From: Pseudonocardia sp. C8
Lineage (GTDB): Bacteria > Actinomycetota > Actinomycetes > Mycobacteriales > Pseudonocardiaceae
Assembly (NCBI RefSeq): GCF_014267175.1
Contig: NZ_JACMTR010000002.1
Location: forward strand, 4,613,501 to 4,677,500
Length of the DNA: 64,000 bases
Direction of reading: 5' to 3'
Under the pieces are notes generated by a model. It had not been told where the DNA came from, searched no databases, and was given only the letters and a program-made list of their open reading frames with translations. Shown in pieces: positions 1-64,000 of the stretch. Within the stretch, counting starts at the first letter, position 1, and every line of letters begins with the position of its first letter. The position numbers were made by a program, and so were the translations under genes.

Positions 1-1018
1 GCTGGCAGGTCTCGCTGCGCCCGTTGACGGCCGCCGGTTCGACGCAGTTGAGCACGGAGCCCTGCGGCGCGGAGATCGTGACCGGCCGGTGCAGGCCGGC
101 GTTCGCCACGATGTCCGGGTCGACCAGCGTCTTCACCGAGTAGTAGACCGCGGCGTACAGCGCCGTCCACACCACGTTGATGCTCGCCCGCACCTGCTCC
201 GGCGCGCTGAACGCCACGTCCACGCTGTCGCCCCGCACGGTGACCACGACGCCGAGCTCCAGCTCCTCGTCCAGCTCGGGGCAGTCGAACAGGTCGGTGA
301 ACGCGTACTCGCCGTCGGGCACCCGGGCCAGGGCCGCACGCGTACGGCGTTCGGTGTAGTCCAGCAGGGCCGCACCGGTCCGTTCCAGCGTCTCGCAGCC
401 GTACCGCTCGGTCAGCTCGATGTAGCGGGTGACGGCGAGCCGGTTCGCCGCGATCTGCGCGCGCAGGTCCGCGCGGCGCTCGTGCGGCACCTGGCAGTTG
501 AGCAGGATCAGGTCGAACAGGTCCTGCTGGAGCTCCCCGGCCCGCATCAGCCGCACCGGGGGGATCCGGATTCCCTCCTGGAAGATGTGGGCGTGGCCCC
601 GGTCCCCGAAGTCGGCGTGGTGTGCGAGGTTCGCCACCCAGGCGACGATCTCGCCGTCGACGTGCACCGGGGAGACCAGCACGATGTCCGGTAGGTGGGA
701 CCCGCCGCCGTTGAACGGGTCGTTGCCGATGAACACGTCACCGGGCGCGACCTGATCGGGCGGGTACCGGGTGGTGATCGCGTCGACGACCCCCATCAGC
801 GACCCGAGGTGCAGCGGCGAGCCGCCCTCGTCCTGGGCGAGCATCCGGCCGCCGGCGTCGAACACCGACGCCGTGCAGTCCCTGCGTTCCTTGATGTTCG
901 TGGAGAAGGCGGCGCGGACCAGCGTCTCCCCCATCTCCTCGACGATCGACGACAGCGCCGAGCCGACCACCTCGACGAGGATCGGGTCCACCTGTGCCTT
1001 GTCCGATTGCCGCGTCAC
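1..1018 (-). CDS. hyuB: Hydantoinase B/oxoprolinase family protein, partial (C-terminus beyond the window)
   Basis: This is the N-terminal ~339 residues of an HyuB/HydB subunit, which with HyuA forms an ATP-dependent cyclic-amide hydrolase (N-methylhydantoin or 5-oxoproline type) or a related carboxylase; the substrate is unknown. Reading the minus strand from a GTG at 1018 gives an unbroken frame to the window edge. It contains family hallmarks such as RAAFSTNIKERRDCTASVFD and GNDPFNGGGSHLPD near residues 30-110. The GTG overlaps the hyuA stop by four bases (GTGA), so the two are translationally coupled. The gene leaves the window at base 1, so its C-terminal half cannot be judged. Confidence 0.9.
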   Translation of the reverse strand, partial: MTRQSDKAQVDPILVEVVGSALSSIVEEMGETLVRAAFSTNIKERRDCTASVFDAGGRMLAQDEGGSPLHLGSLMGVVDAITTRYPPDQVAPGDVFIGNDPFNGGGSHLPDIVLVSPVHVDGEIVAWVANLAHHADFGDRGHAHIFQEGIRIPPVRLMRAGELQQDLFDLILLNCQVPHERRADLRAQIAANRLAVTRYIELTERYGCETLERTGAALLDYTERRTRAALARVPDGEYAFTDLFDCPELDEELELGVVVTVRGDSVDVAFSAPEQVRASINVVWTALYAAVYYSVKTLVDPDIVANAGLHRPVTISAPQGSVLNCVEPAAVNGRSETCQ

Positions 1019-3078
1019 CGGGCCACCTCCACGACGAGATTGCGATAGCCGTCCACGACGGCGTGGTCTCCTGGCAGCAGGACCGTCGTCGTGTCCATCT
1101 GCTCCACGACCGCCGGTCCCGCGATCCGATGCCCCGGCCGCAGGTGTCGCCGGTCGAACACGGGAGCCCGGACGAGCCCGCCGGACTCCGGGACGTGCAT
1201 GGCCCGCTCCTCCCGGAGCGCCTCGGCCGGGTCGGGGTCACCGAGCTGGTGATGCTCCAGCCGCGCACGCCGCACCCGGCCGATCGCGCGCAGGCGGTAG
1301 GTGACGAGCTGTACGTCGTCGTCCGACACGTACCCGTACAGGCGTTCGTGCTCGGCCACGAACCGCTCCCGGATCCGCTCCAGGAGGCCCGGCGTGACCT
1401 CACCGTCCGGCACCTCGACCGCCAGCTCATGGTTCTGCCCGGCGTAGCGCAGCTCCGCCCGCCGCTCGATGCGCCGGTCCGTCTCGGGTACGTCCTCGTC
1501 GGCCAGCCACCGCGTGGCGTCCGCGCTCAGCTCGGCGAAGACCTCCGCGACGGCGCCCACCGTCCCGGACGTCGGGCGGGCGTCGATCGCGGTCAGCTGC
1601 GTGCGCATGAAGTCGGCGCGGACGTCGGTCATGAGCAGCCCCGAGGCGCACTGCGTGCCCGGCACCTCCGGGACGAGGACCCTCCGCATGCCCAGTTCCC
1701 GCGCCAGCCGGACGGCGTGCAGCGGCCCGGCCCCGCCGAAGGGCACCAGGGTGTAGTCACGCGGGTCGTGTCCCCGCTGCACCGAGATGACGCGGATGGC
1801 ACGGGCCATGTTGGCCGTGACGACCTGCAGCATGCCGAAGGCCGCTTCCTCGACGCCGAGCCCGAGGGGCTCGGCGACCCGCGCCACGGCCCGCCGCGCC
1901 GCATCCGCGTCGATCGGCATCTGGCCGTCGAGCAGGTGGTGCTGGTTGAGCGTGCCCAGCACGACGTTGGCGTCGGTGACGGTCGGCTCGCCGCCCCGCC
2001 CGTAGCACGCGGGTCCCGGGTCGGCGCCCGCGCTCTGCGGACCGACCTTGAGGGCACCGCCCGCGTCGATCCACCCGATCGACCCGCCGCCCGCTCCGAC
2101 CGTGTGGAGATCGAGCATCGGGGCGCGCACCGGACGACCGGCTATCTCGGTGCCCGTCGTCTCGCGCGGCACACCGCCCCGCACCAGCGACACGTCCGAG
2201 GAGGTCCCACCCACGTCGAACGTGATGACGTCCGGGTACCCGGCCACGCGGGCGATCTCGGCGGCACCGACGACACCGGTGCTCGGGCCGGAGAGGATCA
2301 TGCGTGACGGCATCGCCTCGGCCGCCGCGAACGGGATGATGCCGCCGTTGGACTGCGTGACGTGCGGGACCGCGACCAGGCCGCGCTCGGCCAGCGATAT
2401 CCGGAGCTTCGCCAGGTACCGGGACACGACCGGCCCGATGTAGGCGTTGACGACCACGGTCGACAGCCGCTCGTACTCGCGGAACTCCGGCAGCACCGCG
2501 GAGGAGATCGAGACGTACACGTCGGGCAGTTCCTCGGCGAGGACCTGTCGCACGAGCTCCTCGTGCTCGGGCCGGACGAAGCTGTACAGCAGGCAGACGG
2601 CGACCGCGTCGACGTTCTGCCCGCGCAACCGGGCCGCGATCTCCCGCACCTGCTCGACGTCGACGGCGCGCTCGACCCGGCCGTCGTGCCGCACGCGCTC
2701 GTCGAGCTCGTGCCGCCGGTCCCGGGACGCCAGCGCCGTGGCCTTGTCGGCCTGCAGGTCGTAGAGCGAGGGCCGACGGCCACGGCCCAGCTCCAGCAGG
2801 TCCTTGAACCCCCGGGTGGTGATCAGCCCGGTGTCGGCGCCGCGCCCGGTCAGCAACGCGTTCGTGCCCACCGTCGTCCCGTGCGCGAAGTAGGTGACGT
2901 CACCGAGCTCGCTCCCGCCGATCTGGTCGAGGATGCGCGACACACCGTCCTGGATCGCCCGGCCGGGATCGTCGGGCGAGCTCGGCACCTTGCACACGTG
3001 CATCCGCCCGGTCGTCTCGTCCAGCGCGCTGACGTCGGTGAACGTCCCGCCGGTGTCGACCCCGATCCTCAGCGTCAT
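1015..3078 (-). CDS. hyuA: Hydantoinase/oxoprolinase A subunit (N-methylhydantoinase A family)
   Basis: This is a 687-residue ATP-binding subunit of the hydantoinase/oxoprolinase family, partner of the downstream HyuB. The N-terminus carries the phosphate-binding motif VDTGGTFTD (residues 7-15). A second ASKHA-type block has ITFDVGGTSSDVSL, and a GxGAGGGSIGW loop lies mid-protein. I chose the ATG at 3078 because AGGGAG lies six bases upstream on the minus strand and the protein then starts directly with the conserved strand; a GTG at 3114 is the longer alternative. It is divergent from a LacI-family gene, and two palindromes in the gap suggest control by that regulator. Substrate (hydantoin, 5-oxoproline, or acetone/acetophenone carboxylation) is not decided by the sequence. 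Confidence 0.92.
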   Translation of the reverse strand: MTLRIGVDTGGTFTDVSALDETTGRMHVCKVPSSPDDPGRAIQDGVSRILDQIGGSELGDVTYFAHGTTVGTNALLTGRGADTGLITTRGFKDLLELGRGRRPSLYDLQADKATALASRDRRHELDERVRHDGRVERAVDVEQVREIAARLRGQNVDAVAVCLLYSFVRPEHEELVRQVLAEELPDVYVSISSAVLPEFREYERLSTVVVNAYIGPVVSRYLAKLRISLAERGLVAVPHVTQSNGGIIPFAAAEAMPSRMILSGPSTGVVGAAEIARVAGYPDVITFDVGGTSSDVSLVRGGVPRETTGTEIAGRPVRAPMLDLHTVGAGGGSIGWIDAGGALKVGPQSAGADPGPACYGRGGEPTVTDANVVLGTLNQHHLLDGQMPIDADAARRAVARVAEPLGLGVEEAAFGMLQVVTANMARAIRVISVQRGHDPRDYTLVPFGGAGPLHAVRLARELGMRRVLVPEVPGTQCASGLLMTDVRADFMRTQLTAIDARPTSGTVGAVAEVFAELSADATRWLADEDVPETDRRIERRAELRYAGQNHELAVEVPDGEVTPGLLERIRERFVAEHERLYGYVSDDDVQLVTYRLRAIGRVRRARLEHHQLGDPDPAEALREERAMHVPESGGLVRAPVFDRRHLRPGHRIAGPAVVEQMDTTTVLLPGDHAVVDGYRNLVVEVAR

Positions 3079-3122
3079 CGTTGCTCCCTGCCTGCCGGAA
3101 GGCGTCGCCGCCACACCTTGGT

Positions 3123-3134
3123 GAGAACGTTCTC
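3123..3134. promoter_or_regulatory. LacI-type operator O1 (perfect 12-bp palindrome)
   Basis: GAGAACGTTCTC is a perfect palindrome in the divergent hyuA/lacI-family gap. Its central CG fits LacI/GalR operators, which are usually symmetric around a central CpG. An identical copy lies 23 bp downstream. Binding by the adjacent regulator is inferred. Confidence 0.75.
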
Positions 3135-3145
3135 TGCATCTCGGG

Positions 3146-3157
3146 GAGAACGTTCTC
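3146..3157. promoter_or_regulatory. LacI-type operator O2 (perfect 12-bp palindrome)
   Basis: This is a second exact copy of GAGAACGTTCTC, centred 23 bp (about two helical turns) from O1. Both copies sit upstream of hyuA and immediately upstream of the regulator, so autoregulation and control of hyuAB from the same pair are likely. Confidence 0.75.
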
Positions 3158-3208
3158 AGGATTCGTTACGATGTGTCAAGACCCGCAACCCAGCCCGAGG
3201 AGACCTCC

Positions 3209-4255
3209 GTGAGCCGCTCCGGCGTTCCGTCCCTCATCGACGTCGCGCGGCGCGCAGGAGTCTCGACGGCCACCGCAGGACGCGCCCTGGGTGGCTACGG
3301 CCAGGTACGCGAGGACACCCGCACCCGCGTGCAGAACGCCGCGGCCGAACTCGGCTACCGTTCCAACGGCCTGGCCAGGAGCATGATCACCGGGTCGACC
3401 CGGCTCATCGGCGTGATCGTCACCGACGTGGCGAACCCGTTCTTCGCGTCCGCGCTGCGCGGGATCACCGACACCACCCAGGCCGCCGGCTTCGACGTCC
3501 TGCTGTCCAGCACGGGCAGCGACCTCGACGCCGAGGTCCGCGCGGCGCGGGTCATGTCCGAGAAGCGGGCGGACGGGACGATCGTGGCCGCGGCCGACCC
3601 GGCGCACGCGGCGCACCTCGCCCGGCTCGACAGCGCGGGTGTACCCCTGGTGCTGCTCGACCGGCAGATCACCGGCCTTCCCGGGGTGGGCACCGTGATG
3701 GTCGACCACGCGCACGCCATGCAGGACGCGGTGCAGCACCTCCTCGCCCTCGGGCACCGCGACATCGGGATCGTCACCGAGGCCACCGCCGACCGGCCCG
3801 ACCACGCCCCGCTCCCCAGCCGGATCCGGTTCGACGCCTACCTCGCGGAGATGGCCGCCGCAGGGATCGAGGTCCCACGGGAGTGGGTCGCGACGGCGGC
3901 CTACGACCGCGCCGCCGCGTACGCCGCCACGATGACCCTCCTCACCGGAACCCACCGGCCCACCGCGCTCGTCTGCACCGACAGCGTGCTGGCGTCCGGG
4001 GCGTTCCGTGCGGTCCAGGATCGGGGCATCGCGGTCCCGCGCGACCTGTCGATCATCGGGTTCGACGACGACACCTGGACCACGCTGGTGCGGCCCGAGC
4101 TCACCGTCGTCGCGCAACCCAGCTACGAGCTCGGCGAGTACAGCGCCCGGCACCTCATCGGGCGGATCACCGACGACGGCGAGCAGGCCCGGGACATCCG
4201 GCTTCGCGCCACCCTGGCCCACCGGGCGTCGACGGCACCGCCGCCACCCCGCTGA
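3209..4255 (+). CDS. LacI/GalR-family transcriptional regulator
   Basis: This is a 348-residue one-component regulator. The N-terminal helix-turn-helix reads SLIDVARRAGVSTATAGRAL at about residues 7-26, followed by the hinge (SMITGSTRLIGVIV) and a periplasmic-binding-protein-like ligand domain ending in SIIGFDDDTWTTLVRPELT. I chose GTG 3209, which is preceded by GAGGAG at 8-base spacing; an upstream GTG at 3173 has no good ribosome site and sits only 15 bases past operator O2. It is divergent from hyuAB and most likely controls it and itself through the two palindromes. The effector is unknown. Confidence 0.9.
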   Translation: MSRSGVPSLIDVARRAGVSTATAGRALGGYGQVREDTRTRVQNAAAELGYRSNGLARSMITGSTRLIGVIVTDVANPFFASALRGITDTTQAAGFDVLLSSTGSDLDAEVRAARVMSEKRADGTIVAAADPAHAAHLARLDSAGVPLVLLDRQITGLPGVGTVMVDHAHAMQDAVQHLLALGHRDIGIVTEATADRPDHAPLPSRIRFDAYLAEMAAAGIEVPREWVATAAYDRAAAYAATMTLLTGTHRPTALVCTDSVLASGAFRAVQDRGIAVPRDLSIIGFDDDTWTTLVRPELTVVAQPSYELGEYSARHLIGRITDDGEQARDIRLRATLAHRASTAPPPPR

Positions 4256-4277
4256 ACCTCGCGACGGCGCTCGTGAC

Positions 4278-4700
4278 TCAGTCCGGGTACTCGTCGCCCA
4301 TCGACCACCGCCGGGACTGCTCGCTGATCAGCAGCAGGAACGTGAGCAGCACGTAGAGCCCGCAGAGGATCCCCCAGAGCAGCTGCCGGCTCGGGCCCAG
4401 GACGTAGTAGATCACCGGGAACAGCAGCAGCTGGATGACGATGGCCGGGGTCCGGCAGCCGCGCACCCCGCGGAACAGGCCGTATCCGAGGCCGGCTACG
4501 GCCCCGGCCATGAGCAGGAAGATGCCGGCCTCGGCGAGGCCGTAGTAGCCGCGTGCCCCCTCGGCCCCGAACGCCCGCAGACCGAGCACGACGGCGACGA
4601 CCAGACCCGCCACGCCCTGCACCGCCACGAGGCACCCGGCGACCTTCACGTTCTCCGGGACCGCCGCGCGTGCGGCGCCCTTGTCCTGCTCCTCGGCCAC
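4278..4700 (-). CDS. Small four-helix integral membrane protein
   Basis: This is a 140-residue hypothetical membrane protein. After a charged N-terminus (VAEEQDKGAARAA) there are about four hydrophobic segments, with approximate starts at residues 20, 48, 85 and 105, and a short polar tail ending SMGDEYPD. The frame is open far upstream, but that part runs antisense to the lipid kinase gene. GTG 4700 keeps the gene out of the neighbour and starts just before the first helix. It is divergent from the kinase gene with a 42-base gap. I do not recognise a characterised family; function unknown. Confidence 0.7.
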   Translation of the reverse strand: MAEEQDKGAARAAVPENVKVAGCLVAVQGVAGLVVAVVLGLRAFGAEGARGYYGLAEAGIFLLMAGAVAGLGYGLFRGVRGCRTPAIVIQLLLFPVIYYVLGPSRQLLWGILCGLYVLLTFLLLISEQSRRWSMGDEYPD

Positions 4701-4742
4701 GGGGTCGAGGATCCCAGACGGCCCGGTCGTTACAGTCGCCCC

Positions 4743-5693
4743 GTGCGCGCGCTGCTCGTGGTCAACCCCCAGGCCACGTCGACCACCGCCGCCGGACGGG
4801 ACGTCCTGACCAAGGCGCTCTCCAGCGAGCTCAAGCTGGAGGTGCTGCAGACCCGCTACCGGGGCCACGCCGCGGAGGCCACCGCGGCGGCCGTCGCCGA
4901 CGGGTTCGAGCTCGTGGTCGCGCTCGGGGGCGACGGCACGGTGAACGAGGTCGTGAACGGGCTGCTGGCCGCGCAGACCGGCACCGGAGCCGGTGCGCCC
5001 CGGCCGGACCCGGACGCCACCGCGATGCTGGCCGTCGTCCCGGGCGGCTCCGCGAACGTGTTCGCGCGGGCACTGGAGCTGCCCCGGGACCCGGTCGACG
5101 CGACCGGGCAGGTGCTGGAGGCCCTCGCCCGGCGGCGGCGCCGCCTCGTCGGGCTCGGCCACGCCGACGACCGCTGGTTCACCTTCAACGCCGGCATGGG
5201 CTGGGACGCCGACGTGGTCGCCGCCGTCGAGCGGGCGCGCGCCCAGGGGCACGAGGCCAGCCCGGGCCGGTACGCCGTGACGGCCGTCGCGCAGTACGTC
5301 GCCCAGCTCCGCCGCCCGCCGTCGATGACGGTGGAGATCCCGGGGGCCGCGCCGCTGGCCGGGGTGAAGCTGGCGTTCGTCTCCAACACCGACCCCTGGA
5401 CCTACCTGTCCGGCCGGGCGGTGCGGACCAACCCGCGCTCGTCGTTCGGGAGCGGGCTCGGGCTGTTCGCGCTGACCGGGCTCGGGCCGCGGACGATCGC
5501 GTCCACCCTGCGGCAGATCCTGTCCGCGGACGGCGACCCGCACGGAAAGCACATCGTCCGGCACGACGCGGTTCCCCGGGTGCGGATCGCGTCCGACCGC
5601 CCGCTGGCGCTGCAGCTCGACGGCGACCACCTGGGAATGCGGACCGACGTGGAATTCCTCAGCGTGCCCGGGGCGTTACGGGTCGTCGTGTGA
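4743..5693 (+). CDS. Diacylglycerol kinase-like lipid kinase (DagK/YegS family)
   Basis: This 316-residue protein has the ATP-binding catalytic domain of the diacylglycerol/sphingosine kinase superfamily. Visible marks are VVNPQAT at the N-terminus, the nucleotide-binding GGDGT at residues 62-66 followed by VNEV, and PGGSANVFAR around residue 101. The C-terminal beta-sandwich ends in LQLDGDHLG. The family phosphorylates a lipid hydroxyl (diacylglycerol or a related lipid) at the inner membrane face. GTG 4743 starts directly at the first beta strand. A hairpin at 5688-5733 overlaps the stop and may end the transcript. Exact substrate is not predictable from sequence. Confidence 0.88.
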   Translation: MRALLVVNPQATSTTAAGRDVLTKALSSELKLEVLQTRYRGHAAEATAAAVADGFELVVALGGDGTVNEVVNGLLAAQTGTGAGAPRPDPDATAMLAVVPGGSANVFARALELPRDPVDATGQVLEALARRRRRLVGLGHADDRWFTFNAGMGWDADVVAAVERARAQGHEASPGRYAVTAVAQYVAQLRRPPSMTVEIPGAAPLAGVKLAFVSNTDPWTYLSGRAVRTNPRSSFGSGLGLFALTGLGPRTIASTLRQILSADGDPHGKHIVRHDAVPRVRIASDRPLALQLDGDHLGMRTDVEFLSVPGALRVVV

Positions 5694-5733
5694 GACGGGC
5701 GGTTCGTCGCGCCCCGTGCGGGCACTCTCACAC
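5688..5733 (+). terminator. Hairpin overlapping the lipid kinase stop
   Basis: GTGTGAG (5688-5694) pairs with CTCACAC (5727-5733), and ACGGGC (5695-5700) pairs with GCCCCGT (5711-5717) inside it. It is a long GC-rich stem without a T-run, the usual form in high-GC actinobacteria. It covers the stop codon of the kinase. Confidence 0.55.
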
Positions 5734-6140
5734 GCTGGAGTGAGCAACCGCGCCATTCACCGATGTGAGCGGACCGTCGGTCCCGTTGGGGCTTACACCA
5801 GCCCAAACCGGTGATCCAAGGTGGTCCCTACGCAAGCGAGGACGCGGGCAGCGCCGCCCGTGGTGGTTCACAAGGGTGTTCGGTACGACACCGGATTCGG
5901 GTAGCCGAGTCCGTGCCGTACGGGGACACTGGTCGGAGGAACCGGCTCGGGGCCGAATGGTCCAGGGCACCGGTCTGTCGTGCGCGGGTGGCGAGCTATG
6001 AGGCCACTCACGCATCCGACGAGCAGTATCCCGTTGAGGACCGCTGCAGCTCGTGAAAGCATTCACAAGCTGCGAAACACGCACGTAGCAAGGACGACGA
6101 TCGGCGCGACCCCGATCGCGCACCAGAGGAGTAAGCAATC
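5734..6140 (+). other. Gene-free whiB1 upstream region
   Basis: About 400 bases between the lipid kinase hairpin and whiB1 hold no convincing gene on either strand. The visible items are an inverted repeat CTCAC-N8-GTGAG at 5727-5744, the CRP-like site at 6052-6067 and a possible -10 (TAGCAA, 6086-6091). A long regulated 5' region is in keeping with whiB1 of mycobacteria. Confidence 0.6.
6052..6067. promoter_or_regulatory. CRP-like binding site upstream of whiB1
   Basis: CGTGAAAGCATTCACA matches the TGTGA-N6-TCACA consensus at 9 of 10 defined positions and lies about 75 bp before the whiB1 ATG. In M. tuberculosis, whiB1 is a known direct target of the cAMP receptor protein. The TTCACA half is followed after 18 bases by TAGCAA, so the site may overlap the promoter -35. 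Confidence 0.55.
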
Positions 6141-6392
6141 ATGGACTGGCGTCACGACGCGATCTGCCGCGACGAGGACCCGGAGCTCTTCTTCCCGGTC
6201 GGCACCAGCGGCCCCGCCCTGATGCAGATCGCCGAGGCCAAGAGCGTGTGCCGGCGCTGCCCGGTCACCGAGTCGTGCCTGCAGTGGGCTCTCGAGTCCG
6301 GGCAGGACGCGGGTGTCTGGGGCGGGATGAGCGAGGACGAGCGGCGCGCCCTGAAGCGGCGCGGCAGCCGCCCGCGAGCCCGCACCGCCTGA
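6141..6392 (+). CDS. whiB1: WhiB1-type iron-sulfur transcriptional regulator
   Basis: This 83-residue protein is nearly identical in layout to mycobacterial WhiB1. It begins MDWRHDAICRDEDPELFFP, carries the four [4Fe-4S] ligand cysteines at 9, 37, 40 and 46 (CxxC in VCRRCP), the GVWGG turn at 58-62 and a basic C-terminal DNA-binding tail (KRRGSRPRAR). WhiB1 binds the region 4 of the principal sigma factor and responds to nitric oxide. AGAGGAG lies about 10 bases before the ATG. It is divergent from pdtaS beyond a terminator, as in M. tuberculosis (Rv3219/Rv3220c). A CRP-like site upstream suggests cAMP control. Confidence 0.95.
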   Translation: MDWRHDAICRDEDPELFFPVGTSGPALMQIAEAKSVCRRCPVTESCLQWALESGQDAGVWGGMSEDERRALKRRGSRPRARTA

Positions 6393-6430
6393 GCGGTACC
6401 CGTATCTGAACTGAAGAAGTAGCTCCCCGA

Positions 6431-6472
6431 CCTCGGGCCCGTAGCCGGACGCCACCGGCCACGGGCCCGAGG
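6431..6472 (+). terminator. Rho-independent-like terminator of whiB1
   Basis: A 12-bp perfect stem, CCTCGGGCCCGT (6431-6442) with ACGGGCCCGAGG (6461-6472), is capped by a second stem GCCGG/CCGGC around a six-base loop. It lies 39 bases past the whiB1 stop and faces the convergent pdtaS gene. Confidence 0.8.
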
Positions 6473-6771
6473 TGTGTGCGGGGTGATCTGCCACCCCGCG
6501 TGGCCCGCCCACCACGGTGCCGGCGCGACCACGGCACCGGGATCGACGGTCACGCCACGAGGGTATCCGGTCCCCGCCCGGGCGGCACCCACGCCCCGGG
6601 TCACCCGCAGTGACGGATACGGTCACCCGGCGCACCGGACCTACCGCCCGGGGACGAGCAGCGTGGCGAGCCGGCCGCGCAGCTCCTCCGCGGCCCGGCA
6701 GCCGCCCACGAACAGCAGCCGACCTGCGTGGTCGTTGCCACGCCGGCCGTCGTACCGTCGCCGGACCCCGG

Positions 6772-8295
6772 TCAGGAGCCGCCCAACGGCACCCGGATGC
6801 GCGCCACCGTGCCGCCGCCCTCGCGGTCGGCGACCGAGAGGGACGCCTCCAGCTCCGAGCTCAGCAGGGTGCGCACGATCTGCAGCCCGAGACCCTTCGA
6901 CTTCTCGACGTCGAACTCGGGGGGCATGCCGTGGCCGTCGTCGGCGACCGAGACCTCCAGCCGGCTGGCGGACCGCTGCGGGCTGACGACGACCTCCCCC
7001 GCCACCCCCGGGTCGTAGGCGTGGGCGAGCGCGTTGTGCACGAGCTCGGCCAGCACGAGCACCAGCGGGGTGGCCTTCCCCGCGGGCAGCGCGCCGAACC
7101 CGGGCTCCACCCGCACCCGGGCGCGGGACTCGGTCGTCGCGCCGTCCCGGATCGCCGGGAGCACCTTCGGCAGCAGCTCGTCGAGCTCGACGACCTCGGC
7201 CACCGCGTACGCGAGCGCCTCGTGCACCAGCGCGATCGAGGTGACCCGGCGGACCGCCTCCTCGAGGGCGCGGCTGGCCTCCGGGTGCTCGCTGCGGCGG
7301 CCCTGCAGGCGCAGCAGCGCCGCGACAGTCTGCAGGTTGTTCTTCACCCGGTGATGGATCTCCCGGATGGTGGCGTCCTTCGACATGAGCGCCGCGTCCC
7401 GGCGGCGCAGGTCGGTGACGTCGCGGACCAGCACCAGCGCGCCGGCGGCGTCGCCGCGCGGGCGCAGCGGCAGCGCCCGCACCAGCATCGTCGCCCACCG
7501 GCCCTTGATCTCCATCCGGCTGGAGGACTTGCCGCCGAGCGCGTCGGTGATCCGGGTGGCGACCTCCGTGCCGTCGAACGGGTCGGGCACCAGCGACTTG
7601 GTGACCGCGGCCAGGTCGGCCCCCGAGACGTCGCTGGCGTGCCCCATCCGGTGATACGCCGACAGCGCGTTCGGGCTGGCGTAGGCGACGTTGCCGTGCA
7701 CGTCCAGCCGCACGAGACCGTCGCCGGCGCGCGGGCTGCCCTCGGCGCTGCCGGGCGGCCCGGACTGCGGCGGGAACGTGCCGTCGACGATCATCTGGCA
7801 CAGGTCGGACGCGCTGCCCAGGTAGGCGATCTCCAGCGGGGACGGCACCCGCGGGGTCGACAGGTTCGTGTCCCGGGACAGGACGGCGACGGTGCGGCCC
7901 CGGAACCGGACCGGGATGGTCTCGCGGCGCACCGGGACCTCCAGGTGCCAGCGCGGGTCGTCGTCGCGGCAGATGCGGCCCTCGAGGACGGCGCGGCGCA
8001 GCTGCCCGACCTCGACGGTGGCGGCCCGCCGGCCGACGACGTCGTCCGGGTGCGCCGTCGGCGCGGTCGTCGGGCGGGCCTGCGCGACGCAGAGGAACTG
8101 CGCGGTCGCCGCCCGGGAGGGGGCCTCCGCCGGGTCCTCGGCGGCGTGCAGCTCGTCCAGCGGCACCCACAGCAGGAAGTCGGCGAACGACATGTCGGCC
8201 AGCAGCTGCCACTCCCCCACCACCCGCTGGAGGTGGTCAGCGGTCTCGCCGTCCATCGCCGTGTGCTCGGCGAGCAGCTCGCTCAGCGTGGTCAC
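6772..8295 (-). CDS. pdtaS: PdtaS-type cytosolic sensor histidine kinase
   Basis: This 507-residue kinase matches PdtaS (Rv3220c), the sensor of the PdtaS-PdtaR system whose response regulator acts by RNA binding through an ANTAR domain. The N-terminal GAF-like region starts LSELLAEHTAMDG, then a PAS domain (about residues 200-300). Then comes a HisKA_2 box with His314-His315 (EIHHRVKNNLQTV) and a HATPase_c domain with ELVHNALAHAY, DDGHGMP and GLGLQIV. There are no membrane segments. I chose GTG 8295 because it aligns with the mycobacterial N-terminus; a TTG at 8322 is possible. The cognate PdtaR is not in this window. It faces whiB1, as in M. tuberculosis. Confidence 0.92.
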   Translation of the reverse strand: MTTLSELLAEHTAMDGETADHLQRVVGEWQLLADMSFADFLLWVPLDELHAAEDPAEAPSRAATAQFLCVAQARPTTAPTAHPDDVVGRRAATVEVGQLRRAVLEGRICRDDDPRWHLEVPVRRETIPVRFRGRTVAVLSRDTNLSTPRVPSPLEIAYLGSASDLCQMIVDGTFPPQSGPPGSAEGSPRAGDGLVRLDVHGNVAYASPNALSAYHRMGHASDVSGADLAAVTKSLVPDPFDGTEVATRITDALGGKSSSRMEIKGRWATMLVRALPLRPRGDAAGALVLVRDVTDLRRRDAALMSKDATIREIHHRVKNNLQTVAALLRLQGRRSEHPEASRALEEAVRRVTSIALVHEALAYAVAEVVELDELLPKVLPAIRDGATTESRARVRVEPGFGALPAGKATPLVLVLAELVHNALAHAYDPGVAGEVVVSPQRSASRLEVSVADDGHGMPPEFDVEKSKGLGLQIVRTLLSSELEASLSVADREGGGTVARIRVPLGGS

Positions 8296-8364
8296 GGTCG
8301 CCCATCCCACCACATGCAACAATCACCCCGGACCCCGAGAGCGTTCCCGAGAGGAGGGCCGATC

Positions 8365-8439
8365 ATGTCGAAGCGTGCCCGCAAGCGTCGTGACCGTGCC
8401 AAGAACAAGGCGAACCACGGCAAGAAGCCGAACACCTGA
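8365..8439 (+). CDS. Ribosomal protein bL37 (24 residues)
   Basis: This is a tiny, extremely basic reading frame: MSKRARKRRDRAKNKANH, then GKKPNT and a TGA stop. The composition (over 40% Arg/Lys) and the NHGKKPN ending match the actinobacterial large-subunit protein bL37 first seen in mycobacterial ribosome structures. A perfect ribosome site GAGGAGGG (8351-8358) sits six bases before the ATG, and a strong terminator follows directly. It stands alone between pdtaS (divergent) and rshA (convergent). Annotation pipelines often miss it because of its length. Confidence 0.85.
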   Translation: MSKRARKRRDRAKNKANHGKKPNT

Positions 8440-8457
8440 GTCGCCGTGCGAGACGGC

Positions 8458-8494
8458 GAAGGGCGGGTCATCCACTCCGGATGACCCGCCCTTC
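8458..8494. terminator. Bidirectional terminator between bL37 and rshA
   Basis: This is a 16-bp perfect stem: GAAGGGCGGGTCATCC (8458-8473) pairs with GGATGACCCGCCCTTC (8479-8494) around a five-base loop. It lies between the convergent bL37 gene and the rshA stop and can serve both. Confidence 0.85.
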
Positions 8495-8508
8495 GTGCGT
8501 CAGGGGGT

Positions 8509-8874
8509 TCAGCGCTCCCGGTACTCGGTCCGCCGCCGGGAGACCGACACGCTCGTCCCCTCCGGCCGGCGTTCGACGGTCACCTGGGCCTGTTCCAGCA
8601 CCGCCGAGCGGATCTGGGTGCGCAGCCGGTCCTTGAGCGACTCCGGCGCCGACTCACCGCCGCACTTGCGCGCCAGCAGCGCCTTGAGCTTCTCGTCGAT
8701 CCCGTACTCGGCCAGGCAGGGCGCGCACTCGTCGAGGTGCTGCTGCAGGATCCGCCTGCGGTCGGGATCGCACTCCCGATCCAGGAACAGCCACACCTCG
8801 GCGAGGACCTCACCGCAGTCGGTCCCGCCCCCGGCCATCGGGTTGCGCTCGGGTGGAGTGTCCTCGCCGGTCAC
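8509..8874 (-). CDS. rshA: Zinc-binding anti-sigma factor RshA/RsrA
   Basis: This 121-residue redox-sensing anti-sigma factor binds SigH/SigR and releases it when thiols are oxidised. The ZAS signature HLDECAPC (H-x3-C-x2-C, about residues 46-53) is intact, and an upstream Cys20 (TDCGEV) fits the additional zinc/redox cysteine of the family. The GTG start at 8874 overlaps the sigH stop by four bases (GTGA), giving coupled, near-stoichiometric synthesis with the sigma factor. The C-terminal ~45 residues are polar and probably disordered. Order sigH-rshA is conserved in mycobacteria and streptomycetes. Confidence 0.92.
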
Positions 8875-9614
8875 GGCGTCGTCACCTCCTGGTTGCCGCC
8901 ACGCACGATGCCGCGCTCGCGGGCGACACCGGTCAGCATGTCGCGCAGCTGGCGACGGCCCCGGTGCAGCCGGGACATCACGGTGCCGATCGGCGTCCCC
9001 ATGATCTCGGCGATCTCCTTGTAGGCGAACCCCTCGACGTCGGCCAGGTACACCGCCATCCGGAAGTCCTCCGGCAACGCCTGCAGGGCCTCCTTCACGT
9101 CGCTGTCCGGCAGCGCGTCCAGGGCCTCCATCTCGGCCGACCGGAGCCCGGTCGAGGTGTGCTCACCGGCCTGCGCGAGCTGGTAGTCGGTGATCTCGTC
9201 GGTGGGCGCCTGCACGGGCTGGCGCTGCCGCTTCCGGTACCCGTTGATGTAGGTGTTGGTCAGGATGCGGTACAGCCACGCCTTGAGGTTGGTCCCGCGG
9301 CGGAACGACCCGAAGGCCGAGTAGGCCTTGAGGAAGGTCTCCTGCACGAGGTCCTCGGCGTCGGCCGGGTTCCGGGTCATCCGCAGCGCGGCGCCGTACA
9401 GCTGGTCGAGCAGCGGCATCGCGTCCCGCTCGAACCGGGCGGTGCGCTCCTCGACGCTCTCGTCGCCGGGTGCGCGGTTGCCGTCCGCGTCGGCCGCACC
9501 GACCTCGTCGGCACCGTCGGCGGCACCGACCTCCTCGGCACCGACCTCCTCGGGGCCGTTCTCCTCAGGCTCATCGGGCGCGCGGACCGCGTCCTGCTCC
9601 GAGTGCTCCGACAA
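8871..9614 (-). CDS. sigH: ECF sigma factor SigH/SigR (thiol-oxidative and heat stress)
   Basis: This 247-residue group IV sigma factor has region 2 ([20 protein letters not shown], then [15 protein letters not shown]) and region 4 ([20 protein letters not shown], then [16 protein letters not shown]), both very close to M. tuberculosis SigH. I chose the TTG at 9614: GGAGAGGGG lies seven bases before it, while the longer open frame runs into the divergent deacylase gene. Between the start and region 2 there is an acidic, repetitive leader ([15 protein letters not shown]) of about 50 residues not found in SigH of mycobacteria. A GGAAT-N18-GTT promoter upstream indicates autoactivation. RshA follows with a 4-base overlap. 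Confidence 0.93.
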
Positions 9615-9749
9615 CTGTCCCCTCTCCAGTGACACGAGCCGCGCACCGGTGCCGGTCACCGGTACTGCGGACCCGTGGGAGGGTACGCGCCCACGACGCA
9701 CGCGGCCGGTCGGCGGCGCCTCCATCACTGCTGTGGTCACGGCCGGAAC

Positions 9750-9775
9750 AACGGTGCGGCCCGGCCCGGCATTCC
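9750..9775 (-). promoter_or_regulatory. SigH/SigR-type autoregulatory promoter
   Basis: On the minus strand GGAAT (9775-9771) is followed after exactly 18 bases by GTT (9752-9750), the known SigR/SigH consensus GGAAT-N18-GTT. It lies about 136 bases before the sigH TTG start. Confidence 0.75.
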
Positions 9776-9824
9776 CGTAGGTTCGCCGCGCGCACGTGCG
9801 GAGCGCGAGGAGGGGACGACGGCG

Positions 9825-10301
9825 ATGGCGGGCAAGGGCACCCCGGCGACGGCACTGCTGGCCAGGCACGAGGTGCCGCACGACGTGCACACCTACACCC
9901 ACCACGACGGCGCCGGCTACGGCGAGGAGGCCGCCGCGGTCATGGGCCAGGACCCGCGCCGGGTGTTCAAGACGCTCGTCGCGCGGGTCGACGGGACGCT
10001 GACCGTCGGGATCGTGCCCGTCTCGGCGCAGCTCGACCTCAAAGCCCTGGCCGCGGCCGCGGGCGGGAAGAAGGCGGTCCTGGCCGAGGTCGCCGACGCC
10101 GAGCGGGCCACCGGCTACGTCGCGGGCGGGATCTCCCCGCTCGGCCAGCGCAGGCGGTTGCCGACCGTGCTGGACGCGTCCGCCCGCGAGCACGCGACCG
10201 TGTTCTGCTCCGGTGGGCGGCGGGGCCTGGAGATCGAGCTCGCTCCCGACGACCTCGTCGCGCTCACGTCGGCCGTCGTCGCTCCGATCGCGACACCCTG
10301 A
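9825..10301 (+). CDS. ybaK: Cys-tRNA(Pro)/Cys-tRNA(Cys) deacylase, YbaK family
   Basis: This 158-residue YbaK/EbsC-type trans-editing protein removes Cys mischarged on tRNA(Pro). It starts [20 protein letters not shown], and the catalytic lysine is in [12 protein letters not shown] (about residue 49). [14 protein letters not shown] and [13 protein letters not shown] match the conserved core of the family, and the length is typical. GAGGAGGGG precedes the ATG at 9825. It is divergent from sigH and shares its upstream region, so stress control cannot be excluded. No partner gene is adjacent. Confidence 0.92.
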
Positions 10302-10368
10302 CCACCGGCGATACCGGTCCGGTTAGGGTTGCCTCGTCATGCGTCGTCGAGCGGGTGTGGGGTAGATA

Positions 10369-11172
10369 GTGGACAGACCATCGTGGGCCCCGGACGAGAT
10401 CGACATCACCCGCCCGAGCGTGGCCCGGGTCTACGACTACTACCTGGGCGGCTCGCACAACTTCGAGGCCGACCGGGAGTTCGCGGCGCAGGTCCTCGAG
10501 GTGCTGCCGGAGATGGCCACCGTCGCGCAGGCGAACCGGGCGTTCCTGCGCCGGGTCGTGCGCCACCTCTGCGCCCAGGGCATCACCCAGTTCCTCGACC
10601 TGGGTTCGGGTATCCCGACCGCGGGCAACGTGCACGAGATCGCGACCGCCGAGAACCCCGAGGCCCGGGTGCTCTACGTCGACAACGACCCGATCGCGGT
10701 CGTGCACAGCCGCGCCCTGCTCGACGGTGACCCGCGCACCGAGGTGCTCGACGCCGACCTCACCGACCCCGGTACGGTGCTCGACCATCCGCTGACCCGC
10801 GGACACCTCGACCTCGGCCGGCCGGTCGCGGTGCTGCTGGTCTCGGTGCTGCACTTCGTCCCGGACGAGGCCGACCCGGCCGGGGTCGTCCGGGCCTACG
10901 CCGGGGCGACCGTCCCCGGCAGCCACGTCGTGATCACACATGCGAGTGACGAGGGCGGGCACTCCGGTGCGGCCCGGGCGCAGAACGTCTACAACCGCGA
11001 CCGGTCGCCGAACCGGATGCGGATGCGCTCCACCACCGAGGTGCGGGAGCTGTTCGGTGACCTGGAGCTGCTGGATCCGGGCGTCGTGCGGATCCCGATG
11101 TGGCGGCCGGAGTACCCGGTCGGCCCCGAGGCGCAGCGCTACCCCGGGCTGGCAGGTGTGGCCCGGCACTGA
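10369..11172 (+). CDS. SAM-dependent methyltransferase of the DUF574/Methyltransf_19 family
   Basis: This 267-residue protein belongs to a family greatly expanded in actinobacteria. The N-terminal signature ITRPSVARVYDYYLGGSHNF is diagnostic. The SAM-binding motif is FLDLGSGIPTAGNVHEI (about residues 80-96), followed by LYVDNDPIAV and a late motif LLVSVLHFVPD. A C-terminal block has NRDRSPNRMRMRS. The GTG start has a weak ribosome site. Substrates of this family are unknown. It is followed after 75 bases by the GGDEF-EAL gene on the same strand, which may be co-transcribed. Confidence 0.88.
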   Translation: MDRPSWAPDEIDITRPSVARVYDYYLGGSHNFEADREFAAQVLEVLPEMATVAQANRAFLRRVVRHLCAQGITQFLDLGSGIPTAGNVHEIATAENPEARVLYVDNDPIAVVHSRALLDGDPRTEVLDADLTDPGTVLDHPLTRGHLDLGRPVAVLLVSVLHFVPDEADPAGVVRAYAGATVPGSHVVITHASDEGGHSGAARAQNVYNRDRSPNRMRMRSTTEVRELFGDLELLDPGVVRIPMWRPEYPVGPEAQRYPGLAGVARH

Positions 11173-11247
11173 CCGGGCTTTCGCGCGGCCGGCACCGGCC
11201 GGGCGCCCGCCGCCCGGCCCGGACGGAGACCGCAGAGGAGGTGCGCC

Positions 11248-13440
11248 GTGGGCGTTCCCGCACCCGCCGGATCCGGCGGGCGAGCCGATCCCGGCGTCGA
11301 GCGGCTGACCGACGCCTGGGTCGCGGCGATCCATGCCCGCGGTTTCGTCTCCGCCGGCCGGGCCGAGCTGCACGCCGTGCTCTCCGGCGCCGCCTGGTGG
11401 ACGACCGCCGTCGTCGACGGCCGGGCCGAGGCCGACATGGCCGCCGAGGTCGGCTCGGAGCTCGTCGCGGCGCACCTGACCGACCCGGCCGCGCTCCGCT
11501 GCTCGCTGGACGTGCTGGCGACGCACTTCGCCGAGCGGATCGGCGACCCGGCACGGCAGCGCCGGTTCACCGCGGCCGTCGGGGCGCTGTCCGCCGGGTA
11601 CGCCCGGACCCTGCAGGAACGCACCCGCACCGAGCAGGACCGGATCAGCACGGCGGCGTTCGCGGCCCGCAGCGCGGCGGAGAACGCCCGGTGGCGCTCG
11701 GAGGCCCGCTACGGCGCCGTCTTCGAGAACACCGCGCTCGGGATCAGCGTCGCCGACACCGAGGGCCGGATCCTGGAGGCGAACCGCGCCCTCACCGACA
11801 TGCTCGGCTACCGGCCCGGCGAGCTGGTCGACCGCTCGGTGTTCGAGTTCATCCACCCCGAGGACACCCCCGACATGTGGCCGCGGATCGAGGCCATGCT
11901 CCAGGGCAGGGTCGGGCACGTCCGGATGGAGAAGTCCTACTACCGCAAGGACGGCGAGCAGATCTGGACCCAGCTCGTCGTCTCGCTGATCCGTGACCCC
12001 GGCGGCACGCCGCTCTACCTGGTCGCGATGGTCGAGGACGTCACCGAGCGGCACAGGCTGCAGGTACGGCTCCGGCACCAGGCCGAGCACGACCCGCTCA
12101 CCGGGCTCCCCAACCGGGCCCTGTTCTTCGGCCGGCTCACCGCCGCGCTGGACGCCTGCCCCCGGGTCGGTGTCTGCTACCTGGACCTCGACGGGTTCAA
12201 GGCGGTCAACGACACCCTCGGCCACGACGCGGGCGACCAGCTGCTGCGCACCGTCGCCCACCGCCTGCGGGACGCGCTCGGCGTGGACGGCCACACCCTC
12301 GCCCGGATGGGCGGTGACGAGTTCGTCGTGCTCGTCGAGGACTGCACCGGGATGGACCAGCTGACGGCGACGGCGGCGCGGGCCCTCGACGTGCTCCGGG
12401 AGCCGGTCGCGCTGCGCGGCCGCGAGGTCGTGGTCTCGGCCAGCATCGGGGTCGTGGTGTGGCCGGTACCGCCGGACACCGGTCCGGGCGCGGCCCCGTC
12501 ACCCGGTGGCGCCGCGGAGCTGATGCAGGCCGCGGACACGACCATGTACTGGGCCAAGCGGGACGGCCGGGACCGCATCGCCGTCTTCGACCCGGTCCGG
12601 CACCGCAACGACGTCCACCTGTTCGAGCTGGCGGGCCGGATGCCCGGTGCGCTCGAGCGGGGCGAGTTCGCACTGGACTACCAGCCGCTGGTGTCCCTCT
12701 CGGACGGCCGGGTGTCCGGGGTGGAGGCGCTGGCCCGGTGGCGGACCGCCGACGGCGAGCAGCTCGGCCCGGACGTGTTCATCCCGCTCGCCGAGCAGAC
12801 CGGCCTGATCGTCTCGCTCGGGCTGCACCTGCTGCACCGGGCCTGCTCCGACGCGCGGGCGTGGGCGGACGCCGACCCCACCCGCGAGTTCGTGCTGAGC
12901 GTGAACGTCGCCGGGCGGCAGCTGCGCCAGCCCGACGCCGTCGAGCGGGTCGCCGGCGTGCTCGAGCGGACCGGCTGGCCGGCGCACCGGCTCCAGCTGG
13001 AGCTGACCGAGAGCGACCTCATGGCGGCCGGCGGGCGGCCGACCGAGGCGCTCGAGGAGCTGTCCCGGCTCGGGGTGCGGATCGCGATCGACGACTTCGG
13101 TACCGGCTACTCGAACCTCGCCTACCTGCACCGGCTGCCGGTGGACGTGCTGAAGCTCGCGGGGTCGTTCGTGTCGGGACACGGCACGCGCGGCCCGGAC
13201 GCCGGCCGCTCGGGCCGCGCCGTGGACAACCCGGTCATCCTCTCCGCGATGATCGAGCTGGCGCACCGTCTCGGCCTGCACGTCGTCGCCGAGTCCGTGG
13301 AGACCGCCGCGCAGGCCGGTCAGCTGCGGTCGCTGGGCTGCGACGTCGGGCAGGGGTGGTTCATCGCCCCGCCGCTGCCGCCCGGCGAGGTCCCCGGGAT
13401 GCTCAGCCGGACCGTGGCGCTCGGCGACGGTCCGGGCTGA
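11248..13440 (+). CDS. PAS-GGDEF-EAL cyclic-di-GMP turnover protein
   Basis: This is a 730-residue cytosolic signalling protein. The order is an alpha-helical N-terminal region (1-150), a PAS domain (about 155-270, ending VAMVEDVTERHRL), a GGDEF domain with GGDEF at 355-359, and an EAL domain with EAL at 493-495. The diguanylate cyclase site looks intact, and I see no RxxD inhibitory site before it. In the EAL domain the DDFGTGYSN loop (from 615), the glutamate of AESVET and the Gln of DVGQGWF are kept. The usual K-I-D-x-x-F is K636-L-A-G-S-F, so the Asp is missing. A membrane anchor is absent. GTG start with AGAGGAGG upstream. It overlaps the convergent hydrolase by 38 bases. Confidence 0.9.
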   Translation: MGVPAPAGSGGRADPGVERLTDAWVAAIHARGFVSAGRAELHAVLSGAAWWTTAVVDGRAEADMAAEVGSELVAAHLTDPAALRCSLDVLATHFAERIGDPARQRRFTAAVGALSAGYARTLQERTRTEQDRISTAAFAARSAAENARWRSEARYGAVFENTALGISVADTEGRILEANRALTDMLGYRPGELVDRSVFEFIHPEDTPDMWPRIEAMLQGRVGHVRMEKSYYRKDGEQIWTQLVVSLIRDPGGTPLYLVAMVEDVTERHRLQVRLRHQAEHDPLTGLPNRALFFGRLTAALDACPRVGVCYLDLDGFKAVNDTLGHDAGDQLLRTVAHRLRDALGVDGHTLARMGGDEFVVLVEDCTGMDQLTATAARALDVLREPVALRGREVVVSASIGVVVWPVPPDTGPGAAPSPGGAAELMQAADTTMYWAKRDGRDRIAVFDPVRHRNDVHLFELAGRMPGALERGEFALDYQPLVSLSDGRVSGVEALARWRTADGEQLGPDVFIPLAEQTGLIVSLGLHLLHRACSDARAWADADPTREFVLSVNVAGRQLRQPDAVERVAGVLERTGWPAHRLQLELTESDLMAAGGRPTEALEELSRLGVRIAIDDFGTGYSNLAYLHRLPVDVLKLAGSFVSGHGTRGPDAGRSGRAVDNPVILSAMIELAHRLGLHVVAESVETAAQAGQLRSLGCDVGQGWFIAPPLPPGEVPGMLSRTVALGDGPG

Positions 13441-14041
13441 CCGGCCCCGCCAGCCACTCCCCGACCGCCGCCTTCAGCGCGGCGTGCTCCTTGCGCAGCC
13501 CGTGGTCGCCGTCGACCAGCACCACCTGCCGCTGCGGCCCGTCACCGGGGACCCCGAACCGGTCCGCGCGGCCCTGCACGACGAGCACCGGCACCCCGGC
13601 GCCGTCCAGCTCGGGCAGCCGGGTCCGTTCCGGCTTCCCCGGCGGGTGCAGCGGGAACGCCAGGCACAGCACGCCGGTGGCACCGGTCGCGGCGGCCGTG
13701 CGGCAGGCCACCCGGGCCCCGGAGCTGCGGCCGCCCTGCACCAGCGGGAGGTCCCGGTCCTTCCGCATCGCGGCGGCGACCGCCAGCCAGGCCTCGTCGA
13801 GGTGCCCGGCCGGGGCCGGAGCGCGCCGGCCCGCCACCCGGTACGGCTGCTCGACCAGGCCGACGTCGAACCCGGCCGCCGTGGCCGCGGTGGTCGCGGC
13901 CAGCAGGTCCGGTGCCCCGATCCCGCCGCCGGCGCCGTGACCGAGCAGCAGCAGGCCACGGGCACCCGCCGCGGTCGCCGCCGGGTGCAGCGTCACCCGG
14001 GCCGGGCCCCGCGGCGTGTCGATGTCGTGCGTCCCGCTCAC
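13403..14041 (-). CDS. Small alpha/beta hydrolase (KANL3/Tex30-like)
   Basis: This 212-residue alpha/beta hydrolase has an oxyanion turn LLLGHGAGGG near residue 35, a nucleophile elbow GGRSSGARVA (Ser, about residue 105), an Asp candidate in VVQGRADRFG and a His in VDGDHGLRK. These features resemble the prokaryotic relatives of Tex30/KANL3; the substrate is unknown. The GTG at 14041 overlaps the SRAP stop by four bases (GTGA), so the gene is translated as the second gene of a SRAP operon. Its 3' end overlaps the convergent GGDEF-EAL gene by 38 bases. Confidence 0.82.
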   Translation of the reverse strand: MSGTHDIDTPRGPARVTLHPAATAAGARGLLLLGHGAGGGIGAPDLLAATTAATAAGFDVGLVEQPYRVAGRRAPAPAGHLDEAWLAVAAAMRKDRDLPLVQGGRSSGARVACRTAAATGATGVLCLAFPLHPPGKPERTRLPELDGAGVPVLVVQGRADRFGVPGDGPQRQVVLVDGDHGLRKEHAALKAAVGEWLAGPVSPDRRRAPRSG

Positions 14042-14823
14042 GACAGCAGGTCGAGCTGGATCGGCTCGGCCACCTGGTCGTCGGGGAGGCGGTCGAGCAG
14101 CTCGGGGCCGTTGTTGCGGACGCTGTTGACCCGCGTCGACACCGGCCGGATCTCGAGCGTGGACACGAGCTCCGGCGGCGGCGGGACGAGCAGCCGGGAC
14201 ATCGGGCCCTCGGTGGGACCCGCGTCGGGGTCGAGCCAGTCGCCCCAGGCGTCCGGCGGGAGCACCAGCGGCATCCGGTCGTGCACCTGGGCCAGCGGGC
14301 CGACCGCCTCCGTGGTGAGCACGCACCCCGTGACCAGGCCGTCGGGGTACTTCTCGGCGAGCTCGCCGTCCTTGGGGCGCCAGAACTCCCAGAGCCCGGC
14401 CACCGCCATCGTCGCGCCGTCGGCGTAGTGGGTGAAGTACGGCTGCTTGGCCGACTTGCTGCGCTGCCACTCGTACCAGCCGTCCATCGGGAACAGGCAG
14501 CGCCGGGACGCGGCCGCACGCCGGAACGCCGGCTTCTCGGTGATCGTCTCCGAGCGGGCGTTCACCATCCGCGCCCCCGCCGACGGGTCCTTCGCCCAGA
14601 ACGGCACCAGGCCCCAGCGCACCGTGCGCAGCGAGCGCTCGGTGGTGGCGGGATCGGCGTTGCCCTCCTCGTCGCGGGGATGCCGCTCGACGACGACGGT
14701 CACGTCCTTGGTCGGCGCCACGTTGTAGTCCGGCCGCTGCGCCGTCTCGGCCGTGGCGTCGACGGCGTGGAACTCGTCGGCCAGGTCCGCGGGGGCCTTC
14801 GTGGAGGCGTAACGGCCGCACAT
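14038..14823 (-). CDS. SOS response-associated peptidase (SRAP/HMCES/YedK family)
   Basis: This 261-residue protein shields abasic sites in single-stranded DNA by forming a covalent thiazolidine through Cys2. I chose ATG 14823 so that the protein starts MCGRYAS, exposing Cys2 after Met removal. The upstream in-frame start would bury it. Other conserved parts are [34 protein letters not shown], and DGWYEWQ with the Glu of the active site. The late motif is [10 protein letters not shown] with the catalytic His. It is the counterpart of Rv3226c and is divergent from aroA with a 35-base gap, as in mycobacteria. Confidence 0.93.
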
Positions 14824-14858
14824 GCGTCCCATCCTTCCACGTGGGGAAAGATGGGGGC

Positions 14859-16163
14859 GTGCGCAACTGGCCCGCCCCTTTTCCGCAGGTCCCCGTCACC
14901 GGCACCGTCACCGTGCCCGGCTCGAAGTCGGTCACCAACCGGGCCGTCCTGCTCGCCGGCCTGTCCGGTGGCGCCTGCCGGGTCGACGGTGCTCCGCCGA
15001 CCCGGGACACCACGCTGATGTCCGGGGCGCTGGCCGCGCTCGGCGTCCCGGTGACCGCCGAGGGCGACACGGTCCTGGTCGGGGCGCACGACGGCCTCCG
15101 CGGCGGGACGCCGGACGCCCCCGCGGAGATCGACTGCGGGCTGGCCGGGACGGTCATGCGGTTCGCGCCGCCGGCCGCCGCCACCGCGGAGGGCACCGTC
15201 CGGTTCGACGGCGACCCGCGCGCCCGGGAACGCCCGATGGGCACCGTGCTCGCGGCGCTGCGCACGCTCGGGGCCCGGGTCGACGGGGACGCGCTGCCGT
15301 TCCGGCTCGACGGCGGGCCGATCCCGGGCGGCGAGGTGACGATCGACGCGTCGGCGTCGTCGCAGTTCGTGTCCGGCCTGCTGCTGTCGGCGGCCCGGTT
15401 CGCCCGGGGCGCCACGGTCCGTCACGCGGGCGCTCCGCTACCGTCGCTGCCGCACATCGCCATGACCGTCGACATGCTGCGGGCGGCCGGCGTCACCGTG
15501 CACGACGACGAGCCGGACACCTGGCGGGTGGAGCCCGGGCCGATCGCGGTGCGGGACTGGGCCGTCGAGCCGGACCTGTCGAACGCCGCGGTGTTCCTGG
15601 CGGCCGCCGCCGTGACCGGCGGCCGGGTCACGGTGCGGGGCTGGCCGGCGTCGACGACCCAGCCGGGCGTGGCGGTGCTGGGGGTGCTGGAGGAGTTCGG
15701 GGCGACGGTCTCGCACGACGACGGCGGGCTGACCGTCACCGGGCCCGACCGGCTGTCCGGGGTGGACGTCGACCTGCACGACGCGGGCGAGCTCACGCCC
15801 ACCGTCGCCGCGATCGCCGCGCTGGCGACCGGCCCGTCCCGGCTGCGCGGCATCGGGCACCTGCGCGGCCACGAGACCGACCGGCTCGCCGCGCTCGCCA
15901 CCGAGCTCACCGCGCTGGGCGGGTCGGTCACCGAGACCGACGACGGCCTGGTCATCGAGCCGAAGCCGCTCACCGGCCGGCCCGACCGGCCGTGGGGTGC
16001 CTACGCCGACCACCGCATGGCGACCGCCGGCGCGATCGTCGGGCTCGTCGTGCCGGGCGTGCTGGTCGACGACATCGGCTGCACCGACAAGACCATCCCG
16101 GACTTCCCGGGGCGCTGGGCGGCGCTGCTCGAGGGGGCCTCGACCGGCGGCGGTACCGCCTGA
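14859..16163 (+). CDS. aroA: 3-phosphoshikimate 1-carboxyvinyltransferase (EPSP synthase)
   Basis: This 434-residue enzyme transfers the enolpyruvyl group of PEP to shikimate-3-phosphate, the sixth step of chorismate synthesis. It has [15 protein letters not shown] (substrate Lys and Ser), [11 protein letters not shown] (a variant of the GNAGTAMRPL loop), [38 protein letters not shown] and [17 protein letters not shown] 14859 gives VRNWPAP, which aligns with the start of Rv3227; a GTG at 14841 is a longer alternative. rsgA begins two bases after the stop, so the two form an operon, as in M. tuberculosis. Confidence 0.95.
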
Positions 16164-16165
16164 CC

Positions 16166-17185
16166 ATGCCCCGCCGCCGCGACGTCCACGCCCTCGACGA
16201 GTCCGACGTCCGGGTCCGCCCGGGCAGGCGCGGCTCGCGGCCACGCAGCAAGCTGCGGCCCGCGCACGCCGACGCGACCCGCGCGATGGTCACCGCGGTC
16301 GACCGCGGCCGCTGGACGTGCGCGCCCGGCGCCGACCCGGACCGGCCGCCGGTGATCGCGATGCGGGCCCGCGAGCTCGGCCGGACACCGGTCGTCGTCG
16401 GGGATCGGGTGGACCTCGTCGGGGACCTGTCCGGGGAGCCGGACACCCTCGCCCGGATCGTGCGGGTCGCCGAGCGGGACACCGTGCTGCGGCGCACCGC
16501 CGACGACACCGACCCCTTCGAGCGGGTCGTCGTCGCGAACGCCGAGCGGCTCGTCGTCGTCACCTCGGTCGCCGACCCGGCGCCGCGCACCGGGTTCGTC
16601 GACCGCTGCCTGGTCGCCGCCTACGCCGGCGGGCTGGAACCGGTGCTGTGCCTGACCAAGTCCGACCTGGCCGACCCGGAGCCGTTCGCCGCGCAGTACC
16701 GCGACCTCGGCGTGCCCCTGGTGGTGACCGGGCGGTCGACCGCCGGGCCGCCCGCCGGGCTCGACGCGTTGCGCGCCGAGCTCTCCGGGCGGCTGTGCGC
16801 GCTCGTCGGGCACTCCGGGGTCGGCAAGTCGACGCTGGTCAACGAGCTCGTCCCGGCCGCCGACCAGGCCGTCGGCCGGCTGTCGGGGATCGGCAAGGGC
16901 CGGCACACGACGACGGCGGCGCTCGCCTTCCCGCACGCCGACGGCTGGGTCGTCGACACCCCCGGCATCCGGTCGTTCGGGCTCGCGCACGTCGGCGCGG
17001 ACGACGTCGTCGCCGCGTTCGGCGACCTCGCCGAGGCCATCGACGACTGCCCGCGCGGCTGCGGGCACCTGGGGCCGCCCGCCGACCCGGAGTGCGCACT
17101 GGACGACCTGGTCTGCGCCGGAGCGCTCGGCGCGGGCAGACTCGAGGCGTTGCGTCGCATCCTCGTGGCGCTGCACCAGGCCTGA
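16166..17185 (+). CDS. rsgA: Small-subunit ribosome maturation GTPase RsgA (YjeQ)
   Basis: This 339-residue circularly permuted GTPase acts late in 30S assembly. The order is an N-terminal OB-like part (about residues 60-120), G4 TKSD, G1 GHSGVGKST, and G3 DTPGIRSFGL. The C-terminal zinc knuckle DDCPRGCGH ... DPEC supplies Cys-Cys-His-Cys. The N-terminal ~40 residues are highly basic (RRRDVHA, RPGRRGSRPRSKLR), as in actinobacterial homologues, and probably contact rRNA. ATG 16166 starts two bases after the aroA stop. It is the counterpart of Rv3228c. Confidence 0.94.
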   Translation: MPRRRDVHALDESDVRVRPGRRGSRPRSKLRPAHADATRAMVTAVDRGRWTCAPGADPDRPPVIAMRARELGRTPVVVGDRVDLVGDLSGEPDTLARIVRVAERDTVLRRTADDTDPFERVVVANAERLVVVTSVADPAPRTGFVDRCLVAAYAGGLEPVLCLTKSDLADPEPFAAQYRDLGVPLVVTGRSTAGPPAGLDALRAELSGRLCALVGHSGVGKSTLVNELVPAADQAVGRLSGIGKGRHTTTAALAFPHADGWVVDTPGIRSFGLAHVGADDVVAAFGDLAEAIDDCPRGCGHLGPPADPECALDDLVCAGALGAGRLEALRRILVALHQA

Positions 17186-17226
17186 TCCGCGATCGGCGAC
17201 GACGGCCGCGGCGAACGGAGGGGGAC

Positions 17227-18048
17227 GTGCCGGAACGGCGGCCAGCGGCGCTGGTGGTCTGCGCCGCCGCGCTCACCGGCCTGCTCGCCGGGGCGCTGTC
17301 CGGCTGCACCGGGCCGGGCCCGTCCGGCTCCCCGCCGCCGTCGGCGGTGTCGCTGCCGAAGTACTACGACCCGGCGCCGCTGCTCGCCGACGTCGACGCC
17401 CGCACCCGCTCCGACGGCGCGGCCACCCTGTCGGTCGCCGGGACGCTGACGGGGGCCGCCGGGCCGGTCCCCGTCACCGGCGACGGCGCGGTCCGGCTCG
17501 ACCCGGGCGGCGCGGGCCCCGCGGTGCGGCTGGCCCTGCGCAGCGGACCGGAGGGCACCGTGCCCCGGTCCGTCGAGCTCGTCCGGGTCGGGAGCCGCAC
17601 GTGGTTCCGCCCCGCCGGCACCGGGTGGAGCGAGGCCGGCCGGAGCCCGCTGCCACCGGCCGCGGTCGCCGACGCGACGCTCGCCGCGAACGTCGCCGCC
17701 GGGGTGGACCCGCTCGCCGCCGTGGCCCGGTACCCGGACGCGGTGCTGGTCGCGGAGGCCACCGACACCGACGTCGACGGCATCCCGGCCGTGCACTACG
17801 TGCTGGTCGTGGACCTGGGCCGGGCGCTCGCGACCGAGAACGACCCGGCCCGCCGGGAGGCCCTCGCCGCCCAGCACCGGGCCGGGATCACCCGGATGAG
17901 CGCCGAGATCTGGCTGGACGCCGACCGGCGCCCGCTGCGGAGCCGGCTGCGCCAGCAGCTCCCCGGGACCGGGGTGCTCGACTTGCTGATCCGCTACCGG
18001 GACTGGGGCGCGCCGGTGACGATCGAAGGGCCGCTCCGCGGCTCGTGA
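17227..18048 (+). CDS. Secreted lipoprotein, LppX/LprAFG-like
   Basis: This 273-residue protein has a signal peptide (VPERRPAALVVCAAALTGLL) with lipobox LSGC at about residues 24-27, predicting lipidation of Cys27 and attachment to the outer face of the cytoplasmic membrane. A low-complexity linker PGPSGSPPPS follows. The mature domain (SDGAATLSVAGTL, VGSRTWFRPAGTGWSEA, EIWLDADRRPLRSR) resembles the LolA/LprG-like fold of actinobacterial lipid-carrier lipoproteins; this assignment is from pattern only. It starts at GTG with GAGGGGGAC upstream, 41 bases after rsgA, and ends in a strong terminator. Confidence 0.8.
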   Translation: MPERRPAALVVCAAALTGLLAGALSGCTGPGPSGSPPPSAVSLPKYYDPAPLLADVDARTRSDGAATLSVAGTLTGAAGPVPVTGDGAVRLDPGGAGPAVRLALRSGPEGTVPRSVELVRVGSRTWFRPAGTGWSEAGRSPLPPAAVADATLAANVAAGVDPLAAVARYPDAVLVAEATDTDVDGIPAVHYVLVVDLGRALATENDPARREALAAQHRAGITRMSAEIWLDADRRPLRSRLRQQLPGTGVLDLLIRYRDWGAPVTIEGPLRGS

Positions 18049-18084
18049 GTGGTTGCGAGGGCTCCGGCCCGCGCAACCACTCAC
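18045..18084. terminator. Bidirectional terminator after the lipoprotein gene
   Basis: This is a 13-bp perfect stem GTGAGTGGTTGCG (18045-18057) with CGCAACCACTCAC (18072-18084). It includes the lipoprotein stop codon and ends seven bases before the convergent gene's stop. Confidence 0.8.
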
Positions 18085-18090
18085 GGGGCG

Positions 18091-18597
18091 CTAGCCCAAC
18101 TCGACCAGGAACGGCAGCTCCGAGGGGTCGTACCAGGCCAGCTCGTGGTCCTCGGCCTCCCCGACGAGGAACTCGGCGTCGAGATCGCCCAGGTCGGCCT
18201 TGTCCACGGCGGCCGCCGCCTCCCGGACCGCGTGCTCGGCCTCCGGCAGGTCGACGTGCACGGCCGCGATCTTCGCGACCGGCACCGGGCCGGTCACCCG
18301 CACCGCGCCGTCGTCGAGGTCGGGGCGGAGCGTGACGTCGTCGGTGTCGGCGGCGACGACGACCCGGCGGGCCGGGGTGCCCTTCTCGCCGAGACCGAAC
18401 TCGACGGCGAGCAGCCGCAGCGACGCCCGCGCGGCCTCGCTCATCGCGGCGTACTCCAGCTCCTCGTCGTCACCGGCCACGTAGGCCTCGCGGAGCTTCG
18501 GGGTCAGCGCGAACGCGGTCCCGCCGAGCGGCTCGAAGCTGCCGGTCGAGACGGTGCGGGCGAGCATCGGCCAGGTCGCGGGAAGGTAGATCCGCAC
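18091..18597 (-). CDS. Conserved actinobacterial protein (DUF6912-like)
   Basis: This 168-residue cytosolic protein is highly acidic. It starts [12 protein letters not shown] with a GTG initiation codon and ends [14 protein letters not shown]. There is no signal peptide, membrane segment or recognisable catalytic motif. The MRIYLPAT start and the closing D-x-S-E-L motif are typical of a small conserved family confined to actinobacteria, sometimes called DUF6912. Function is unknown. It lies 30 bases downstream of the WS/DGAT gene on the same strand, so the two are probably co-transcribed. Confidence 0.78.
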
Positions 18598-18627
18598 GTC
18601 GGGTGGTCCTTTCTGGTGGCTCGCCGG

Positions 18628-20067
18628 CTACTGCCGCAGGGTCTCGAGCAGCTCCTCGAGCGACTCGTTCACCATCCCGGCGAGCACGTCGAGATCGGGC
18701 ATCGCGTCCCGGTCACCGTTGAGTCCGTAGTAGACGCCGCCGTCGTAGCTGGTCAGGCCGATGGAGACGGCCTGCCCCTTGGCCAGCGGCACCACCGGGA
18801 ACATCTCCAGCATCCGGGCACCGGCCGCGTAGAGCGGGAACTGCGGGCCCGGCACGTTCGTCACGACCAGATTGAAGAAGTGCCGGGACATGCCGCTGGC
18901 GGCCCGGGCCCCGACGGCGTGGAGGGTCGGCGGGGCGAACCCGCCGATCCGGACGAGGGTGTCGGCGCCGACGGCGTCGCCGGTGTCGGTGTGCTCGCGC
19001 ATCTGGTGGGTCACCTGGTGGAGCCGCACCAGCGGGCTCGGCTCGCCCACCGGCAGGTCCACCAGGAACGACGCCACCCGGTTGCCGAGCGAGCCGCCGG
19101 TCGCCGAGCTCGGCACGTCCCCCTCGCCGCGCACCGACAGCGGCACCAGGGCCCGCACGCTCGACGACCCGCCGACCGGCTCGCCGCGCGACATCAGCCA
19201 GGTTCGCAGCGCCCCGGCGATCACCGCGAGGACCACGTCGTTGACGTCGCAGCCGTAGGCGGCGCGGACCTTGCGGTAGTCCTCCAGGTCGGTGCGGGCG
19301 AGCGCGAACCGGCGCTGGGTGGAGATCTCGGCGTTCAGCGGCAGCCCGGGGGCGCGGCGGCCCGCGGTGCGGGCCATCGTCAGCACCTTGCCCGCGGCCC
19401 CGGCGAGCTTGCCGACCGTGGCGAGCGCGTCCCCGGCGGCGACCCGGACGTTGTCGGCCAGCTCGGTCGGCCGGGTCACCGCCTCGCCGATCGCGTCCAG
19501 GACCAGCTGGCCGTCGCTCGGTTCGGGCCGTGGCATCCACAGCTCGTCCGGGGTCTCCCGGGGGTCGGGCGAGACGTCGAGGATCACCTGGCCGATGTCG
19601 ATGGCGGAGATCCCGTCGACCATCGCCTGGTGGGTCTTGGTGAGGATCGCGACCCGGCCGGCGCCCGCGTCCCGGCCGTCGCCGGGGGCCGCGAGACCCT
19701 CGATGAGGTACATCTCCCACAGCGGGCGGGTGTGGTCCAGCGGCCGCGACATCAGCCGGGCGACCAGCTCGGTCAGCTGCTCCTCGCTGCCCGGGCGGGG
19801 CAGGGCGGACCGCCGCACGTGGTAGGCGATGTCGAACTCGGGGTCGTCGACCCACACGGGCCGGGCCAGGTTCCCGGGCACGTGCCGGACCTTCTGCCGG
19901 AACCGGGGCACCAGCGCGAGCCGCCGCTCGATGAGCTCGACCAGGCGGTCGTAGTCGAACCCGTCCGGCGGGCGGTCGAACACCGAGATCCCGCCGACGT
20001 GCATGGGCGTGGTCGCCTCCTCCAGGTAGAGGAAGGAGGCGTCGAGCGCGGAGAGCCGGGACGGCAT
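18628..20067 (-). CDS. Wax ester synthase/diacylglycerol acyltransferase (WS/DGAT) family, altered HHxxxDG
   Basis: This 479-residue member of the WS/DGAT family makes triacylglycerol or wax esters from acyl-CoA. It starts [17 protein letters not shown]. The condensing motif HHxxxDG reads HQAMVDG (His146, Gln147, Asp151, Gly152), so the second His, usually taken as the base, is Gln. The C-terminal part keeps [12 protein letters not shown] and the late [15 protein letters not shown] block. I chose ATG 20067, which starts at the family's first conserved residues. Homologues of this neighbourhood in M. tuberculosis include tgs3. Whether the variant is active needs comparison with relatives. Confidence 0.88.
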
Positions 20068-20104
20068 GGCCGCGATCCTACGTGCGCGTGGGATTCTGGC
20101 CGTC

Positions 20105-20866
20105 GTGACCGACCCCGCCGTGTCCCCCAAGGACCGCTTCATCACCGTCTACGGCCGCAAACCCGTGCTGGAGGCGCTCGCGGACCCGGACCTCGAGGTC
20201 GACAAGGTCGTGCTCGCCGATACGGTCCGTGGCGGCGGGGAACGGGACATCACCGCCGCGGCCCGCGGGCGCGGCGTGCCGGTGCAGCGGGCGTCCGCGC
20301 AGCGGGTGAAGGTCCTGGCCGGCAACGGGCGGCACGACCAGGGGGTGCTGGCCGACGTCGTCGCCCCCCGGATGGCACCGCTGCCGGTGTTCCTGTCCGA
20401 CCTGGGGAGCCGGCGGCCGGCGTCGGTGCTGGTGCTCGACGCCATCACCAACCCGTCGAACGTCGGGATGCTCCTGCGCAGCGCGACCGCCGCCGGCCTG
20501 GACGGGGTGCTCCTGCCGCGCCGCGGGGTGCCGGCGATCGACCCGCTCGTGATCAAGGCGTCGGCCGGGGTGGCGTTCTCGGCACCCGTGCTGCGGTGCG
20601 GCACCGCCGCCGAGGGCATCGACCTCATGCAGGGCGCCGGCTTCGCGGTGTTCGGCCTCGACGCCGGCGGCGACTCGCTGCTCGACGCCGACCTGCCGCA
20701 CCGGGTGGCGCTGGTGCTCGGCAACGAGACCGACGGGCTGACCGACCCCGTCCGGGACCGGATCGACGGCGTCCTGTCGCTGCCGATGTACGGCGGCGTG
20801 GAGTCGCTCAACGTCGCCTCGGCGGGGGCGGTCGCCGCCTACGAGCTGCTGCGCAGAAAGAGCTGA
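20105..20866 (+). CDS. SpoU-family RNA 2'-O-ribose methyltransferase (RlmB-like)
   Basis: This 253-residue SPOUT methyltransferase probably acts on 23S rRNA. There is an N-terminal substrate-binding domain ([15 protein letters not shown] ... VADVVAPR). The three SpoU motifs follow: [17 protein letters not shown] (motif 1), [10 protein letters not shown] (motif 2) and [22 protein letters not shown] (motif 3), which build the trefoil-knot SAM site. The Asn and Arg of motif 1 and Glu of motif 2 are present. GTG 20105 starts just before the conserved domain. It is divergent from the WS/DGAT gene with a 37-base gap. Exact rRNA site is not decidable here. Confidence 0.88.
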
Positions 20867-20886
20867 GATCGTTAGGGTCGGGCGGC

Positions 20887-22158
20887 ATGGTGCGCCGACG
20901 CATGCCCCGACCGTCCGAGCTGGCGCCGCTGCTGCGCCCCGCCCCCGTCACCCTGGACCGGACCGCCGCGCACCTGGCCCGGGCGGCGAGCATCGGTGAC
21001 CTGCGCCGGCTCGCCCGCCGGCGGGCGCCGCGCGCGGTGTTCGACTACACCGACGGAGCCGCCGAGGACGAGCTGAGCCTGCGCCGGGCCCGCGAGGTGT
21101 GGGCGTCGGTCGAGTTCTCGCCCACCGTGCTGCGCGACGTCTCCCGGGTCGACACCGGCCGGGACGTCCTCGGGAAGCGGTCCGCGCTGCCGTTCGCGCT
21201 GGCCCCGACCGGGTTCACCCGCATGATGCACACCTCCGGCGAGCGGGCGGTCGCCGCCGTCGCGGCCGAGGCGGGCATCCCGTACGCGCTGTCCACCATG
21301 GGGTCGACGACGATCGAGGGCGTCGCCGAGGCCGGGCGCGGCGGGCGGCACTGGTTCCAGCTCTACCTGTGGAAGGACCGCTCGGTCGCGCACGAGCTGG
21401 TCTCCCGCGCCGCGGCCGCCGGGTACGACACGCTGATGCTGACCGTCGACACCCCGGTCGGCGGCAACCGGCGCCGCGACGCCCGCAACGGGCTGTCCAT
21501 CCCGCCCGCGCTGTCGCTGCGCACGCTCGTCGACGGGGCCCGGCACCCCCGCTGGTGGTTCGACCTGCTCACCACCGAGCCGCTGACGTTCGAGTCGCTG
21601 GCCGCGGGCGGCGGCACCCCGCTCGAGGTGATCAACCGGGTCTTCGACCCCGCCCTGACCATGGACGACGTCGCCTGGTTGCGGGAGACCTGGCCCGGGA
21701 AGCTGGTCGTCAAGGGCGTCCAGTCGGTGGCCGACGCCCGCCGGGTCACCGACGCCGGGGCGGACGCCGTGCTGCTGTCCAACCACGGCGGCCGGCAGCT
21801 GGACCGCGCGCCGGTCCCCGCCGAGCTGATCGAACCCGTGGTCCAGGAGCTCGGGGACGACGCCGAGGTGCTGGTCGACACCGGCATCCTGCACGGCGGC
21901 GACGTCGTGGCCGCCGTCGCGCTGGGCGCCCGGGCCGCCCTGGTCGGCCGGGCCTACCTGTACGGCCTGATGGCCGGCGGCGAGGCCGGCGTGCGGCGGG
22001 CCGTCGAGATCCTGCGGGCCGAGGTGGAGCGGACCCTGCAGCTCCTCGGGGTGACCCGGGTGGACGACCTCCGCCCGGAGCATGCCCGGCTCCGTTCACC
22101 GATTACCGGCTCCGCTCACCCGGATGGAGGACGTGCCGCAGGTGCGGGTGGACGCTGA
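20887..22158 (+). CDS. FMN-dependent alpha-hydroxy acid oxidase/dehydrogenase (LldD-like)
   Basis: This 423-residue FMN enzyme of the L-lactate dehydrogenase/glycolate oxidase family oxidises 2-hydroxy acids. It shows [66 protein letters not shown] and the active-site SNHGGRQLD (catalytic His, then Arg). The phosphate-binding part is [18 protein letters not shown]. The C-terminal ~20 residues ([18 protein letters not shown]) are unrelated low-complexity sequence. ATG 20887 was used; the ATG at 20902 is also possible. It follows the rRNA methylase by 20 bases on the same strand. Confidence 0.9.
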
Positions 22159-22176
22159 CCGCGTCACGATGGCCGC

Positions 22177-22479
22177 ATGGGTTTCCTGGACAAGGCCAAG
22201 GATCTGCTCGGCAAGCACGACGACAAGGTCGACCAGGCGCTGAACAAGGCCGGGGACGCGGCCAAGAAGAAGTTCGCCGGTAACGAGCAGCACGTCGACA
22301 CCGCGACCAAGTTCGCGCGCGAGCGGACCGGTGAGGGGGACAGCACCGCGCAGCAGGCCCCGCCGCCCGGCGAGCAGGCCCCGCCCCCCGGTGAGCAGGC
22401 GCCGCCGCCCGGTGAGCAGCCGCCCCCGCCGCACGGCCAGCAGCCGGGCCAGGCTCCGCCGCCGCCCCCGCAGCAGTGA
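22177..22479 (+). CDS. Rv0909/MT0933-type antitoxin-like protein with a Pro-rich repeat tail
   Basis: This 100-residue protein has an N-terminal lysine-rich amphipathic helix (MGFLDKAKDLLGKHDDKVDQ, KAGDAAKKKFAG) matching the family annotated as MT0933/Rv0909 antitoxin. From about residue 60 it carries a tail of tandem PPPGEQA units followed by PPPPHGQQPGQAPPPPPQQ, not present in the mycobacterial prototype. No toxin gene (such as a Rv0910-like partner) is next to it, so an antitoxin role is doubtful; it may be a stress protein. It starts 18 bases after the FMN oxidase stop and is followed by a hairpin. Confidence 0.75.
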   Translation: MGFLDKAKDLLGKHDDKVDQALNKAGDAAKKKFAGNEQHVDTATKFARERTGEGDSTAQQAPPPGEQAPPPGEQAPPPGEQPPPPHGQQPGQAPPPPPQQ

Positions 22480-22545
22480 GCCGCCGCCGGTAGCACCGGC
22501 GCGGCCGCACGACCGGCCCGGCACCCGCCGGGGCCGGCGGATCAC

Positions 22546-22577
22546 GAGGCGCCGTCCGCAGCCGCGGGCGGCGCCTC
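22546..22577. terminator. Hairpin between convergent antitoxin-like and HAD genes
   Basis: GAGGCGCC (22546-22553) pairs with GGCGCCTC (22570-22577). It is located between two convergent stops and can serve both strands. Confidence 0.55.
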
Positions 22578-22592
22578 CGCACGTCCGGCCGG

Positions 22593-22994
22593 TCAGGCGT
22601 CCGCCGGGACCCCCAGCAGCACCTCGAGCTCGGCGAGGGTGCCGCCGGCGTCGACGTGCTGCACGCCGACCGCGCCGGCCGCGGCCGCCCCGCGCACGCA
22701 GGCGCCCAGGTCGTCCACGACCACGCAGTCGGCCGGGTGCAGCCCGAGCTCGGCGGCGGCCGCGGCGAACGCGTCCGGGCTCGGCTTGCGGGCGCCGCGC
22801 ACCGCGCCGAGCAGCACGGTCCCGAACGCGGCCGCGCACTCGTCCGGCACGGCGTGGGCCCCGGAGAACAGCGCCGTGCGGACGCCGGCGCCGGCCGCCC
22901 GCCGGGCGTAGTCGAGCAGCCGGGCCGCACCGTCCGGCTCGTCGAGGACGCCGCCGTAGTCGACGATCAGGCCGCGCAGGGTGCGTGGTTCCAC
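22593..22994 (-). CDS. HAD-superfamily hydrolase
   Basis: This 133-residue single-domain HAD protein lacks the cap domain. Motif I is LIVDYGGVLDEP with only the first Asp of DxD (second position Gly), motif II FSGAH, the motif III lysine is in GARKPSPDAF, and motif IV is VVVDDLGACV. The missing second Asp of motif I argues against ordinary phosphatase activity. GTG 22994 begins the protein as VEPRTLRG. The frame is open upstream but antisense to the ABC permease region. It lies 17 bases downstream of the exporter operon on the same strand. Substrate unknown. Confidence 0.8.
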   Translation of the reverse strand: MEPRTLRGLIVDYGGVLDEPDGAARLLDYARRAAGAGVRTALFSGAHAVPDECAAAFGTVLLGAVRGARKPSPDAFAAAAAELGLHPADCVVVDDLGACVRGAAAAGAVGVQHVDAGGTLAELEVLLGVPADA

Positions 22995-23011
22995 CGGCGC
23001 GACGCTACCGG

Positions 23012-23776
23012 TCAGTCCAGGGCCCGGCGGAGGAACCCGCGGATGCCCAGCAGCGTGAACAGCACGATCGCGAGTACCGGCACGAGCACGCAGGTCCAGC
23101 TCGCCAGGTGCGGGACGTCCGGGACGAGCGCCGCGCGCAACCCCTCGCTGACGTAGGTCAGCGGGTTCAGCGCGGACAGCACCTGGAACCAGCGCATGTC
23201 CTGCAGGGTCAGCAGCGGGTACTGCACCGAGCCGGTGAACAGCAGCGGCGTGAAGATCACCGCGAACAGGATGTTGATCCGCCGCGGCGGCACCGCCGTC
23301 CCGATCGTGAGCCCCATCGCGGCACCGAGCAGAGCGCCGAGCACGACCATCAGCAGTGCCGGGAGCAACCCGGACGGCGGCCAGTCCACGTCGATCATGA
23401 ACAGGCCGATCGGGACCATGAGCAGGCTGGCCAGCAACCCGCGCAGCCCGGCGAACACGACCTTCTCGACGGCCACCGCCCACACCGGCATCGGCGCGAG
23501 CAGCCGGTCGTCGATCTCCCGGGTCCAGGACAGCTCGAACACCAGCGGCAGCGTGACGCTCTGCAATGCACCGAACACGGCGTTCAGCGCGATCAGGCCG
23601 GGCAGCATGATCTCGCCGTAGCCCTCGGCGACGAACCCGCCGCGGCCGAGGACGACCACGAACACCAGCAGGAAGAAGAACGGCTGCACCAGCGTCTGGG
23701 CGAGGAAGGAGGGCAGCTCCTTGCCCGTGACGAAGACGTCGCGGCGCAGCACCGCCAGGAACGCGCGCCCGCTCAC
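23012..23776 (-). CDS. ABC-2 type exporter permease (DrrB-like)
   Basis: This 254-residue integral membrane protein has six hydrophobic segments, beginning after the charged N-terminus FLAVLRRDVFVTGKELPSF. The ABC-2 family motif region FTPLLFTGSVQYPL ... VLSALNPLTYVSEGLRAAL is clear near residues 175-215. It is the membrane part of the exporter whose ATPase is encoded just upstream; the GTG start overlaps the ATPase stop by four bases. The cargo is unknown; relatives export antibiotics or lipids. The MarR-like gene upstream suggests inducible expression. Confidence 0.9.
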   Translation of the reverse strand: MSGRAFLAVLRRDVFVTGKELPSFLAQTLVQPFFFLLVFVVVLGRGGFVAEGYGEIMLPGLIALNAVFGALQSVTLPLVFELSWTREIDDRLLAPMPVWAVAVEKVVFAGLRGLLASLLMVPIGLFMIDVDWPPSGLLPALLMVVLGALLGAAMGLTIGTAVPPRRINILFAVIFTPLLFTGSVQYPLLTLQDMRWFQVLSALNPLTYVSEGLRAALVPDVPHLASWTCVLVPVLAIVLFTLLGIRGFLRRALD

Positions 23777-24750
23777 CGCAGGTCCCTCCCGGTCAGGTCG
23801 ATGAAGACGTCCTCGAGCGTCGCCTCGCCGAGCGACACGTCGCGCACCGCGGCGCCGTGCCGTCCGAGCAGCTCGACGACCGGGGCGAGCAGCGACGCCG
23901 GCTCGCAGGTCACCGACAGGCGGAAGGTCTCGGCCACCGCCCCGTCCCGCCCCGGCGGCGTCTCGACCCGGGCGACGGCGTCCAGCCCGGACAGCGCGGT
24001 GCGCAGCGGCTCCGGCCCGCCGGGGCCCGGCTCGGCGACGACCTCGAGCGTCGCGCTGCCGGGCAGCGCGCGGACCAGCGCGTCCGGGGTGTCCAGGGCG
24101 AGCAGCGTGCCGTGGTCGACGATGCCGATCCGGTCGGAGAGCTTGTGCGCCTCGTCCATGTCGTGCGTGGTGAGGACGACCGTGATCCCCTCGTCGCGCA
24201 TCCCGCGGATCTGGTCGTGCACGAACAGCCGCGCCTGCGGGTCGAGCCCGGTGGACGGCTCGTCGAGGAACAGCACCTCCGGCCGGTGCATGAGCGCCCG
24301 GGCGATCATGACCCGCTGCGCCTGGCCGCCGGACAGGTCGTCCGCGACGGCCTTCGCCTTGCCGGTCAGGCCCATGCGCCCCAGGAGCTCGTCGGCGCGC
24401 CGGTTCCGCTCGGCCCGGCCGACACCGTGGTAGGCGGCGTGGAAGACGAGGTTGTCCCGCACCCCGAGCGAGCGGTCCAGGTTCTGCCGCTGCGGGACGA
24501 CGGCGAGCTTCGCGCAGACGGCGACGGAGTCCGTCCGCACGTCCAGCCCGGCGACCCGCGCGGTGCCGGACGTCGGCACGACCCGGGTGGTCAGGACGCC
24601 CACCGTGGTCGTCTTGCCGGCACCGTTCGGCCCGAGCAGGCCGAACACCTCGCCCTCGAAGACCTCGAACGACAGGCCGTCCACGGCGTTGCGGTCGGCC
24701 TTCGGGTACCGCTTCACCAGATCGACGACCTCGACCGCGGGCTGCCCCAT
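23773..24750 (-). CDS. ABC exporter ATP-binding protein (DrrA-like)
   Basis: This 325-residue nucleotide-binding subunit shows Walker A GPNGAGKTTT (about residues 40-49), Q-loop VVPQRQNLDR, signature LSGGQAQR, Walker B VLFLDEP and the switch His in LTTHDMDEA. A C-terminal ~90-residue domain (LEVVAEPGPGG ... EATLEDVFIDLTGRDLR) is typical of DrrA-type ATPases. ATG 24750 lies eight bases after the stop of the MarR-like gene. It is encoded with the permease in a three-gene operon: regulator, ATPase, permease. Confidence 0.93.
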   Translation of the reverse strand: MGQPAVEVVDLVKRYPKADRNAVDGLSFEVFEGEVFGLLGPNGAGKTTTVGVLTTRVVPTSGTARVAGLDVRTDSVAVCAKLAVVPQRQNLDRSLGVRDNLVFHAAYHGVGRAERNRRADELLGRMGLTGKAKAVADDLSGGQAQRVMIARALMHRPEVLFLDEPSTGLDPQARLFVHDQIRGMRDEGITVVLTTHDMDEAHKLSDRIGIVDHGTLLALDTPDALVRALPGSATLEVVAEPGPGGPEPLRTALSGLDAVARVETPPGRDGAVAETFRLSVTCEPASLLAPVVELLGRHGAAVRDVSLGEATLEDVFIDLTGRDLR

Positions 24751-24758
24751 CGTTCCCC

Positions 24759-25532
24759 CTACGACAGCGGATCGGGGTGATCCTGCTCCAGGAACGCGAG
24801 CACCGCGACCAGATACTCCCGGAGCGCCCCGGCGTGCCCCGGCGGCGGTTCGGGCAGCCGCGGCCCGCGGGCAGCCGGCCGGACCGCGTGCAGCCGGCCC
24901 CGGCCGGCCCCGGTGATCGTCACCCGGCGGATCCGGCGGTCGCCCGGGTCGACGCGGCGGGCGACGAGGCCCCGTTCCTCCAGCGCGTCCAGGACCGGGG
25001 TGAGCGTCGTCGGCCCGACCTGCACCCGGGCCGCGAGCTCGCGCTGGACCAGGCCGTCGGCACGGTCGAGCACGTCCAGCACGGCGACCGCCGTCAGCGG
25101 GAGGCCGAGCCGTCCCACCTGGCCGCGGCGCGCGGCGAGCACGGCCGCCCCCGCCCGGATCAGGAGGTCGGCCAGGGTCGCGGCGGGCTCGGCGGGGTCG
25201 CGGGGTGCCGGGAGCAGGCGGGGTGGGTGGAGCAGCTCGCTCCGCGCGCCCGGTGGCCGGGGTCCGGGTGGTGGGGCGGCGGGGAGCGGTAGATCCATAC
25301 CCGGTATCCCGGCGTACGACGTGGGCAGCGGCAGGTCTGCGCCTGGGAGGCCGGCCGGCGACGTGGCCGCCGGCGGCGGCAGGTCCGCACCCGGCATCCC
25401 GTCCGGCGACGTGGCCGCGGGCGGCGACAGATCCGCACCCGGCATCCCGGCAGGCGGTCCGGGGCGCCGATCGGCGGCCGTCGGCGCGCCGGCATCCGAC
25501 GGGCCGGCCGGGATCGGTGGTCGATCGGGCAT
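24759..25532 (-). CDS. MarR-family regulator with a Pro-rich tandem-repeat N-terminal extension
   Basis: This 257-residue protein has two unlike halves. Residues ~115-257 are a MarR-type winged helix (LADLLIRAGAAVLAARRGQ, TAVAVLDVLDR, QVGPTTLTPVLDALEERGLV, wing RRVDPGDRRIRRVTIT). Residues 1-100 are Pro/Ala-rich and contain four tandem units starting at residues 29, 45, 61 and 75 (GMPGADLSPPAATSPD type). ATG 25532 is the only good start that includes the repeats. A shorter product starting after them cannot be excluded. It heads the DrrAB-like exporter operon and probably represses it. The array of hairpin repeats lies upstream. Confidence 0.75.
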   Translation of the reverse strand: MPDRPPIPAGPSDAGAPTAADRRPGPPAGMPGADLSPPAATSPDGMPGADLPPPAATSPAGLPGADLPLPTSYAGIPGMDLPLPAAPPPGPRPPGARSELLHPPRLLPAPRDPAEPAATLADLLIRAGAAVLAARRGQVGRLGLPLTAVAVLDVLDRADGLVQRELAARVQVGPTTLTPVLDALEERGLVARRVDPGDRRIRRVTITGAGRGRLHAVRPAARGPRLPEPPPGHAGALREYLVAVLAFLEQDHPDPLS

Positions 25533-26439
25533 CGCGCGAGGGTAGGTCGCCGGGGTGCGTTCCCGGCCCGGATCGGGTGGCGGACGATGCGGGAGCGAAC
25601 GGTCCGCCGTCGCAGGGCCCAGATCGATCAGCACGATCGCGCCGTGGTCGCGTCGGAAACGTGCAGGCCGGCAGTGCCCTGTCGGCCTGCTCGCCGTCGA
25701 CCAGCACGCTTCCGCCCTCGACCGGGCAAGAACGTGCACACCGATCAGGCACCCAGAGTCGATCAGCACGAACCCGCCCCCACCACGGCGACAGCGTGCA
25801 CGCGGAGCCCGAACCACCTGTCGAGCGGCACGCATCCGCCCTCGCTGGGGCGGAAACGCGCACACCGACGGCGTCCGTGGGGTCGATCCGCGCGATCCTG
25901 CCCGGTGACGGGCGACAACGTGCGCCTCAGCCGCACCGGGCCCGCGGCGCCCGGTGACGTCGCCACCCACCCCGCGCCCTCGCGGTCTGCGCCCTTCCGG
26001 CCCACACGGCGCGGAAGGCGCACGTCGGCGCACGGGTCGGCCGGCGCGGCGGCACGGCCCGGCTGGCCGGGCAGCACCGGCTTGGTGAAGCGGGCGCCCA
26101 TCGCCACGAGCAAGGCGGGGTCGCCGTCGCGCACGTTCTCGGCCGCCGGGCCGACCGACGTGCGGCTCGACGCGGTCCGGCACGACGCCGGCGCGGTGCG
26201 GTGCGGCAGGAGGTCTGCTCCGACAAGGTGAGGGGGCGGCACGCCGCCAGGCGCGGCGCGGGCCGGAACCACCCGCTGCGGCGCGGAACGCAGGGCGGTC
26301 GTAGGCGCACCCACCGACACCGCAGCCACATCGTGCTGCCCTGGACCATCCGGAGACGGACGGTGCGGCGGTGGACGGTACGGCGACGGATCCGGGCCGT
26401 ACCCCGTCCGCGCGTCCTGCCGCGGCGCACGCTCGACGG
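25533..26439. other. Gene-free region with diverged tandem hairpin repeats
   Basis: About 900 bases between the MarR-like gene and the Rv-type gene contain only GC-rich shadow frames. The first part (25623-25943) is an array of ~62-bp imperfect repeats, each with a 34-base hairpin. A related diverged copy seems to lie at about 25989-26021, where GCGCCCTTCCG faces CGGAAGGCGC. From 26040 to 26439 I see no gene, repeat or RNA structure that I can support. The promoters of both flanking divergent genes must lie here. Confidence 0.6.
25623..25943. repeat. Five-copy ~62-bp tandem repeat, each unit with a 34-base hairpin
   Basis: Units begin at 25623, 25696, 25758, 25820 and 25882, with spacings of 73, 62, 62 and 62. 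Each contains a left arm GCACG (or GCGCG) and right arm CGTGC (or CGCGC) bounding exactly 34 bases: 25631-25664, 25704-25737, 25766-25799, 25828-25861 and 25890-25923. Inside is a second stem whose sequence differs between copies but still pairs: CGCG/CGCG, GCCC/GGGC, CGCC/GGCG, CCGCCC/GGGCGG, GCCC/GGGC. The period is not a multiple of three, so it is not coding. Function unknown. Confidence 0.75.
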
Positions 26440-27090
26440 GTGACCACGACGACGGAAACCGCGACCCCCGGTGCTGCGCCCGCCGACACCGCAGCCGCAC
26501 GCACCGCGCCCGTCGGCACCGCTGACCCGGGCACGGCGGCCCAGGAGACCGTGCTCGTCGCGCACACGGTGGACGACGTGCCACTCGAGCTCCCGCCCGG
26601 GCTCGTCGTCGTCCTGCCGGGGGGCCTCCGGATCCGCTCCGGTGCCGTGCTCGCACCACCACCACCGCCGCCACCGGCGCCGGACGTCGCCCCACCGCAG
26701 GTCGTCCCACCCGACGCCGGGGCCACCCGCGCCCGCGCGGCCGAGCTGACCCGGCTCGTCGTCGAGGTGCTGGCCGGGCGCCGCACACCGGAGCAGCTCA
26801 CCGGCCTCGCGGCGCCGCGGGTGCTGCGTTATCTCGGTGCGGCGCGTGCCGCCGCCGTTGCGCGACCGACGCTCGCCACCGCGGGGCGCGGTGGCCGGGC
26901 GGGCGCGCCGGGATGCAGCACCGCACCCCCGCCGCGAGCGGCCCGGGTCCACGTCATGCAGCCGCATCCGGACGCCGCCGAGGTCTGTGCGACGCCGACG
27001 GTCGCAGGTCGACCTCGGGCGGTCGTGCTGCGCCTCGACCGGCGATCCGGTGACGCCCCCTGGACCGTCACCGCCGTCCGGCTCCTCTGA
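26440..27090 (+). CDS. Actinobacterial Rv-family protein (DUF6459-like) next to secA
   Basis: This 216-residue protein has a low-complexity Ala/Thr/Pro N-terminus (1-60), then a Pro stretch (PPPPPPPAPD, about residues 70-80). A conserved helical part follows (TRLVVEVLAGRRTPEQLTGL) and a C-terminal block HVMQPHPDAAEVCATPTVAG ... VVLRLDRRSGDAPWTVTAVR. This C-terminal block is typical of a small Ala/Arg-rich family encoded beside secA in actinobacteria (DUF6459 by memory). No catalytic motif is visible. GTG 26440 is the likely start; upstream sequence is low complexity. It is convergent with secA. Function unknown. Confidence 0.75.
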   Translation: MTTTTETATPGAAPADTAAARTAPVGTADPGTAAQETVLVAHTVDDVPLELPPGLVVVLPGGLRIRSGAVLAPPPPPPPAPDVAPPQVVPPDAGATRARAAELTRLVVEVLAGRRTPEQLTGLAAPRVLRYLGAARAAAVARPTLATAGRGGRAGAPGCSTAPPPRAARVHVMQPHPDAAEVCATPTVAGRPRAVVLRLDRRSGDAPWTVTAVRLL

Positions 27091-27169
27091 CCGTGCTCAG
27101 CCCGTGCCCGTCCCGGAGTAACCGACACGCCGGCGGCATGCCCGGCCGTCCCCGGAACCACCCGGCGCG

Positions 27170-30064
27170 TCAGCGACGCCGGCGGTTCGCCCGCTCGGCC
27201 CGCCGGCGCTCGGCACGGTTGCCCCCGGCCGCGGCCTGGTCCGGTGCGCCACCGGTCCCGGCCCCACCCTGAGGGGCCGCCCCGCTCTGAGGTCCGGCGT
27301 TCGGCATCGGGGTCTGCGCCCGGCTGCGCGGCGCCGCGTAACGACCGGTGCGGCCGCTCCCCGACGCCGGGGTGCCGTCCTCGGCGCGACGCGCGACGCC
27401 ACCGTCCTCGCCGGGCCCGCTGTACTGCAGGTTGCGGGGCGGGGTGGTGCGGAACAGGTTGGGCAGGACCACGGTGCTCTCGCTCGGGTCCTCGGCGGGC
27501 ACCTGCCGGACGACCGGGATCTCGGTCGTCTCGGGCTCCTCCTCCTGCACCGGGGCTGCCGGCTGCTGCACCTGGACGACGACGTTGAACAGGTGCCCGA
27601 TCGTCTCCTCCTTGATGCCCTCGAGCATCGCGGAGAACATGTCGTACCCCTCGCGCTGGTACTCGATCACCGGGTCGCGCTGGGCCATCGCCCGCAGCCC
27701 GATGCCCTCCTTGAGGTAGTCCATCTCGTAGAGGTGCTCGCGCCACTTGCGGTCGATGACCTGCATCAGCACCTGGCGCTCGAGCTCGCGCATCCCGCCC
27801 TGCGGGCCGATCAGCGCGTCGATCTCGGCCTCGCGACGGGCGTAGGCGTGCTCGGCGTCGGCCAGGATCGCCTTCTCCAGCTCGTCGGCTGTGAGGTCCT
27901 CCACCTCGTCGGCGAGCGCCCGCCAGTCCAGCGAGATCGGGTAGAGCGCGCGCAGCGCGGTCCACAGCTTCTCGAGGTCCCAGTCCTCGGAGTAGCCCTC
28001 GGAGGTCGCGCCGGTGACGTAGCCGTGGATCACGTCCTCGAGCATGTTGCGGGTCTGGCGCTGGACGTCCTCGCCGTCGAGCACCCGGCGGCGCTCGTCG
28101 TAGATGATCTTGCGCTGCTGGTTGAGGACCTCGTCGTACTTGAGGACGTTCTTCCGGATCTCGAAGTTCTGCTGCTCGACCTGGGTCTGCGCGCTCCGGA
28201 TGGCGCGGGTGACCATCTTGGCCTCGATCGGCACGTCGTCCGGCAGGTTGAACCGGTTCATGATCGACTCGACGACCTGGCCGTTGAAGCGGCGCATCAG
28301 CTCGTCACCGAGCGAGAGGTAGAAGCGCGACTCGCCAGGGTCGCCCTGCCGGCCGGACCGGCCCCGCAGCTGGTTGTCGATGCGGCGCGACTCGTGCCGC
28401 TCGGTGCCCAGCACGTAGAGACCGCCCGCGTTGCGGACCTCCTCGGCCTCGGCGGCGACCTGCTTGCGCATCCGGGCGAGGACGGCGTCCCAGGCCGCCT
28501 CGTACTCCTCCCGGGTGTCGACCGGGTCGAGCCCCTGGCTGCGCAGCTCCAGGTCGGCGAGGAACTCCGGGTTCCCGCCGAGCATGATGTCGGTACCGCG
28601 GCCGGCCATGTTCGTCGCGACCGTGACGGCGCCGGCGTGCCCGGCCTGGGCGATGATCGCCGCCTCGCGGGCGTGGTTCTTCGCGTTCAGCACCTCGTGC
28701 GGGACACCCCGCTTGAGCAGCAGCTTCGCCAGGTACTCGGACTTCTCGACGCTGGTCGTGCCGATCAGCACGGGCTGACCGGCCTGGTGCTTCTCGGCGA
28801 TGTCGTCGGCGACCGCCTCGAACTTCGCGGGCTCGGTCTTGTAGATCAGATCCGCCCGGTCGGCACGGACCATCGGCCGGTTCGTGGGAATCGGCACCAC
28901 GGACATCTTGTAGATCTCGTGCAGCTCGGCGGCCTCGGTCTGGGCCGTACCGGTCATGCCGGCGAGCTTGTCGTAGAGCCGGAAGAAGTTCTGCAGCGTG
29001 ATCGTCGCCAGGGTCTGGTTCTCCGGCTTGATCTCGACGCCTTCCTTGGCCTCGATCGCCTGGTGCATGCCCTCGTTGTAGCGACGCCCGGCGAGCACGC
29101 GACCGGTGAACTCGTCGACGATCAGGACCTCGCCGTTCGAGACGATGTAGTCCTTGTCCTTCTTGAACAGCTCCTTGGCCTTGACGGCGTTGTTCAGGTA
29201 GCCGACCAGCGGCGTGTTCGCCGACTCGTAGAGATTGTCGATGCCGAGCTGGTCCTCGATCAGCGCGACACCCTCCTCGGTGATGCCGACGGTGCGCTTG
29301 CGCTCGTCGACCTCGTAGTGGATGTCCTTCGTGAGCATGGGGGCCAGCCGGGCGAACTCCTGGTACCAGCGGGCGCTCTGCTCCGCCGGGCCGGAGATGA
29401 TCAGCGGCGTCCGGGCCTCGTCGATGAGGATCGAGTCGGCCTCGTCGACGATCGCGAAGTTGTGCCCGCGCTGGACCATGTCGGCGACGTTCCACGCCAT
29501 GTTGTCGCGCAGGTAGTCGAACCCGAACTCGTTGTTCGTGCCGTAGGTGATGTCCCGGGCGTACTGCTCGCGGCGCTGCGCCGGGGTCATCTCGGCGAGG
29601 ATCACGCCGACGCTCAGGCCGAGCCAGCGGTGGATCCGGCCCATCGTCTCGGAGTCGCGCTTGGCCAGGTAGTCGTTGGTCGTGACGACGTGCACGCCCT
29701 TGCCCTCGAGGGCGTTGAGGTAGACCGCCAGGGTGGAGGTCAGGGTCTTGCCCTCACCGGTCTTCATCTCGGCCACGTTGCCCATGTGCAGCGCGCCGGC
29801 GCCCATCAGCTGGACGGTGAACGGCCGCTGGCCCAGGGTCCGTTGCGCGGCCTCGCGGACGGTCGCGAAGGCCTCCGGGAGGATCTCGTCCAGGGTCTCG
29901 CCACCGGCGAGCCGCTCGCGGAACTCGTCGGTCTTGGCACGCAGCTGGGCGTCGGTGAGGCCCTCGAATTCCGGTTCCAGGCCGTCGATGTGCGCGGCGA
30001 TCTTGCCGAGCCGCTTCACCACCTTGGTCTCGCCGGCCCGGAGGAGTCGACTCAGGAAGGGCAC
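27170..30064 (-). CDS. secA: Preprotein translocase ATPase SecA (SecA1)
   Basis: This 964-residue motor of the Sec pathway shows NBD1 Walker [11 protein letters not shown], the DEAD-like [15 protein letters not shown], the preprotein cross-linking domain, NBD2 [13 protein letters not shown] and [12 protein letters not shown], then helical wing/scaffold domains with [15 protein letters not shown]. The C-terminal ~110 residues are Gly/Pro/Arg-rich and end [16 protein letters not shown]; no CxCx8CH zinc motif is present. I chose GTG 30064, with GAGG seven bases upstream and the protein starting [15 protein letters not shown] 30076 is the alternative. Same order as Rv3240c-Rv3241c. Confidence 0.95.
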
Positions 30065-30239
30065 TGCCGACCTCATTCACGTCGCGGTCAGGACACGGGA
30101 CGGGCGCCACTCACCGAAAGAGGTCACACCGCCCTTGCCGCCATGGTACGGGCCCGGCACGACCGGTCCCGCGCCGCTTCGGCGACGCCCTGCCCGCGAC
30201 GACGTGGCGCGCCGGTCCGGCACGCCGCGGGAACCGCCG

Positions 30240-30279
30240 GGCGCGGGTGCGCCGCCGTGGGCGGCGGGGCACCCGCGCC
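30240..30279 (-). terminator. Terminator downstream of hpf
   Basis: GGCGCGGGTGC (30240-30250) pairs perfectly with GCACCCGCGCC (30269-30279), with an inner GCCGCC/GGCGGC stem around GTGG-type loop bases. It lies seven bases past the hpf stop on the minus strand. Confidence 0.75.
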
Positions 30280-30285
30280 GGACGG

Positions 30286-30945
30286 TCAGCCGCCGAGCCG
30301 GATGACGCCGTAGTCGTAGCCGTGGCGCCGGTAGACCACCGACGGACGGCCGGTCTCACTGCAGGAGAACAGGTAGAAGTCGTGCCCGACGAGCTCCATC
30401 CGGGACAGGGCCTCGTCGACCGTCATCGGGGCGGCGGCGTGCGTCTTCTCCCGGACGATGCGACCGGGCCGGTACTCGGCCTCCCACTGCTCCTCGAGGC
30501 GGGCGACCTCGTCCTCGGGCACGGTCTCGTCGTGCGATCGGGGTTCGGGGATCGTGTCGGTGGCCGGCGGGGCCGCTTCCATCAGCGCGACGGCCGACGC
30601 ATCGGCCGCCATCCGCGAGGCCTGCACGCGGTCACGACGGCTGGGCTTTCGACGGTCGTGCGAGCGACGGAGCCGTTCGGCGAGCTTCCCGACTGCCATG
30701 TCCAGGGCGGCATAGAAGTCCGCTGCCGCCGCCTCGGCCCGCGCCACGGCACCGCAGCCGCCACGGCCGGTGATCTCCACACGCTGGCAGGACTTGTGCT
30801 GTCGGCGGTTCGGCTCGTGGAAGAGCTCCACCTCCATCCCGACGATCTTGTGGTCGTGGCGTTCCAGGCGGGTCAGCTTCTCCTCGACCAGACCACGGAA
30901 GTGATCCGGCACCTCGACGTTCCGGCCGGTGACGACGATCTCCAC
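30286..30945 (-). CDS. hpf: Long-form ribosome hibernation promoting factor
   Basis: This 219-residue long-form HPF drives 70S pairing to 100S particles in slow growth. The N-terminal beta-alpha-beta-beta-beta-alpha domain is about residues 1-105 (VEIVVTGRNVEVPDHFRGLV, ADFYAALDMAVGKLAERL). A ~50-residue linker follows. The C-terminal dimerisation domain is about 160-219 (MTVDEALSRMELVGHDFYLF ... GRPSVVYRRHGYDYGVIRL). GTG 30945 has GAGGG seven bases upstream; the open frame extends further but without homology. Counterpart of Rv3241c. It is followed by a terminator before secA. Confidence 0.93.
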   Translation of the reverse strand: MEIVVTGRNVEVPDHFRGLVEEKLTRLERHDHKIVGMEVELFHEPNRRQHKSCQRVEITGRGGCGAVARAEAAAADFYAALDMAVGKLAERLRRSHDRRKPSRRDRVQASRMAADASAVALMEAAPPATDTIPEPRSHDETVPEDEVARLEEQWEAEYRPGRIVREKTHAAAPMTVDEALSRMELVGHDFYLFSCSETGRPSVVYRRHGYDYGVIRLGG

Positions 30946-31270
30946 TCGGACATCCCTCGCTTCAGTCGTGCTGAACCCGGGACTCGACGACGGCCCCGGG
31001 GGCGGGCTATCGGTCGTTCCTCCTGGTGTGCTAGCGGGTCGGAGTTCATCGGACGTTAGCGGTAAATCCGCCCGCCCGACAGGTCGTTCGTCGACCCGCT
31101 CGTGGGATGCCCTCCCCTGGTCCCGCTGCTGTCCGCGACCGGCGCACCGCACCCGGGTGACACCCGCCCCTCACTTCGCCCGCTCACCGGGGGAACGAAC
31201 GGGTCGCCGGGGCCGCCGCCCCCGGGCCTCGACCACGGTGCGCCGAACGGAGCAGCGAATGTGTCCCCCA
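30946..31270 (-). other. Gene-free gap between comF and hpf
   Basis: About 325 bases contain no convincing gene or strong hairpin. An unused good ribosome site (AGGAGGAACGACCG on the minus strand near 31010-31025) is not followed by a start codon at useful distance. The hpf promoter must lie here, but no clear -35/-10 pair is visible. Confidence 0.4.
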
Positions 31271-31975
31271 TCACACCCGTCCGGTCGTCGTCGCGTCGGC
31301 CAGCAGCACCGAGCCGACCGGCCCGAGGCCCCTTCGGACCAGCACCGACCGGCACGCCCGGAGCGTCGCACCGGTGGTGACGACGTCGTCGACCAGCAGC
31401 ACCGGTTCCCGGCCCGGGCCCGCCCGTCCGGCCGGCGCGGTCGTGCGCAGTGCCGCCGCGAGGTTCGCCGCCCGGGCCGCCGCACCCAGGCCGACCGAGT
31501 CCCGCGCGCGCCGGTCGAGTGCGAGGGCCACCACGGTGCGGGCAGGCAGCCCGGCCGCGGCCAGACGCGTCTCGAGCGCCCGGCACAGCCGGAGCACGTG
31601 GTCCCCTCCGCGGGCCCGCGCGGCGCACGGACGGGACGGGGCCGGCACGAGCCGGACACCGCCCGGGTCGCTCCCGGCCGGGAGCACCGCCGCGACCGCC
31701 GGGACGAGCAGGGCCGCCAGGTCCGGCGCGAGATCGCGGCGCCCGCGCTCCTTGTAGGCGAGCACGGCCCGGCGCAGCGGCCCGCGGTACCGCCCCGCCG
31801 CGACCACCCGGCCGGCACCCGGCACCCGGACCGCGAACGGGCCCGCGGTGTCCTCGGCGCAGGCCGGGCACCAGCCGCCGCCGCCCGGCGGCCCGGCCCC
31901 GCAGCCACCGCAGGTTCGGGGCAGCAGCAGGTCCAGCAACGCCGCGAACGGGGACGGGGACCGGGTCGTCGTCAT
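31271..31975 (-). CDS. comF: ComF/GntX-family phosphoribosyltransferase-like protein
   Basis: This 234-residue protein has an N-terminal four-Cys zinc knuckle (CGGCGAGPPGGGGWCPAC, about residues 21-38) and a C-terminal type I PRTase domain with the PRPP-binding VLLVDDVVTTGATL. Members help DNA uptake or process DNA in competent bacteria; the role in actinobacteria is not settled. ATG 31975 was chosen because the zinc knuckle follows at the usual distance. Counterpart of Rv3242c. Two DnaA-box-like sequences lie 60-90 bases upstream. It is separated from lpqB by 166 bases with a terminator. Confidence 0.88.
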   Translation of the reverse strand: MTTTRSPSPFAALLDLLLPRTCGGCGAGPPGGGGWCPACAEDTAGPFAVRVPGAGRVVAAGRYRGPLRRAVLAYKERGRRDLAPDLAALLVPAVAAVLPAGSDPGGVRLVPAPSRPCAARARGGDHVLRLCRALETRLAAAGLPARTVVALALDRRARDSVGLGAAARAANLAAALRTTAPAGRAGPGREPVLLVDDVVTTGATLRACRSVLVRRGLGPVGSVLLADATTTGRV

Positions 31976-32035
31976 GCGGGCAGGATCCACCGAGGGCCCG
32001 GCCGGCGACGTCCGCGCGGCGCCGCCGGGCCCGAG

Positions 32036-32063
32036 TTGTCCACAAGTGGGAAATCCATCCACA
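32036..32063. promoter_or_regulatory. Two DnaA-box-like sequences upstream of comF
   Basis: TTGTCCACA at 32036-32044 is a perfect actinobacterial DnaA box. CCATCCACA at 32055-32063 matches TTATCCACA at seven of nine positions, in the same orientation and 19 bases away. They fall in the comF-lpqB gap. A role in replication is not implied by two boxes alone. Confidence 0.4.
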
Positions 32064-32114
32064 GGGAGCGAACTCGCCCGTCCCGCGGCGCTCCACCGGC
32101 CCATCCTGGAGCGC

Positions 32115-32136
32115 GGCCGGCCCGCGGGGGCCGGCC
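32115..32136 (-). terminator. Terminator of the mtrA-mtrB-lpqB transcript
   Basis: GGCCGGCCC (32115-32123) pairs with GGGCCGGCC (32128-32136) around a four-base loop, six bases past the lpqB stop. Confidence 0.65.
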
Positions 32137-32141
32137 CACGG

Positions 32142-33857
32142 TCAGCCCGGGTAGAAGGGGCGCGCGGCGGTGGAGGACCCCACCGACTGCCGCCACGCGT
32201 CCAGGTCGCCGCCGGAGTAGCTCCAGAGCCCGGTCCGGTCGGTCACGTAGATCTCCCGCCCGGGGGCCGCGGCCACCGCACGCAACGGAGAGGTGAGGTT
32301 CGTGCCGGGAACCTGGTCGAGGGTCAGCCCGTCGACGGTGACCAACGAGACCGGGCGGTCGGAGTCGGCCGCCACCACGAGCTGCTCGCCGGAGCGCCAG
32401 TCGACGGCGACCACGTCACGCAGCTCGCGGGGCCGGAGCTCGCGCAGCTCGCCGATCGACACCGAGCCGCCCGGGCCGGGGACGACCGGCCCGACCAGGG
32501 CCCGCCCACCGGCGACGACGGCGATCCGCCCGCCCTCGCGGGAGAGCGCGACGTCCCGGAGCTCGCCCAGGCCGGCGAGGCGCCCGGCGTCCAGCGGAGC
32601 CTCCGCCGGCGGCCCCTGGGCCGGGGCCGCGACCCGCCGGAGCCGGCCGTCGGCCACCGCCCAGATCTCGTCACCCGCGGCGTTCCAGCTCAGCGCCGTC
32701 ACGGTGGCGCCGGAGACCGGCGTCGCCGTGAGCTGGCCCCCGGCCGGGCCGGTCAGCAGCCGCTGGGTGCCGGTCTCCTCCCGGGAGACCACCGCGATCC
32801 GGCCGCCGCGCGCGGACGCGGCGGCGTCGACGACGTCGAACGAGCCGTTGCCCGCCTGGCCGGCCACCGGGGTCTCCCGTCCGCCCTCGCCGAGCTGGTG
32901 GACCCGGCCGCCGTCGACGACCATCGGGAAGCTCGGGAGCTGGTCGGGAGCCATGACCATCCCGGCGAAGTCGTCCCGGGTGACCTCGGGCCGGTCGGGC
33001 AGCAGCGGGTCGCCGTCGGACAGCAGCCGCACGCGCGGCACGCTGACCTCGGCGAGGGTCAGCGAGACCTGGGCGGCGAGCAGCCGCCGGTCCCGGTCGG
33101 ACAGCCCGGAGACCCCGGTGAGGTCGACGACCACGGCGCCGTCCGGCGACTCGGTGACGGCCGAGCGCAGCCGGGCGGTCGCCGGGAACAGCGTGACGGC
33201 CGCGCCCGCCAGCCCCCTCGACGGTCCGCGCAGCAGCACGTCGGTCGCCCGGGCGGCGAGCTGCGCCGGCCGGGTGCTGGGGATGTAATGGGTGTCGGCC
33301 ATCAGCGTGCCCCGCGCCGGGTCGACGAACCACGCCCGGACCGAGCGGTAGTTCGCCCGGAAGTCGGAGAGCCGCACCATCACCCCCGGCGGGAGCCGCT
33401 CGACCCGCCAGTGGTCGTCCTGCCGGACCACACCGATGTCGACCTCGACGGGCGCGGGTGCCGTCTCGAACGCCCCGGCCGCGCTGACCGTCCCGAGCCG
33501 GGTGCCCCGTACGCGCACGACCGCGCGGTCCGGGCCCGCGTCGGCGCTCCGCGGCGCGAAGACGGTGTCGAACCGCTCGGAGAGGACGGTCAGCGACGCC
33601 CCGTCGTCCCAGTTCGCGGCGGGGGCGGCCAGGTAGCGGCGAGCGGATGCGTGCCGGTCGTCCGGGCGGCCGGAGGCGTAGACGAACCCGCGGACCAGGC
33701 CCAGCGGGTCGCTGTCCTCGATCGGGCCGTCCGGCACGGTGCCGCCGGTGTCGCCGGTCTGGCGCAGCACCTGCACCGACGAGTGCTCGGGCACGGTCGC
33801 GCACCCGGCGAGCACCGCGAGGCAGACCAGCAGCCCGACCACGGTCACCTTGCTCAC
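32142..33857 (-). CDS. lpqB: Lipoprotein LpqB, modulator of MtrB
   Basis: This 571-residue lipoprotein interacts with the extracellular part of MtrB and tunes MtrAB signalling. The signal peptide is MSKVTVVGLLVCLAVLAGC with lipobox LAGC (Cys19). The N-terminal GerMN-type domain is about residues 190-310 (GTLMADTHYIPST, VVVDLTG, LTLAEV). The C-terminal half is a beta-propeller-like domain (residues 320-571). The GTG at 33857 overlaps the mtrB stop by four bases. Counterpart of Rv3244c; gene order mtrA-mtrB-lpqB is conserved across actinobacteria. Confidence 0.94.
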   Translation of the reverse strand: MSKVTVVGLLVCLAVLAGCATVPEHSSVQVLRQTGDTGGTVPDGPIEDSDPLGLVRGFVYASGRPDDRHASARRYLAAPAANWDDGASLTVLSERFDTVFAPRSADAGPDRAVVRVRGTRLGTVSAAGAFETAPAPVEVDIGVVRQDDHWRVERLPPGVMVRLSDFRANYRSVRAWFVDPARGTLMADTHYIPSTRPAQLAARATDVLLRGPSRGLAGAAVTLFPATARLRSAVTESPDGAVVVDLTGVSGLSDRDRRLLAAQVSLTLAEVSVPRVRLLSDGDPLLPDRPEVTRDDFAGMVMAPDQLPSFPMVVDGGRVHQLGEGGRETPVAGQAGNGSFDVVDAAASARGGRIAVVSREETGTQRLLTGPAGGQLTATPVSGATVTALSWNAAGDEIWAVADGRLRRVAAPAQGPPAEAPLDAGRLAGLGELRDVALSREGGRIAVVAGGRALVGPVVPGPGGSVSIGELRELRPRELRDVVAVDWRSGEQLVVAADSDRPVSLVTVDGLTLDQVPGTNLTSPLRAVAAAPGREIYVTDRTGLWSYSGGDLDAWRQSVGSSTAARPFYPG

Positions 33858-35665
33858 CGGTCACCGCCCGGGTCGGTGATGGCGCGTTCGGCCGGCCGGA
33901 CCGGCGCGGGGTCGTGCCCGCCGGCGTTCCGGTCGTCCTCCGGCGTGTCCTCCCGGCCGCGCCAGTCGTCCCAGCGGGTCGCGATGCCGCGCGGCGGTGT
34001 GGGCACCGAGGATCCGGGCCGCCCGTCGCGGCGCTCGTCGGGGTCGTCCTCGCCGGCCGGTGGGCCGAGTGGGAGCGGCGAGACCGAGATGTGCCCGCCG
34101 ACCTGCCGGGGCAGCGTCAGCCGGAACGCCGACCCGTTGCCGGGTTCGCCCCAGGCCTGCAGCCAGCCGCCGTGCAGCCGGGCGTCCTCGATGCTGATCG
34201 ACAGGCCGAGGCCGGTGCCGCCGCTGCGCCGCGCCCGGGACTCCTCGGCCCGCCAGAACCGGTTGAACACGAGGTCGGCCTCGCCGGGCCGCAGTCCGAC
34301 ACCGTGGTCGCGTACGAGCACGGCCACCGACGCCGGGTCGCCGGCCATCGTCACCTCCACCGGCCGTCCCTCACCGTGGTCGATCGCGTTCGCCACCAGG
34401 TTCCGGACGATCCGCTCGACCCGGCGCGGATCGGCCTCGACGTACTCGTCGGCGGGCAGGTCGAGCACGAGCTCGGTCCCGGCGTCCGCCGCCAGGCCGC
34501 GGACGGTGTCCACCGCGTGCCGTACCACCGCGGCCAGGTCGATCTGCTCGGCGCCCAGCTCCGCGACACCGGCGTCGAGCCGGGAGATCTCGAGCAGGTC
34601 GGCGAGCAGCGCCTCGAACCGGTCCAGCTCGGTGACCAGCAGCTCGGAGCTGCGCCGCAGGGCGGGCAGCAGCTCGTCCCGGGACGCGTACAGCACGTCG
34701 GCGGCCATCCGGACGGTGGTCAGCGGGGTGCGCAGCTCGTGGCTGACGTCCGAGGTGAACCGGCGCTGCAACGCGCCGAACTCCTCCAGCTGTGCGATCT
34801 GCGCGGCCAGGCTGCCCGCCATCTCGTTGAACGACTCGGCGAGGCGGGCCACCTCGTCCTCACCGCGGACGTCCATCCGCTCGTCGAGATGACCGCCCGC
34901 GAAGCGTTCCGCCACGTCGGCGGCCTGCCGGATCGGCCGCACCACCTGCCTCGTCACCAGGCTGGCGATCGCGGCGAGCAGCACGAGCAGCACGAGGCCA
35001 CCGACGATCAGCGTGCTCTGGACCAGGTTGAGCGTCAGCCGCTCGCCCTCCAGCGGGAACAGCAGGTAGAACTGCAGCTCCCGGCCGGCCGTGGAGACCG
35101 GCTGCCCGATCACCAGCGTGGGCACGCCGTCGACGGTGGTGTACTGGCGGCTCACCCCGCCCTCGGCGACCGTGGCGCGCTGCTCGGGCGTGACCTGGGC
35201 GACGTCACCGGAGGAGATCTCCGGCCCGTTCCCGGAGCCGGTGGTCAGCGCGGCGCGGAACTCACCGGCCGCCGGCGACCCCGGGGCGACCCCCTGGGTG
35301 TTGGTGAGCCGCTGCAGCGCGGCGTCGAGCGTCTCCTGGGCCCCCTCCCGGTCCGGATCGACCCCGGAGAGTTCTCCCTCCAGCACCACGCGGCCGGCGT
35401 CGGCCTGCACGAGCGCGCCGTTGAGCTTGCTCTGCAGGAGTCGCTCGGCGATCTCGCTCTGCAACACCAGCCCGAGCACCAGCACGACGGCCGAGGACAG
35501 CGCGAGCGTCGACACCACGACGCGCAGCTGCAGCGACCGCCGCCAGGACGCCGCGACCAGCGCGCCGAGCTCGTGGGCTTGCGCGCGCAGCGGGGCGAGC
35601 GCGCGGGCCGCCCGGCGCATCCCCGGCAGCCGGGCGAGGCGGCGGCGCAGCCCGAACCGGGTCAT
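33854..35665 (-). CDS. mtrB: Sensor histidine kinase MtrB
   Basis: This 603-residue membrane kinase of the MtrAB system controls cell wall and division genes. The first membrane segment is about residues 50-70 (VVVSTLALSSAVVLVLGLVL), an extracytoplasmic sensor follows, and a second helix is about 210-232. Then come HAMP (VVRPIRQAADVAERFAGG), the phospho-acceptor His309 in SHELRTPL, and HATPase_c with NLVANAIDH, VRDHGVGL and RSGGTGLGLSI. The C-terminal ~60 residues are acidic and Pro-rich (PPAGEDDPDERRD). ATG 35665; 64 bases after mtrA. It overlaps lpqB by four bases. Confidence 0.95.
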   Translation of the reverse strand: MTRFGLRRRLARLPGMRRAARALAPLRAQAHELGALVAASWRRSLQLRVVVSTLALSSAVVLVLGLVLQSEIAERLLQSKLNGALVQADAGRVVLEGELSGVDPDREGAQETLDAALQRLTNTQGVAPGSPAAGEFRAALTTGSGNGPEISSGDVAQVTPEQRATVAEGGVSRQYTTVDGVPTLVIGQPVSTAGRELQFYLLFPLEGERLTLNLVQSTLIVGGLVLLVLLAAIASLVTRQVVRPIRQAADVAERFAGGHLDERMDVRGEDEVARLAESFNEMAGSLAAQIAQLEEFGALQRRFTSDVSHELRTPLTTVRMAADVLYASRDELLPALRRSSELLVTELDRFEALLADLLEISRLDAGVAELGAEQIDLAAVVRHAVDTVRGLAADAGTELVLDLPADEYVEADPRRVERIVRNLVANAIDHGEGRPVEVTMAGDPASVAVLVRDHGVGLRPGEADLVFNRFWRAEESRARRSGGTGLGLSISIEDARLHGGWLQAWGEPGNGSAFRLTLPRQVGGHISVSPLPLGPPAGEDDPDERRDGRPGSSVPTPPRGIATRWDDWRGREDTPEDDRNAGGHDPAPVRPAERAITDPGGDR

Positions 35666-35729
35666 CGCCGGAGCACCCGGGTCCCGTCTGGGCCGGGCGT
35701 CCCGCCGCCGGGACCGCGACCGCCGTCCA

Positions 35730-36407
35730 TCACGGGGGCCCGGCCTTGTACCCCACCCCGCGCACGGTCAGGACGACCTCGGGGCGCTCCGGGTCGCGCT
35801 CCACCTTGGACCGCAGCCGCTGCACGTGCACGTTCACCAGGCGGGTGTCGGCGGCGTGCCGGTAGCCCCAGACCTGCTCGAGCAGGACCTCGCGGGTGAA
35901 CACCTGGCGCGGCTTGCGGGCCAGCGCGACCAGCAGGTCGAACTCGAGTGGGGTGAGCGCGATCGGCCGGCCGCCCCGGGTCACCTGGTGCGCCGGGACG
36001 TCGATGTCGATCTCACCGATGGAGAGCTGCTCGGCCGGCTCGGCCTCGTTGCGCCGCACCCGGGCCCGGATCCGGGCGACGAGCTCCTTCGGCTTGAACG
36101 GTTTGACCACGTAGTCGTCGGCGCCCGACTCCAGGCCCAGCACGACGTCCACCGTGTCGCTCTTCGCGGTGAGCATGACGATCGGGATGCCGGACTCGGC
36201 GCGGATCGCCCGGCACACGTCGATGCCGTTCATCCCGGGCAGCATCAGGTCGAGCAGCACCACATCGGGCTGCGTGTCCCGGACGGCGGGCAGCGCCCGG
36301 GTCCCGTCGGAGACGACCGTGGTCTCGAACCCCTCGCCCCGCAGCACGATGGTGAGCATCTCGGCCAGGGCCGGGTCGTCGTCGACCACCAGCACGCGCG
36401 ACTTCAT
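35730..36407 (-). CDS. mtrA: Response regulator MtrA
   Basis: This 225-residue OmpR/PhoB-family regulator, partner of MtrB, is essential in mycobacteria. The receiver domain has the acidic pocket D9-D11, the phosphorylation site Asp53 (LLDLMLPG), Thr in MLTAK and Lys in VVKPFKPKEL. The winged-helix C-terminal domain contains LTPLEFDLLVALARKPRQVF and the recognition helix RLVNVHVQRLRSKV. I chose ATG 36407 (MKSRVLVVDDD) instead of the GTG nine bases upstream. A GATATT sequence about 12 bases upstream may be its -10, giving a very short leader. This gene is the left border of the catabolic island. Confidence 0.96.
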   Translation of the reverse strand: MKSRVLVVDDDPALAEMLTIVLRGEGFETTVVSDGTRALPAVRDTQPDVVLLDLMLPGMNGIDVCRAIRAESGIPIVMLTAKSDTVDVVLGLESGADDYVVKPFKPKELVARIRARVRRNEAEPAEQLSIGEIDIDVPAHQVTRGGRPIALTPLEFDLLVALARKPRQVFTREVLLEQVWGYRHAADTRLVNVHVQRLRSKVERDPERPEVVLTVRGVGYKAGPP

Positions 36408-36596
36408 ACGGCCCAATATCCCACCCCGGGCTCGGCACCCGGGCGGGGAGGGCGGTCAGGCCGGCCGAACCGCACGAACGGCGGGTCGAACAGCTGACAT
36501 CTGCGGCGAGTTGCGGTGTCACCTCCCGTGTGACGGTGATCACCATGGACGGACGCCGGCGTGGTCGCCGGCCCGGGCACCGCGAGGGAGAGAGCC

Positions 36597-37304
36597 ATGG
36601 TCCAACTCGCAGGAGACGCGGCGTTCGTCACCGGTGGGCGGTCGCGGATCGCTCGCGGAGTCGCCGGCGCCCTTGTCGCCGCGGGCGCCAGGGTGGCGAT
36701 CGCGGACGCCGACGAGTCCGGGCTCGCGGAGGCTGCCGACGAGCTGAGGCGTTCGGGCGGCACCGTGACGACCGTACGACTCGACGCCGGCGACGCGCAG
36801 AGTTGGACGGATGCGGCCGAGGCGGCTGAGGACGCGCTCGGCCGCATCTCGATCGTGTGCGACCTGGACGACGAGGCCGGGAGCAGGGCGACCGGCGACG
36901 AGCCGTTCCGGGTGTGCCGGTGGACGTCCGGGGTCGGGACCGGCCGGCGCCTCCCCGCGGCGCACACGTTCCTCCCCCGGTTCCGGGCCCGGGGGGTGCG
37001 CCCCCACATCCTGAGCACGGCGCCGGTCTCCGGCCTGGTGGCGATGGGGCTGCTCGTCCCCGGCTCGGTCGCGACCCGCGTCCGCTACACGGTGGGCGTG
37101 GCAGCGGCCGGGCTGTTCGGGTCCGCGAGGAGCGGGCAGGCCGCAGGGGCCGTCCACGCCGGCCCCGCCGCGGCAGCCGGTCCGACCGAGGTCGGCCGGC
37201 AGATCGTCGAGGCGCTCCCCCGGGACGGGTACCTCATCGCGACCCAGCGGGAGTGGACGACGTCGACGCCGTCGACCGCAGCACTGCTGCCGATCCCGGC
37301 CTGA
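36597..37304 (+). pseudogene. Decayed SDR dehydrogenase, tandem relative of the next gene
   Basis: This open frame of 235 codons aligns along its length with the intact SDR at 37448. It keeps the start and LVPGSVATR, but the cofactor loop TGAASGIG is changed to TGGRSRIA and CNVAG is changed to CDLDDEA. About 31 residues holding the active-site Tyr and Lys (residues 151-182 of the intact copy) are deleted in frame. The product cannot be a working SDR. The upstream sequences of the two copies are also related (AACGGCGGGTCG shared), so the whole unit was duplicated. It still has a ribosome site GAGGGAGAG and no stop, so a non-enzymatic role is possible. Confidence 0.8.
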
Positions 37305-37447
37305 CCGGTCACGCCGGTGCCGCTCGAACGGCGGGTCGCACGGCCGGCATCCGCCGCACTTGGCGGTGGCCCGGTCGACGGGCCGTTGCCCATCATCGAA
37401 ACCAGCCCACCAACGGCGGTGCGGCGACGCCGTCTCGAGGAGAGAAT

Positions 37448-38323
37448 ATGGTCTGGCCTGCTGGGGAAGCTGCCTTCGTCACCGGGGCCGCGTCCGGGAT
37501 CGGCCTCGGGATCGCCCGCGCGCTGGTCGGCGCCGGCGCGAAGGTGGCGCTCGCCGACGTCGACGAGGCCCGGCTCTCCGAGGTCGCCGAGGAGCTGCGC
37601 ACGGCAGGCGGCACGGTGACCGCCGTGCCGCTCGACGTCAGCGACGAAGCGGGCTGGACGGCTGCGGCCGACACCGCGGAGGCCGCACTCGGTCCGATCT
37701 CGATCCTGTGCAACGTCGCCGGCGTCAACGGTGGCGGCACGATCGAGGACACCCCCTTCAAGGTCTGGCGCTGGGTCCAGGGCGTGAACATCGACGGCAT
37801 GTTCCTGGGCGTGCACACGTTCGTCCCGCGGATGAAGGCCCGCGGCACCCGCGCCCACATCCTCAACACGGCGTCGATCTCCGGCCTGGTCGCGATGCCG
37901 CACGTCGGCGCGTACACCGCATCGAAGTTCGCATCCGTCGGGTTCACCAAGGTCCTGCGCCAGGAACTCGGCGACACGGACATCGACGTCTCGCTGCTCG
38001 TTCCCGGCACCGTCGCAACCCGGATCAACTACACCGCCGGCGAGGCCGAGGCCCGGCTGCTCGACCGGGAACCGAACCGCGAGGTCATCGAGGCCAACCA
38101 CGCCGTCCTCGCCAAGGGCGCAGACCCGGACGCGGTCGGGCAGCAGGTCGTCGAAGCGCTCCAGGAGCGCGCGCCCGTCATCGTCACCCACCGCGAATGG
38201 GGCGAGCTCCACCGCCGCGAATGTGCCGAGATCGGGGCGGCGTTCGACGCGTTCGACGGCCGCCACGGTCCGGACACGACGGCCCGGATGCTCCTCGACG
38301 GCGCCACACCGGTCTCGGCCTGA
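37448..38323 (+). CDS. Short-chain dehydrogenase/reductase
   Basis: This 291-residue classical-type SDR has the NAD(P) loop TGAASGIG (residues 13-20), the Asp of LADVDE at the end of beta 2 favouring NAD, the NVAG motif (residues 89-92), Ser143, Tyr156 and Lys160 as the catalytic set (YTASK), and a C-terminal extension of ~40 residues. ATG 37448 follows GAGGAGAGA. It stands first in a plus-strand series (SDR, alcohol dehydrogenase, two esterases, regulator) spaced by 30-45 bases. The substrate is an alcohol or ketone of unknown kind. Confidence 0.9.
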   Translation: MVWPAGEAAFVTGAASGIGLGIARALVGAGAKVALADVDEARLSEVAEELRTAGGTVTAVPLDVSDEAGWTAAADTAEAALGPISILCNVAGVNGGGTIEDTPFKVWRWVQGVNIDGMFLGVHTFVPRMKARGTRAHILNTASISGLVAMPHVGAYTASKFASVGFTKVLRQELGDTDIDVSLLVPGTVATRINYTAGEAEARLLDREPNREVIEANHAVLAKGADPDAVGQQVVEALQERAPVIVTHREWGELHRRECAEIGAAFDAFDGRHGPDTTARMLLDGATPVSA

Positions 38324-38356
38324 CCACCACACCGCCCCACCCGGAAGGTTGATCGC

Positions 38357-39526
38357 GTGTCCACGATGAACGCCGCCGTCTGCACGCGGGGCGAGCTGAC
38401 CGTGCGGGAGGTTCCCGCGCCGCGACCGGGCCCCGGACAGATCCTGCTCGACGTCGCCCGGGCAGGGATCTGCGGCTCGGACCTCCATGCCCGCGTGCAC
38501 GCCGACCATCTGGCGGACATGTCGGCGACCGTCGGCTACACCGACGCCCCGCGATCCGAGGACGAGGTCGTCTTCGGGCACGAGATCTGCGGGGAGGTCG
38601 TCGAGTACGGCGCCGGCACCCACCGCCGGTGGAGCCCCGGCAGCCTCGTGGTGGCGATGCCGATGATCCGCAACGGGCGGACGCCGTACATCCTCGGCAC
38701 CTCCAAGCACGTGACCGGGGCGTACGCCGAGCAGATCGTCGTGCAGGAGTCGTTCACGTTCGACGTGCCGAACGGCATGCCGGCGCAGCACGCCGTCCTC
38801 ACCGAGCCGATGGCCGTGGGGTGGCACGCCGTCCGCAAGAGCCGGATCACCAGGAAGCAGACCGCCTACGTCATCGGCTGCGGCCCGGTCGGCCTCGCGG
38901 TCATCGGGATGCTCAAGGCCGCCGGCGTCCGCACGATCATCGCCTCGGACCTCTCCCCCGCCCGGCGGGATCTCGCCGGCCGGCTGGGTGCCGACGTCGT
39001 CGTCGACCCCCGCACCGCGGACCCCTTCGAGTCGTCACCGCACCCGCCGAAGCTCAGCACGATCCCCGAGTTCCTCAACCTCGGCTTCGACGCGATGGAG
39101 AAGCTCCGCCGGATCCCGCGCACGCCCTGGTGGCTGGCCTTCCGCGCCATGCACGGCCTCCGGCTCGGCGACTCCCGTCCGGTGGTGTTCGAGTGCGTCG
39201 GGGTCCCCGGCATGATCGACAGCATCCTGGGCTCGGCACCCCTGATGAGCACGGTGGTCGTGGCCGGTGCGTGTCTCGAACCGGACACCTTCCACCCGAG
39301 CCGGGCGATCGGCAAGGAGATCGACGTCCTGTTCTCGGTCGGCTACGACCCGGGCGAGTTCCGCGACACGCTGCACATGCTCGCGGACGGGACCGTCGAC
39401 CCGAGCCCGCTCGTCACCGGCACCGTCGGGCTGCACGGCGTCGAGGCCGCATTCAGCGCGCTGGGAGATCCGGAGCGCCACGCCAAGATCCTGATCGACC
39501 CGCGCAGCGACGCGGTCGCTCCCTGA
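38357..39526 (+). CDS. Zinc-dependent alcohol dehydrogenase family protein without structural zinc
   Basis: This 389-residue medium-chain dehydrogenase keeps the catalytic zinc set CGSDLH and GHE, and the Glu in LTEPMAVGWHA. The NAD loop is VIGCGPVGLAVIG, followed by ASDLSPARRD (Asp favouring NAD). The lobe that usually carries four structural-zinc cysteines has none (AMPMIRNGRTPYILGTSKHV). There is also an inserted segment of ~45 residues after the Rossmann core (SSPHPPKLSTIPEF ... WWLAFRAMHGLRLGD). GTG 38357 has GGAAGG upstream; ATG 38366 is possible. Likely acts in sequence with the SDR next to it. Confidence 0.88.
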   Translation: MSTMNAAVCTRGELTVREVPAPRPGPGQILLDVARAGICGSDLHARVHADHLADMSATVGYTDAPRSEDEVVFGHEICGEVVEYGAGTHRRWSPGSLVVAMPMIRNGRTPYILGTSKHVTGAYAEQIVVQESFTFDVPNGMPAQHAVLTEPMAVGWHAVRKSRITRKQTAYVIGCGPVGLAVIGMLKAAGVRTIIASDLSPARRDLAGRLGADVVVDPRTADPFESSPHPPKLSTIPEFLNLGFDAMEKLRRIPRTPWWLAFRAMHGLRLGDSRPVVFECVGVPGMIDSILGSAPLMSTVVVAGACLEPDTFHPSRAIGKEIDVLFSVGYDPGEFRDTLHMLADGTVDPSPLVTGTVGLHGVEAAFSALGDPERHAKILIDPRSDAVAP

Positions 39527-39551
39527 TCCGCTTCGATCGGAGGAAACCCCG

Positions 39552-40529
39552 TTGACCGATTCCGACGGCACACAGACCCCGCTCGCACCGCGGTTCGACC
39601 CCGAGATCGAGGACGCACTGTTGGCGCTTCGGGATGCCACCCCTGCGTTGAGCGACGACAACCTCGGTGCGCTCCGGCGCATCTTCGACGATGCTCCGCC
39701 ACCGGACCTCACCGCCGGCGGTCGGATCGTCGTCGACGAACGCCTCGTCCCCGGCCCCGCCGGGGCACCGGACGTTGCGCTCACCGTGCTCTCCCCCGCG
39801 GCCGCGACCACCGACCTGCCGGCGATCTTCTACGTTCACGGCGGCGCGTTGGTGCTGGGCAACCGGTACATGTACATCGACGAGCTGCTCCCCTACGTGG
39901 CGGAGTCCGCAGCGGTGGTCATCTCGGTCGGCTACCGGTTCGCGCCGGAGCACCCGGCACCCGGTCAGGTCGAGGACTGCTACGCCGGTCTCACCTACAC
40001 CGCCGACCACGCAGCCGAACTCGGGATCGACCCCGAGCGCATCATCGTTCTCGGTATCAGCGCGGGCGGCGGTCTGGGTCTGGGCGTGTCCCTGCTCGCC
40101 CGCGACCGCAAGGGGCCGGCACCGTCCCACCAGGTGCTGGTGTCACCGATGCTCGACGACCGGATGGAGACCCCGAGCAGCACGATGCTCGACGGGTACC
40201 CGAGCGACCGCAACGACATCGCCTTCGGGTGGAGGGCGGCGCTCGGCGAGCAGCAGGGCCGCGCCGGCGTCTCACCGTACGTCGCTCCCGCCCGCGCGGC
40301 CGACCTGGCCGGCCTGCCCCGCACGTTCATCGACTGCGGAGGCAGTGACGGGTTCCGCGACGAGGCGATCGAGATGGCTCAGCGGCTGTCGCAGGCCGGC
40401 GTCCTGGTCGACCTGCACCTGTGGGGCGGCGGCTACCACGGGTTCGACTTCGCGGCTCCCGACGCCGCCGTATCCCGAGCTGCGAAAGCCGCCCGCGACG
40501 AGTTCGTCCGCCGGGCCCTCGGCGCCTGA
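39552..40529 (+). CDS. Alpha/beta hydrolase fold-3 esterase (HSL family), copy 1
   Basis: This 325-residue esterase of the hormone-sensitive lipase family has the oxyanion motif YVHGGALVLG, the nucleophile elbow GISAGGGLG (Ser, about residue 170), the acid in IDCGGSDGFRDEA and His in GGGYHGFDFA. It begins at TTG 39552, ten bases after GGAGGAAA; no ATG or GTG is closer to the conserved start. It is about half identical by eye to the next gene, so the pair is a tandem duplication. It probably cleaves an ester or lactone in the pathway of the preceding dehydrogenases. Confidence 0.9.
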   Translation: MTDSDGTQTPLAPRFDPEIEDALLALRDATPALSDDNLGALRRIFDDAPPPDLTAGGRIVVDERLVPGPAGAPDVALTVLSPAAATTDLPAIFYVHGGALVLGNRYMYIDELLPYVAESAAVVISVGYRFAPEHPAPGQVEDCYAGLTYTADHAAELGIDPERIIVLGISAGGGLGLGVSLLARDRKGPAPSHQVLVSPMLDDRMETPSSTMLDGYPSDRNDIAFGWRAALGEQQGRAGVSPYVAPARAADLAGLPRTFIDCGGSDGFRDEAIEMAQRLSQAGVLVDLHLWGGGYHGFDFAAPDAAVSRAAKAARDEFVRRALGA

Positions 40530-40569
40530 CACCCGCCGGCCGATCACCCGCCCACGAGAGGAGCCCGGC

Positions 40570-41547
40570 ATGACCGGCACCGACGTCACCGCCGTCCCCC
40601 GGCCGCCGTTCGACCCCGAGCTCGAGCTCGTGCTGACCACCATGTCGGACGAGGCTCCGCTCGTCATGACCGCAGAGATGATCCCGCTGGTCCGCGAGAA
40701 CCCTCCGTTCCAGCTGACCGAGGCGGACTTCGAGTCACTGGGCCTGGTGGTCGAGGACGTCACCGTCCCGGGATACCAGGGCGACGAGATCCTGGTGAGC
40801 GTCGTGAAGCGGAAGGATCACCACGGCCCGGGGCCCGGGATCTTCTACACCCACGGCGGCGGCATGATCACGGGCGACCGCTTCGCCAGCCTGCAGCTGG
40901 CGCTGCCCTGGGTCGTCGACCACGACGCGGTCGTGGTCACCGTCGAGTACCGGCTGGCCCCGGAGTTCCCCGACCCCGTCCCGGTCGAGGACTGCTACGC
41001 CGGCCTGGTGTGGGCGGCCGGGAACGCACGCGCGCTGGACTTCGACCCCGAGCGCCTGATGATCGCGGGCACGAGTGCCGGCGGGGGGCTCGCCGCGGGC
41101 GTGTCCCTGCTCGCCCGCGACCGCAACGGCCCCCACCTGATCGGCCAGGTGCTCAGCTACCCCATGCTCGACGACCGCGACCGGACCGTCTCCTCGGTGC
41201 AGATGGACGGGGTCGGCATGTGGGACCGGCAGAGCAACCGGCTCGGCTGGACCTCGCTGCTCGGCGACCGGCGCGGCACGGACGCCGTCTCCGTCTACGC
41301 CGCCCCGGCGCGGGCGACCGACCTGTCGGGCCTGCCGCCCGCCTACATCGACTGTGGATCTGCCGAGGTCTTCCGCGACGAGGACGTCGCCTACGCCTCG
41401 GCGCTGTGGGCCGCCGGAGTCCAGGCGGAGCTGCACGTGTGGCCCGGCGGATTCCACGGGTTCGACCTCATGGCGCCCGAGAGCACACTGGGCAAGGCGA
41501 TGATCCGTTCCCGCAACGCCTGGGTCGGACGCCTCCTCGGCGGTTGA
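40570..41547 (+). CDS. Alpha/beta hydrolase fold-3 esterase (HSL family), copy 2
   Basis: This second HSL-type esterase has 325 residues: YTHGGGMITGDRF, GTSAGGGLAAGVSLLARDRNG (Ser nucleophile), IDCGSAEVFRDED and GGFHGFDLMAPES complete the triad and oxyanion hole. The start ATG 40570 has GAGAGGAG upstream. It follows copy 1 by 40 bases. Equal length, shared phrases such as VEDCYAGL and SLLARDR, and adjacent position indicate duplication; differences in the lid region may give different substrates. Confidence 0.9.
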   Translation: MTGTDVTAVPRPPFDPELELVLTTMSDEAPLVMTAEMIPLVRENPPFQLTEADFESLGLVVEDVTVPGYQGDEILVSVVKRKDHHGPGPGIFYTHGGGMITGDRFASLQLALPWVVDHDAVVVTVEYRLAPEFPDPVPVEDCYAGLVWAAGNARALDFDPERLMIAGTSAGGGLAAGVSLLARDRNGPHLIGQVLSYPMLDDRDRTVSSVQMDGVGMWDRQSNRLGWTSLLGDRRGTDAVSVYAAPARATDLSGLPPAYIDCGSAEVFRDEDVAYASALWAAGVQAELHVWPGGFHGFDLMAPESTLGKAMIRSRNAWVGRLLGG

Positions 41548-41651
41548 CGCTCCCGGACTCCGCTCCCGGGCGGCCGGTCGACCGTCGCCCGGGAGCGGCA
41601 CCAGCCTGCGGCCCGCCGCAGTAGGCTGGTCGCGCGCACGAGGGAGAGCAC

Positions 41652-42635
41652 ATGCAGGAACTGGTGGACCGCCTGACAGCCCTCGACCCCGAAGCCGGCG
41701 AGTCCTTGAAGGTCGTCGCCTACTTCGACGCGCTCGTTCTGTCCGGTGCCGGGCTCGATGCGCTCCTGCGGGGGGCAGCCGCGCTGTCCGGCGCGATCGC
41801 GGGTGCCGAGCGCCACGGCCGGGTGACCCGGCGCAGCCCGGACGGGCGGAGTGCACCCGAGCCTGCGACCGTGCCTCGCTCACCCGAGAGCACGTACTCG
41901 GCCGGGACGGTCTGGCTCGAGCGCGAGACGAAGCCGCACGCCCGCGACGCGATGATCGTCGAACGGCTCGCGCTGGCCGTCGGCGTGCTCGAGTCGCGTC
42001 GTGACCCGACGGGTGACCTCGAGGTCGTGCTGGATCCCGAGAAGACGATCGACGAACGCACGAAGGCGCTCGCGCGGTTGCACGTCGACGCAGGCTCGCG
42101 GGTCCGGGTCATCGCCACGCATCCCCGGTCCGGCGACGCCCGCAGCGCCCTCACGACCCTGGTGCCGACGAGGTACGGCATCGTGCGGGCCACCCTGTGC
42201 CGGGGAGACACCGAGCCACCGTCCACACCGGCCGGGATCGGTCAGTGGGTCGCGGCCGATCACGCACCGGAGTCCTGGCAGGGCGCCCTGATCTCGCTGC
42301 AGGTCATCGGAGACGATCGCCCCGTCCTGGACGCCGAGCTGCTCGGCGTGCTGCTTCCGGTCGCGCTGGCCTGCGACCCGGAGTCGCCGCACGACGACGT
42401 CCGTGCGCTCGCGCGCCTCGACGCGCGCTCCGCCCACATCCTGCAGATCCTCGTGGAGGCGGACAGCCTCCGCTCGGCCGCCGCCACGCTGGGCATGCAC
42501 CACTCCTCGATCCAGGCCAAGCACGAGTCGCTCACGAGAGAACTCGGATACGACCCGCGCACCATCACCGGGCGGATCCGCTACGGGATCGCCGAGCTCT
42601 ACCGGCGCCTCACCGATCCCCGCGTGCTTCCCTGA
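41652..42635 (+). CDS. PucR-like helix-turn-helix regulator
   Basis: This 327-residue regulator has a C-terminal PucR/CdaR-type helix-turn-helix (about residues 270-325: ILVEADSLRSAAATLGMHHS, SIQAKHESLTRELGYDP). The N-terminal ~220 residues are a non-catalytic sensory part without a named domain that I recognise. ATG 41652 has AGGGAGAG upstream. It closes the plus-strand gene series and may control it; its gene has a separate 104-base leader. It ends 61 bases before the convergent EthD gene. Confidence 0.75.
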   Translation: MQELVDRLTALDPEAGESLKVVAYFDALVLSGAGLDALLRGAAALSGAIAGAERHGRVTRRSPDGRSAPEPATVPRSPESTYSAGTVWLERETKPHARDAMIVERLALAVGVLESRRDPTGDLEVVLDPEKTIDERTKALARLHVDAGSRVRVIATHPRSGDARSALTTLVPTRYGIVRATLCRGDTEPPSTPAGIGQWVAADHAPESWQGALISLQVIGDDRPVLDAELLGVLLPVALACDPESPHDDVRALARLDARSAHILQILVEADSLRSAAATLGMHHSSIQAKHESLTRELGYDPRTITGRIRYGIAELYRRLTDPRVLP

Positions 42636-42696
42636 CGCGCGGCGCCACGCCCAGGACCGGGCCGGCTCTCGGTCGACGGCGTCCGCAGGGCCCTGC

Positions 42697-43005
42697 TCAG
42701 TCCCCGTCGACGGCGCTGACCAACAGCGTCGCACCACCGGTCGCGAACGTCGCGATGTCCGCCGCCGCGGACCGTCCCTGAGGTGACGCCATTGCCGCAT
42801 CGAGGCTCGCGAGGTCGGGGAACCACAGCTCTGCCATCCGGTAGTAGGGCGGCGTCTCACCGGACGGGCTCGGGCCCACCCTGGCCGTCTCGATGCGCGT
42901 CACGTGGGGAATGGCCTTGGCAAGCGGCACGTGGACGCCGAGGTAGTGACGTTCGAAGTCCTCCGGCGATTCCGGGTGCCCGAACAGGGCGGTGAGTTTG
43001 ACCAT
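42697..43005 (-). CDS. EthD-domain protein
   Basis: This 102-residue ferredoxin-like-fold protein of the EthD family has MVKLTALFGHPESPEDFERH, then YLGVHVPLAKAIP and a late F-A-TGGATLLV strand. EthD proteins accompany degradation of ethers and other organic compounds. Some members are dimeric isomerases or cyclases; others have no known activity. It is the last gene of the minus-strand TetR-controlled series, 34 bases after the thiolase. Start ATG 43005 with CGAGGAAAATCG upstream. Confidence 0.85.
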   Translation of the reverse strand: MVKLTALFGHPESPEDFERHYLGVHVPLAKAIPHVTRIETARVGPSPSGETPPYYRMAELWFPDLASLDAAMASPQGRSAAADIATFATGGATLLVSAVDGD

Positions 43006-43039
43006 CGATTTTCCTCGATCTCCTCGGTCCGGTGTGACC

Positions 43040-44296
43040 TCAGGCCACGCCGTCGGTGTCGACGACGAAGCACGCCGTCGTCGTCATGCTTCCGCCCATG
43101 TTCAGCACCGCTCCGCGCTGCGCACCCGGCACCTGGCAGTCACCCGCCGCGTCCTCGACCTGGCGGGCCACGTCGAGCAGCATGCGTACGCCGCTCGCAC
43201 CGACGGGATGCCCGACTCCCAGCAGCCCGCCGGACGGGTTGATCGGCCACTTGCCGTCACGCGCGATGGCACCGCTGTCGACCGCCCGCCAGCTCTCCCC
43301 CGGGTCGGTGAGACCGAAGTGGTCGATCATCAGGTACTCGCTAATGCTGAAACAGTCATGGAGCTCGATCAGGTCGAGGGCCGCCGCATCGGGGATCCGG
43401 GCCCGGTCGAAGGCGTCGACGATGGCGCGCCGCAGGTGCGGCGCGACGTACGGCGAGTCGGCGGCGTCGGTGAGCTTGTCCGCGACCGCCATCCGCGAGG
43501 TGGTGTGCCCCCAGCCCGAGATGCGCGGGATGCCGTCGCTGCTCCGGCCACGGCGCGCTGCCCACTCCCGTGCGGCTGTCCCGGAGGCCAGGACGACCGC
43601 GGCGCCGCCGTCGGTGATCGGGCTGCAGTCCTGGCGGCGCAGCAGGCCGGCCATGGTGGGGTTGGCCTCGTCGTCCTCGGCGAACGCGCGGTCGTCGAAG
43701 GTCCAGTTGCGGGTCTGGGCCAGCGGGTTCTGCCGGGCGTTCGCGAGGTTGTTGGCCGCAATGGCGCCGAGATAGCGGTGGTCGAGCCCGTAGCGCCGGT
43801 CGTACTCCATGGCCACCGAGTTGAACTGGTGCGGCCACGGGAACTCGACTCCCTCGGTCTCGCGCGGCACCCAGGCACCGGCGGCGAGGAGCCGTTGCGA
43901 CTCCGCACCGCGGCCGATCCGCATGATCTCCGCGCCCACGACCAGTGCGACGTCGTACCTGCCGGCCTCGATGTCGGCCATCGCCGCGAGAACGGCCATG
44001 CTGCCCGAGGCGCAGGCCGCTTCGTGCCGGGACGTCGGCATTCCCGCGAACGCCGGGTCGGCCTCCACCAGCAGCCCGCCCAGGTGTCCCTGGCCGAGAT
44101 ACAGCTCGCCCGCGAAGTTGCCGACGTGGCCGACCTGCACGTCGCCGGCGTCCACCCGGGCCGCGCCGAGCGCGTCCTGCACGACTTCCCGGATCAGGTC
44201 GGCGGCGTCGAGCCCCTCCCTGGTCCAGACCCGGCTGAAGTCGGTCTGGGCACCCCCGAGAACGAAAACTCCCTGTCCGGCCACCGTTGCCTCCAT
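43040..44296 (-). CDS. Thiolase (SCP-x/acetyl-CoA acetyltransferase type), catalytic residues present
   Basis: This 418-residue thiolase-superfamily protein cleaves or forms 3-oxoacyl-CoA. Catalytic Cys95 is in ACASGSM, the His-Asp of LHDCFSISEY replaces the NEAF motif as in SCP-x-like members, and the GHPVGASG motif with active His is near residue 365. The C-terminal GGSMTTTACFVV lacks the classical second Cys position pattern CxGGG but fits the SCP-x group. A strong hairpin lies between it and the upstream fusion gene, so its expression may be partly uncoupled. Likely carries out the last carbon-carbon cleavage of the pathway. Confidence 0.88.
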   Translation of the reverse strand: MEATVAGQGVFVLGGAQTDFSRVWTREGLDAADLIREVVQDALGAARVDAGDVQVGHVGNFAGELYLGQGHLGGLLVEADPAFAGMPTSRHEAACASGSMAVLAAMADIEAGRYDVALVVGAEIMRIGRGAESQRLLAAGAWVPRETEGVEFPWPHQFNSVAMEYDRRYGLDHRYLGAIAANNLANARQNPLAQTRNWTFDDRAFAEDDEANPTMAGLLRRQDCSPITDGGAAVVLASGTAAREWAARRGRSSDGIPRISGWGHTTSRMAVADKLTDAADSPYVAPHLRRAIVDAFDRARIPDAAALDLIELHDCFSISEYLMIDHFGLTDPGESWRAVDSGAIARDGKWPINPSGGLLGVGHPVGASGVRMLLDVARQVEDAAGDCQVPGAQRGAVLNMGGSMTTTACFVVDTDGVA

Positions 44297-44314
44297 GCAC
44301 CTCGGCCGACGACC

Positions 44315-44350
44315 GGGTGGGTCGGCCGGCCCGCGCCGGCCGACCCACCC
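44315..44350 (-). terminator. Strong hairpin inside the catabolic operon
   Basis: This is a 15-bp perfect stem GGGTGGGTCGGCCGG (44315-44329) with CCGGCCGACCCACCC (44336-44350). It lies between the stop of the NTF2-MDR gene and the thiolase ATG and could terminate or attenuate transcription before thiolase and ethD. Confidence 0.65.
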
Positions 44351-44357
44351 GCCCGTC

Positions 44358-45773
44358 TCAGAACTCCAGGACCACGCGGCCCCGGATGCCCCCCGACTCG
44401 ACGAGCCGGTGGGCCTCGGGAGCCTTCTCGGCCGGCAGCGTCCGGCCGACCCGCAGCGTCAGCCGGCCGTCCTCCACGTGCTGGCGGAGACGGTCGAGCT
44501 TGGCCTGCTCGCGGGCGTAGGTCGGCACGAACACCGCGCGGAAGTCGATGCCGCGGTCGGCGGGCGCGAGGAAGCCCCGCAGCGTGGCGACCGCGCCATG
44601 GTCACGGACCGCGGGGAGCACCGCATCGTCGAGGACGGCCGTGTCGACGACACCGTCCACCCCGCCCGGCGCGGCGTCGAGGATCCGCTGAGCGAAGTCG
44701 TCGCCGCGCGGCACGAACACGTCGGCGCCGAGCTCGGTGAGCAAGGGTTCGTCGGAGGGACGAGCCACGGCGACGACGCGAATTCCGTCCAGCTTGGCCA
44801 GCTCGACGACGTAGGCACCCACGGCGCCGGCCGCGCCGGTCACCGCCAGGGTGTCACCGGCCTGCAGCTCCAGCAGGTCGATCGCGAGGCGAGCCGTGAG
44901 GCCGTTCATCGGGATGGTGGTGGCCTCGACGTAGGTCGAGCCCTTGGGGGTCCGCGCCGTCGACGCGGCGGGGACCACGGCGTACTCGGCGTAGGCCCCC
45001 GCCGAGCCGACCGGGTGCACGACGGCCATCACGTCGTCGCCGACCTCCAGGTCGGTCGAGGTCCCCTCGCCGATCTTGTCCAGCACACCCGCGACCTCCA
45101 TGCCGAGCACGTAGGGGCCGGGCGCGGCAGCCTTCGTCATCGGGCCGCGGAACCCCGCACGGGTCGCGGTGTCGACCGGGTTGACGGTCGCGGCCTTGAC
45201 CCGGATCCGAACCTCGCCCTTGCCCGGCTCGGGAACCGGAAGTTCCACGATCTCCAGGGCCTCCGGTGCACCGAACTCCTCGACACCGACGGCTTTCATC
45301 ACGCGCACCGGGTCGGTCTCGTCCGGCACGATCTTCGAGACACCCGGGATGTCGCCGAAGTCGGGACCGAGCTCGCGCGCCATGGACTCCGCGAAGGCGG
45401 AATCCATGTAGAGCCGCTCCCCGATGATGAGCTTGTCGACCGGGTCGTACGCGATGACGGCCATGTACTGGCCGGTGACGCGCCGCCCGTCGGGGGAGTT
45501 GAACATGACGAACGCCTCGCGGGCCAGGGTGTTCGGCCCGACGGCGTGGACCCGCTTCTCCGCCCACATCGCCTGCTTCAGGCCGCCCGGCAGCATGCGG
45601 CGGTAGAGCTCGGTCACCGCCTCCCGCCCGTCGATCTTCCAGCCCAGCGTCGGAAGTTCGTAGTGCGGGTTGGCGGTCAGGGTCGAGATGGTTCCGTCGA
45701 AGTCGTAGTTGAGTTCGTACTCCTCGTGCTTGTGGAGGAGTGCCTCCATCTCCTCGAGTGTCAGATCCGTCAT
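44358..45773 (-). CDS. NTF2/SnoaL-like domain fused to a medium-chain (quinone-type) oxidoreductase
   Basis: This 471-residue two-domain protein joins residues 1-150, an NTF2/SnoaL-like domain (LTANPHYELPTLGWKIDG, EKRVHAVGPNTLAREAFV, GERLYMDSAFAESMA), to residues ~160-471, a zinc-independent MDR of the quinone oxidoreductase class. The MDR part shows VRIRVKAATVNPVDTATRAG and the NADP loop VTGAAGAVGAYVVELAK. The N-terminal domain is closely related to the separate protein at 56649, which sits next to a separate MDR gene. ATG 45773 overlaps the enoyl-CoA hydratase stop by four bases. The fusion implies the two activities work together, perhaps double-bond reduction plus isomerisation or hydration. 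Confidence 0.88.
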   Translation of the reverse strand: MTDLTLEEMEALLHKHEEYELNYDFDGTISTLTANPHYELPTLGWKIDGREAVTELYRRMLPGGLKQAMWAEKRVHAVGPNTLAREAFVMFNSPDGRRVTGQYMAVIAYDPVDKLIIGERLYMDSAFAESMARELGPDFGDIPGVSKIVPDETDPVRVMKAVGVEEFGAPEALEIVELPVPEPGKGEVRIRVKAATVNPVDTATRAGFRGPMTKAAAPGPYVLGMEVAGVLDKIGEGTSTDLEVGDDVMAVVHPVGSAGAYAEYAVVPAASTARTPKGSTYVEATTIPMNGLTARLAIDLLELQAGDTLAVTGAAGAVGAYVVELAKLDGIRVVAVARPSDEPLLTELGADVFVPRGDDFAQRILDAAPGGVDGVVDTAVLDDAVLPAVRDHGAVATLRGFLAPADRGIDFRAVFVPTYAREQAKLDRLRQHVEDGRLTLRVGRTLPAEKAPEAHRLVESGGIRGRVVLEF

Positions 45774-46624
45774 TGGATTTCACCCTTTCTTCCGACGGGC
45801 GACCGGGCGAGGAAGCCCGGGTCGATGAGCATCCCGTGCACCTGCTGGTTGTGGCTGTGGCAGAGCTGGTGGTACGCGAACGAGGTCTGCATCGCGTTGT
45901 GCCGACCCTGGTTGTCCTGGGCGGCGTTGACTGCCTCCTTCGCCAGCTTGAGGGCGAACAGCGGTTTGGCGGCGACGCGGGACGCGAGTTCGAGGGCGAC
46001 GTCGTCGAGCTCGTCCCGAGGGACGACGTGGTTGACCATGCCGAGCCGGTGCAGGTCCCGTGCCGAGAAGAAGTCGGAGGTGAACAGCATCTCCTTGGCC
46101 GTCCGGACACCGACCTCGAACGGGTGGTTGAAGAACTCCGCTCCGGAGACGCCCATGGACACGGTGTTGTCCGCGAAGGACGCATCCTCGGCGGCGACGA
46201 TCAGGTCGCACGGCCAGACGAGCATGAGACCGCCGGCGATGACCTTGCCCTGCACCGCGGCGATGGTCGGCTTCGGCAGGTTGCGCCACCGCTCGGAGAG
46301 CCCGAGGTACATCTCCTTCTCGACGGCCATCTGCCCCTCGGCGCCGTCGCAGCCGAAGCCGCACCAGGTACCGACGCGGCGATGGCCCGCCACGACCTCA
46401 CGGGCGTCCGCCTCGCGCAGGTCGTGCCCGGACGAGAAGTGCGGCCCGTTCGCGGCGAGGATGATCACGCTCACCGCATCGTCCTGGGCGGCCAGGTCGA
46501 AGGCGTCGTTGAGCTCGTGGAGCAGACGCATGCTCTGCGCGTTCCGCGCGTCCGGGCGGTTCAGGACGATCCGGGCGACCCTGTCCGCCGGCCGCTCGTA
46601 GAGGATGTGCTCGAACTCGCTCAC
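45770..46624 (-). CDS. Enoyl-CoA hydratase/isomerase family protein
   Basis: This 284-residue crotonase has VARIVLNRPDARNAQSM, the oxyanion-hole regions FSSGHDL and VQGKVIAGGLMLVWPCDL, and MGVSGAEFF in the position of the second catalytic Glu. The C-terminal ~50 residues contain a His-rich stretch (FAYHQLCHSHNQQVHG) unlike standard hydratases. The lack of the usual first catalytic Glu context (GGG E) suggests a lyase, hydrolase or hydratase variant. GTG 46624 overlaps the aldehyde dehydrogenase stop by four bases, and the gene overlaps the fusion gene by four. Acts on the CoA ester formed by the synthetase in this operon. Confidence 0.88.
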   Translation of the reverse strand: MSEFEHILYERPADRVARIVLNRPDARNAQSMRLLHELNDAFDLAAQDDAVSVIILAANGPHFSSGHDLREADAREVVAGHRRVGTWCGFGCDGAEGQMAVEKEMYLGLSERWRNLPKPTIAAVQGKVIAGGLMLVWPCDLIVAAEDASFADNTVSMGVSGAEFFNHPFEVGVRTAKEMLFTSDFFSARDLHRLGMVNHVVPRDELDDVALELASRVAAKPLFALKLAKEAVNAAQDNQGRHNAMQTSFAYHQLCHSHNQQVHGMLIDPGFLARSPVGRKGEIQ

Positions 46625-48117
46625 GGCCGGTCCTGCCCGCCGGATCCGGCCGCCCGGGCGGCGACGGTGGCCGCCGCAGCGGCCGCGGTGGCGGCGACAC
46701 CCTCGACCCGCTCCCGTGTCAGCGGCGGCACGAAGCCGGGGGCCATCGCGAAGTCCGCGTTCGTGTGGGCGACCGGCCGCCGGTGGGAGAACGTGTCGAA
46801 CCCGGCCTTGCCATGGTAGCCACCCGAGCCGCTCATCCCCACCCCGCCGAACGGCGCAGCGTGGTTCATGTAGGCCAGGGCGAAGTCGTTGCGCGACACC
46901 GAACCCGACGTGGTGTCGCGGAGGAACCGCCGGAAGTCGGCACCGTCCTCGCCGTACCAGTACGACGCGAGCGGGTGCTCTCCCGCTCCGGCGTACGCGA
47001 TGGCCTCGTCGATCCCGGTGTAGGTGTGCACGACGAGCACCGGCCCGAAGATCTCCTCACGGTGGATCGCGGCACCGGCCGGCACGTCGAGCAGGAGCGT
47101 CGGCGGGATGCGGCGGGCGGCCGCGGCCGGCAGCCGGTCCCGTTCGGCGTCGGGCACGATCACGATCTCGGCCGCACCCTTGGCCGTGGCGTCCGCGACC
47201 AGCCCGGTAACCCGCCGGTAGTTGGCCTCGTTGATGACCGCCACGACGTCGGGGTTGTCGACGAAGGTCGGGAAGTGCGCGAGCACGGCCTGCCGGTAGG
47301 CCTCGACGAAGGCCTCCCTTCCCTGCTCCGGGACGAAGACGTAGTCCGGGCAGAGACACACCTGGCCGCTGTTCACGAGACGGGCGGGTGCGATCCGCGC
47401 GGCGGCGTCGGCGACGTCGGCGTCGGGGGCGACGATCGCCGGGTTCTTGCCCCCGAGCTCGAGCGTCACCGGCACCAGGTTCCGGGCCGCAGCGGCGCCG
47501 ACGATGCGACCGACCGCAGGCGATCCGGTGAAGAAGATGTGGTCGAACCGGAGCTCGCTGAACGCCTCGGCCGTGGCCCGGCCGCCGTTGACGACCGCGA
47601 CCTCGTCGGCGTCCATCCGCGACGCGACCGCACGGGCGAACACCGTCCCGGTGTGCGGGGTCATGTCCGAGATCTTGATCATCACCCGGTTGCCGGCGGC
47701 GAGTGCTTCCACCGCGGGCAGGACCGCGAGCACGACCGGGAAGTTCCACGGGCCGATGACGCCGACGACGCCCTTCGGGCGGATCTCGATCGTGGTCGAG
47801 ACGGCCCCTCCCAGTGCGGGGGGAACCTCGACCGGCCGCATCCAGTCCTCGAGGTTCTCGCGGGCGAAGGTGATCGCGTCCGTCGCGCCCAGGAGGTCGA
47901 GCTCGAGCGAGGTCGTCTCGGGGCGGCCGCCGAAGTCGGCGTCCAGCGCCTTGGCGAGCTCGTCGGCGTGTTCCAGGACGGCGGCCACGAAGCGGTCGAT
48001 GCGGTTCCGGCGGGTCGCGGCGTCGGGGACCGGGTCGGCGGCCTGGGCGGCCCGTTGGGCATCGAGGAGCCGCTGCAGCTCGTCCGGCGTGACGTCGGTG
48101 ACGGGTTCGGTGTTCAT
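46621..48117 (-). CDS. Aldehyde dehydrogenase, coniferyl-aldehyde dehydrogenase-like
   Basis: This 498-residue NAD(P)-dependent aldehyde dehydrogenase of the class that includes coniferyl aldehyde and long-chain aldehyde dehydrogenases has cofactor Asn in GPWNFPVVL, FFTGSPAVGR, catalytic Glu in TLELGGKNP, catalytic Cys in NSGQVCL and EEIFGPVL. The last 30 residues are an Ala-rich helix (GVAATAAAAAATVAARAAG). ATG 48117 has GGAGGAAAT upstream and follows the acyl-CoA synthetase by 15 bases. It probably oxidises an aldehyde released by the ThDP enzyme or the crotonase to the acid. Confidence 0.92.
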   Translation of the reverse strand: MNTEPVTDVTPDELQRLLDAQRAAQAADPVPDAATRRNRIDRFVAAVLEHADELAKALDADFGGRPETTSLELDLLGATDAITFARENLEDWMRPVEVPPALGGAVSTTIEIRPKGVVGVIGPWNFPVVLAVLPAVEALAAGNRVMIKISDMTPHTGTVFARAVASRMDADEVAVVNGGRATAEAFSELRFDHIFFTGSPAVGRIVGAAAARNLVPVTLELGGKNPAIVAPDADVADAAARIAPARLVNSGQVCLCPDYVFVPEQGREAFVEAYRQAVLAHFPTFVDNPDVVAVINEANYRRVTGLVADATAKGAAEIVIVPDAERDRLPAAAARRIPPTLLLDVPAGAAIHREEIFGPVLVVHTYTGIDEAIAYAGAGEHPLASYWYGEDGADFRRFLRDTTSGSVSRNDFALAYMNHAAPFGGVGMSGSGGYHGKAGFDTFSHRRPVAHTNADFAMAPGFVPPLTRERVEGVAATAAAAAATVAARAAGSGGQDRP

Positions 48118-48132
48118 GTCGCCATTTCCTCC

Positions 48133-49785
48133 TCAGACGAGCGCGTTCTGCGCCGCGGTCTCCGTGGCCCAGCGGTAGTCGGCCTTGCCGGCAGGGCTCC
48201 GGACGACCGCGTCGACGCGGACGATGGCCTTGGGGAGCTTGTAGCGGGCGAGGGTCTTCCCGGCCCGGGCCAGCAGCTCCTCGTCGCTGGGGTCGTGCCC
48301 GTCCTCGATCTGGACGACGGCGACGACCTCGGTGCCCCAGCGCTCGCTCGGACGCCCGACGACGACCACGTCGCCGACGCCCGGGTGGTCCGCCAGTGCC
48401 GACTCGACCTCCTCGGCGAACACCTTCTCGCCGCCGGTGTTGATCGTCACCGAGTCGCGGCCGAGCAGCTCGATCGTGCCGTCGGCCAGGACCCGGGCCC
48501 GGTCACCGGGCAGCACGGTGCGGACGCCCTCGACGGTCGGGAAGGTGCGCTCGGTCTTGTCGCGGTCGCCGAGATAGCCCATGGGGATCGGGCCCTGCCG
48601 GCCCAGCCACCCGGTGGCCGGATCGCCGGGCTCGAGCAGGCGCGTCCGGCTCTCGTCCACCACACAGGTGCCCGCGGCTGCCGTGAACACACCGGACGTC
48701 GCCGGCGCCTGGCTGGTGCTGATGTTCGACAGCTGGGAGCCGCTCTCGGACGAGCCGGCCACGTCGACGACGACGACGTGCGGCAGGTTCCGCAGGATCC
48801 GGTCCTTCACCGGTGCGGTGGTCACGGCTCCACCGAGGCCGACCATCACCAGGGAGCTGCCGTCGTGCCCGCCGCGCTCGAACTCGTCGAGGACCGGGGT
48901 CGCGAACGCGTTGCCCACCATGTTGATCAGCTGGACGCCCTCGGCATCGATCGCCGTCCACACCGACTCCGGATCGAGACCGTCGACGACGTCGGGGAAC
49001 ACGACCTTCCCGCCGGTCAGGAAACCGGCCATCGCCAGCCACTGGGCCGCGGCGTGGATCAGCGGTGGCAGCGGCATCACCACGCGCGCAGGGCTGTCGA
49101 CGACGATGGCGACTCCCTCCTCCAACGAGCCCGCGTCGAGCAGGCCCTCCGGGAGGAACGCCGCGATCGCGCTGTCGAGGATGTCGGCCTGCGTCCACGT
49201 CGTGCCCTTCGGCAGGCCCGTGGTGCCGCCGGTGTAGACCAGGTACAGGTCGTCGGGATCGGGCCGGACCGGCGGCGCCTCCGGGTCGGAGCCGGCCAGG
49301 GCCTCCTCGTAGTCGAGGGCGCCCGGGAGCAGTGCGTTGCCGGACCCATCGTCCACCTGGAGCAACAGCACCGGCCGCTCGGTCAGCGTGTCGAGGACGC
49401 CGGCCAGCGTGGGCGCGAAACACCCGTGGTAGATGACGGCGCGGGTCCCGGCGTCGTCGAGCAGGTGGGTGAGCTCGGCCTCGACGTACCGGTAGTTGCA
49501 GTTGAACGAGGCGGCCCGGGCGGCTGCGGCGCCGAGCATGCCCTCGACGTACTCGTTGCCGTTGTGCAGGTACAGCGCGACGTGGCCCTGACCCGAGTCC
49601 CAGGGCTCCAGCTCGGCGCGCTCCGTGTCGACGGTGACGCCGTGCGCCAGCAACAGGTTGGCCAGCCGGTTGACGCGAGCGGCGACGTCGCCGTAGCTCA
49701 GCCGCCGGTCCCGGAACACGATGCAGTCCCGCTCCGGGACCGCCGCGGCGACACCGGCGAACAGCGCTGCGTGGTTGTAACGCAT
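48133..49785 (-). CDS. Acyl-CoA synthetase (AMP-forming)
   Basis: This 550-residue ANL-superfamily ligase shows P-loop YTGGTTGLPKG, adenylate motif SSESGSQLSN (a variant of YGxTE), INTGGEKVFAEEVESAL and the C-terminal catalytic Lys in SPAGKADY. ATG 49785 with AGAGGAGAT upstream starts MRYNHAALFAGVAAAV; the longer frame has no homology. It activates a carboxylic acid to its CoA ester and so feeds the crotonase and thiolase of the operon. Substrate not predictable. It lies 10 bases downstream of the ThDP enzyme. Confidence 0.92.
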   Translation of the reverse strand: MRYNHAALFAGVAAAVPERDCIVFRDRRLSYGDVAARVNRLANLLLAHGVTVDTERAELEPWDSGQGHVALYLHNGNEYVEGMLGAAAARAASFNCNYRYVEAELTHLLDDAGTRAVIYHGCFAPTLAGVLDTLTERPVLLLQVDDGSGNALLPGALDYEEALAGSDPEAPPVRPDPDDLYLVYTGGTTGLPKGTTWTQADILDSAIAAFLPEGLLDAGSLEEGVAIVVDSPARVVMPLPPLIHAAAQWLAMAGFLTGGKVVFPDVVDGLDPESVWTAIDAEGVQLINMVGNAFATPVLDEFERGGHDGSSLVMVGLGGAVTTAPVKDRILRNLPHVVVVDVAGSSESGSQLSNISTSQAPATSGVFTAAAGTCVVDESRTRLLEPGDPATGWLGRQGPIPMGYLGDRDKTERTFPTVEGVRTVLPGDRARVLADGTIELLGRDSVTINTGGEKVFAEEVESALADHPGVGDVVVVGRPSERWGTEVVAVVQIEDGHDPSDEELLARAGKTLARYKLPKAIVRVDAVVRSPAGKADYRWATETAAQNALV

Positions 49786-49795
49786 CAGATCTCCT

Positions 49796-51487
49796 CTAGC
49801 TGCAGCGCACGTCGACGAGGGCCTGGCGACCCTGGTCGCGGACGACACGGAAGGCTTCCTCGAGCGCACCCCTGAGCTCGCGACGGTGGTGGACCGTCAC
49901 GCCGTGGCCGCCCGACGCGGTGCAATACGACGCGAAGTCCGGCGAGGGCGACAGGTCGGAGAACCGCTCCTCCGCGCTGGTCATCGCGGTGCCGTTCGGA
50001 TAGACCGAGTACGTCGCCGCGTCCACCGCCCACCACCCGCCGTTGTTGGCGATGACCGTCAGCACCGGCAGGTCGTGCTTCGCGGCCGCGTGATGGCAGG
50101 CTGCCGGGTTCGCGAACAGGTAGGCACCGTCGCCCAGCGTCGCCACCACGGTGCGGTCCGGTGCGGCGTACTTCGCGCCCAGAGCGGCGGGCAGACCCCA
50201 GCCGAGGCCACCCGCGGACGGCAGGAAGAAGTAGGTGCCGGGCTCGGTCCGGTGGAGCAGCTCGGGCACGCCGACGTACTCGTTGAAGACCAGGTCCTCG
50301 TCGTCGAGCAGCTCGCCGAGGACCGCCGAGATGGTCGCCTTGGTGATCGGCTGATCCGATTCCTCGAGCGCCCGGGTCCGCAGCGTGTCGACCGCGTCGC
50401 GGCTGGCGGCGGCACGGTCCCGGATCCGCGTGGTGCGGGCGGCCTCGTCCCTGACCGCACGGGTCTCGAGCTGGGCGCGCAGAGCGGTCAGGAACGCGAC
50501 CGGTGTGGCACTGATGTTCAGGTCCGACCGGTGCGAGCGCATCGGGATGGAACCGTGGATCGGGTCGACGGCGACCTGGGCGATGAACGTCTCGTCACGC
50601 GGCGTCCAGTAGTGCTCGATCCAGGGGACGTCGCACTCCAGGAACACGATGAGGTCGGCTTCGGCGAAGACGGGCCCCGGGTCGGTGCCGACGTGGTGCG
50701 GGTGGTCGATCGACACCGTCAGGAACCGCGAGAACGAATCGGCGACACCGATGCCGAAGCGGGAGCAGACCTCACCGAGCAGCTCGGCGGACCCCCGCTC
50801 GGCACCCGACGCGGTCGAGACGACGACCGGGAACCTCGCGGCGGCGATCCGGTCGGCGAGCTCGGCCACGGCGGCGGGATCGGGTTGGACCGAGGCCGGC
50901 ACGGCGGTGCGTGGGCGGTCGGCCACGAAGCCGGCGGCCGGCTCGGCGAGGACCTCGCGCGGCAGGGAGAGGTAGACCGGCCCGCGCGGGTGGGACTCGG
51001 CCACGCTCACGGCCCGGTCGACCACGTCCTCGACCTGCCGGGCGTCCCGCAGCTCGTAGTCCCACTTGACGAGCTCGCGCACCAGGCCGGCCTGGTCGAA
51101 CATCTCCTGCGTCCAGTGGATCGGCAGGTCGCGTGCGCCGGTGGCACCGGCCTCCAGGACGGGCGAGCGCCCGGCGGTGACGAGGAGGGGGACGCGGTCG
51201 CGTGATGCGTTGGCGACCGCGCACGCCGCGTTGGCCGTACCGACGCTGACGTGGACCATCAACGCCTGCGGCCGGCCCGACACCAGCGCGGCACCGTGGG
51301 CCATCCCACCCGCGAGGTTCTCGTGGGCGCACAGGACCGGGGTCGGCAGCGTCGGACCGCCTTCCTCCTTGTTGACGGCGTAGGCCTCGACGATCGGTGC
51401 GAAGTCGGTCCCGGCGTTCATGAAGATCGACTCGATGCCGAGCTCGGCGAGCCTGGCGAGATAGGTGGTGGCGACGGTCAGCTGCAT
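49796..51487 (-). CDS. Thiamine diphosphate enzyme, acetolactate synthase/benzoylformate decarboxylase-like
   Basis: This 563-residue ThDP enzyme has three domains. The PYR domain (1-180) has the cofactor-activating Glu in CAHENLAGGMAHGAA. The central domain is about 200-340. The PP domain has the magnesium/ThDP motif GDGAYLFANPAACHHAAAKH (about 440-460) and LTVIANN. It differs from acetolactate synthase in lacking the FAD-binding context and may decarboxylate a 2-oxo acid or perform an aldehyde lyase reaction. ATG 51487 is preceded by AGAGGGATTCCG. It is 14 bases from the LLM gene, second in the operon. Confidence 0.88.
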   Translation of the reverse strand: MQLTVATTYLARLAELGIESIFMNAGTDFAPIVEAYAVNKEEGGPTLPTPVLCAHENLAGGMAHGAALVSGRPQALMVHVSVGTANAACAVANASRDRVPLLVTAGRSPVLEAGATGARDLPIHWTQEMFDQAGLVRELVKWDYELRDARQVEDVVDRAVSVAESHPRGPVYLSLPREVLAEPAAGFVADRPRTAVPASVQPDPAAVAELADRIAAARFPVVVSTASGAERGSAELLGEVCSRFGIGVADSFSRFLTVSIDHPHHVGTDPGPVFAEADLIVFLECDVPWIEHYWTPRDETFIAQVAVDPIHGSIPMRSHRSDLNISATPVAFLTALRAQLETRAVRDEAARTTRIRDRAAASRDAVDTLRTRALEESDQPITKATISAVLGELLDDEDLVFNEYVGVPELLHRTEPGTYFFLPSAGGLGWGLPAALGAKYAAPDRTVVATLGDGAYLFANPAACHHAAAKHDLPVLTVIANNGGWWAVDAATYSVYPNGTAMTSAEERFSDLSPSPDFASYCTASGGHGVTVHHRRELRGALEEAFRVVRDQGRQALVDVRCS

Positions 51488-51501
51488 CGGAATCCCTCTG
51501 T

Positions 51502-52440
51502 TCAGGGCGTGGACGAGGTGACGGGCTCGGAGCGCGGGCGGAGCGAGGTGGCGATCGAGGCGAGCTCGCGCCACTCCGGCATCGGCAGGCTCTGCCGATC
51601 GGCCGACAGCACCTGGAGCGACACGTGGTCGGCCCCGGCGTCGAGGTGCGCCTGCACGCGGTCGGCGATCCGGTCGAGGGACCCCCACGCCACGATCGCG
51701 TCGACGAGGCCGTCGCTCCCCTCGCCGGCCAGATCGTCGTCGCCCCAGCCCAGGCGGCGGAGGTTCTCGGTGTAGTTCGGCAACGCGAGGTACATCTGCA
51801 TGAACCCCCGGGCGATACGCCGGGCCTCCACGGGGTCCGTCTCGAGCACGACGGTCTGGGCAGGCGCCAGCACCGCGTCGCCGCCCAGCACGTCGCGGGC
51901 CACCTTCGTGTGCTCGACCGGCACGAAGTAGGTGTGCGCACCCGCGCTCCGCTCTGCGGCGAGCCGCAGCATCCGCGGCCCGAGGGCGGCCAGCACACGG
52001 CTCGGCGCCGCCGGTGGGGCCGCCGCCAGGAAGGTGGCGTCGTCCATCCGGTCGAGGTAGTCGACCATCGTCCGGTACGGCCTGTCGTACCGGCCCCGAT
52101 GAGCGCCCTCGACCACGGACCGGTGGCTCACACCCACCCCGAGCAGGAACCGGCCCGGGAACGCCTCGCTCAGCGTCCGCCAGCCGGCGTTCATCGTGAC
52201 CGCGGTGCGGGCGTACAGGCTCGCGATCCCGGTCGCGACCGTCATCCGGTTCGTTGCGGACAGCAGGAGGGCGGCGCTCGCGAACGGCTCGCGGCCCACC
52301 GCCTCGGGCACCCACAGCGCCCCGAAGCCCAGCTCGTCGAGCTCGGCGGCGGCTTCCCGGGCGCGAGCCATCGGCTGGAGGTCGAGCCGGAAGGTCCAGA
52401 TGCCCAGCGGACCGAGCTTCGGGGCACTTGCGTCGCTCAT
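51502..52440 (-). CDS. LLM-class (luciferase-like) F420/flavin-dependent oxidoreductase
   Basis: This 312-residue TIM-barrel of the bacterial-luciferase superfamily has WTFRLDLQPMARAREAAAEL, GFGALWVPEAVGREPF, VATGIASLYARTAVTMNAGW, and GRFLLGVGVSHRSVVEG. These fit the TIGR03620-type F420-dependent group, but FMNH2 use is also possible since a flavin reductase is in the same regulon. ATG 52440 overlaps by four bases the stop of an amidohydrolase remnant. It is the first intact gene of the operon behind operator A. Probably carries out the first redox or monooxygenation step. Confidence 0.87.
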   Translation of the reverse strand: MSDASAPKLGPLGIWTFRLDLQPMARAREAAAELDELGFGALWVPEAVGREPFASAALLLSATNRMTVATGIASLYARTAVTMNAGWRTLSEAFPGRFLLGVGVSHRSVVEGAHRGRYDRPYRTMVDYLDRMDDATFLAAAPPAAPSRVLAALGPRMLRLAAERSAGAHTYFVPVEHTKVARDVLGGDAVLAPAQTVVLETDPVEARRIARGFMQMYLALPNYTENLRRLGWGDDDLAGEGSDGLVDAIVAWGSLDRIADRVQAHLDAGADHVSLQVLSADRQSLPMPEWRELASIATSLRPRSEPVTSSTP

Positions 52441-52520
52441 GGCAGCAGCCACTCCACGTTCGTCCGGAAGAACTTCAAGGATTTCGTCGTGATCTCCTCG
52501 CCGAGCGCCTCCACCGGCAG
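52437..52520 (-). pseudogene. C-terminal remnant of an amidohydrolase
   Basis: Reading the minus strand, the last 27 codons before the TGA that overlaps the LLM start give LPVEALGEEITTKSLKFFRT then NVEWLLP. The intact amidohydrolase at 53479 ends VEPLGEELATKFFTKNAEWLLP. Both the DNA and the protein match, with a three-codon insertion. Directly upstream of the fragment is the TetR operator, so everything between the start of the lost gene and its last ~27 codons has been deleted. Confidence 0.8.
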
Positions 52521-52528
52521 CCAGCGAT

Positions 52529-52544
52529 TAGATAGATCAATCTA
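52529..52544. promoter_or_regulatory. TetR operator A, in front of the eight-gene minus-strand operon
   Basis: TAGATAGATCAATCTA has perfect TAGAT-N6-ATCTA symmetry. It is the reverse complement of operator C. On the minus strand TTGACG (52578-52573) lies exactly 28 bases before it, the same spacing as at operator C. Confidence 0.82.
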
Positions 52545-52734
52545 ATGGCAAACAGAGGTACCGCACCAGCTACGTCAACGGTTCCTCCGCGGCGGGTATC
52601 TGCCTCGACGTCGGCGAGAACGCGGGCAGGCCGGCGCCGGCGAGTTGCGCGCACGCCGGAACAACCGGTCCGGCGACGGGATACCGGCCCGGGTCAGGTC
52701 GTGCCGGCCGCGACGGGTACGCCGCAGTCGGTGG

Positions 52735-53385
52735 TCATCCCTTGCGGGAGCCCTCGCGATCGTCGCCGGCGGTCTCGGCAGCGAGCGCAGCGGCAACGGT
52801 GTCCGCCGCCAACCGCCCTGCGGTGGCCACCGGTTTCGTGCTACGGGTGGTGCGCGCGAGCAGGAGGGAGCCCTCGAGCAGGGCGAAGATCTGCACCGCG
52901 GTGTCGCGGGCCGTCCCGGCCGTCATTCCGGCCTCGGCGAAGCGCTGCTCGAGAACCGCGAGCCAGGACTCGAATGCGGAGGCAGCCGCGACGCGCATCG
53001 GTTCGTCGGTGCTGGCCACCTCGAGGGCGATCGTCGCGATCGGGCACGAGTAGTCGAAATCGCTCTGCTCGAGGAGCTCCGCCGCCAGGACGAACGAGTC
53101 GGCGGTGGCCTCGGCGACGTCCTTCGCATCCGGGTACACCGACTCGATCAGCTGACGGTAGCGCTCCCCACCGTGCTCGAGGGCGGCGACGCCGAGCTCC
53201 TGCTTGCCGCCGGGGAACCAGTGGTAGAGCGATCCGTACGGCGCCGCGGCGTCGGCGAGAACCGCCTTGACCCCCGTCGCGGCGTAACCGTTGCGGCTGA
53301 ACAGTGCCGCCGCCGCCTCCACGAGCCTCGTCCGGGTTGCACGCTGGCCCTCGGCCGTCGCCGCGCTCGAAACCATGATCCGCAT
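52735..53385 (-). CDS. TetR-family regulator of the catabolic regulon
   Basis: This 216-residue regulator has the N-terminal TetR helix-turn-helix at residues ~14-60 (RTRLVEAAAALFSRNGYAAT, GSLYHWFPGGKQEL) and a ligand domain with SCPIATIALEV, as in the LmrA/YxaF-like group. Start ATG 53385 (a second ATG at 53376 is possible). A degenerate copy of the regulon's operator lies 9-24 bases upstream, indicating autoregulation. It is encoded among its likely targets, between operators A and B. The inducer is probably a pathway metabolite or CoA ester; this is inference. Confidence 0.9.
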   Translation of the reverse strand: MRIMVSSAATAEGQRATRTRLVEAAAALFSRNGYAATGVKAVLADAAAPYGSLYHWFPGGKQELGVAALEHGGERYRQLIESVYPDAKDVAEATADSFVLAAELLEQSDFDYSCPIATIALEVASTDEPMRVAAASAFESWLAVLEQRFAEAGMTAGTARDTAVQIFALLEGSLLLARTTRSTKPVATAGRLAADTVAAALAAETAGDDREGSRKG

Positions 53386-53393
53386 ACTACCCG

Positions 53394-53409
53394 TAGATCG
53401 TTCTATCCC
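53394..53409. promoter_or_regulatory. TetR operator F (degenerate), upstream of tetR
   Basis: On the minus strand GGGATAGAACGATCTA matches the consensus TRGATAGANNRATCTA except at the first base, with the second base fitting the R. Its position 9 bases before the tetR ATG fits autorepression. Confidence 0.6.
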
Positions 53410-53478
53410 GTTGCCGCAGGCATCCCCACCCCCGGGCGCGGTGGAAGCCGGTGGTGAGCGGCAGCGACGGTGCGATCG

Positions 53479-54675
53479 TTACGGCAGCAGCCACTCGGCG
53501 TTCTTCGTGAAGAACTTGGTGGCCAGTTCCTCCCCGAGCGGCTCCACCTTGGCCGCCATGTTGTCCAGCGCATCCTTGGTCCCCTCGACGTGCGGGTAGT
53601 CGCTCGAGAAGCAGAAGACGTCGGCGAGATCCGGATCATCCTTGAAGTAGCGGTCGATCGGCTCGAAGTTGAACGGTGAGACCCGCACGTTCCGCGCGAT
53701 GTACTCGGACGGCTTGAGCGGGAACCTCGCCGCGGCCGAGCCGGGGAACACACCGACGTACATGTCCATACGCCGAGCGGCGTTGCCGACCCAGTGTGCA
53801 CCGACCTCCAGCAGGCCCACCCGCAGCCGGGGGAACCTCTCGAACACGCCGCCCAGAACCATGGTGGACAGGTAGTTGTCCACCGCCATGTGCACCGTGG
53901 CGAACATGTGGATCGTCGTGTTCGGGATCTCCGGGGACTGGAACAGGTCCATGAACGTCTCGGCCATCGACCATCGCGGGTCCAGGAAGGCGAACTCGGT
54001 GCCGATGTGCAGCGTGACCGGGACGTCGGCCTCCTCGAACATGCGCCAGAACGGGTCGAGCTCGGAGTGGGCCGGCGAGAGGCCGCCCGGGGGGTTGTCG
54101 GCCTGGACGTAGACGGCCCGGACCCCTGAATCGATCAGCTTGCGCCCGGTCGCGATCATCTCGCTCAGGTTCTCGCTGGTGGGCACGATCCCGACCATCC
54201 GGATCCGGCCGTCCGCCAGCACGGGCTCGCTCGTGACCCACTCGTTGTAGGCCCGCAGGAAGCTGGCCGTGAACTCCGGCCTCGACATGCCTTCGAGCAT
54301 CGAGACGTCGCCGCCGAATCGCATGTCGAAGGCCGTGTCGTTCATGCCGCCCACCATCATCGCGGCGATCGCGGTCGTCGGGAAGACGAGCTGACGGTCG
54401 ATGCCCATCGTGTCGAGCACCTCGAGCCGGCGGTGCATGTCGATCGCGCTCGGAGCCGGCGGGCCCTTGATCTTCCAGATGTCGCACGGCTCGATCGGGC
54501 TCACGTCGCCGACGATGTCGGGCTGGTGCATGTTGGTCGGTGTCGGATCAGGACGCAGCTCGTCCATCACCTCGAACAGCCGGCCCATGATCCGGCCGGG
54601 CTTCCCGAGGACGTCTCCGAGGAGGTGACCCGGAATCATCTCGTGACTGTCGATGTCGTTGGCGAGGAGTTCCAT
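53479..54675 (-). CDS. Amidohydrolase_2-family metal-dependent hydrolase/decarboxylase
   Basis: This 398-residue TIM-barrel protein of the ACMSD/resorcylate-decarboxylase-type amidohydrolases has an N-terminal metal motif DSHE (variant of DxHxH, residues 9-12), His in VTLHIGTEF, His in MFATVHMAVDN and the Asp of FSSDYPHVEGT. Members decarboxylate or hydrolyse aromatic and ring-cleavage acids. ATG 54675 has GAGAGGACACG upstream. Operator B lies 12 bases before the start. A remnant of a second copy exists at 52437-52520. It is probably transcribed alone. Confidence 0.9.
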   Translation of the reverse strand: MELLANDIDSHEMIPGHLLGDVLGKPGRIMGRLFEVMDELRPDPTPTNMHQPDIVGDVSPIEPCDIWKIKGPPAPSAIDMHRRLEVLDTMGIDRQLVFPTTAIAAMMVGGMNDTAFDMRFGGDVSMLEGMSRPEFTASFLRAYNEWVTSEPVLADGRIRMVGIVPTSENLSEMIATGRKLIDSGVRAVYVQADNPPGGLSPAHSELDPFWRMFEEADVPVTLHIGTEFAFLDPRWSMAETFMDLFQSPEIPNTTIHMFATVHMAVDNYLSTMVLGGVFERFPRLRVGLLEVGAHWVGNAARRMDMYVGVFPGSAAARFPLKPSEYIARNVRVSPFNFEPIDRYFKDDPDLADVFCFSSDYPHVEGTKDALDNMAAKVEPLGEELATKFFTKNAEWLLP

Positions 54676-54686
54676 CGTGTCCTCTC

Positions 54687-54702
54687 TAGATAGATTGATC
54701 TA
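54687..54702. promoter_or_regulatory. TetR operator B, amidohydrolase promoter
   Basis: TAGATAGATTGATCTA has perfect TAGAT-N6-ATCTA symmetry and lies 12 bases before the amidohydrolase ATG. A TTGACG (minus strand, 54740-54735) is the probable -35, and a -10 cannot be fixed. Confidence 0.82.
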
Positions 54703-54791
54703 GCCAGCTCTAGGCTGGCATGTGCGCCCGATCACGTCAAGCGGCTCCCGGACGTTCCGCGCACGCGCAGCTGGCGTCGCCCCTCCACCGA

Positions 54792-54821
54792 TTGACGCGG
54801 TGGGACCCCTCCGGCTACGCT
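54792..54821 (+). promoter_or_regulatory. Promoter of the VOC gene
   Basis: TTGACG (54792-54797) is followed after 18 bases by TACGCT (54816-54821). The start point would fall at about 54828, inside operator C. Confidence 0.6.
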
Positions 54822-54825
54822 TAAC

Positions 54826-54841
54826 TAGATTGATCTATCTA
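54826..54841. promoter_or_regulatory. TetR operator C, VOC gene promoter
   Basis: TAGATTGATCTATCTA is the exact reverse complement of operator A. It starts 28 bases after TTGACG and covers the predicted transcription start. Confidence 0.82.
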
Positions 54842-54979
54842 GGAGCAGGAGCGTCTCCGCTTCTCGACAGCAGAAGTGCCCTCGTCCACGCGCCGCATAC
54901 GCCGGCGGTGACATCCCGGCCGAGACGCCCTCGGCACGACGGGATCCCACGAACCACGAACCCGGAAAGGCCAGGACCA

Positions 54980-55492
54980 ATGATCAAGGTCGACAGGATC
55001 GCGCACGTGGTGATCAAGGTGCGCAACCTCGAGAACTCGCTCGACTTCTACACCCGCGTCCTCGGGCTGAAGGTGATGGGCAGGATCGAGCCGAACGTGG
55101 CTTTCCTGTCCACCGGGCGCGACCACCACGAACTGGGGATCGCCGAGATCGGCGACCAGGCTCCCGGCAACTCGTTCTACCGGGTCGGCGTGGAGCACTT
55201 CGCCTTCCGACTCCGTGACGAGAACGACCTCCGGGAGGCGTACCAGACCCTCCTCGACGAGAACGTCGAGATCGCGTACACCGTGAACCACGGCGTCGCG
55301 AAGAGCGTCTACTTCCTCGATCCCGACGGCAACGAGCTCGAGGTGTACGCGGACAACTCGCCGGAAGAGGTCGCGAGCTTCGACAACCCCTACGGAGGGA
55401 TGGAGAAGCTGGACTTCGCCCTCGACAAGCCGTCACTCATGGATTCGATCGTCAAGGCTCAGCAGGAGATGGCGTCGGCCGCGACCGGATGA
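54980..55492 (+). CDS. VOC-superfamily protein (glyoxalase/extradiol dioxygenase-like)
   Basis: This 170-residue protein has vicinal-oxygen-chelate repeats: MIKVDRIAHVVIKVRNLENS, LDFYTRVLGLKV, VEHFAFRLRDENDL and YFLDPDGNELEVYAD. The His9, His in EHFAF and Glu in NELEVY can form the metal site of glyoxalases and type I extradiol dioxygenases. ATG 54980 follows GGAAAGGCCAGGACCA. The leader from the predicted start is about 150 bases. It is transcribed from operator C away from the amidohydrolase, so a ring-opening role is attractive but unproven. Confidence 0.87.
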   Translation: MIKVDRIAHVVIKVRNLENSLDFYTRVLGLKVMGRIEPNVAFLSTGRDHHELGIAEIGDQAPGNSFYRVGVEHFAFRLRDENDLREAYQTLLDENVEIAYTVNHGVAKSVYFLDPDGNELEVYADNSPEEVASFDNPYGGMEKLDFALDKPSLMDSIVKAQQEMASAATG

Positions 55493-55525
55493 CGGGTTCG
55501 CCTCCCCTCTCATGGCCCGGGCCGT

Positions 55526-55541
55526 CATGGCCCGGGCCATG
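55526..55541. repeat. 16-bp perfect palindrome with a nearby partial copy
   Basis: CATGGCCCGGGCCATG is a perfect palindrome; a copy of its first part (CATGGCCCGGGCC) begins at 55511. It is in the gap between convergent genes. Function unknown; it may be part of the terminator region. Confidence 0.5.
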
Positions 55542-55596
55542 ACGATGAGCCGAGTCGATGCGAGTTCGTCGAGCCGTGGTCGAGCGTTCCGTCCCG

Positions 55597-55632
55597 TCGC
55601 CGCCGGCCCCCGTACACGGGGGCCGGCGGCGA
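55597..55632. terminator. Very strong bidirectional terminator
   Basis: This is a 17-bp perfect inverted repeat: TCGCCGCCGGCCCCCGT (55597-55613) with ACGGGGGCCGGCGGCGA (55616-55632) and only two bases between. It lies between the convergent VOC and MDR genes. Confidence 0.85.
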
Positions 55633-55666
55633 GGGACCGACCGCGGAGGAACCCCGCGACGGCCGG

Positions 55667-56656
55667 TCACAGGTGCACGATGGTGCGCCCCTTGATCGCG
55701 CCCGCCAGGATCTGGCCGGCCACCGCCGGGATGCCGTCGAGACCGACCTCGTGGGTGATGCCCTCGGTCAGGTACTTCGGCTTGAGGTCCGAGCCGAGCC
55801 GCAGCCACAGGGCGGCACGCACGTCGGCCGGGCACATGACCGAGTCGATGCCGAGCAGGTTGACTCCTCGCAAGATGAACGGCAGCACCGTGGTGCTCAG
55901 CTCGGAACCACCGGTGAGGCCGCAGTTCGCCACCGAACCGCCGTAGCGCGTGGTGCTCAGGAGATACCCGAGCGTCCCGCCGCCGACCGGGTCGATGGCG
56001 CCGGCCCAGAGCTCGGCGTCGATCGGACCGCCCGGGGCGGAGACGTCCTCGCGCCCCAGGATCTGCGCCGCGCCCAGCTCCCGCAGGAACTCGTGCTCGT
56101 CGACCTTGCCCGTGCTGGCAGCCACCTCGTAGCCGAGGCCGCTGAGCATGTTCACCGCCGTACTGCCCACGCCACCGGTGGCACCGGTCACGAGAACCGG
56201 GCCGTCGCCCGGTTCGAGGCCGTTCTCCTCCAACCGCTGGATGGCGAGCGCCGCGGTGAAGCCCGCGGTACCCAGCGCCATCGCCTCCCTCAGGGAGAGG
56301 TTCGGCGGCAGCGGCTCCAGCCAGTCGCCCGGGAGACGGGCGTACTCGGCGTACCCACCGAAGTGCGCCGTGCCGAGTCCGCGACCGATCGCCACGACCT
56401 CCTTGCCCACCTCGAAGCGGGGGTCGCTCGACTCGGCCACGGTGCCGGCGATGTCGATCCCCGGCACCATCGGGTAGGCGGTCACCACCGGGCTCTCCGG
56501 CAGGCAGGCCAGGCCGTCCTTGTAGTTGACGCTCGAGTAGCGCACCCGCACGGTCACGTCGCCTGCCGGCAGGTCGTCGAACCCGAGCTGCTCGACCCCG
56601 GCACGGAACCCGGCGTCGTCGTTGCGGAGGACGAAGGCGTCGAACGTCTCAGTCAT
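55667..56656 (-). CDS. AcuI/YhdH-type medium-chain oxidoreductase (acrylyl-CoA reductase-like)
   Basis: This 329-residue zinc-free MDR of the YhdH/AcuI group has VRVRYSSVNYKDGLACLP, PGIDIAGTV, TAGFTAALAIQRLEENG, NADP loop TGATGGVGSTAVNML, and a late GGSELSTTVLPFILRGVNLLGIDSV, which is diagnostic for the group. These enzymes reduce activated double bonds such as acrylyl-CoA. ATG 56656 overlaps the NTF2-like gene by eight bases, so the pair is coupled. It belongs to a different MDR subgroup from the one in the fusion protein at 44358. Confidence 0.9.
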   Translation of the reverse strand: MTETFDAFVLRNDDAGFRAGVEQLGFDDLPAGDVTVRVRYSSVNYKDGLACLPESPVVTAYPMVPGIDIAGTVAESSDPRFEVGKEVVAIGRGLGTAHFGGYAEYARLPGDWLEPLPPNLSLREAMALGTAGFTAALAIQRLEENGLEPGDGPVLVTGATGGVGSTAVNMLSGLGYEVAASTGKVDEHEFLRELGAAQILGREDVSAPGGPIDAELWAGAIDPVGGGTLGYLLSTTRYGGSVANCGLTGGSELSTTVLPFILRGVNLLGIDSVMCPADVRAALWLRLGSDLKPKYLTEGITHEVGLDGIPAVAGQILAGAIKGRTIVHL

Positions 56657-57188
56657 GAGTGGCCACCGGAGAGTTGATGGTCTTGCCGCGGGACTCGGCG
56701 ACCGCGAACGCGTCGTGCTTGGCGATGATCGGGGCCGAGTCGCCGATCGGGGTGACACCCGGCAGGGTGCGGAAGTCGTCTCCGAGCTGCTCGGCCATCA
56801 TCCCCGCGAAGACCGGGTCCATGTACATCCGCTCGCCGGAGATCAGCCGCAGGTCGGGGTCGAACGACATCACCACCATGTAGAGGCCCGTCACCCGCTC
56901 CCCCGCGGAGGTGGTGAAGGAGACGTACGCCTCGCGGACCAGGGTGTTGGCGGCCACCGCGTGGACGCGCTTCTCGGCGGCCACGTCGCGCACCGTCACG
57001 TACGGCATGATCCGCCGGTAGGTCTCGCGGACCGGCTCGGTGCCGTCGATCGCCCAGCCCAGGGTCGCCAGCTCGTAGTGGGGATCTGGCGTCAGGGTCG
57101 CCATCGTGCGCTCGACGTCCTGTTCGAGCTCCGCGATCTCGTGCTCGAGCAGGATCTCTTCCATCTCCTGCTTCGTCAGTTGGTTCAC
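56649..57188 (-). CDS. NTF2/SnoaL-like protein, stand-alone relative of the fusion domain
   Basis: This 179-residue protein's residues 1-150 align closely with the N-terminal domain of the fusion protein: MEEILLEHEIAELEQDVERT versus MEALLHKHEEYELNYDFDGT, then TLGWAIDG, EKRVHAVAANTLVREAYV and GERMYMDPVFAGMMAEQLG. I chose GTG 57188 because GGAGGAAG lies five bases upstream and the alignment with the fusion starts there; the ATG at 57206 sits only three bases from the operator. It overlaps the MDR gene downstream by eight bases. The fold suggests an isomerase, dehydratase or ligand-binding role. Confidence 0.85.
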   Translation of the reverse strand: MNQLTKQEMEEILLEHEIAELEQDVERTMATLTPDPHYELATLGWAIDGTEPVRETYRRIMPYVTVRDVAAEKRVHAVAANTLVREAYVSFTTSAGERVTGLYMVVMSFDPDLRLISGERMYMDPVFAGMMAEQLGDDFRTLPGVTPIGDSAPIIAKHDAFAVAESRGKTINSPVATHD

Positions 57189-57209
57189 GACTTCCTCCAG
57201 CCTCATCGC

Positions 57210-57225
57210 TAGATAGAGCGATCTA
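57210..57225. promoter_or_regulatory. TetR operator D, NTF2-like/MDR operon
   Basis: TAGATAGAGCGATCTA has perfect TAGAT-N6-ATCTA symmetry. It begins eight bases after the predicted -10 of the minus-strand promoter, so it covers the transcription start. Confidence 0.82.
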
Positions 57226-57233
57226 CTCAGCCG

Positions 57234-57262
57234 AGGCTAGGGCGGAGACGACCCGTCGTCAA
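57234..57262 (-). promoter_or_regulatory. Promoter of the NTF2-like/MDR operon
   Basis: On the minus strand TTGACG (57262-57257) is followed after 17 bases by TAGCCT (57239-57234), a near-ideal housekeeping promoter. It is back to back with the NIPSNAP promoter. Confidence 0.7.
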
Positions 57263-57268
57263 CGACTC

Positions 57269-57297
57269 TTGCCCGCGACCATCGTCTTGGATAGATT
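57269..57297 (+). promoter_or_regulatory. Promoter of the NIPSNAP operon, overlapping operator E
   Basis: TTGCCC (57269-57274) is followed after 17 bases by TAGATT (57292-57297), and the ATG of the NIPSNAP gene starts seven bases after the -10. The message would therefore be leaderless. Confidence 0.65.
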
Positions 57298-57303
57298 GAT
57301 CTA
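57288..57303. promoter_or_regulatory. TetR operator E, NIPSNAP operon
   Basis: TGGATAGATTGATCTA differs from operator B at one base. It covers the -10 and ends at the base before the ATG. Confidence 0.8.
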
Positions 57304-57639
57304 ATGGACACCGACCGCGTTTTCGAACTCCGCAGGTACGACGCCGTCCCCGGCAAGATCGACGCCCTCCTGGACCGGTTCCGCAACCACGCGGCCCCCC
57401 TCTTCGAGAAGCACGGGATGGCCAACATCGGCTTCTGGGTGGAACTGGACGAGGACGGCAAGCGCACCGAGACGCTCGTCTACCTCGTGGCGCATGCGAG
57501 CCGCGAGGCAGCTCAGGAATCCTGGGCGTCGTTCTGGGACGACCCCGAGTGGGTCGCCGTGCGGACCAACGGCGAGCAGGTCACGGCGAGGGCGACGTCG
57601 GCCTTCCTCGACCCGGCCGAGTTCTCCGGCCTGCGCTGA
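57304..57639 (+). CDS. NIPSNAP-family protein, probably leaderless
   Basis: This 111-residue dimeric alpha-beta-barrel protein has MDTDRVFELRRYDAVPGK, FRNHAAPLFEKHGMANIGFW and the family's W-x-SFW-x-DPEW region. NIPSNAP and EthD proteins share the fold and both occur in this regulon. There is no ribosome site before the ATG. Instead the operator and -10 abut it, so the transcript likely starts at the A of the ATG. It is first of three co-directional genes (flavin reductase, thiolase-like). Function unknown. Confidence 0.85.
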   Translation: MDTDRVFELRRYDAVPGKIDALLDRFRNHAAPLFEKHGMANIGFWVELDEDGKRTETLVYLVAHASREAAQESWASFWDDPEWVAVRTNGEQVTARATSAFLDPAEFSGLR

Positions 57640-57710
57640 GGCCGATCCACCGTGGGTGGGATAGGGCACATGGACTTGCGACTACACCGATCGAGGAGGC
57701 TCGGGGTGTC

Positions 57711-58211
57711 ATGACCGGTGATCTTTCGCCCCTCCAGGAGGCGTTCCGGACCGTGATGGCCGGCGTGTGCACGCCCGTCTCGGTCGTGACGACGGTCGAG
57801 CTCTTCGGCCGACCCCACGGTTCCACCGTCAGCGCGTTCACGTCCCTGTCGATGTCACCTCCGATGGTGCTGGTCTCGCTCGACTCGGCGTCGACCCTGC
57901 TCGGAATGGTGGAGGCCACCGGTACGTTCGGCATCAACGTCCTGGCGGCCGGCCAGTCCGACGTCGCGCTGCGATTCGCGACCAAGGGCCCGGGGCGGTT
58001 CACCGGCGTGTCGTGGACGCGAGCGCACGGCGCGGCGCGGCTGGACGGGATCGCCTCGTGGCTGGCGTGCTCGGTCGCCGACATCGTCGAGGGCGGCGAC
58101 CACCGCATCCTGCTGGGCGACGTCGTCTCGGCGGCGGCCTCGGACCTCGAGCCGCTGACGTACCACGCCCGCACGTTCGGAACCCACCAACGGCACGGGG
58201 TGGCGTCGTGA
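57711..58211 (+). CDS. Flavin reductase-like protein (FMN-binding split barrel)
   Basis: This 166-residue protein shows FRTVMAGVCTPVSVVTTVEL, then GSTVSAFTSLSMSPPMVLVSLD (flavin-binding), TFGINVLAAGQSDVALRFA and a late GGDHRILLGDVV. It belongs to the reductase components that supply reduced FMN/FAD to two-component monooxygenases. ATG 57711 with GAGGAGG 12-17 bases upstream. No classical flavin monooxygenase partner is in the window; the LLM protein at 51502 in the same regulon is the best candidate. Confidence 0.88.
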   Translation: MTGDLSPLQEAFRTVMAGVCTPVSVVTTVELFGRPHGSTVSAFTSLSMSPPMVLVSLDSASTLLGMVEATGTFGINVLAAGQSDVALRFATKGPGRFTGVSWTRAHGAARLDGIASWLACSVADIVEGGDHRILLGDVVSAAASDLEPLTYHARTFGTHQRHGVAS

Positions 58212-58239
58212 TGCGCGGACCGATCTGCGAGGGATGGCG

Positions 58240-59430
58240 ATGAGCACGGCGACGATCACGGACGCGACGGCCCGGAACGACGACGTGGTGATCGCCGACG
58301 CGGTCAGGTCGCCGCTGGGGACCTGCCGGGCCGGGGGCACCATCGCCGGGATGAGCCCCGGCGTCCTGCTCGCCCAGTCGGCGTCGGCGCTCCTCGAGCG
58401 GGTCCCGATCGAGCCGGCGGCCGTCACCAAGGTCCTGATGGCCGGCGGCCCCGGCTTCGACAACCTCGCCCGGCAGGCCTGCTCGATCATCGGGGTGTCG
58501 GCGCCGCCCCGCGGTGACGCCGCGTGCGCAGCACCGGGATCCATCGTCCGGACCGCTGCACGGGCCATCGGCCGTCGCGACGTCGTCCTGGTGCTCGCGA
58601 CGGCCGCTCCCTGGCCTCAACCACCACTGCTCACCTCGCGCGGTCTCCGTGAGGCCGAACTGCTGGCGTCCCGGTGGGGGCTCGACCGGGAAGAGCTCGA
58701 CACCTATGCCCGGCAGTCCAGGCAACGGGCCCGCGAGGTCGCGGACATGGGCGAGTTCGGCCCGGAGATCATCCCCGCGGTCGCCTGGACGACGCGCTCC
58801 TGCAAGGTCGTCACGGCGGACGAGACGATCGGCGACGCCGTCGCACCGGGGTTCCCACAGCCCGGCCGCCACCTGCACGCCGGCAACATCAGCCATCCCG
58901 CCGTCGGTGCGGCCGTGACGATCCTGATGGGCAGCGAGCGGGCGCTGGAGCTGGGCATCCGGCCACGCGCTCGCATCGTCGCGCTGGCCGAGTCGCACGG
59001 ACCGGGGCCGGACGGTTGCGGTCCCGTCGACGCGTCACGCCTCGTCTTCGACCACACCGGGCTCGACCCCGACGACCTCGACCACTACGAGATCAGCGAG
59101 GTGTACTCGTCGATCCCGCTGGCGTGGTCGCGCGAGTTCAACGCCGACATGAACCGGTTCAACCCTCGTGGTGGCTCGATCGGCCTCGGCCGGCCGGGCC
59201 CCGCCGCCGGCCTGCGGTCCCTGGCCACGACGCTGTCGGCCCTGGCGGCCACGGGAGGCCGGCTGGCCATCCAGGCGTCGGAGGGCCGGGGCAACACGGG
59301 CTCGGCGTTCCTGATCGAGTACCTGCCGCGCGCCTGCTGCTCCCGAGACGTGCGACGCGCGGACCCCGGCGCATCGGCGACGGCACCCGCGGCGACGGCA
59401 CGTGGTCGCCACGATCGGGTGGGCGTCTGA
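58240..59430 (+). CDS. Thiolase-like protein with altered active site
   Basis: This 396-residue thiolase-fold protein starts VVIADAVRSPLGTCRAG. Only Cys96 (ACAAPGS) resembles the nucleophile. The GHP motif with the catalytic His reads GRP (Arg318), NEAF reads SEVY, and the C-terminal CxGGG reads ASEGRGN without Cys. It is therefore unlikely to be an ordinary thiolase. The last ~40 residues are basic and low in complexity. I chose ATG 58240 (GAGGG six bases upstream) over ATG 58234. It is the last gene of the NIPSNAP operon and the right edge of the island. Confidence 0.85.
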   Translation: MSTATITDATARNDDVVIADAVRSPLGTCRAGGTIAGMSPGVLLAQSASALLERVPIEPAAVTKVLMAGGPGFDNLARQACSIIGVSAPPRGDAACAAPGSIVRTAARAIGRRDVVLVLATAAPWPQPPLLTSRGLREAELLASRWGLDREELDTYARQSRQRAREVADMGEFGPEIIPAVAWTTRSCKVVTADETIGDAVAPGFPQPGRHLHAGNISHPAVGAAVTILMGSERALELGIRPRARIVALAESHGPGPDGCGPVDASRLVFDHTGLDPDDLDHYEISEVYSSIPLAWSREFNADMNRFNPRGGSIGLGRPGPAAGLRSLATTLSALAATGGRLAIQASEGRGNTGSAFLIEYLPRACCSRDVRRADPGASATAPAATARGRHDRVGV

Positions 59431-59476
59431 GCCCGGATCCGCGCGCCATCCTGTCCGTGTCGTCCGCCGGAGCGGT

Positions 59477-60127
59477 TCACCTCGAGCCGACGAGAAGCCG
59501 GTCCACCAGGACCGGCACCGGGTCCGGGCCGGCGCCGTCGAGCACCGTCCACGGGCTCAGCCAGCCGGCGTCGGCGAGCTGCCGGTAGACGGCGTCGGTG
59601 CGGGCCTGCAGGCCGTCGTCGCTCTCGTAGGCGTCGCGCTCGCGGCCGGGCTCGGTCGCCTCCCGGGACCGGGCCCGCTCGGCGGCGAGCTCGCGGGGCG
59701 GGGCGAGGAGGAGCTGGTGGTCCGGCACCGGGATGCCGAACCGCTCGACCTCCAGGGCGTGGATCCACGCGACGACCTCGCCGCCGGCGTCCTGGCCGAG
59801 CCGGGCGGCGCTGTACGCGGCGTTCGAGGCGACGTAGCGGTCCACGAGCAGGACGTCGTGCGCGGCCAGTGCCGCCCGCAGCCCGGCCGCGGCGCCCCGG
59901 CGGTCCAGCGCGAACAGCACGGCCATGGCGTGCACCGACGACGCCAGGTCGCCCATCCGCCCGTACAGGGCGTCCCGGGCGAGCTCGGCGTGCACGTCGT
60001 CGTCGTAGCGGGGGAAGGCCGCCGCCGTCACCGAGGCCCCGGCCGCCCGCAGGGCACCGGTCAACCGCCCGGCGAACGTGCGCTTCCCGGCGCCGTCCAG
60101 CCCCTCGATGACCACCAGCCGCCCCAC
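59477..60127 (-). CDS. tmk: Thymidylate kinase
   Basis: This 216-residue dTMP kinase of the mycobacterial type has P-loop EGLDGAGKRT, FPRYDDDVHAELARDALYG, LASSVHAMAVLFALDRRGA and the DRYVASNAAYSAARLG block that is nearly identical to Rv3247c. GTG 60127 gives VGRLVVIEGLDG. It supplies dTDP for DNA synthesis. In M. tuberculosis it directly follows mtrA; here 23 kb separate them. The Nudix gene lies 11 bases upstream on the same strand. Confidence 0.94.
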   Translation of the reverse strand: MGRLVVIEGLDGAGKRTFAGRLTGALRAAGASVTAAAFPRYDDDVHAELARDALYGRMGDLASSVHAMAVLFALDRRGAAAGLRAALAAHDVLLVDRYVASNAAYSAARLGQDAGGEVVAWIHALEVERFGIPVPDHQLLLAPPRELAAERARSREATEPGRERDAYESDDGLQARTDAVYRQLADAGWLSPWTVLDGAGPDPVPVLVDRLLVGSR

Positions 60128-60138
60128 GGCCCCGCAGC

Positions 60139-60618
60139 CTAGAGGGTGCCGATCCGCCGGACGCGCGGCCAGGTCGTCGCGAACCCCGGATGCAGCTCCA
60201 GCCCGCCGAGGTGGTCGGTGCGCACCCAGCGCAGCTCGATGCTCTCGGTGCCGCGGACCCGTACCGGCGGCGCCTCCACCGCCCGCACCACGACCGTCGT
60301 GTAGGTCCAGCCGCCGTGGTCGTCCACGTAGGAGTCCATGATCTCCACGGCTCCGACGTCGAGCGTGCTCTCCTCGCCGGCCTCGCGCAGCGCGGTCGCC
60401 GGGGCGGACTCGCCCCGGTCGCGGGCGCCGCCGGGGATGCCCCACGTCCCGCCGTGGTGGCTCCAGGCCGCGCGGTGCTGCAGCAGGATGCGGTCCACCC
60501 CGGGCGGGTCGCCGTCGGCGCGGAACCGGACCAGCAGCCCGGCCGCGCCGAACACGCCCCAGTGCTTGTGCCCCTGCGCGCAGTGCACCCAGCCGTCGCC
60601 GGACCCGGTCGCGATCAT
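60139..60618 (-). CDS. Nudix hydrolase
   Basis: This 159-residue Nudix protein's box GGARDRGESAPATALREAGEE fits Gx5Ex7REUxEExGU apart from the last Gly (REAGEEST). An N-terminal signature WVHCAQGHKHWGVFGAAGLL is common in actinobacterial members. ATG 60618 has GGGAGG upstream. It lies between sahH and tmk, an extra gene relative to M. tuberculosis. It probably cleaves a nucleoside diphosphate derivative; the substrate is unknown. Confidence 0.88.
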   Translation of the reverse strand: MIATGSGDGWVHCAQGHKHWGVFGAAGLLVRFRADGDPPGVDRILLQHRAAWSHHGGTWGIPGGARDRGESAPATALREAGEESTLDVGAVEIMDSYVDDHGGWTYTTVVVRAVEAPPVRVRGTESIELRWVRTDHLGGLELHPGFATTWPRVRRIGTL

Positions 60619-60690
60619 CGCCTCCCACCCTGCACACGCCGACGGCGCGGCGGCCACCCGGGCCGCCGCGCCGTCGCGCTCTCGAAACCT

Positions 60691-60756
60691 CAGTACCGAT
60701 GCGCGCTCCGCACGCTCCGCGCTCAGTACCGATGCGCGCTCCGCACGCTCCGCGCT
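60691..60756 (-). repeat. 33-bp perfect tandem duplication at the sahH 3' end
   Basis: Two identical 33-base units occupy 60691-60723 and 60724-60756, and the first nine bases recur at 60757 inside the last sahH codons (CGG TAC TGA region). The duplication therefore repeats the sahH stop region twice beyond the real stop. Each unit contains GAGCG repeats and can form a GCGCG/CGCGC hairpin, so it may also be the terminator. Confidence 0.85.
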
Positions 60757-62258
60757 CAGTACCGGTAGTGCTCCGGCTTGTACGGCCCCTCGACGTCCAC
60801 GCCGATGTACTCGGCCTGGTCCTTGGTGAGGGTGGTCAGCTCCCCGCCGAGCGCCAGCACGTGCACCCGGGCGACCTTCTCGTCCAGGTGCTTGGGCAGC
60901 CGGTACACCTCGTTGTCGTACTCCTCGTGCTTGGTGAACAGCTCGATCTGGGCGATCGTCTGGTTCGCGAAGGAGTTCGACATCACGAACGACGGGTGGC
61001 CGGTCGCGTTGCCCAGGTTCATCAGGCGGCCCTCGGAGAGCACCAGGATCGTGTGCCCGTCCGGGAAGACCCACTCGTCGACCTGCGGCTTGATGTTGAC
61101 CTTGTTGATGCCCGGGATCCGGGCCAGGCCGGCCATGTCGATCTCGTTGTCGAAGTGACCGACGTTGCAGAGGATCGCCTGGTGCTTCATCTTCTGCATG
61201 AGCTCGGTGGTGATGATGTCCTTGTTGCCGGTCGTGGTGACGACCACGTCGGCGGTGTGGATCACGTCCTCCACCTTCGCCACCTGGAAGCCCTCGAGCA
61301 GGGCCTGCAGGGCGCAGATCGGGTCGATCTCGGAGACGATCACGCGGCAGCCCTGGCCCGCGAGCGCCTCGGCCGAGCCCTTGCCCACGTCGCCGTAGCC
61401 GCAGACGACCGCGACCTTGCCGCCGAGCAGCACGTCGGTGGCCCGGTTCAGGCCGTCGATCAGCGAGTGCCGGATGCCGTACTTGTTGTCGAACTTCGAC
61501 TTGGTGACCGAGTCGTTGACGTTGATCGCCGGGAACAGCAGCTGGCCCTGCTCGGCCAGCTGGTAGAGCCGGTTGACGCCGGTGGTGGTCTCCTCGGTGA
61601 CCCCGCGGATGTCCGAGGCGATGGTGGTCCAGCGCTTCGGGTCCTCGGCCAGCGAGCGGCGCAGGGTCTCCAGGATGACCCGGTACTCGTCGGGGACCGT
61701 CAGGTCGTCGTCGGCGACGGTCGGGACCGCGCCGGCCTTCTCGAACTCGACGCCCTTGTGGACGAGCAGGGTCGCGTCACCGCCGTCGTCAAGGATCATG
61801 TTCGGGCCGACGATGTTGCCCTGCTCGTCGCGGAACTTGAACAGCTGCTCGGTGCACCACCAGTAGTCCTCGAGCGTCTCGCCCTTCCAGGCGAACACCG
61901 GGACACCCTGCGGGTTCTCCGGGGTGCCGTGCGGGCCGACGACGGTCGCGGCGGCCGCGTAGTCCTGCGTGGAGAAGATGTTGCAGGACACCCAGCGCAC
62001 CTGCGCGCCCAGGCTGACCAGGGTCTCGATGAGCACCGCGGTCTGCGTGGTCATGTGCAGCGAGCCGGCGATCCGGGCACCGGCGAGCGGCTTCGCCTCG
62101 GCGTACTCCCGGCGCAGGTCGATCAGGCCCGGCATCTCGTTCTCGGCCAGCCGGATGTCCTTGCGGCCGTACTCCGCCTCGTTGATGTCGGCGATCGCGA
62201 AGTCCAGGCCGTTCACGTTCTGCAGCTTCGGGTGGCCGGTGGTCTCGGATGCGGTCAT
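60756..62258 (-). CDS. sahH: S-adenosyl-L-homocysteine hydrolase
   Basis: This 500-residue adenosylhomocysteinase clears S-adenosylhomocysteine to adenosine and homocysteine in the methyl cycle. It shows [21 protein letters not shown], the substrate Asp/Glu/Lys set, NAD loop [37 protein letters not shown] and the C-terminal KPEHYRY. The ~40-residue insertion after residue 150 ([15 protein letters not shown]) is typical of the mycobacterial class. ATG 62258 is overlapped by the stop of an upstream mini-ORF. A probable SAH riboswitch lies 145-240 bases upstream. Counterpart of Rv3248c. Confidence 0.96.
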
Positions 62259-62380
62259 GGGGTGCGTGCGCCTCCTCGGGCGATCGGGTCGATCTCGTCC
62301 GTACGGCCGGGACGACCGGCCGGGAACCTCGAACGGGAAGGGAGCCCCGGCGACGGGGAGGCGGCGCGTGCACGAATCAC
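62255..62380 (-). CDS. Possible 41-codon leader ORF ending on the sahH start
   Basis: On the minus strand GTG at 62380 is preceded at five bases by GAGGAGGGAGG, a stronger ribosome site than that of sahH itself. The frame encodes an Arg/Pro/Ser-rich peptide ([20 protein letters not shown] ...) and stops at a TGA that overlaps the sahH ATG (ATGA). This arrangement suits translational coupling: ribosomes finishing the leader restart on sahH. The riboswitch ends seven bases before the ribosome site. The peptide has no recognisable homology, so expression is inference. Confidence 0.4.
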
Positions 62381-62402
62381 GGCGACCTCCCTCCTCGTCG
62401 GA

Positions 62403-62495
62403 GACAGGCGCCCTTTCTCGTCCGTGCCGGGCCGGACCCCGAGCGTGGCGGCCGCCACCCCACGGGGTGCACGACCGCTGCAGCGCCTCTCGGTG
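62403..62495 (-). promoter_or_regulatory. S-adenosylhomocysteine (SAH) riboswitch
   Basis: On the minus strand the P1 helix is CCGAG (62493-62489) with CTCGG (62443-62439). Directly after the 5' strand comes AGGCGCTGCAGC, matching the conserved GAGCGCUGCRRC core. A P2 hairpin follows (GCGG, CACCCC / GGGGTG, CCGC). AGGCGC (62488-62483) pairs with GCGCCT (62411-62406) to make the P4 pseudoknot of the SAH class. Its position upstream of sahH fits the known role: SAH binding turns the gene on. Confidence 0.75.
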
Positions 62496-62555
62496 CCCGG
62501 CTCTCTCGCGGGCTCCATCGTTCCCAGGCACCGCGGGGGTGTCAACCGGGCGTGA

Positions 62556-63929
62556 TCATCCCGGCAGGCGCTCGGCGAGCAGCGACCGGGCCGCCCCGTG
62601 CCGACCGTGCGCGGCGAGCAGGCCCGCCGGGGCCAGCACCGACTCGCTGTCCACCCGGACCTCCACCTGCGCGAGCGCGGGCAGCAGCACCGGGTCGTGA
62701 CGCACCGTCCCGGCGACCGCGGCGAGCCCGGCCGGGTCCCGCTGGCGGAACACCCCACCGGTCAGGACGACGAGACCGATCTCACCGTGCGCGTCCGGCG
62801 GCGGGGCGGCACCGGGTTCGGTGGCGACCGCGCCGACCGGGACGCCCGCGTCGAGCCGGCCCGTGTACCGCAGGTGCCTGCGCAGCGCGACGACGGCGGC
62901 GACCGCGGCCAGCCTGCGGTCCTCCGCCGCGGCACCCCGGTCGGCCGGCACCGCCGGCCCGGACCCCTCCAGCGCGGCGACCGCCGGGCCGAGCAGGTCG
63001 GCCTCGACCGGATCCATGATCCCCTCGGTCTGGCCCTCGACGAGGACGCCGCCCGCACCGTCCCGGACCCCGAGGTCACCCTCGACCGTCATGACGGCCG
63101 GCCCGCCCGACGGTGTGGCCAGGTGCACGTCCGTCGTCGCCGACCCGACGTCGACCACGACCACCCGGGAGCCGGTGAGCCGGGCCAGCGCCTCGGCCCC
63201 GGCGGCCACCGCGGCCGGCGTCCGGGTCGGGGCGAGCGCCGCGAACCGGCCCGGCCCTGGCCGCATGCCGAGCACCTGGCGGGCGTAGAGATCGGCGACG
63301 GCGTCGCGCACCGGGCCGGGCACGATCTCGCCGGGCCGCGGCACGAGGTCGGGGCACGTCGTCACCGCGCGCCCGCCTGCCCGGAGCAGGCCGAGCGCGT
63401 CGTCACGCAGGTCGTCGGCCACCGCCAGCAGGACCGGCCAGCGGCCCCGGATCCGGGCCAGCCGGCGCGCGTTGTGCAGCAGGACGCCCGGATCGTCACC
63501 GGCGGAGCCGCCGAGCAGCAGGACCGCGCCGGGCCGCTGCCCGGCCAGCTCGCGGGCACCGTCGCTCTCCAGCGGCCCGGCGTGCACGCCGACCACCCGG
63601 GCCCCGGCCGAGTGGCACACCCGGTGTCCCGCCTCGGTCGAGGTGAGCCGCTCCGCCCCGACGACGGCCAGCCGCAGCGGCCCGCCCGCCGAGGAGCAGG
63701 CCAGCACGTCCGGGGCGAGGCCGCCGGCCCGCCGGCCGACCGAGGCGACGGCCGCGGCGACCGCGGCGTCGATGCCCTCCAGCACGTCCGCGGTCGTGGG
63801 GTGCTCGGCGAAACCCTCCGGGGTGCCGTCCGGGCGGATCAGCACCGCCTTCGTCCAGGACGAGCCGACGTCCAGGCAGACCGCGGCGGAGTCCGGGGTT
63901 CCCGGGCCCGCGGAACGCGGATCGGTCAT
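62556..63929 (-). CDS. MutL/GlmL-like ASKHA ATPase (glutamate mutase L family)
   Basis: This 457-residue protein has the phosphate-1 motif VCLDVGSSWTKAVLI at residues 17-31 and a second actin-like block VVVDVGSATTDVHLAT near 270, followed by VEGDLGVRDGA. These fit the MutL family (PF13941), encoded beside glutamate mutases and related cobalamin enzymes as possible reactivators. No mutase gene is visible in the window; it may lie to the right. ATG 63929. It is upstream of sahH on the same strand but separated by the riboswitch leader. Confidence 0.82.
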   Translation of the reverse strand: MTDPRSAGPGTPDSAAVCLDVGSSWTKAVLIRPDGTPEGFAEHPTTADVLEGIDAAVAAAVASVGRRAGGLAPDVLACSSAGGPLRLAVVGAERLTSTEAGHRVCHSAGARVVGVHAGPLESDGARELAGQRPGAVLLLGGSAGDDPGVLLHNARRLARIRGRWPVLLAVADDLRDDALGLLRAGGRAVTTCPDLVPRPGEIVPGPVRDAVADLYARQVLGMRPGPGRFAALAPTRTPAAVAAGAEALARLTGSRVVVVDVGSATTDVHLATPSGGPAVMTVEGDLGVRDGAGGVLVEGQTEGIMDPVEADLLGPAVAALEGSGPAVPADRGAAAEDRRLAAVAAVVALRRHLRYTGRLDAGVPVGAVATEPGAAPPPDAHGEIGLVVLTGGVFRQRDPAGLAAVAGTVRHDPVLLPALAQVEVRVDSESVLAPAGLLAAHGRHGAARSLLAERLPG

Positions 63930-64000
63930 GGACGGCGAGCCTAGTGCGCCGTGGACCCGATCGGGACGGGCTCGCGCCGCGGACGACGACGGCGGCGCCC

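Follow-up and report, generated by a model that had tools for sequence, protein, structure and literature searches.

Six operators and their genes in a catabolic cluster

The window, a stretch of 64,000 nt from Pseudonocardia sp. C8, holds a catabolic gene cluster with a tetR gene in its midst (Table 1). A preliminary description had placed six copies of one operator here, each at a different transcription unit: the eight-gene operon, tetR itself, the amidohydrolase gene, the VOC gene, the NTF2-like/MDR pair and the NIPSNAP operon. The genes are as described, and a pattern scan of the window recovered the copies, TRGATAGANNRATCTA being exact at five sites and carrying 1 mismatch at the sixth (B). 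The promoter spacings agree with that description under one lettering of the sites. A distance of 28 bases after TTGACG, claimed for sites "A" and "C", holds for 52529 and 54826 and fails for 54687 (32 bases), while the promoter TTGACG-N17-TAGCCT assigned to "D" belongs to 57210, the letters A, C and D fitting on condition that the degenerate site receives no letter.

Table 1. Features of the cluster (positions in the window; scores in bits)
Feature	Position	Strand	Remarks
EthD-domain protein	42697..43005	-	56.4; closes eight-gene operon
Thiolase (PRK06289 family)	43040..44296	-	585, cut-off 375
Fusion protein	44358..45773	-	N-terminal part like 56649 protein, plus zinc-type alcohol dehydrogenase/quinone reductase
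Enoyl-CoA hydratase family (PRK08290)	45770..46624	-	373.8, cut-off 280
Aldehyde dehydrogenase	46621..48117	-	best family MdlD benzaldehyde dehydrogenase, 281 of 550, below cut-off
Acyl-CoA ligase (PRK07798 family)	48133..49788	-	612.8, cut-off 543
Thiamine-diphosphate (ThDP) enzyme, benzoylformate-decarboxylase-like (PRK08327 family)	49796..51487	-	577 (scored on shorter form, 49796-51379), cut-off 456; start from gene calling
F420-dependent LLM oxidoreductase (TIGR03620)	51502..52440	-	353.5, cut-off 219.8
Remnant, C-terminus of second AmiH-like gene	52441..52522	-	VEALGEEITTKSLKFFRTNVEWLLP vs VEPLGEELATKFFTKNAEWLLP; stop overlaps LLM start (ATGA)
Operator A	52529..52544	+	88 bp 5' of LLM start (eight-gene operon); 28 bases past TTGACG on - strand
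tetR, LmrA/QdoR(YxaF)-like TetR repressor	52735..53385	-	PF21993 85.8 (cut-off 27); TetR_N 33.6 (cut-off 24)
Operator B, degenerate	53394..53409	-	5' of tetR; 1 mismatch; probable autoregulatory site
AmiH, PF04909 'amidohydrolase', probable dinuclear metal oxygenase (PtmU3/AibH2-like)	53479..54675	-	PF04909 69.7, cut-off 26.4
Operator C	54687..54702	+	11 bp 5' of amidohydrolase-like gene; 32 bases from TTGACG
Operator D	54826..54841	-	VOC promoter TTGACG-N18-TACGCT; site 4 nt past -10; 28 bases past TTGACG
VOC (glyoxalase/dioxygenase superfamily) protein	54980..55492	+	PF00903 73.8
Acrylyl-CoA reductase family MDR (TIGR02823)	55667..56656	-	432.5, cut-off 297
NTF2-like protein (label of preliminary description)	56649..57206	-	no Pfam/NCBIfam match; homologues up to 69% in relatives
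Operator E	57210..57225	+	NTF2-like/MDR pair promoter TTGACG-N17-TAGCCT; 8 nt past -10; 3 bp ahead of start codon
Operator F	57288..57303	+	0 nt from NIPSNAP ATG; holds likely -10, TTGCCC-N17-TAGATT-N6-ATG; perhaps leaderless
NIPSNAP protein	57304..57639	+	PF07978 63.1
Flavin reductase	57711..58211	+	PF01613 123
Thiolase-like protein	58234..59430	+	PF02803/PF00108

All six sites contain TAGA-N4-TCTA and have a start codon 0-138 bp downstream, C and D lying within one divergent intergenic region and E and F within another. The operator core is a 12-bp palindrome, TAGATNNATCTA, to which a second TAGA is added as an extension; owing to this symmetry, some of the sites are matched a second time, on the opposite strand or shifted by 4 bp. 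Scanning the window at up to 3 mismatches gave 13 strand-hits, where 100 shuffles led us to expect 0.68 and yielded 3 at most. Across the whole genome, 14 strand-hits were found at up to 2 mismatches, 10 of them within the cluster and the remaining 4 at three places, each with 2 mismatches, while the pattern read backwards, which served as control, gave 2. Outside the cluster nothing in the 6.24-Mb genome came within 1 mismatch of the operator. Several sites are nearly identical to each other, as copies of a mobile repeat might be, but the excess over shuffled sequence, together with a position ahead of start codons that is conserved across genera, makes it extremely improbable that the sites are chance matches or a repeat without regulatory role.

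The genome has 10 places with TAGANYRNTCTA (reversed control 2), of which the 4 outside the cluster have different inner bases and were not counted as part of the regulon. These lie near Lsr2, LacI/sugar-isomerase-like, TetR_C_13 and FAD-monooxygenase/hydantoinase genes.

The repressor and its relatives

To judge by its sequence, the repressor belongs to an established type and is related to Bacillus QdoR/LmrA. Both TetR_N and TetR_C_13_2, the LmrA/YxaF-like C-terminal domain, scored above their curated cut-offs, as expected of an LmrA/QdoR(YxaF)-like protein; the closest PDB match was YxaF (1sgm, E 1.7e-24), and the helix-turn-helix motifs of the two proteins are near-identical (APYGSLYHWFPGGKQEL versus APKGSLYHFFPNGKEEL). 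The gene may instead start at 53376, like that of P0001 (213 aa). Identity with KstR, CurR or AcuR was rejected, the scores of 32, 48.5 and 58.7 bits lying below the NCBIfam equivalog cut-offs of 280, 300 and 247. KstR and KstR2 of actinobacterial steroid catabolism are likewise TetR repressors that act at numerous operators on catabolic operons of the CoA type; besides the low score of our TetR as KstR, the KstR operator differs from the TAGATNNATCTA type.

The operators of Bacillus QdoR/LmrA share the TAGA-N4-TCTA core, and their targets include quercetin dioxygenase and a drug pump. Here, by contrast, the predicted targets are the six units of a CoA-type catabolic cluster. Neither a cupin (quercetin dioxygenase) nor a transporter (multidrug pump) family was present among the 16 regulon proteins scanned, and membership of the QdoR/LmrA regulon proper was rejected. 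The Bacillus subtilis regulon (PMC8481877) resembles ours in including the repressor's own gene, in having a weaker self-operator and in placing one operator just past a -10.

Conservation of operator and repressor

In Mycobacterium, Nocardia, Amycolatopsis and Gordonia the same operator occurs with TetR orthologues (57-71%) adjoining orthologous enzyme genes. In all, 13 loci besides the one studied here combine orthologous TetR and orthologous targets, with 1-7 core places per locus (at most 1 mismatch). As here, tetR orthologues carry an operator of their own, the self-site being one base off (CAGATTGATCTA) in 7 of 14 loci with an orthologue of at least 55%. Among tetR homologues more broadly, exact TAGAN4TCTA was found at the gene (-200 to +60) in 63 of 80 loci, where ∼0.005 would be expected per stretch; with 1 mismatch allowed, to which that expectation does not extend, the count was 72 of 80, and 8 loci had no such site in this interval. 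The operator described earlier is thus amended to the TAGA-N4-TCTA type of most LmrA/QdoR-like homologues examined, with core TAGATNNATCTA.

Co-occurrence with tetR, which the preliminary description had proposed as a check, was borne out in mycobacteria. The 14-mer was present in 5 of 248 genomes, all 5 among the 13 TetR carriers, and in none of the 235 without TetR; operator sites numbered 16 across the 248 genomes, against 3 for the reversed control. In 6 of 11 mycobacteria with a TetR of at least 62% the cluster was missing within about 10 kb and the AmiH gene genome-wide; the repressor therefore exists without the cluster. Exact AGATYRATCTA was found in six TetR carriers without AmiH (0/6) at 1 place (3 genomes) or 2 (3 genomes), the tetR self-site always among them. 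In a sample of the order, genomes with any match were no commoner for the operator (3/397) than for the reversed control (4/397), the difference between the two being clustering beside TetR, and in a sample of the phylum one lone 14-mer each was found in 4 of 396 genomes. Related genomes in these counts are not independent trials. Close TetR orthologues were absent from 35 sampled congeners (best 44%), and there were no plasmid-borne copies of TetR at 1e-30 or of AmiH at 1e-60.

Could another regulator, a second TetR or a member of another family, bind the six sites, the adjacent TetR being a bystander? Binding of this TetR to them is our inference, TetR-like matches at E ≤ 0.001 number 14 genome-wide (the cluster's own included), and another TetR_C_13 protein adjoins a related palindrome (4021671, TAGACCAGTCTA). 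Nevertheless, the operator, self-site included, follows the orthologue of the cluster's TetR across genera, other homologues have their own variants of the core, and the genome's runner-up scored 42.4 against 439.6 bits. We regard a different regulator as very improbable.

Mode of control

A -35/-10 pair is recognizable at D, E and F, where the site lies on or downstream of the -10, whereas a simple scan found none at A, B and C. The latter, and the existence of activators among TetR proteins, could suggest that TetR activates all units, or represses some and activates others. This too is very improbable, and marginally more so than a different regulator, given the placement at D, E and F and that of the NIPSNAP operator, which suits repression: in 12 of 13 loci this operator directly adjoins the start codon, and it lies at 0 nt and in frame in 11 of the 12 other loci, gene starts in some relatives being approximate because the simple gene caller trims them.

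The cluster is very probably (roughly 90%) one local regulon, repressed by its LmrA/QdoR-type TetR through TAGATNNATCTA sites and released by a ligand, a kind of control that is already known. Its sites, their near-uniqueness in the genome and their conservation together with TetR and the genes uphold the self-contained regulon of the preliminary description, with genome-wide uniqueness, recurrence in four other genera and joint presence and absence; from these we infer binding, repression and ligand release. TetR would bind the 12-bp palindrome, presumably as a dimer, and, since this lies on or just past the -10 (D, E, F) and 5' of tetR, would obstruct RNA polymerase. It would be released by a substrate or an intermediate of the pathway, which would switch on the six units together, while the weaker self-site would set the repressor level.

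The amidohydrolase-like protein

The label 'amidohydrolase' stands as far as PF04909 membership goes, but AmiH is, from its residues, probably a dinuclear metal oxygenase, that is, a hydroxylase, because its sequence retains the metal ligands found in oxygenases of the PtmU3/AibH2 type. Its closest PDB entry was PtmU3 (E 2.1e-17, 66 bits). The ligands of amidohydrolase-related dinuclear oxygenases were taken from PMC7782822 and PMC10811679, and were placed by HMMER alignment to PtmU3, the N-terminal D-x-H being assigned by eye. AmiH has the three His, the three carboxylates and, two positions beyond the last His, the acidic residue, and D9, H11, H223, E290, D359, H362 and E364 are invariant in 14 of 14 AmiH sequences. 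It thus resembles PtmU3, AibH2 and SfbO in family, in all six metal ligands and in the extra acidic residue, but similarity is low and it sits in a catabolic CoA cluster. In contrast to the AibH and SfbO type, no Rieske ferredoxin was found nearby, no such family being present among the 29 proteins scanned at 30-64 kb of the window, where three called ORFs (59477-62258) were set aside; the regulon has a flavin reductase instead. Decarboxylases and hydrolases are likewise found in PF04909, and one decarboxylase came up as a weak PDB match of AmiH. Its predicted structure (8 sequences; mean pLDDT 53.6) was too poor for use. The remnant of a second AmiH-like gene sits in the operon leader at 52529, ahead of the F420 gene, and another locus (L087) has two intact tandem AmiH-like copies before LLM.

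A tentative pathway

Mandelate-type and alpha-oxidation routes comprise a hydroxylase, a dehydrogenase, a ThDP decarboxylase and an aldehyde dehydrogenase. These four enzyme types adjoin here, although with an F420-type enzyme as the putative dehydrogenase and an amidohydrolase-fold protein as the putative hydroxylase. All 32 PDB sequences matching the ThDP enzyme at E ≤ 1e-30 are benzoylformate decarboxylase (BFD), which it resembles, and His residues align with what we take to be BFD His70 and His281; as a BFD equivalog it was rejected (154 bits against 493, NF005485, with the shorter start). PDB matches were lacking for the CoA ligase (limit 1e-40), LLM (1e-10) and the NTF2-like protein (0.01). 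We put forward, with low confidence, a series in which AmiH would hydroxylate either a carboxylic acid or the corresponding CoA ester, the F420 enzyme would oxidize the product and the ThDP enzyme would decarboxylate it to an aldehyde, which would then pass through the shortened acid and its CoA ester to beta-oxidation.

A phenylpropanoid- or flavonoid-like aromatic is another possible, though unlikely, substrate. In that case the roles of the CoA ligase, the enoyl-CoA hydratase and the aldehyde dehydrogenase would be those known from ferulate degradation, while the repressor would sense a flavonoid like its relative QdoR, which quercetin releases from DNA (PMC8481877). The aldehyde dehydrogenase is closest to MdlD, and in M. 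brumae a CurA-like curcumin reductase homologue lies between operators. Both the CurA and the MdlD matches, however, are under their cut-offs, the hydratase is PRK08290 (its orthologue at locus L069 scores 98.6 against a p-hydroxycinnamoyl-CoA hydratase/lyase cut-off of 276), and no ring-cleavage dioxygenase was identified other than the small VOC protein, which meets no equivalog cut-off among the matches listed. Assignment of the substrate through equivalogs was likewise rejected, KstR, CurR, AcuR, ferulate-type hydratase, BFD, MdlD and CurA all being under cut-off.

Among the matches listed, the titles and abstract openings of open-licence literature contained no regulon with this gene set, and spellings of the operator core led, by title, only to mammalian work. 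Conceivably, though the odds are against it, the cluster encodes an undescribed actinobacterial chain-shortening pathway (an amidohydrolase-fold dinuclear metal oxygenase acting on an acid or acyl-CoA, F420 enzyme, BFD-like one-carbon removal), with an LmrA/QdoR-type repressor and an operator doubling as the -10 of a leaderless promoter. The regulon also hints at what is probably an unexplored group of catabolic enzymes, of the amidohydrolase fold and activating O2. Its TetR/operator pair is seldom met elsewhere in the sampled genomes, where it counts as very rare. The regulon, which is conserved in five or more actinobacterial genera, is sharply bounded (one repressor, one palindrome, six units), so that promoter reporters and inducer screens could define the pathway.

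Operator sites and their distribution in the genome

The self-contained TetR regulon proposed in the preliminary description is very probably real, given its near-unique operator and the co-occurrence of that operator with TetR orthologues. All six operator copies were recovered where they had been described, five exact and one with a single mismatch (see table). At up to three mismatches the 16-mer gave 13 strand-hits in the window; the expectation from 100 shuffles was 0.68, and no shuffle exceeded 3. Scanning the whole genome (6,241,701 bases, the window being 4613501-4677500 of contig 2) at up to two mismatches returned 14 strand-hits, 10 of them in the cluster and the remaining four at three places outside it, each with two mismatches; the 16-mer read backwards gave two. 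At this threshold, then, the motif is not widespread at unrelated promoters. The looser core TAGANYRNTCTA occurs at 10 places in the genome, six in the cluster (reversed control, two). The 16-mer contains a 12-bp palindrome, TAGATNNATCTA, overlapped on one side by a second TAGA, so that several sites match a second time, either on the opposite strand or with a shift of 4 bp. The palindrome is perfect at four of the six sites and one arm base off at 53394 and 57210. Elsewhere in this genome (G000:C2:4021671-4021682, locus L180) the palindrome TAGACCAGTCTA adjoins another TetR_C_13 protein and may serve a further, related regulator as operator.

Operators and neighbouring features of the cluster, in window coordinates
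Feature	Position	Strand	Match to 16-mer	Target or identity	Promoter
Operator A	52529	+	exact	LLM-headed eight-gene operon	
Operator B	53394	-	1 mismatch	tetR	
Operator C	54687	+	exact	oxygenase-like gene	
Operator D	54826	-	exact	VOC gene	TTGACG-N18-TACGCT, operator 4 nt past -10
Operator E	57210	+	exact	NTF2-like/MDR pair	TTGACG-N17-TAGCCT, operator 8 nt past -10
Operator F	57288	+	exact	NIPSNAP operon	TTGCCC-N17-TAGATT-N6-ATG, TAGATT within operator, operator abuts start codon (0 nt)
LLM	51502-52440	-		F420-dependent oxidoreductase	
Remnant	52441-52522	-		end of second oxygenase-like gene	
tetR	52735-53385			TetR regulator	
Oxygenase-like gene	53479-54675	-		'amidohydrolase' (PF04909)	

The probable regulator and its own operator

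The TetR protein matched TetR_N (33.6 bits, cut-off 24) and TetR_C_13_2 'LmrA/YxaF-like' (85.8 bits, cut-off 27). Among solved structures the closest is Bacillus subtilis YxaF (QdoR; E 1.7e-24), whose DNA-binding helix region is nearly identical. Judged by these matches the regulator is a member of the known LmrA/YxaF-like subfamily, so the control system would be of a known kind. AcuR, CurR, ScbR-type and KstR identities were rejected, their NCBIfam equivalog scores being far under cut-off.

The LmrA/QdoR operator consensus includes TAGA...TCTA. Genome contigs scanned with 19 TetR sequences yielded at least 557 confirmed relatives, of which the best 80 loci were analysed. Exact TAGAN4TCTA lay within -200 to +60 of the tetR homologue in 63 of these 80, against 29 matches in 1.41 Mb over the rest of the same loci (0.005 per equal-sized stretch); with up to one mismatch the count was 72, the background figure covering exact matches only, and eight loci had no such site in that interval. 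More distant homologues carry variants, TAGAACGTTCTA and TAGACCGGTCTA among others. Among the 14 of these 80 loci with an orthologue of at least 55% identity, the self-site is one base off (CAGATTGATCTA) in seven, while TAGATCAATCTA is listed in five and other variants in two. In three of the TAGATCAATCTA loci (L085, L086, L094) the listed site abuts the divergent NIPSNAP gene, and L086 and L094 have the off-by-one self-site too; L093 and L098 have a perfect one. According to passages of PMC8481877, QdoR represses qdoI and, more weakly, its own gene, and is released by quercetin. Operator B is off-consensus too, which would fit weaker autoregulation.

Conservation of the probable regulon

Orthologous TetR genes with recurring enzyme genes and one to seven core places per locus (up to one mismatch) were found at 13 other loci: in mycobacteria (L049/L054, L069, L070, L071, L073, L086, L088), Nocardia (L083 and, in Nocardia africana, L087), Amycolatopsis deserti (L085), Gordonia (L090, L094) and a contig filed under a Sphingopyxis MAG (L084). 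Identities to the window were 57-71% for TetR, 66-78% for the oxygenase-like protein, 77-85% for VOC, 58-79% for NIPSNAP, 68-74% for the ligase and 77-84% for ECH, omitting weaker second copies or paralogues (in L084, for example, oxygenase-like 41%, VOC 32%, ECH 53%). The oxygenase gene directly precedes LLM, heading an LLM-ThDP-ligase-ALDH-ECH block, in 8/13; LLM was not found in the L071, L084 and L094 stretches, and those of L085 and L090 end at that edge. In 8/13 there is also a pair of acyl-CoA dehydrogenases (at least 62%), often with another site alongside; 11/13 have an SDR (69-100%) adjoining the NIPSNAP or oxygenase gene. Nocardia veterana (L082) has, of the window genes at 40% or above, TetR and VOC only. 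In L084 the TetR, MDR and oxygenase-like genes are 66-73% identical, with site TAGAGCGATCTA at tetR; the contig may have been mis-binned or acquired by transfer. In mycobacterial L071, core sites lie just past the 3' end of a CurA-like (curcumin reductase family) gene at 14635-15624 (site 14618) and between it and a divergent acyl-CoA dehydrogenase pair (site 15717).

Three of 397 genomes of the order hold the exact 15-mer AGATAGATYRATCTA: the window genome and two mycobacteria. Four others have a single copy of its reversed control, so a lone match means little and clustering counts. At E<=1e-40 the TetR is found in 13 of 248 mycobacterial genomes, with 62-69% identity in 11 and just 43% in the other two. 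The 14-mer GATAGATYRATCTA occurs at 16 sites in five of the 248, exactly those with the cluster adjoining TetR, and in none of the 235 outside the carriers (reversed control, three genomes, once each), which supports the co-occurrence of operator and tetR orthologues; the chance of five random genomes all falling within the 13 is 1.7e-7, a guide only since the genomes are related. The six other orthologue carriers had no oxygenase gene at E<=1e-60. Exact AGATYRATCTA occurs in these at one place (3/6) or two (3/6), always including the tetR self-site; as the reversed motif matched six times across these genomes, the three places beyond the self-site are no more than chance would give. Mismatched sites would escape this exact scan. 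The orphan orthologues (62-65%; L072, L074-L078, six mycobacterial genomes) keep a self-site, the oxygenase gene not being found in the genome.

Across the phylum sample the 14-mer occurs in 6/396 genomes, with four sites each in the window genome and G144 and one each in four genomes of 1.2-2.8 Mb. The best TetR match among 35 congeners was 44%, and ThDP-enzyme homologues (52-59% identical) occur in 8/61 other congeners; the cluster seems rare within the genus.

Promoters and a gene remnant

The promoter claimed earlier, TTGACG-N17-TAGCCT, is present and precedes operator E, and TTGACG lies 28 nt before operator A, as claimed; operator C lies 32 nt downstream of TTGACG. A simple scan found no -35/-10 pair for A, B or C. 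At NIPSNAP, the operator abuts an in-frame ATG or GTG with zero spacing in 12 of 13 loci, the window counted; L090 has no operator there. Five loci (L071, L073, L085, L086, L088) have, 17 or 18 nt upstream of TAGATT, a hexamer agreeing with TTGACA at five positions; the window (TTGCCC) and L069 (TTGGCC) agree at four; candidates are poor in L070 and L083, and none was found in L049, L087 or L094. The zero spacing and these hexamers make a good but unproven case that the NIPSNAP transcript is leaderless, with the operator serving as -10.

Translation of the 82 minus-strand bases ahead of LLM gives VEALGEEITTKSLKFFRTNVEWLLP, ended by a stop codon that shares bases with the LLM start (ATGA); this is what is left of the C-terminus of a second oxygenase-like gene, of PtmU3 type. 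Over ITTK...FFRTN it seems to resemble the sequences of relatives more than the window's intact copy. Since two such genes, both intact, stand in tandem ahead of LLM in Nocardia africana (L087), site A probably belonged to the lost gene at first and now drives the eight-gene operon headed by LLM.

Enzymes and possible pathway

The top-scoring solved relatives of the 'amidohydrolase' are PtmU3, a putative TIM-barrel hydrolase, DitZ and AibH/SfbO-type proteins; one of its 12 PDB matches, a weak one, is 5-carboxyvanillate decarboxylase. According to parts of PMC10811679 and PMC7782822, PtmU3, AibH2 and SfbO are dinuclear monooxygenases that share this Pfam family with hydrolases, hydratases and others; the ligands of AibH2 are given there, as is an extra acidic residue reported in binuclear enzymes only. 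These residues are all kept in the window protein and its 13 homologues; its AlphaFold model was too poor for use. All 32 PDB matches of the ThDP enzyme at 1e-30 are benzoylformate decarboxylases, and assignment as a BFD equivalog was rejected (154 against a cut-off of 493). The aldehyde dehydrogenase is closest to MdlD, under cut-off. A pathway that would hydroxylate, oxidise, decarboxylate, oxidise and CoA-ligate is coherent but unproven; the main rival explanation is that the cluster is an aromatic or phenylpropanoid pathway.

Window 36597-41547, upstream of the cluster, encodes two Abhydrolase_3 esterases (53% and 49% identical to Nocardia africana cluster genes), two SDRs, one of which also has such a match (63%), and a zinc-type alcohol dehydrogenase; no core site lies within it. 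A 327-aa protein adjoining the esterases (41652-42635, +), with no Pfam match, is possibly a second regulator.

The gene set of the TetR regulon was not encountered among the papers that searches for it and for the operator core listed, and the regulon's substrate, inducer and chemistry are now testable.
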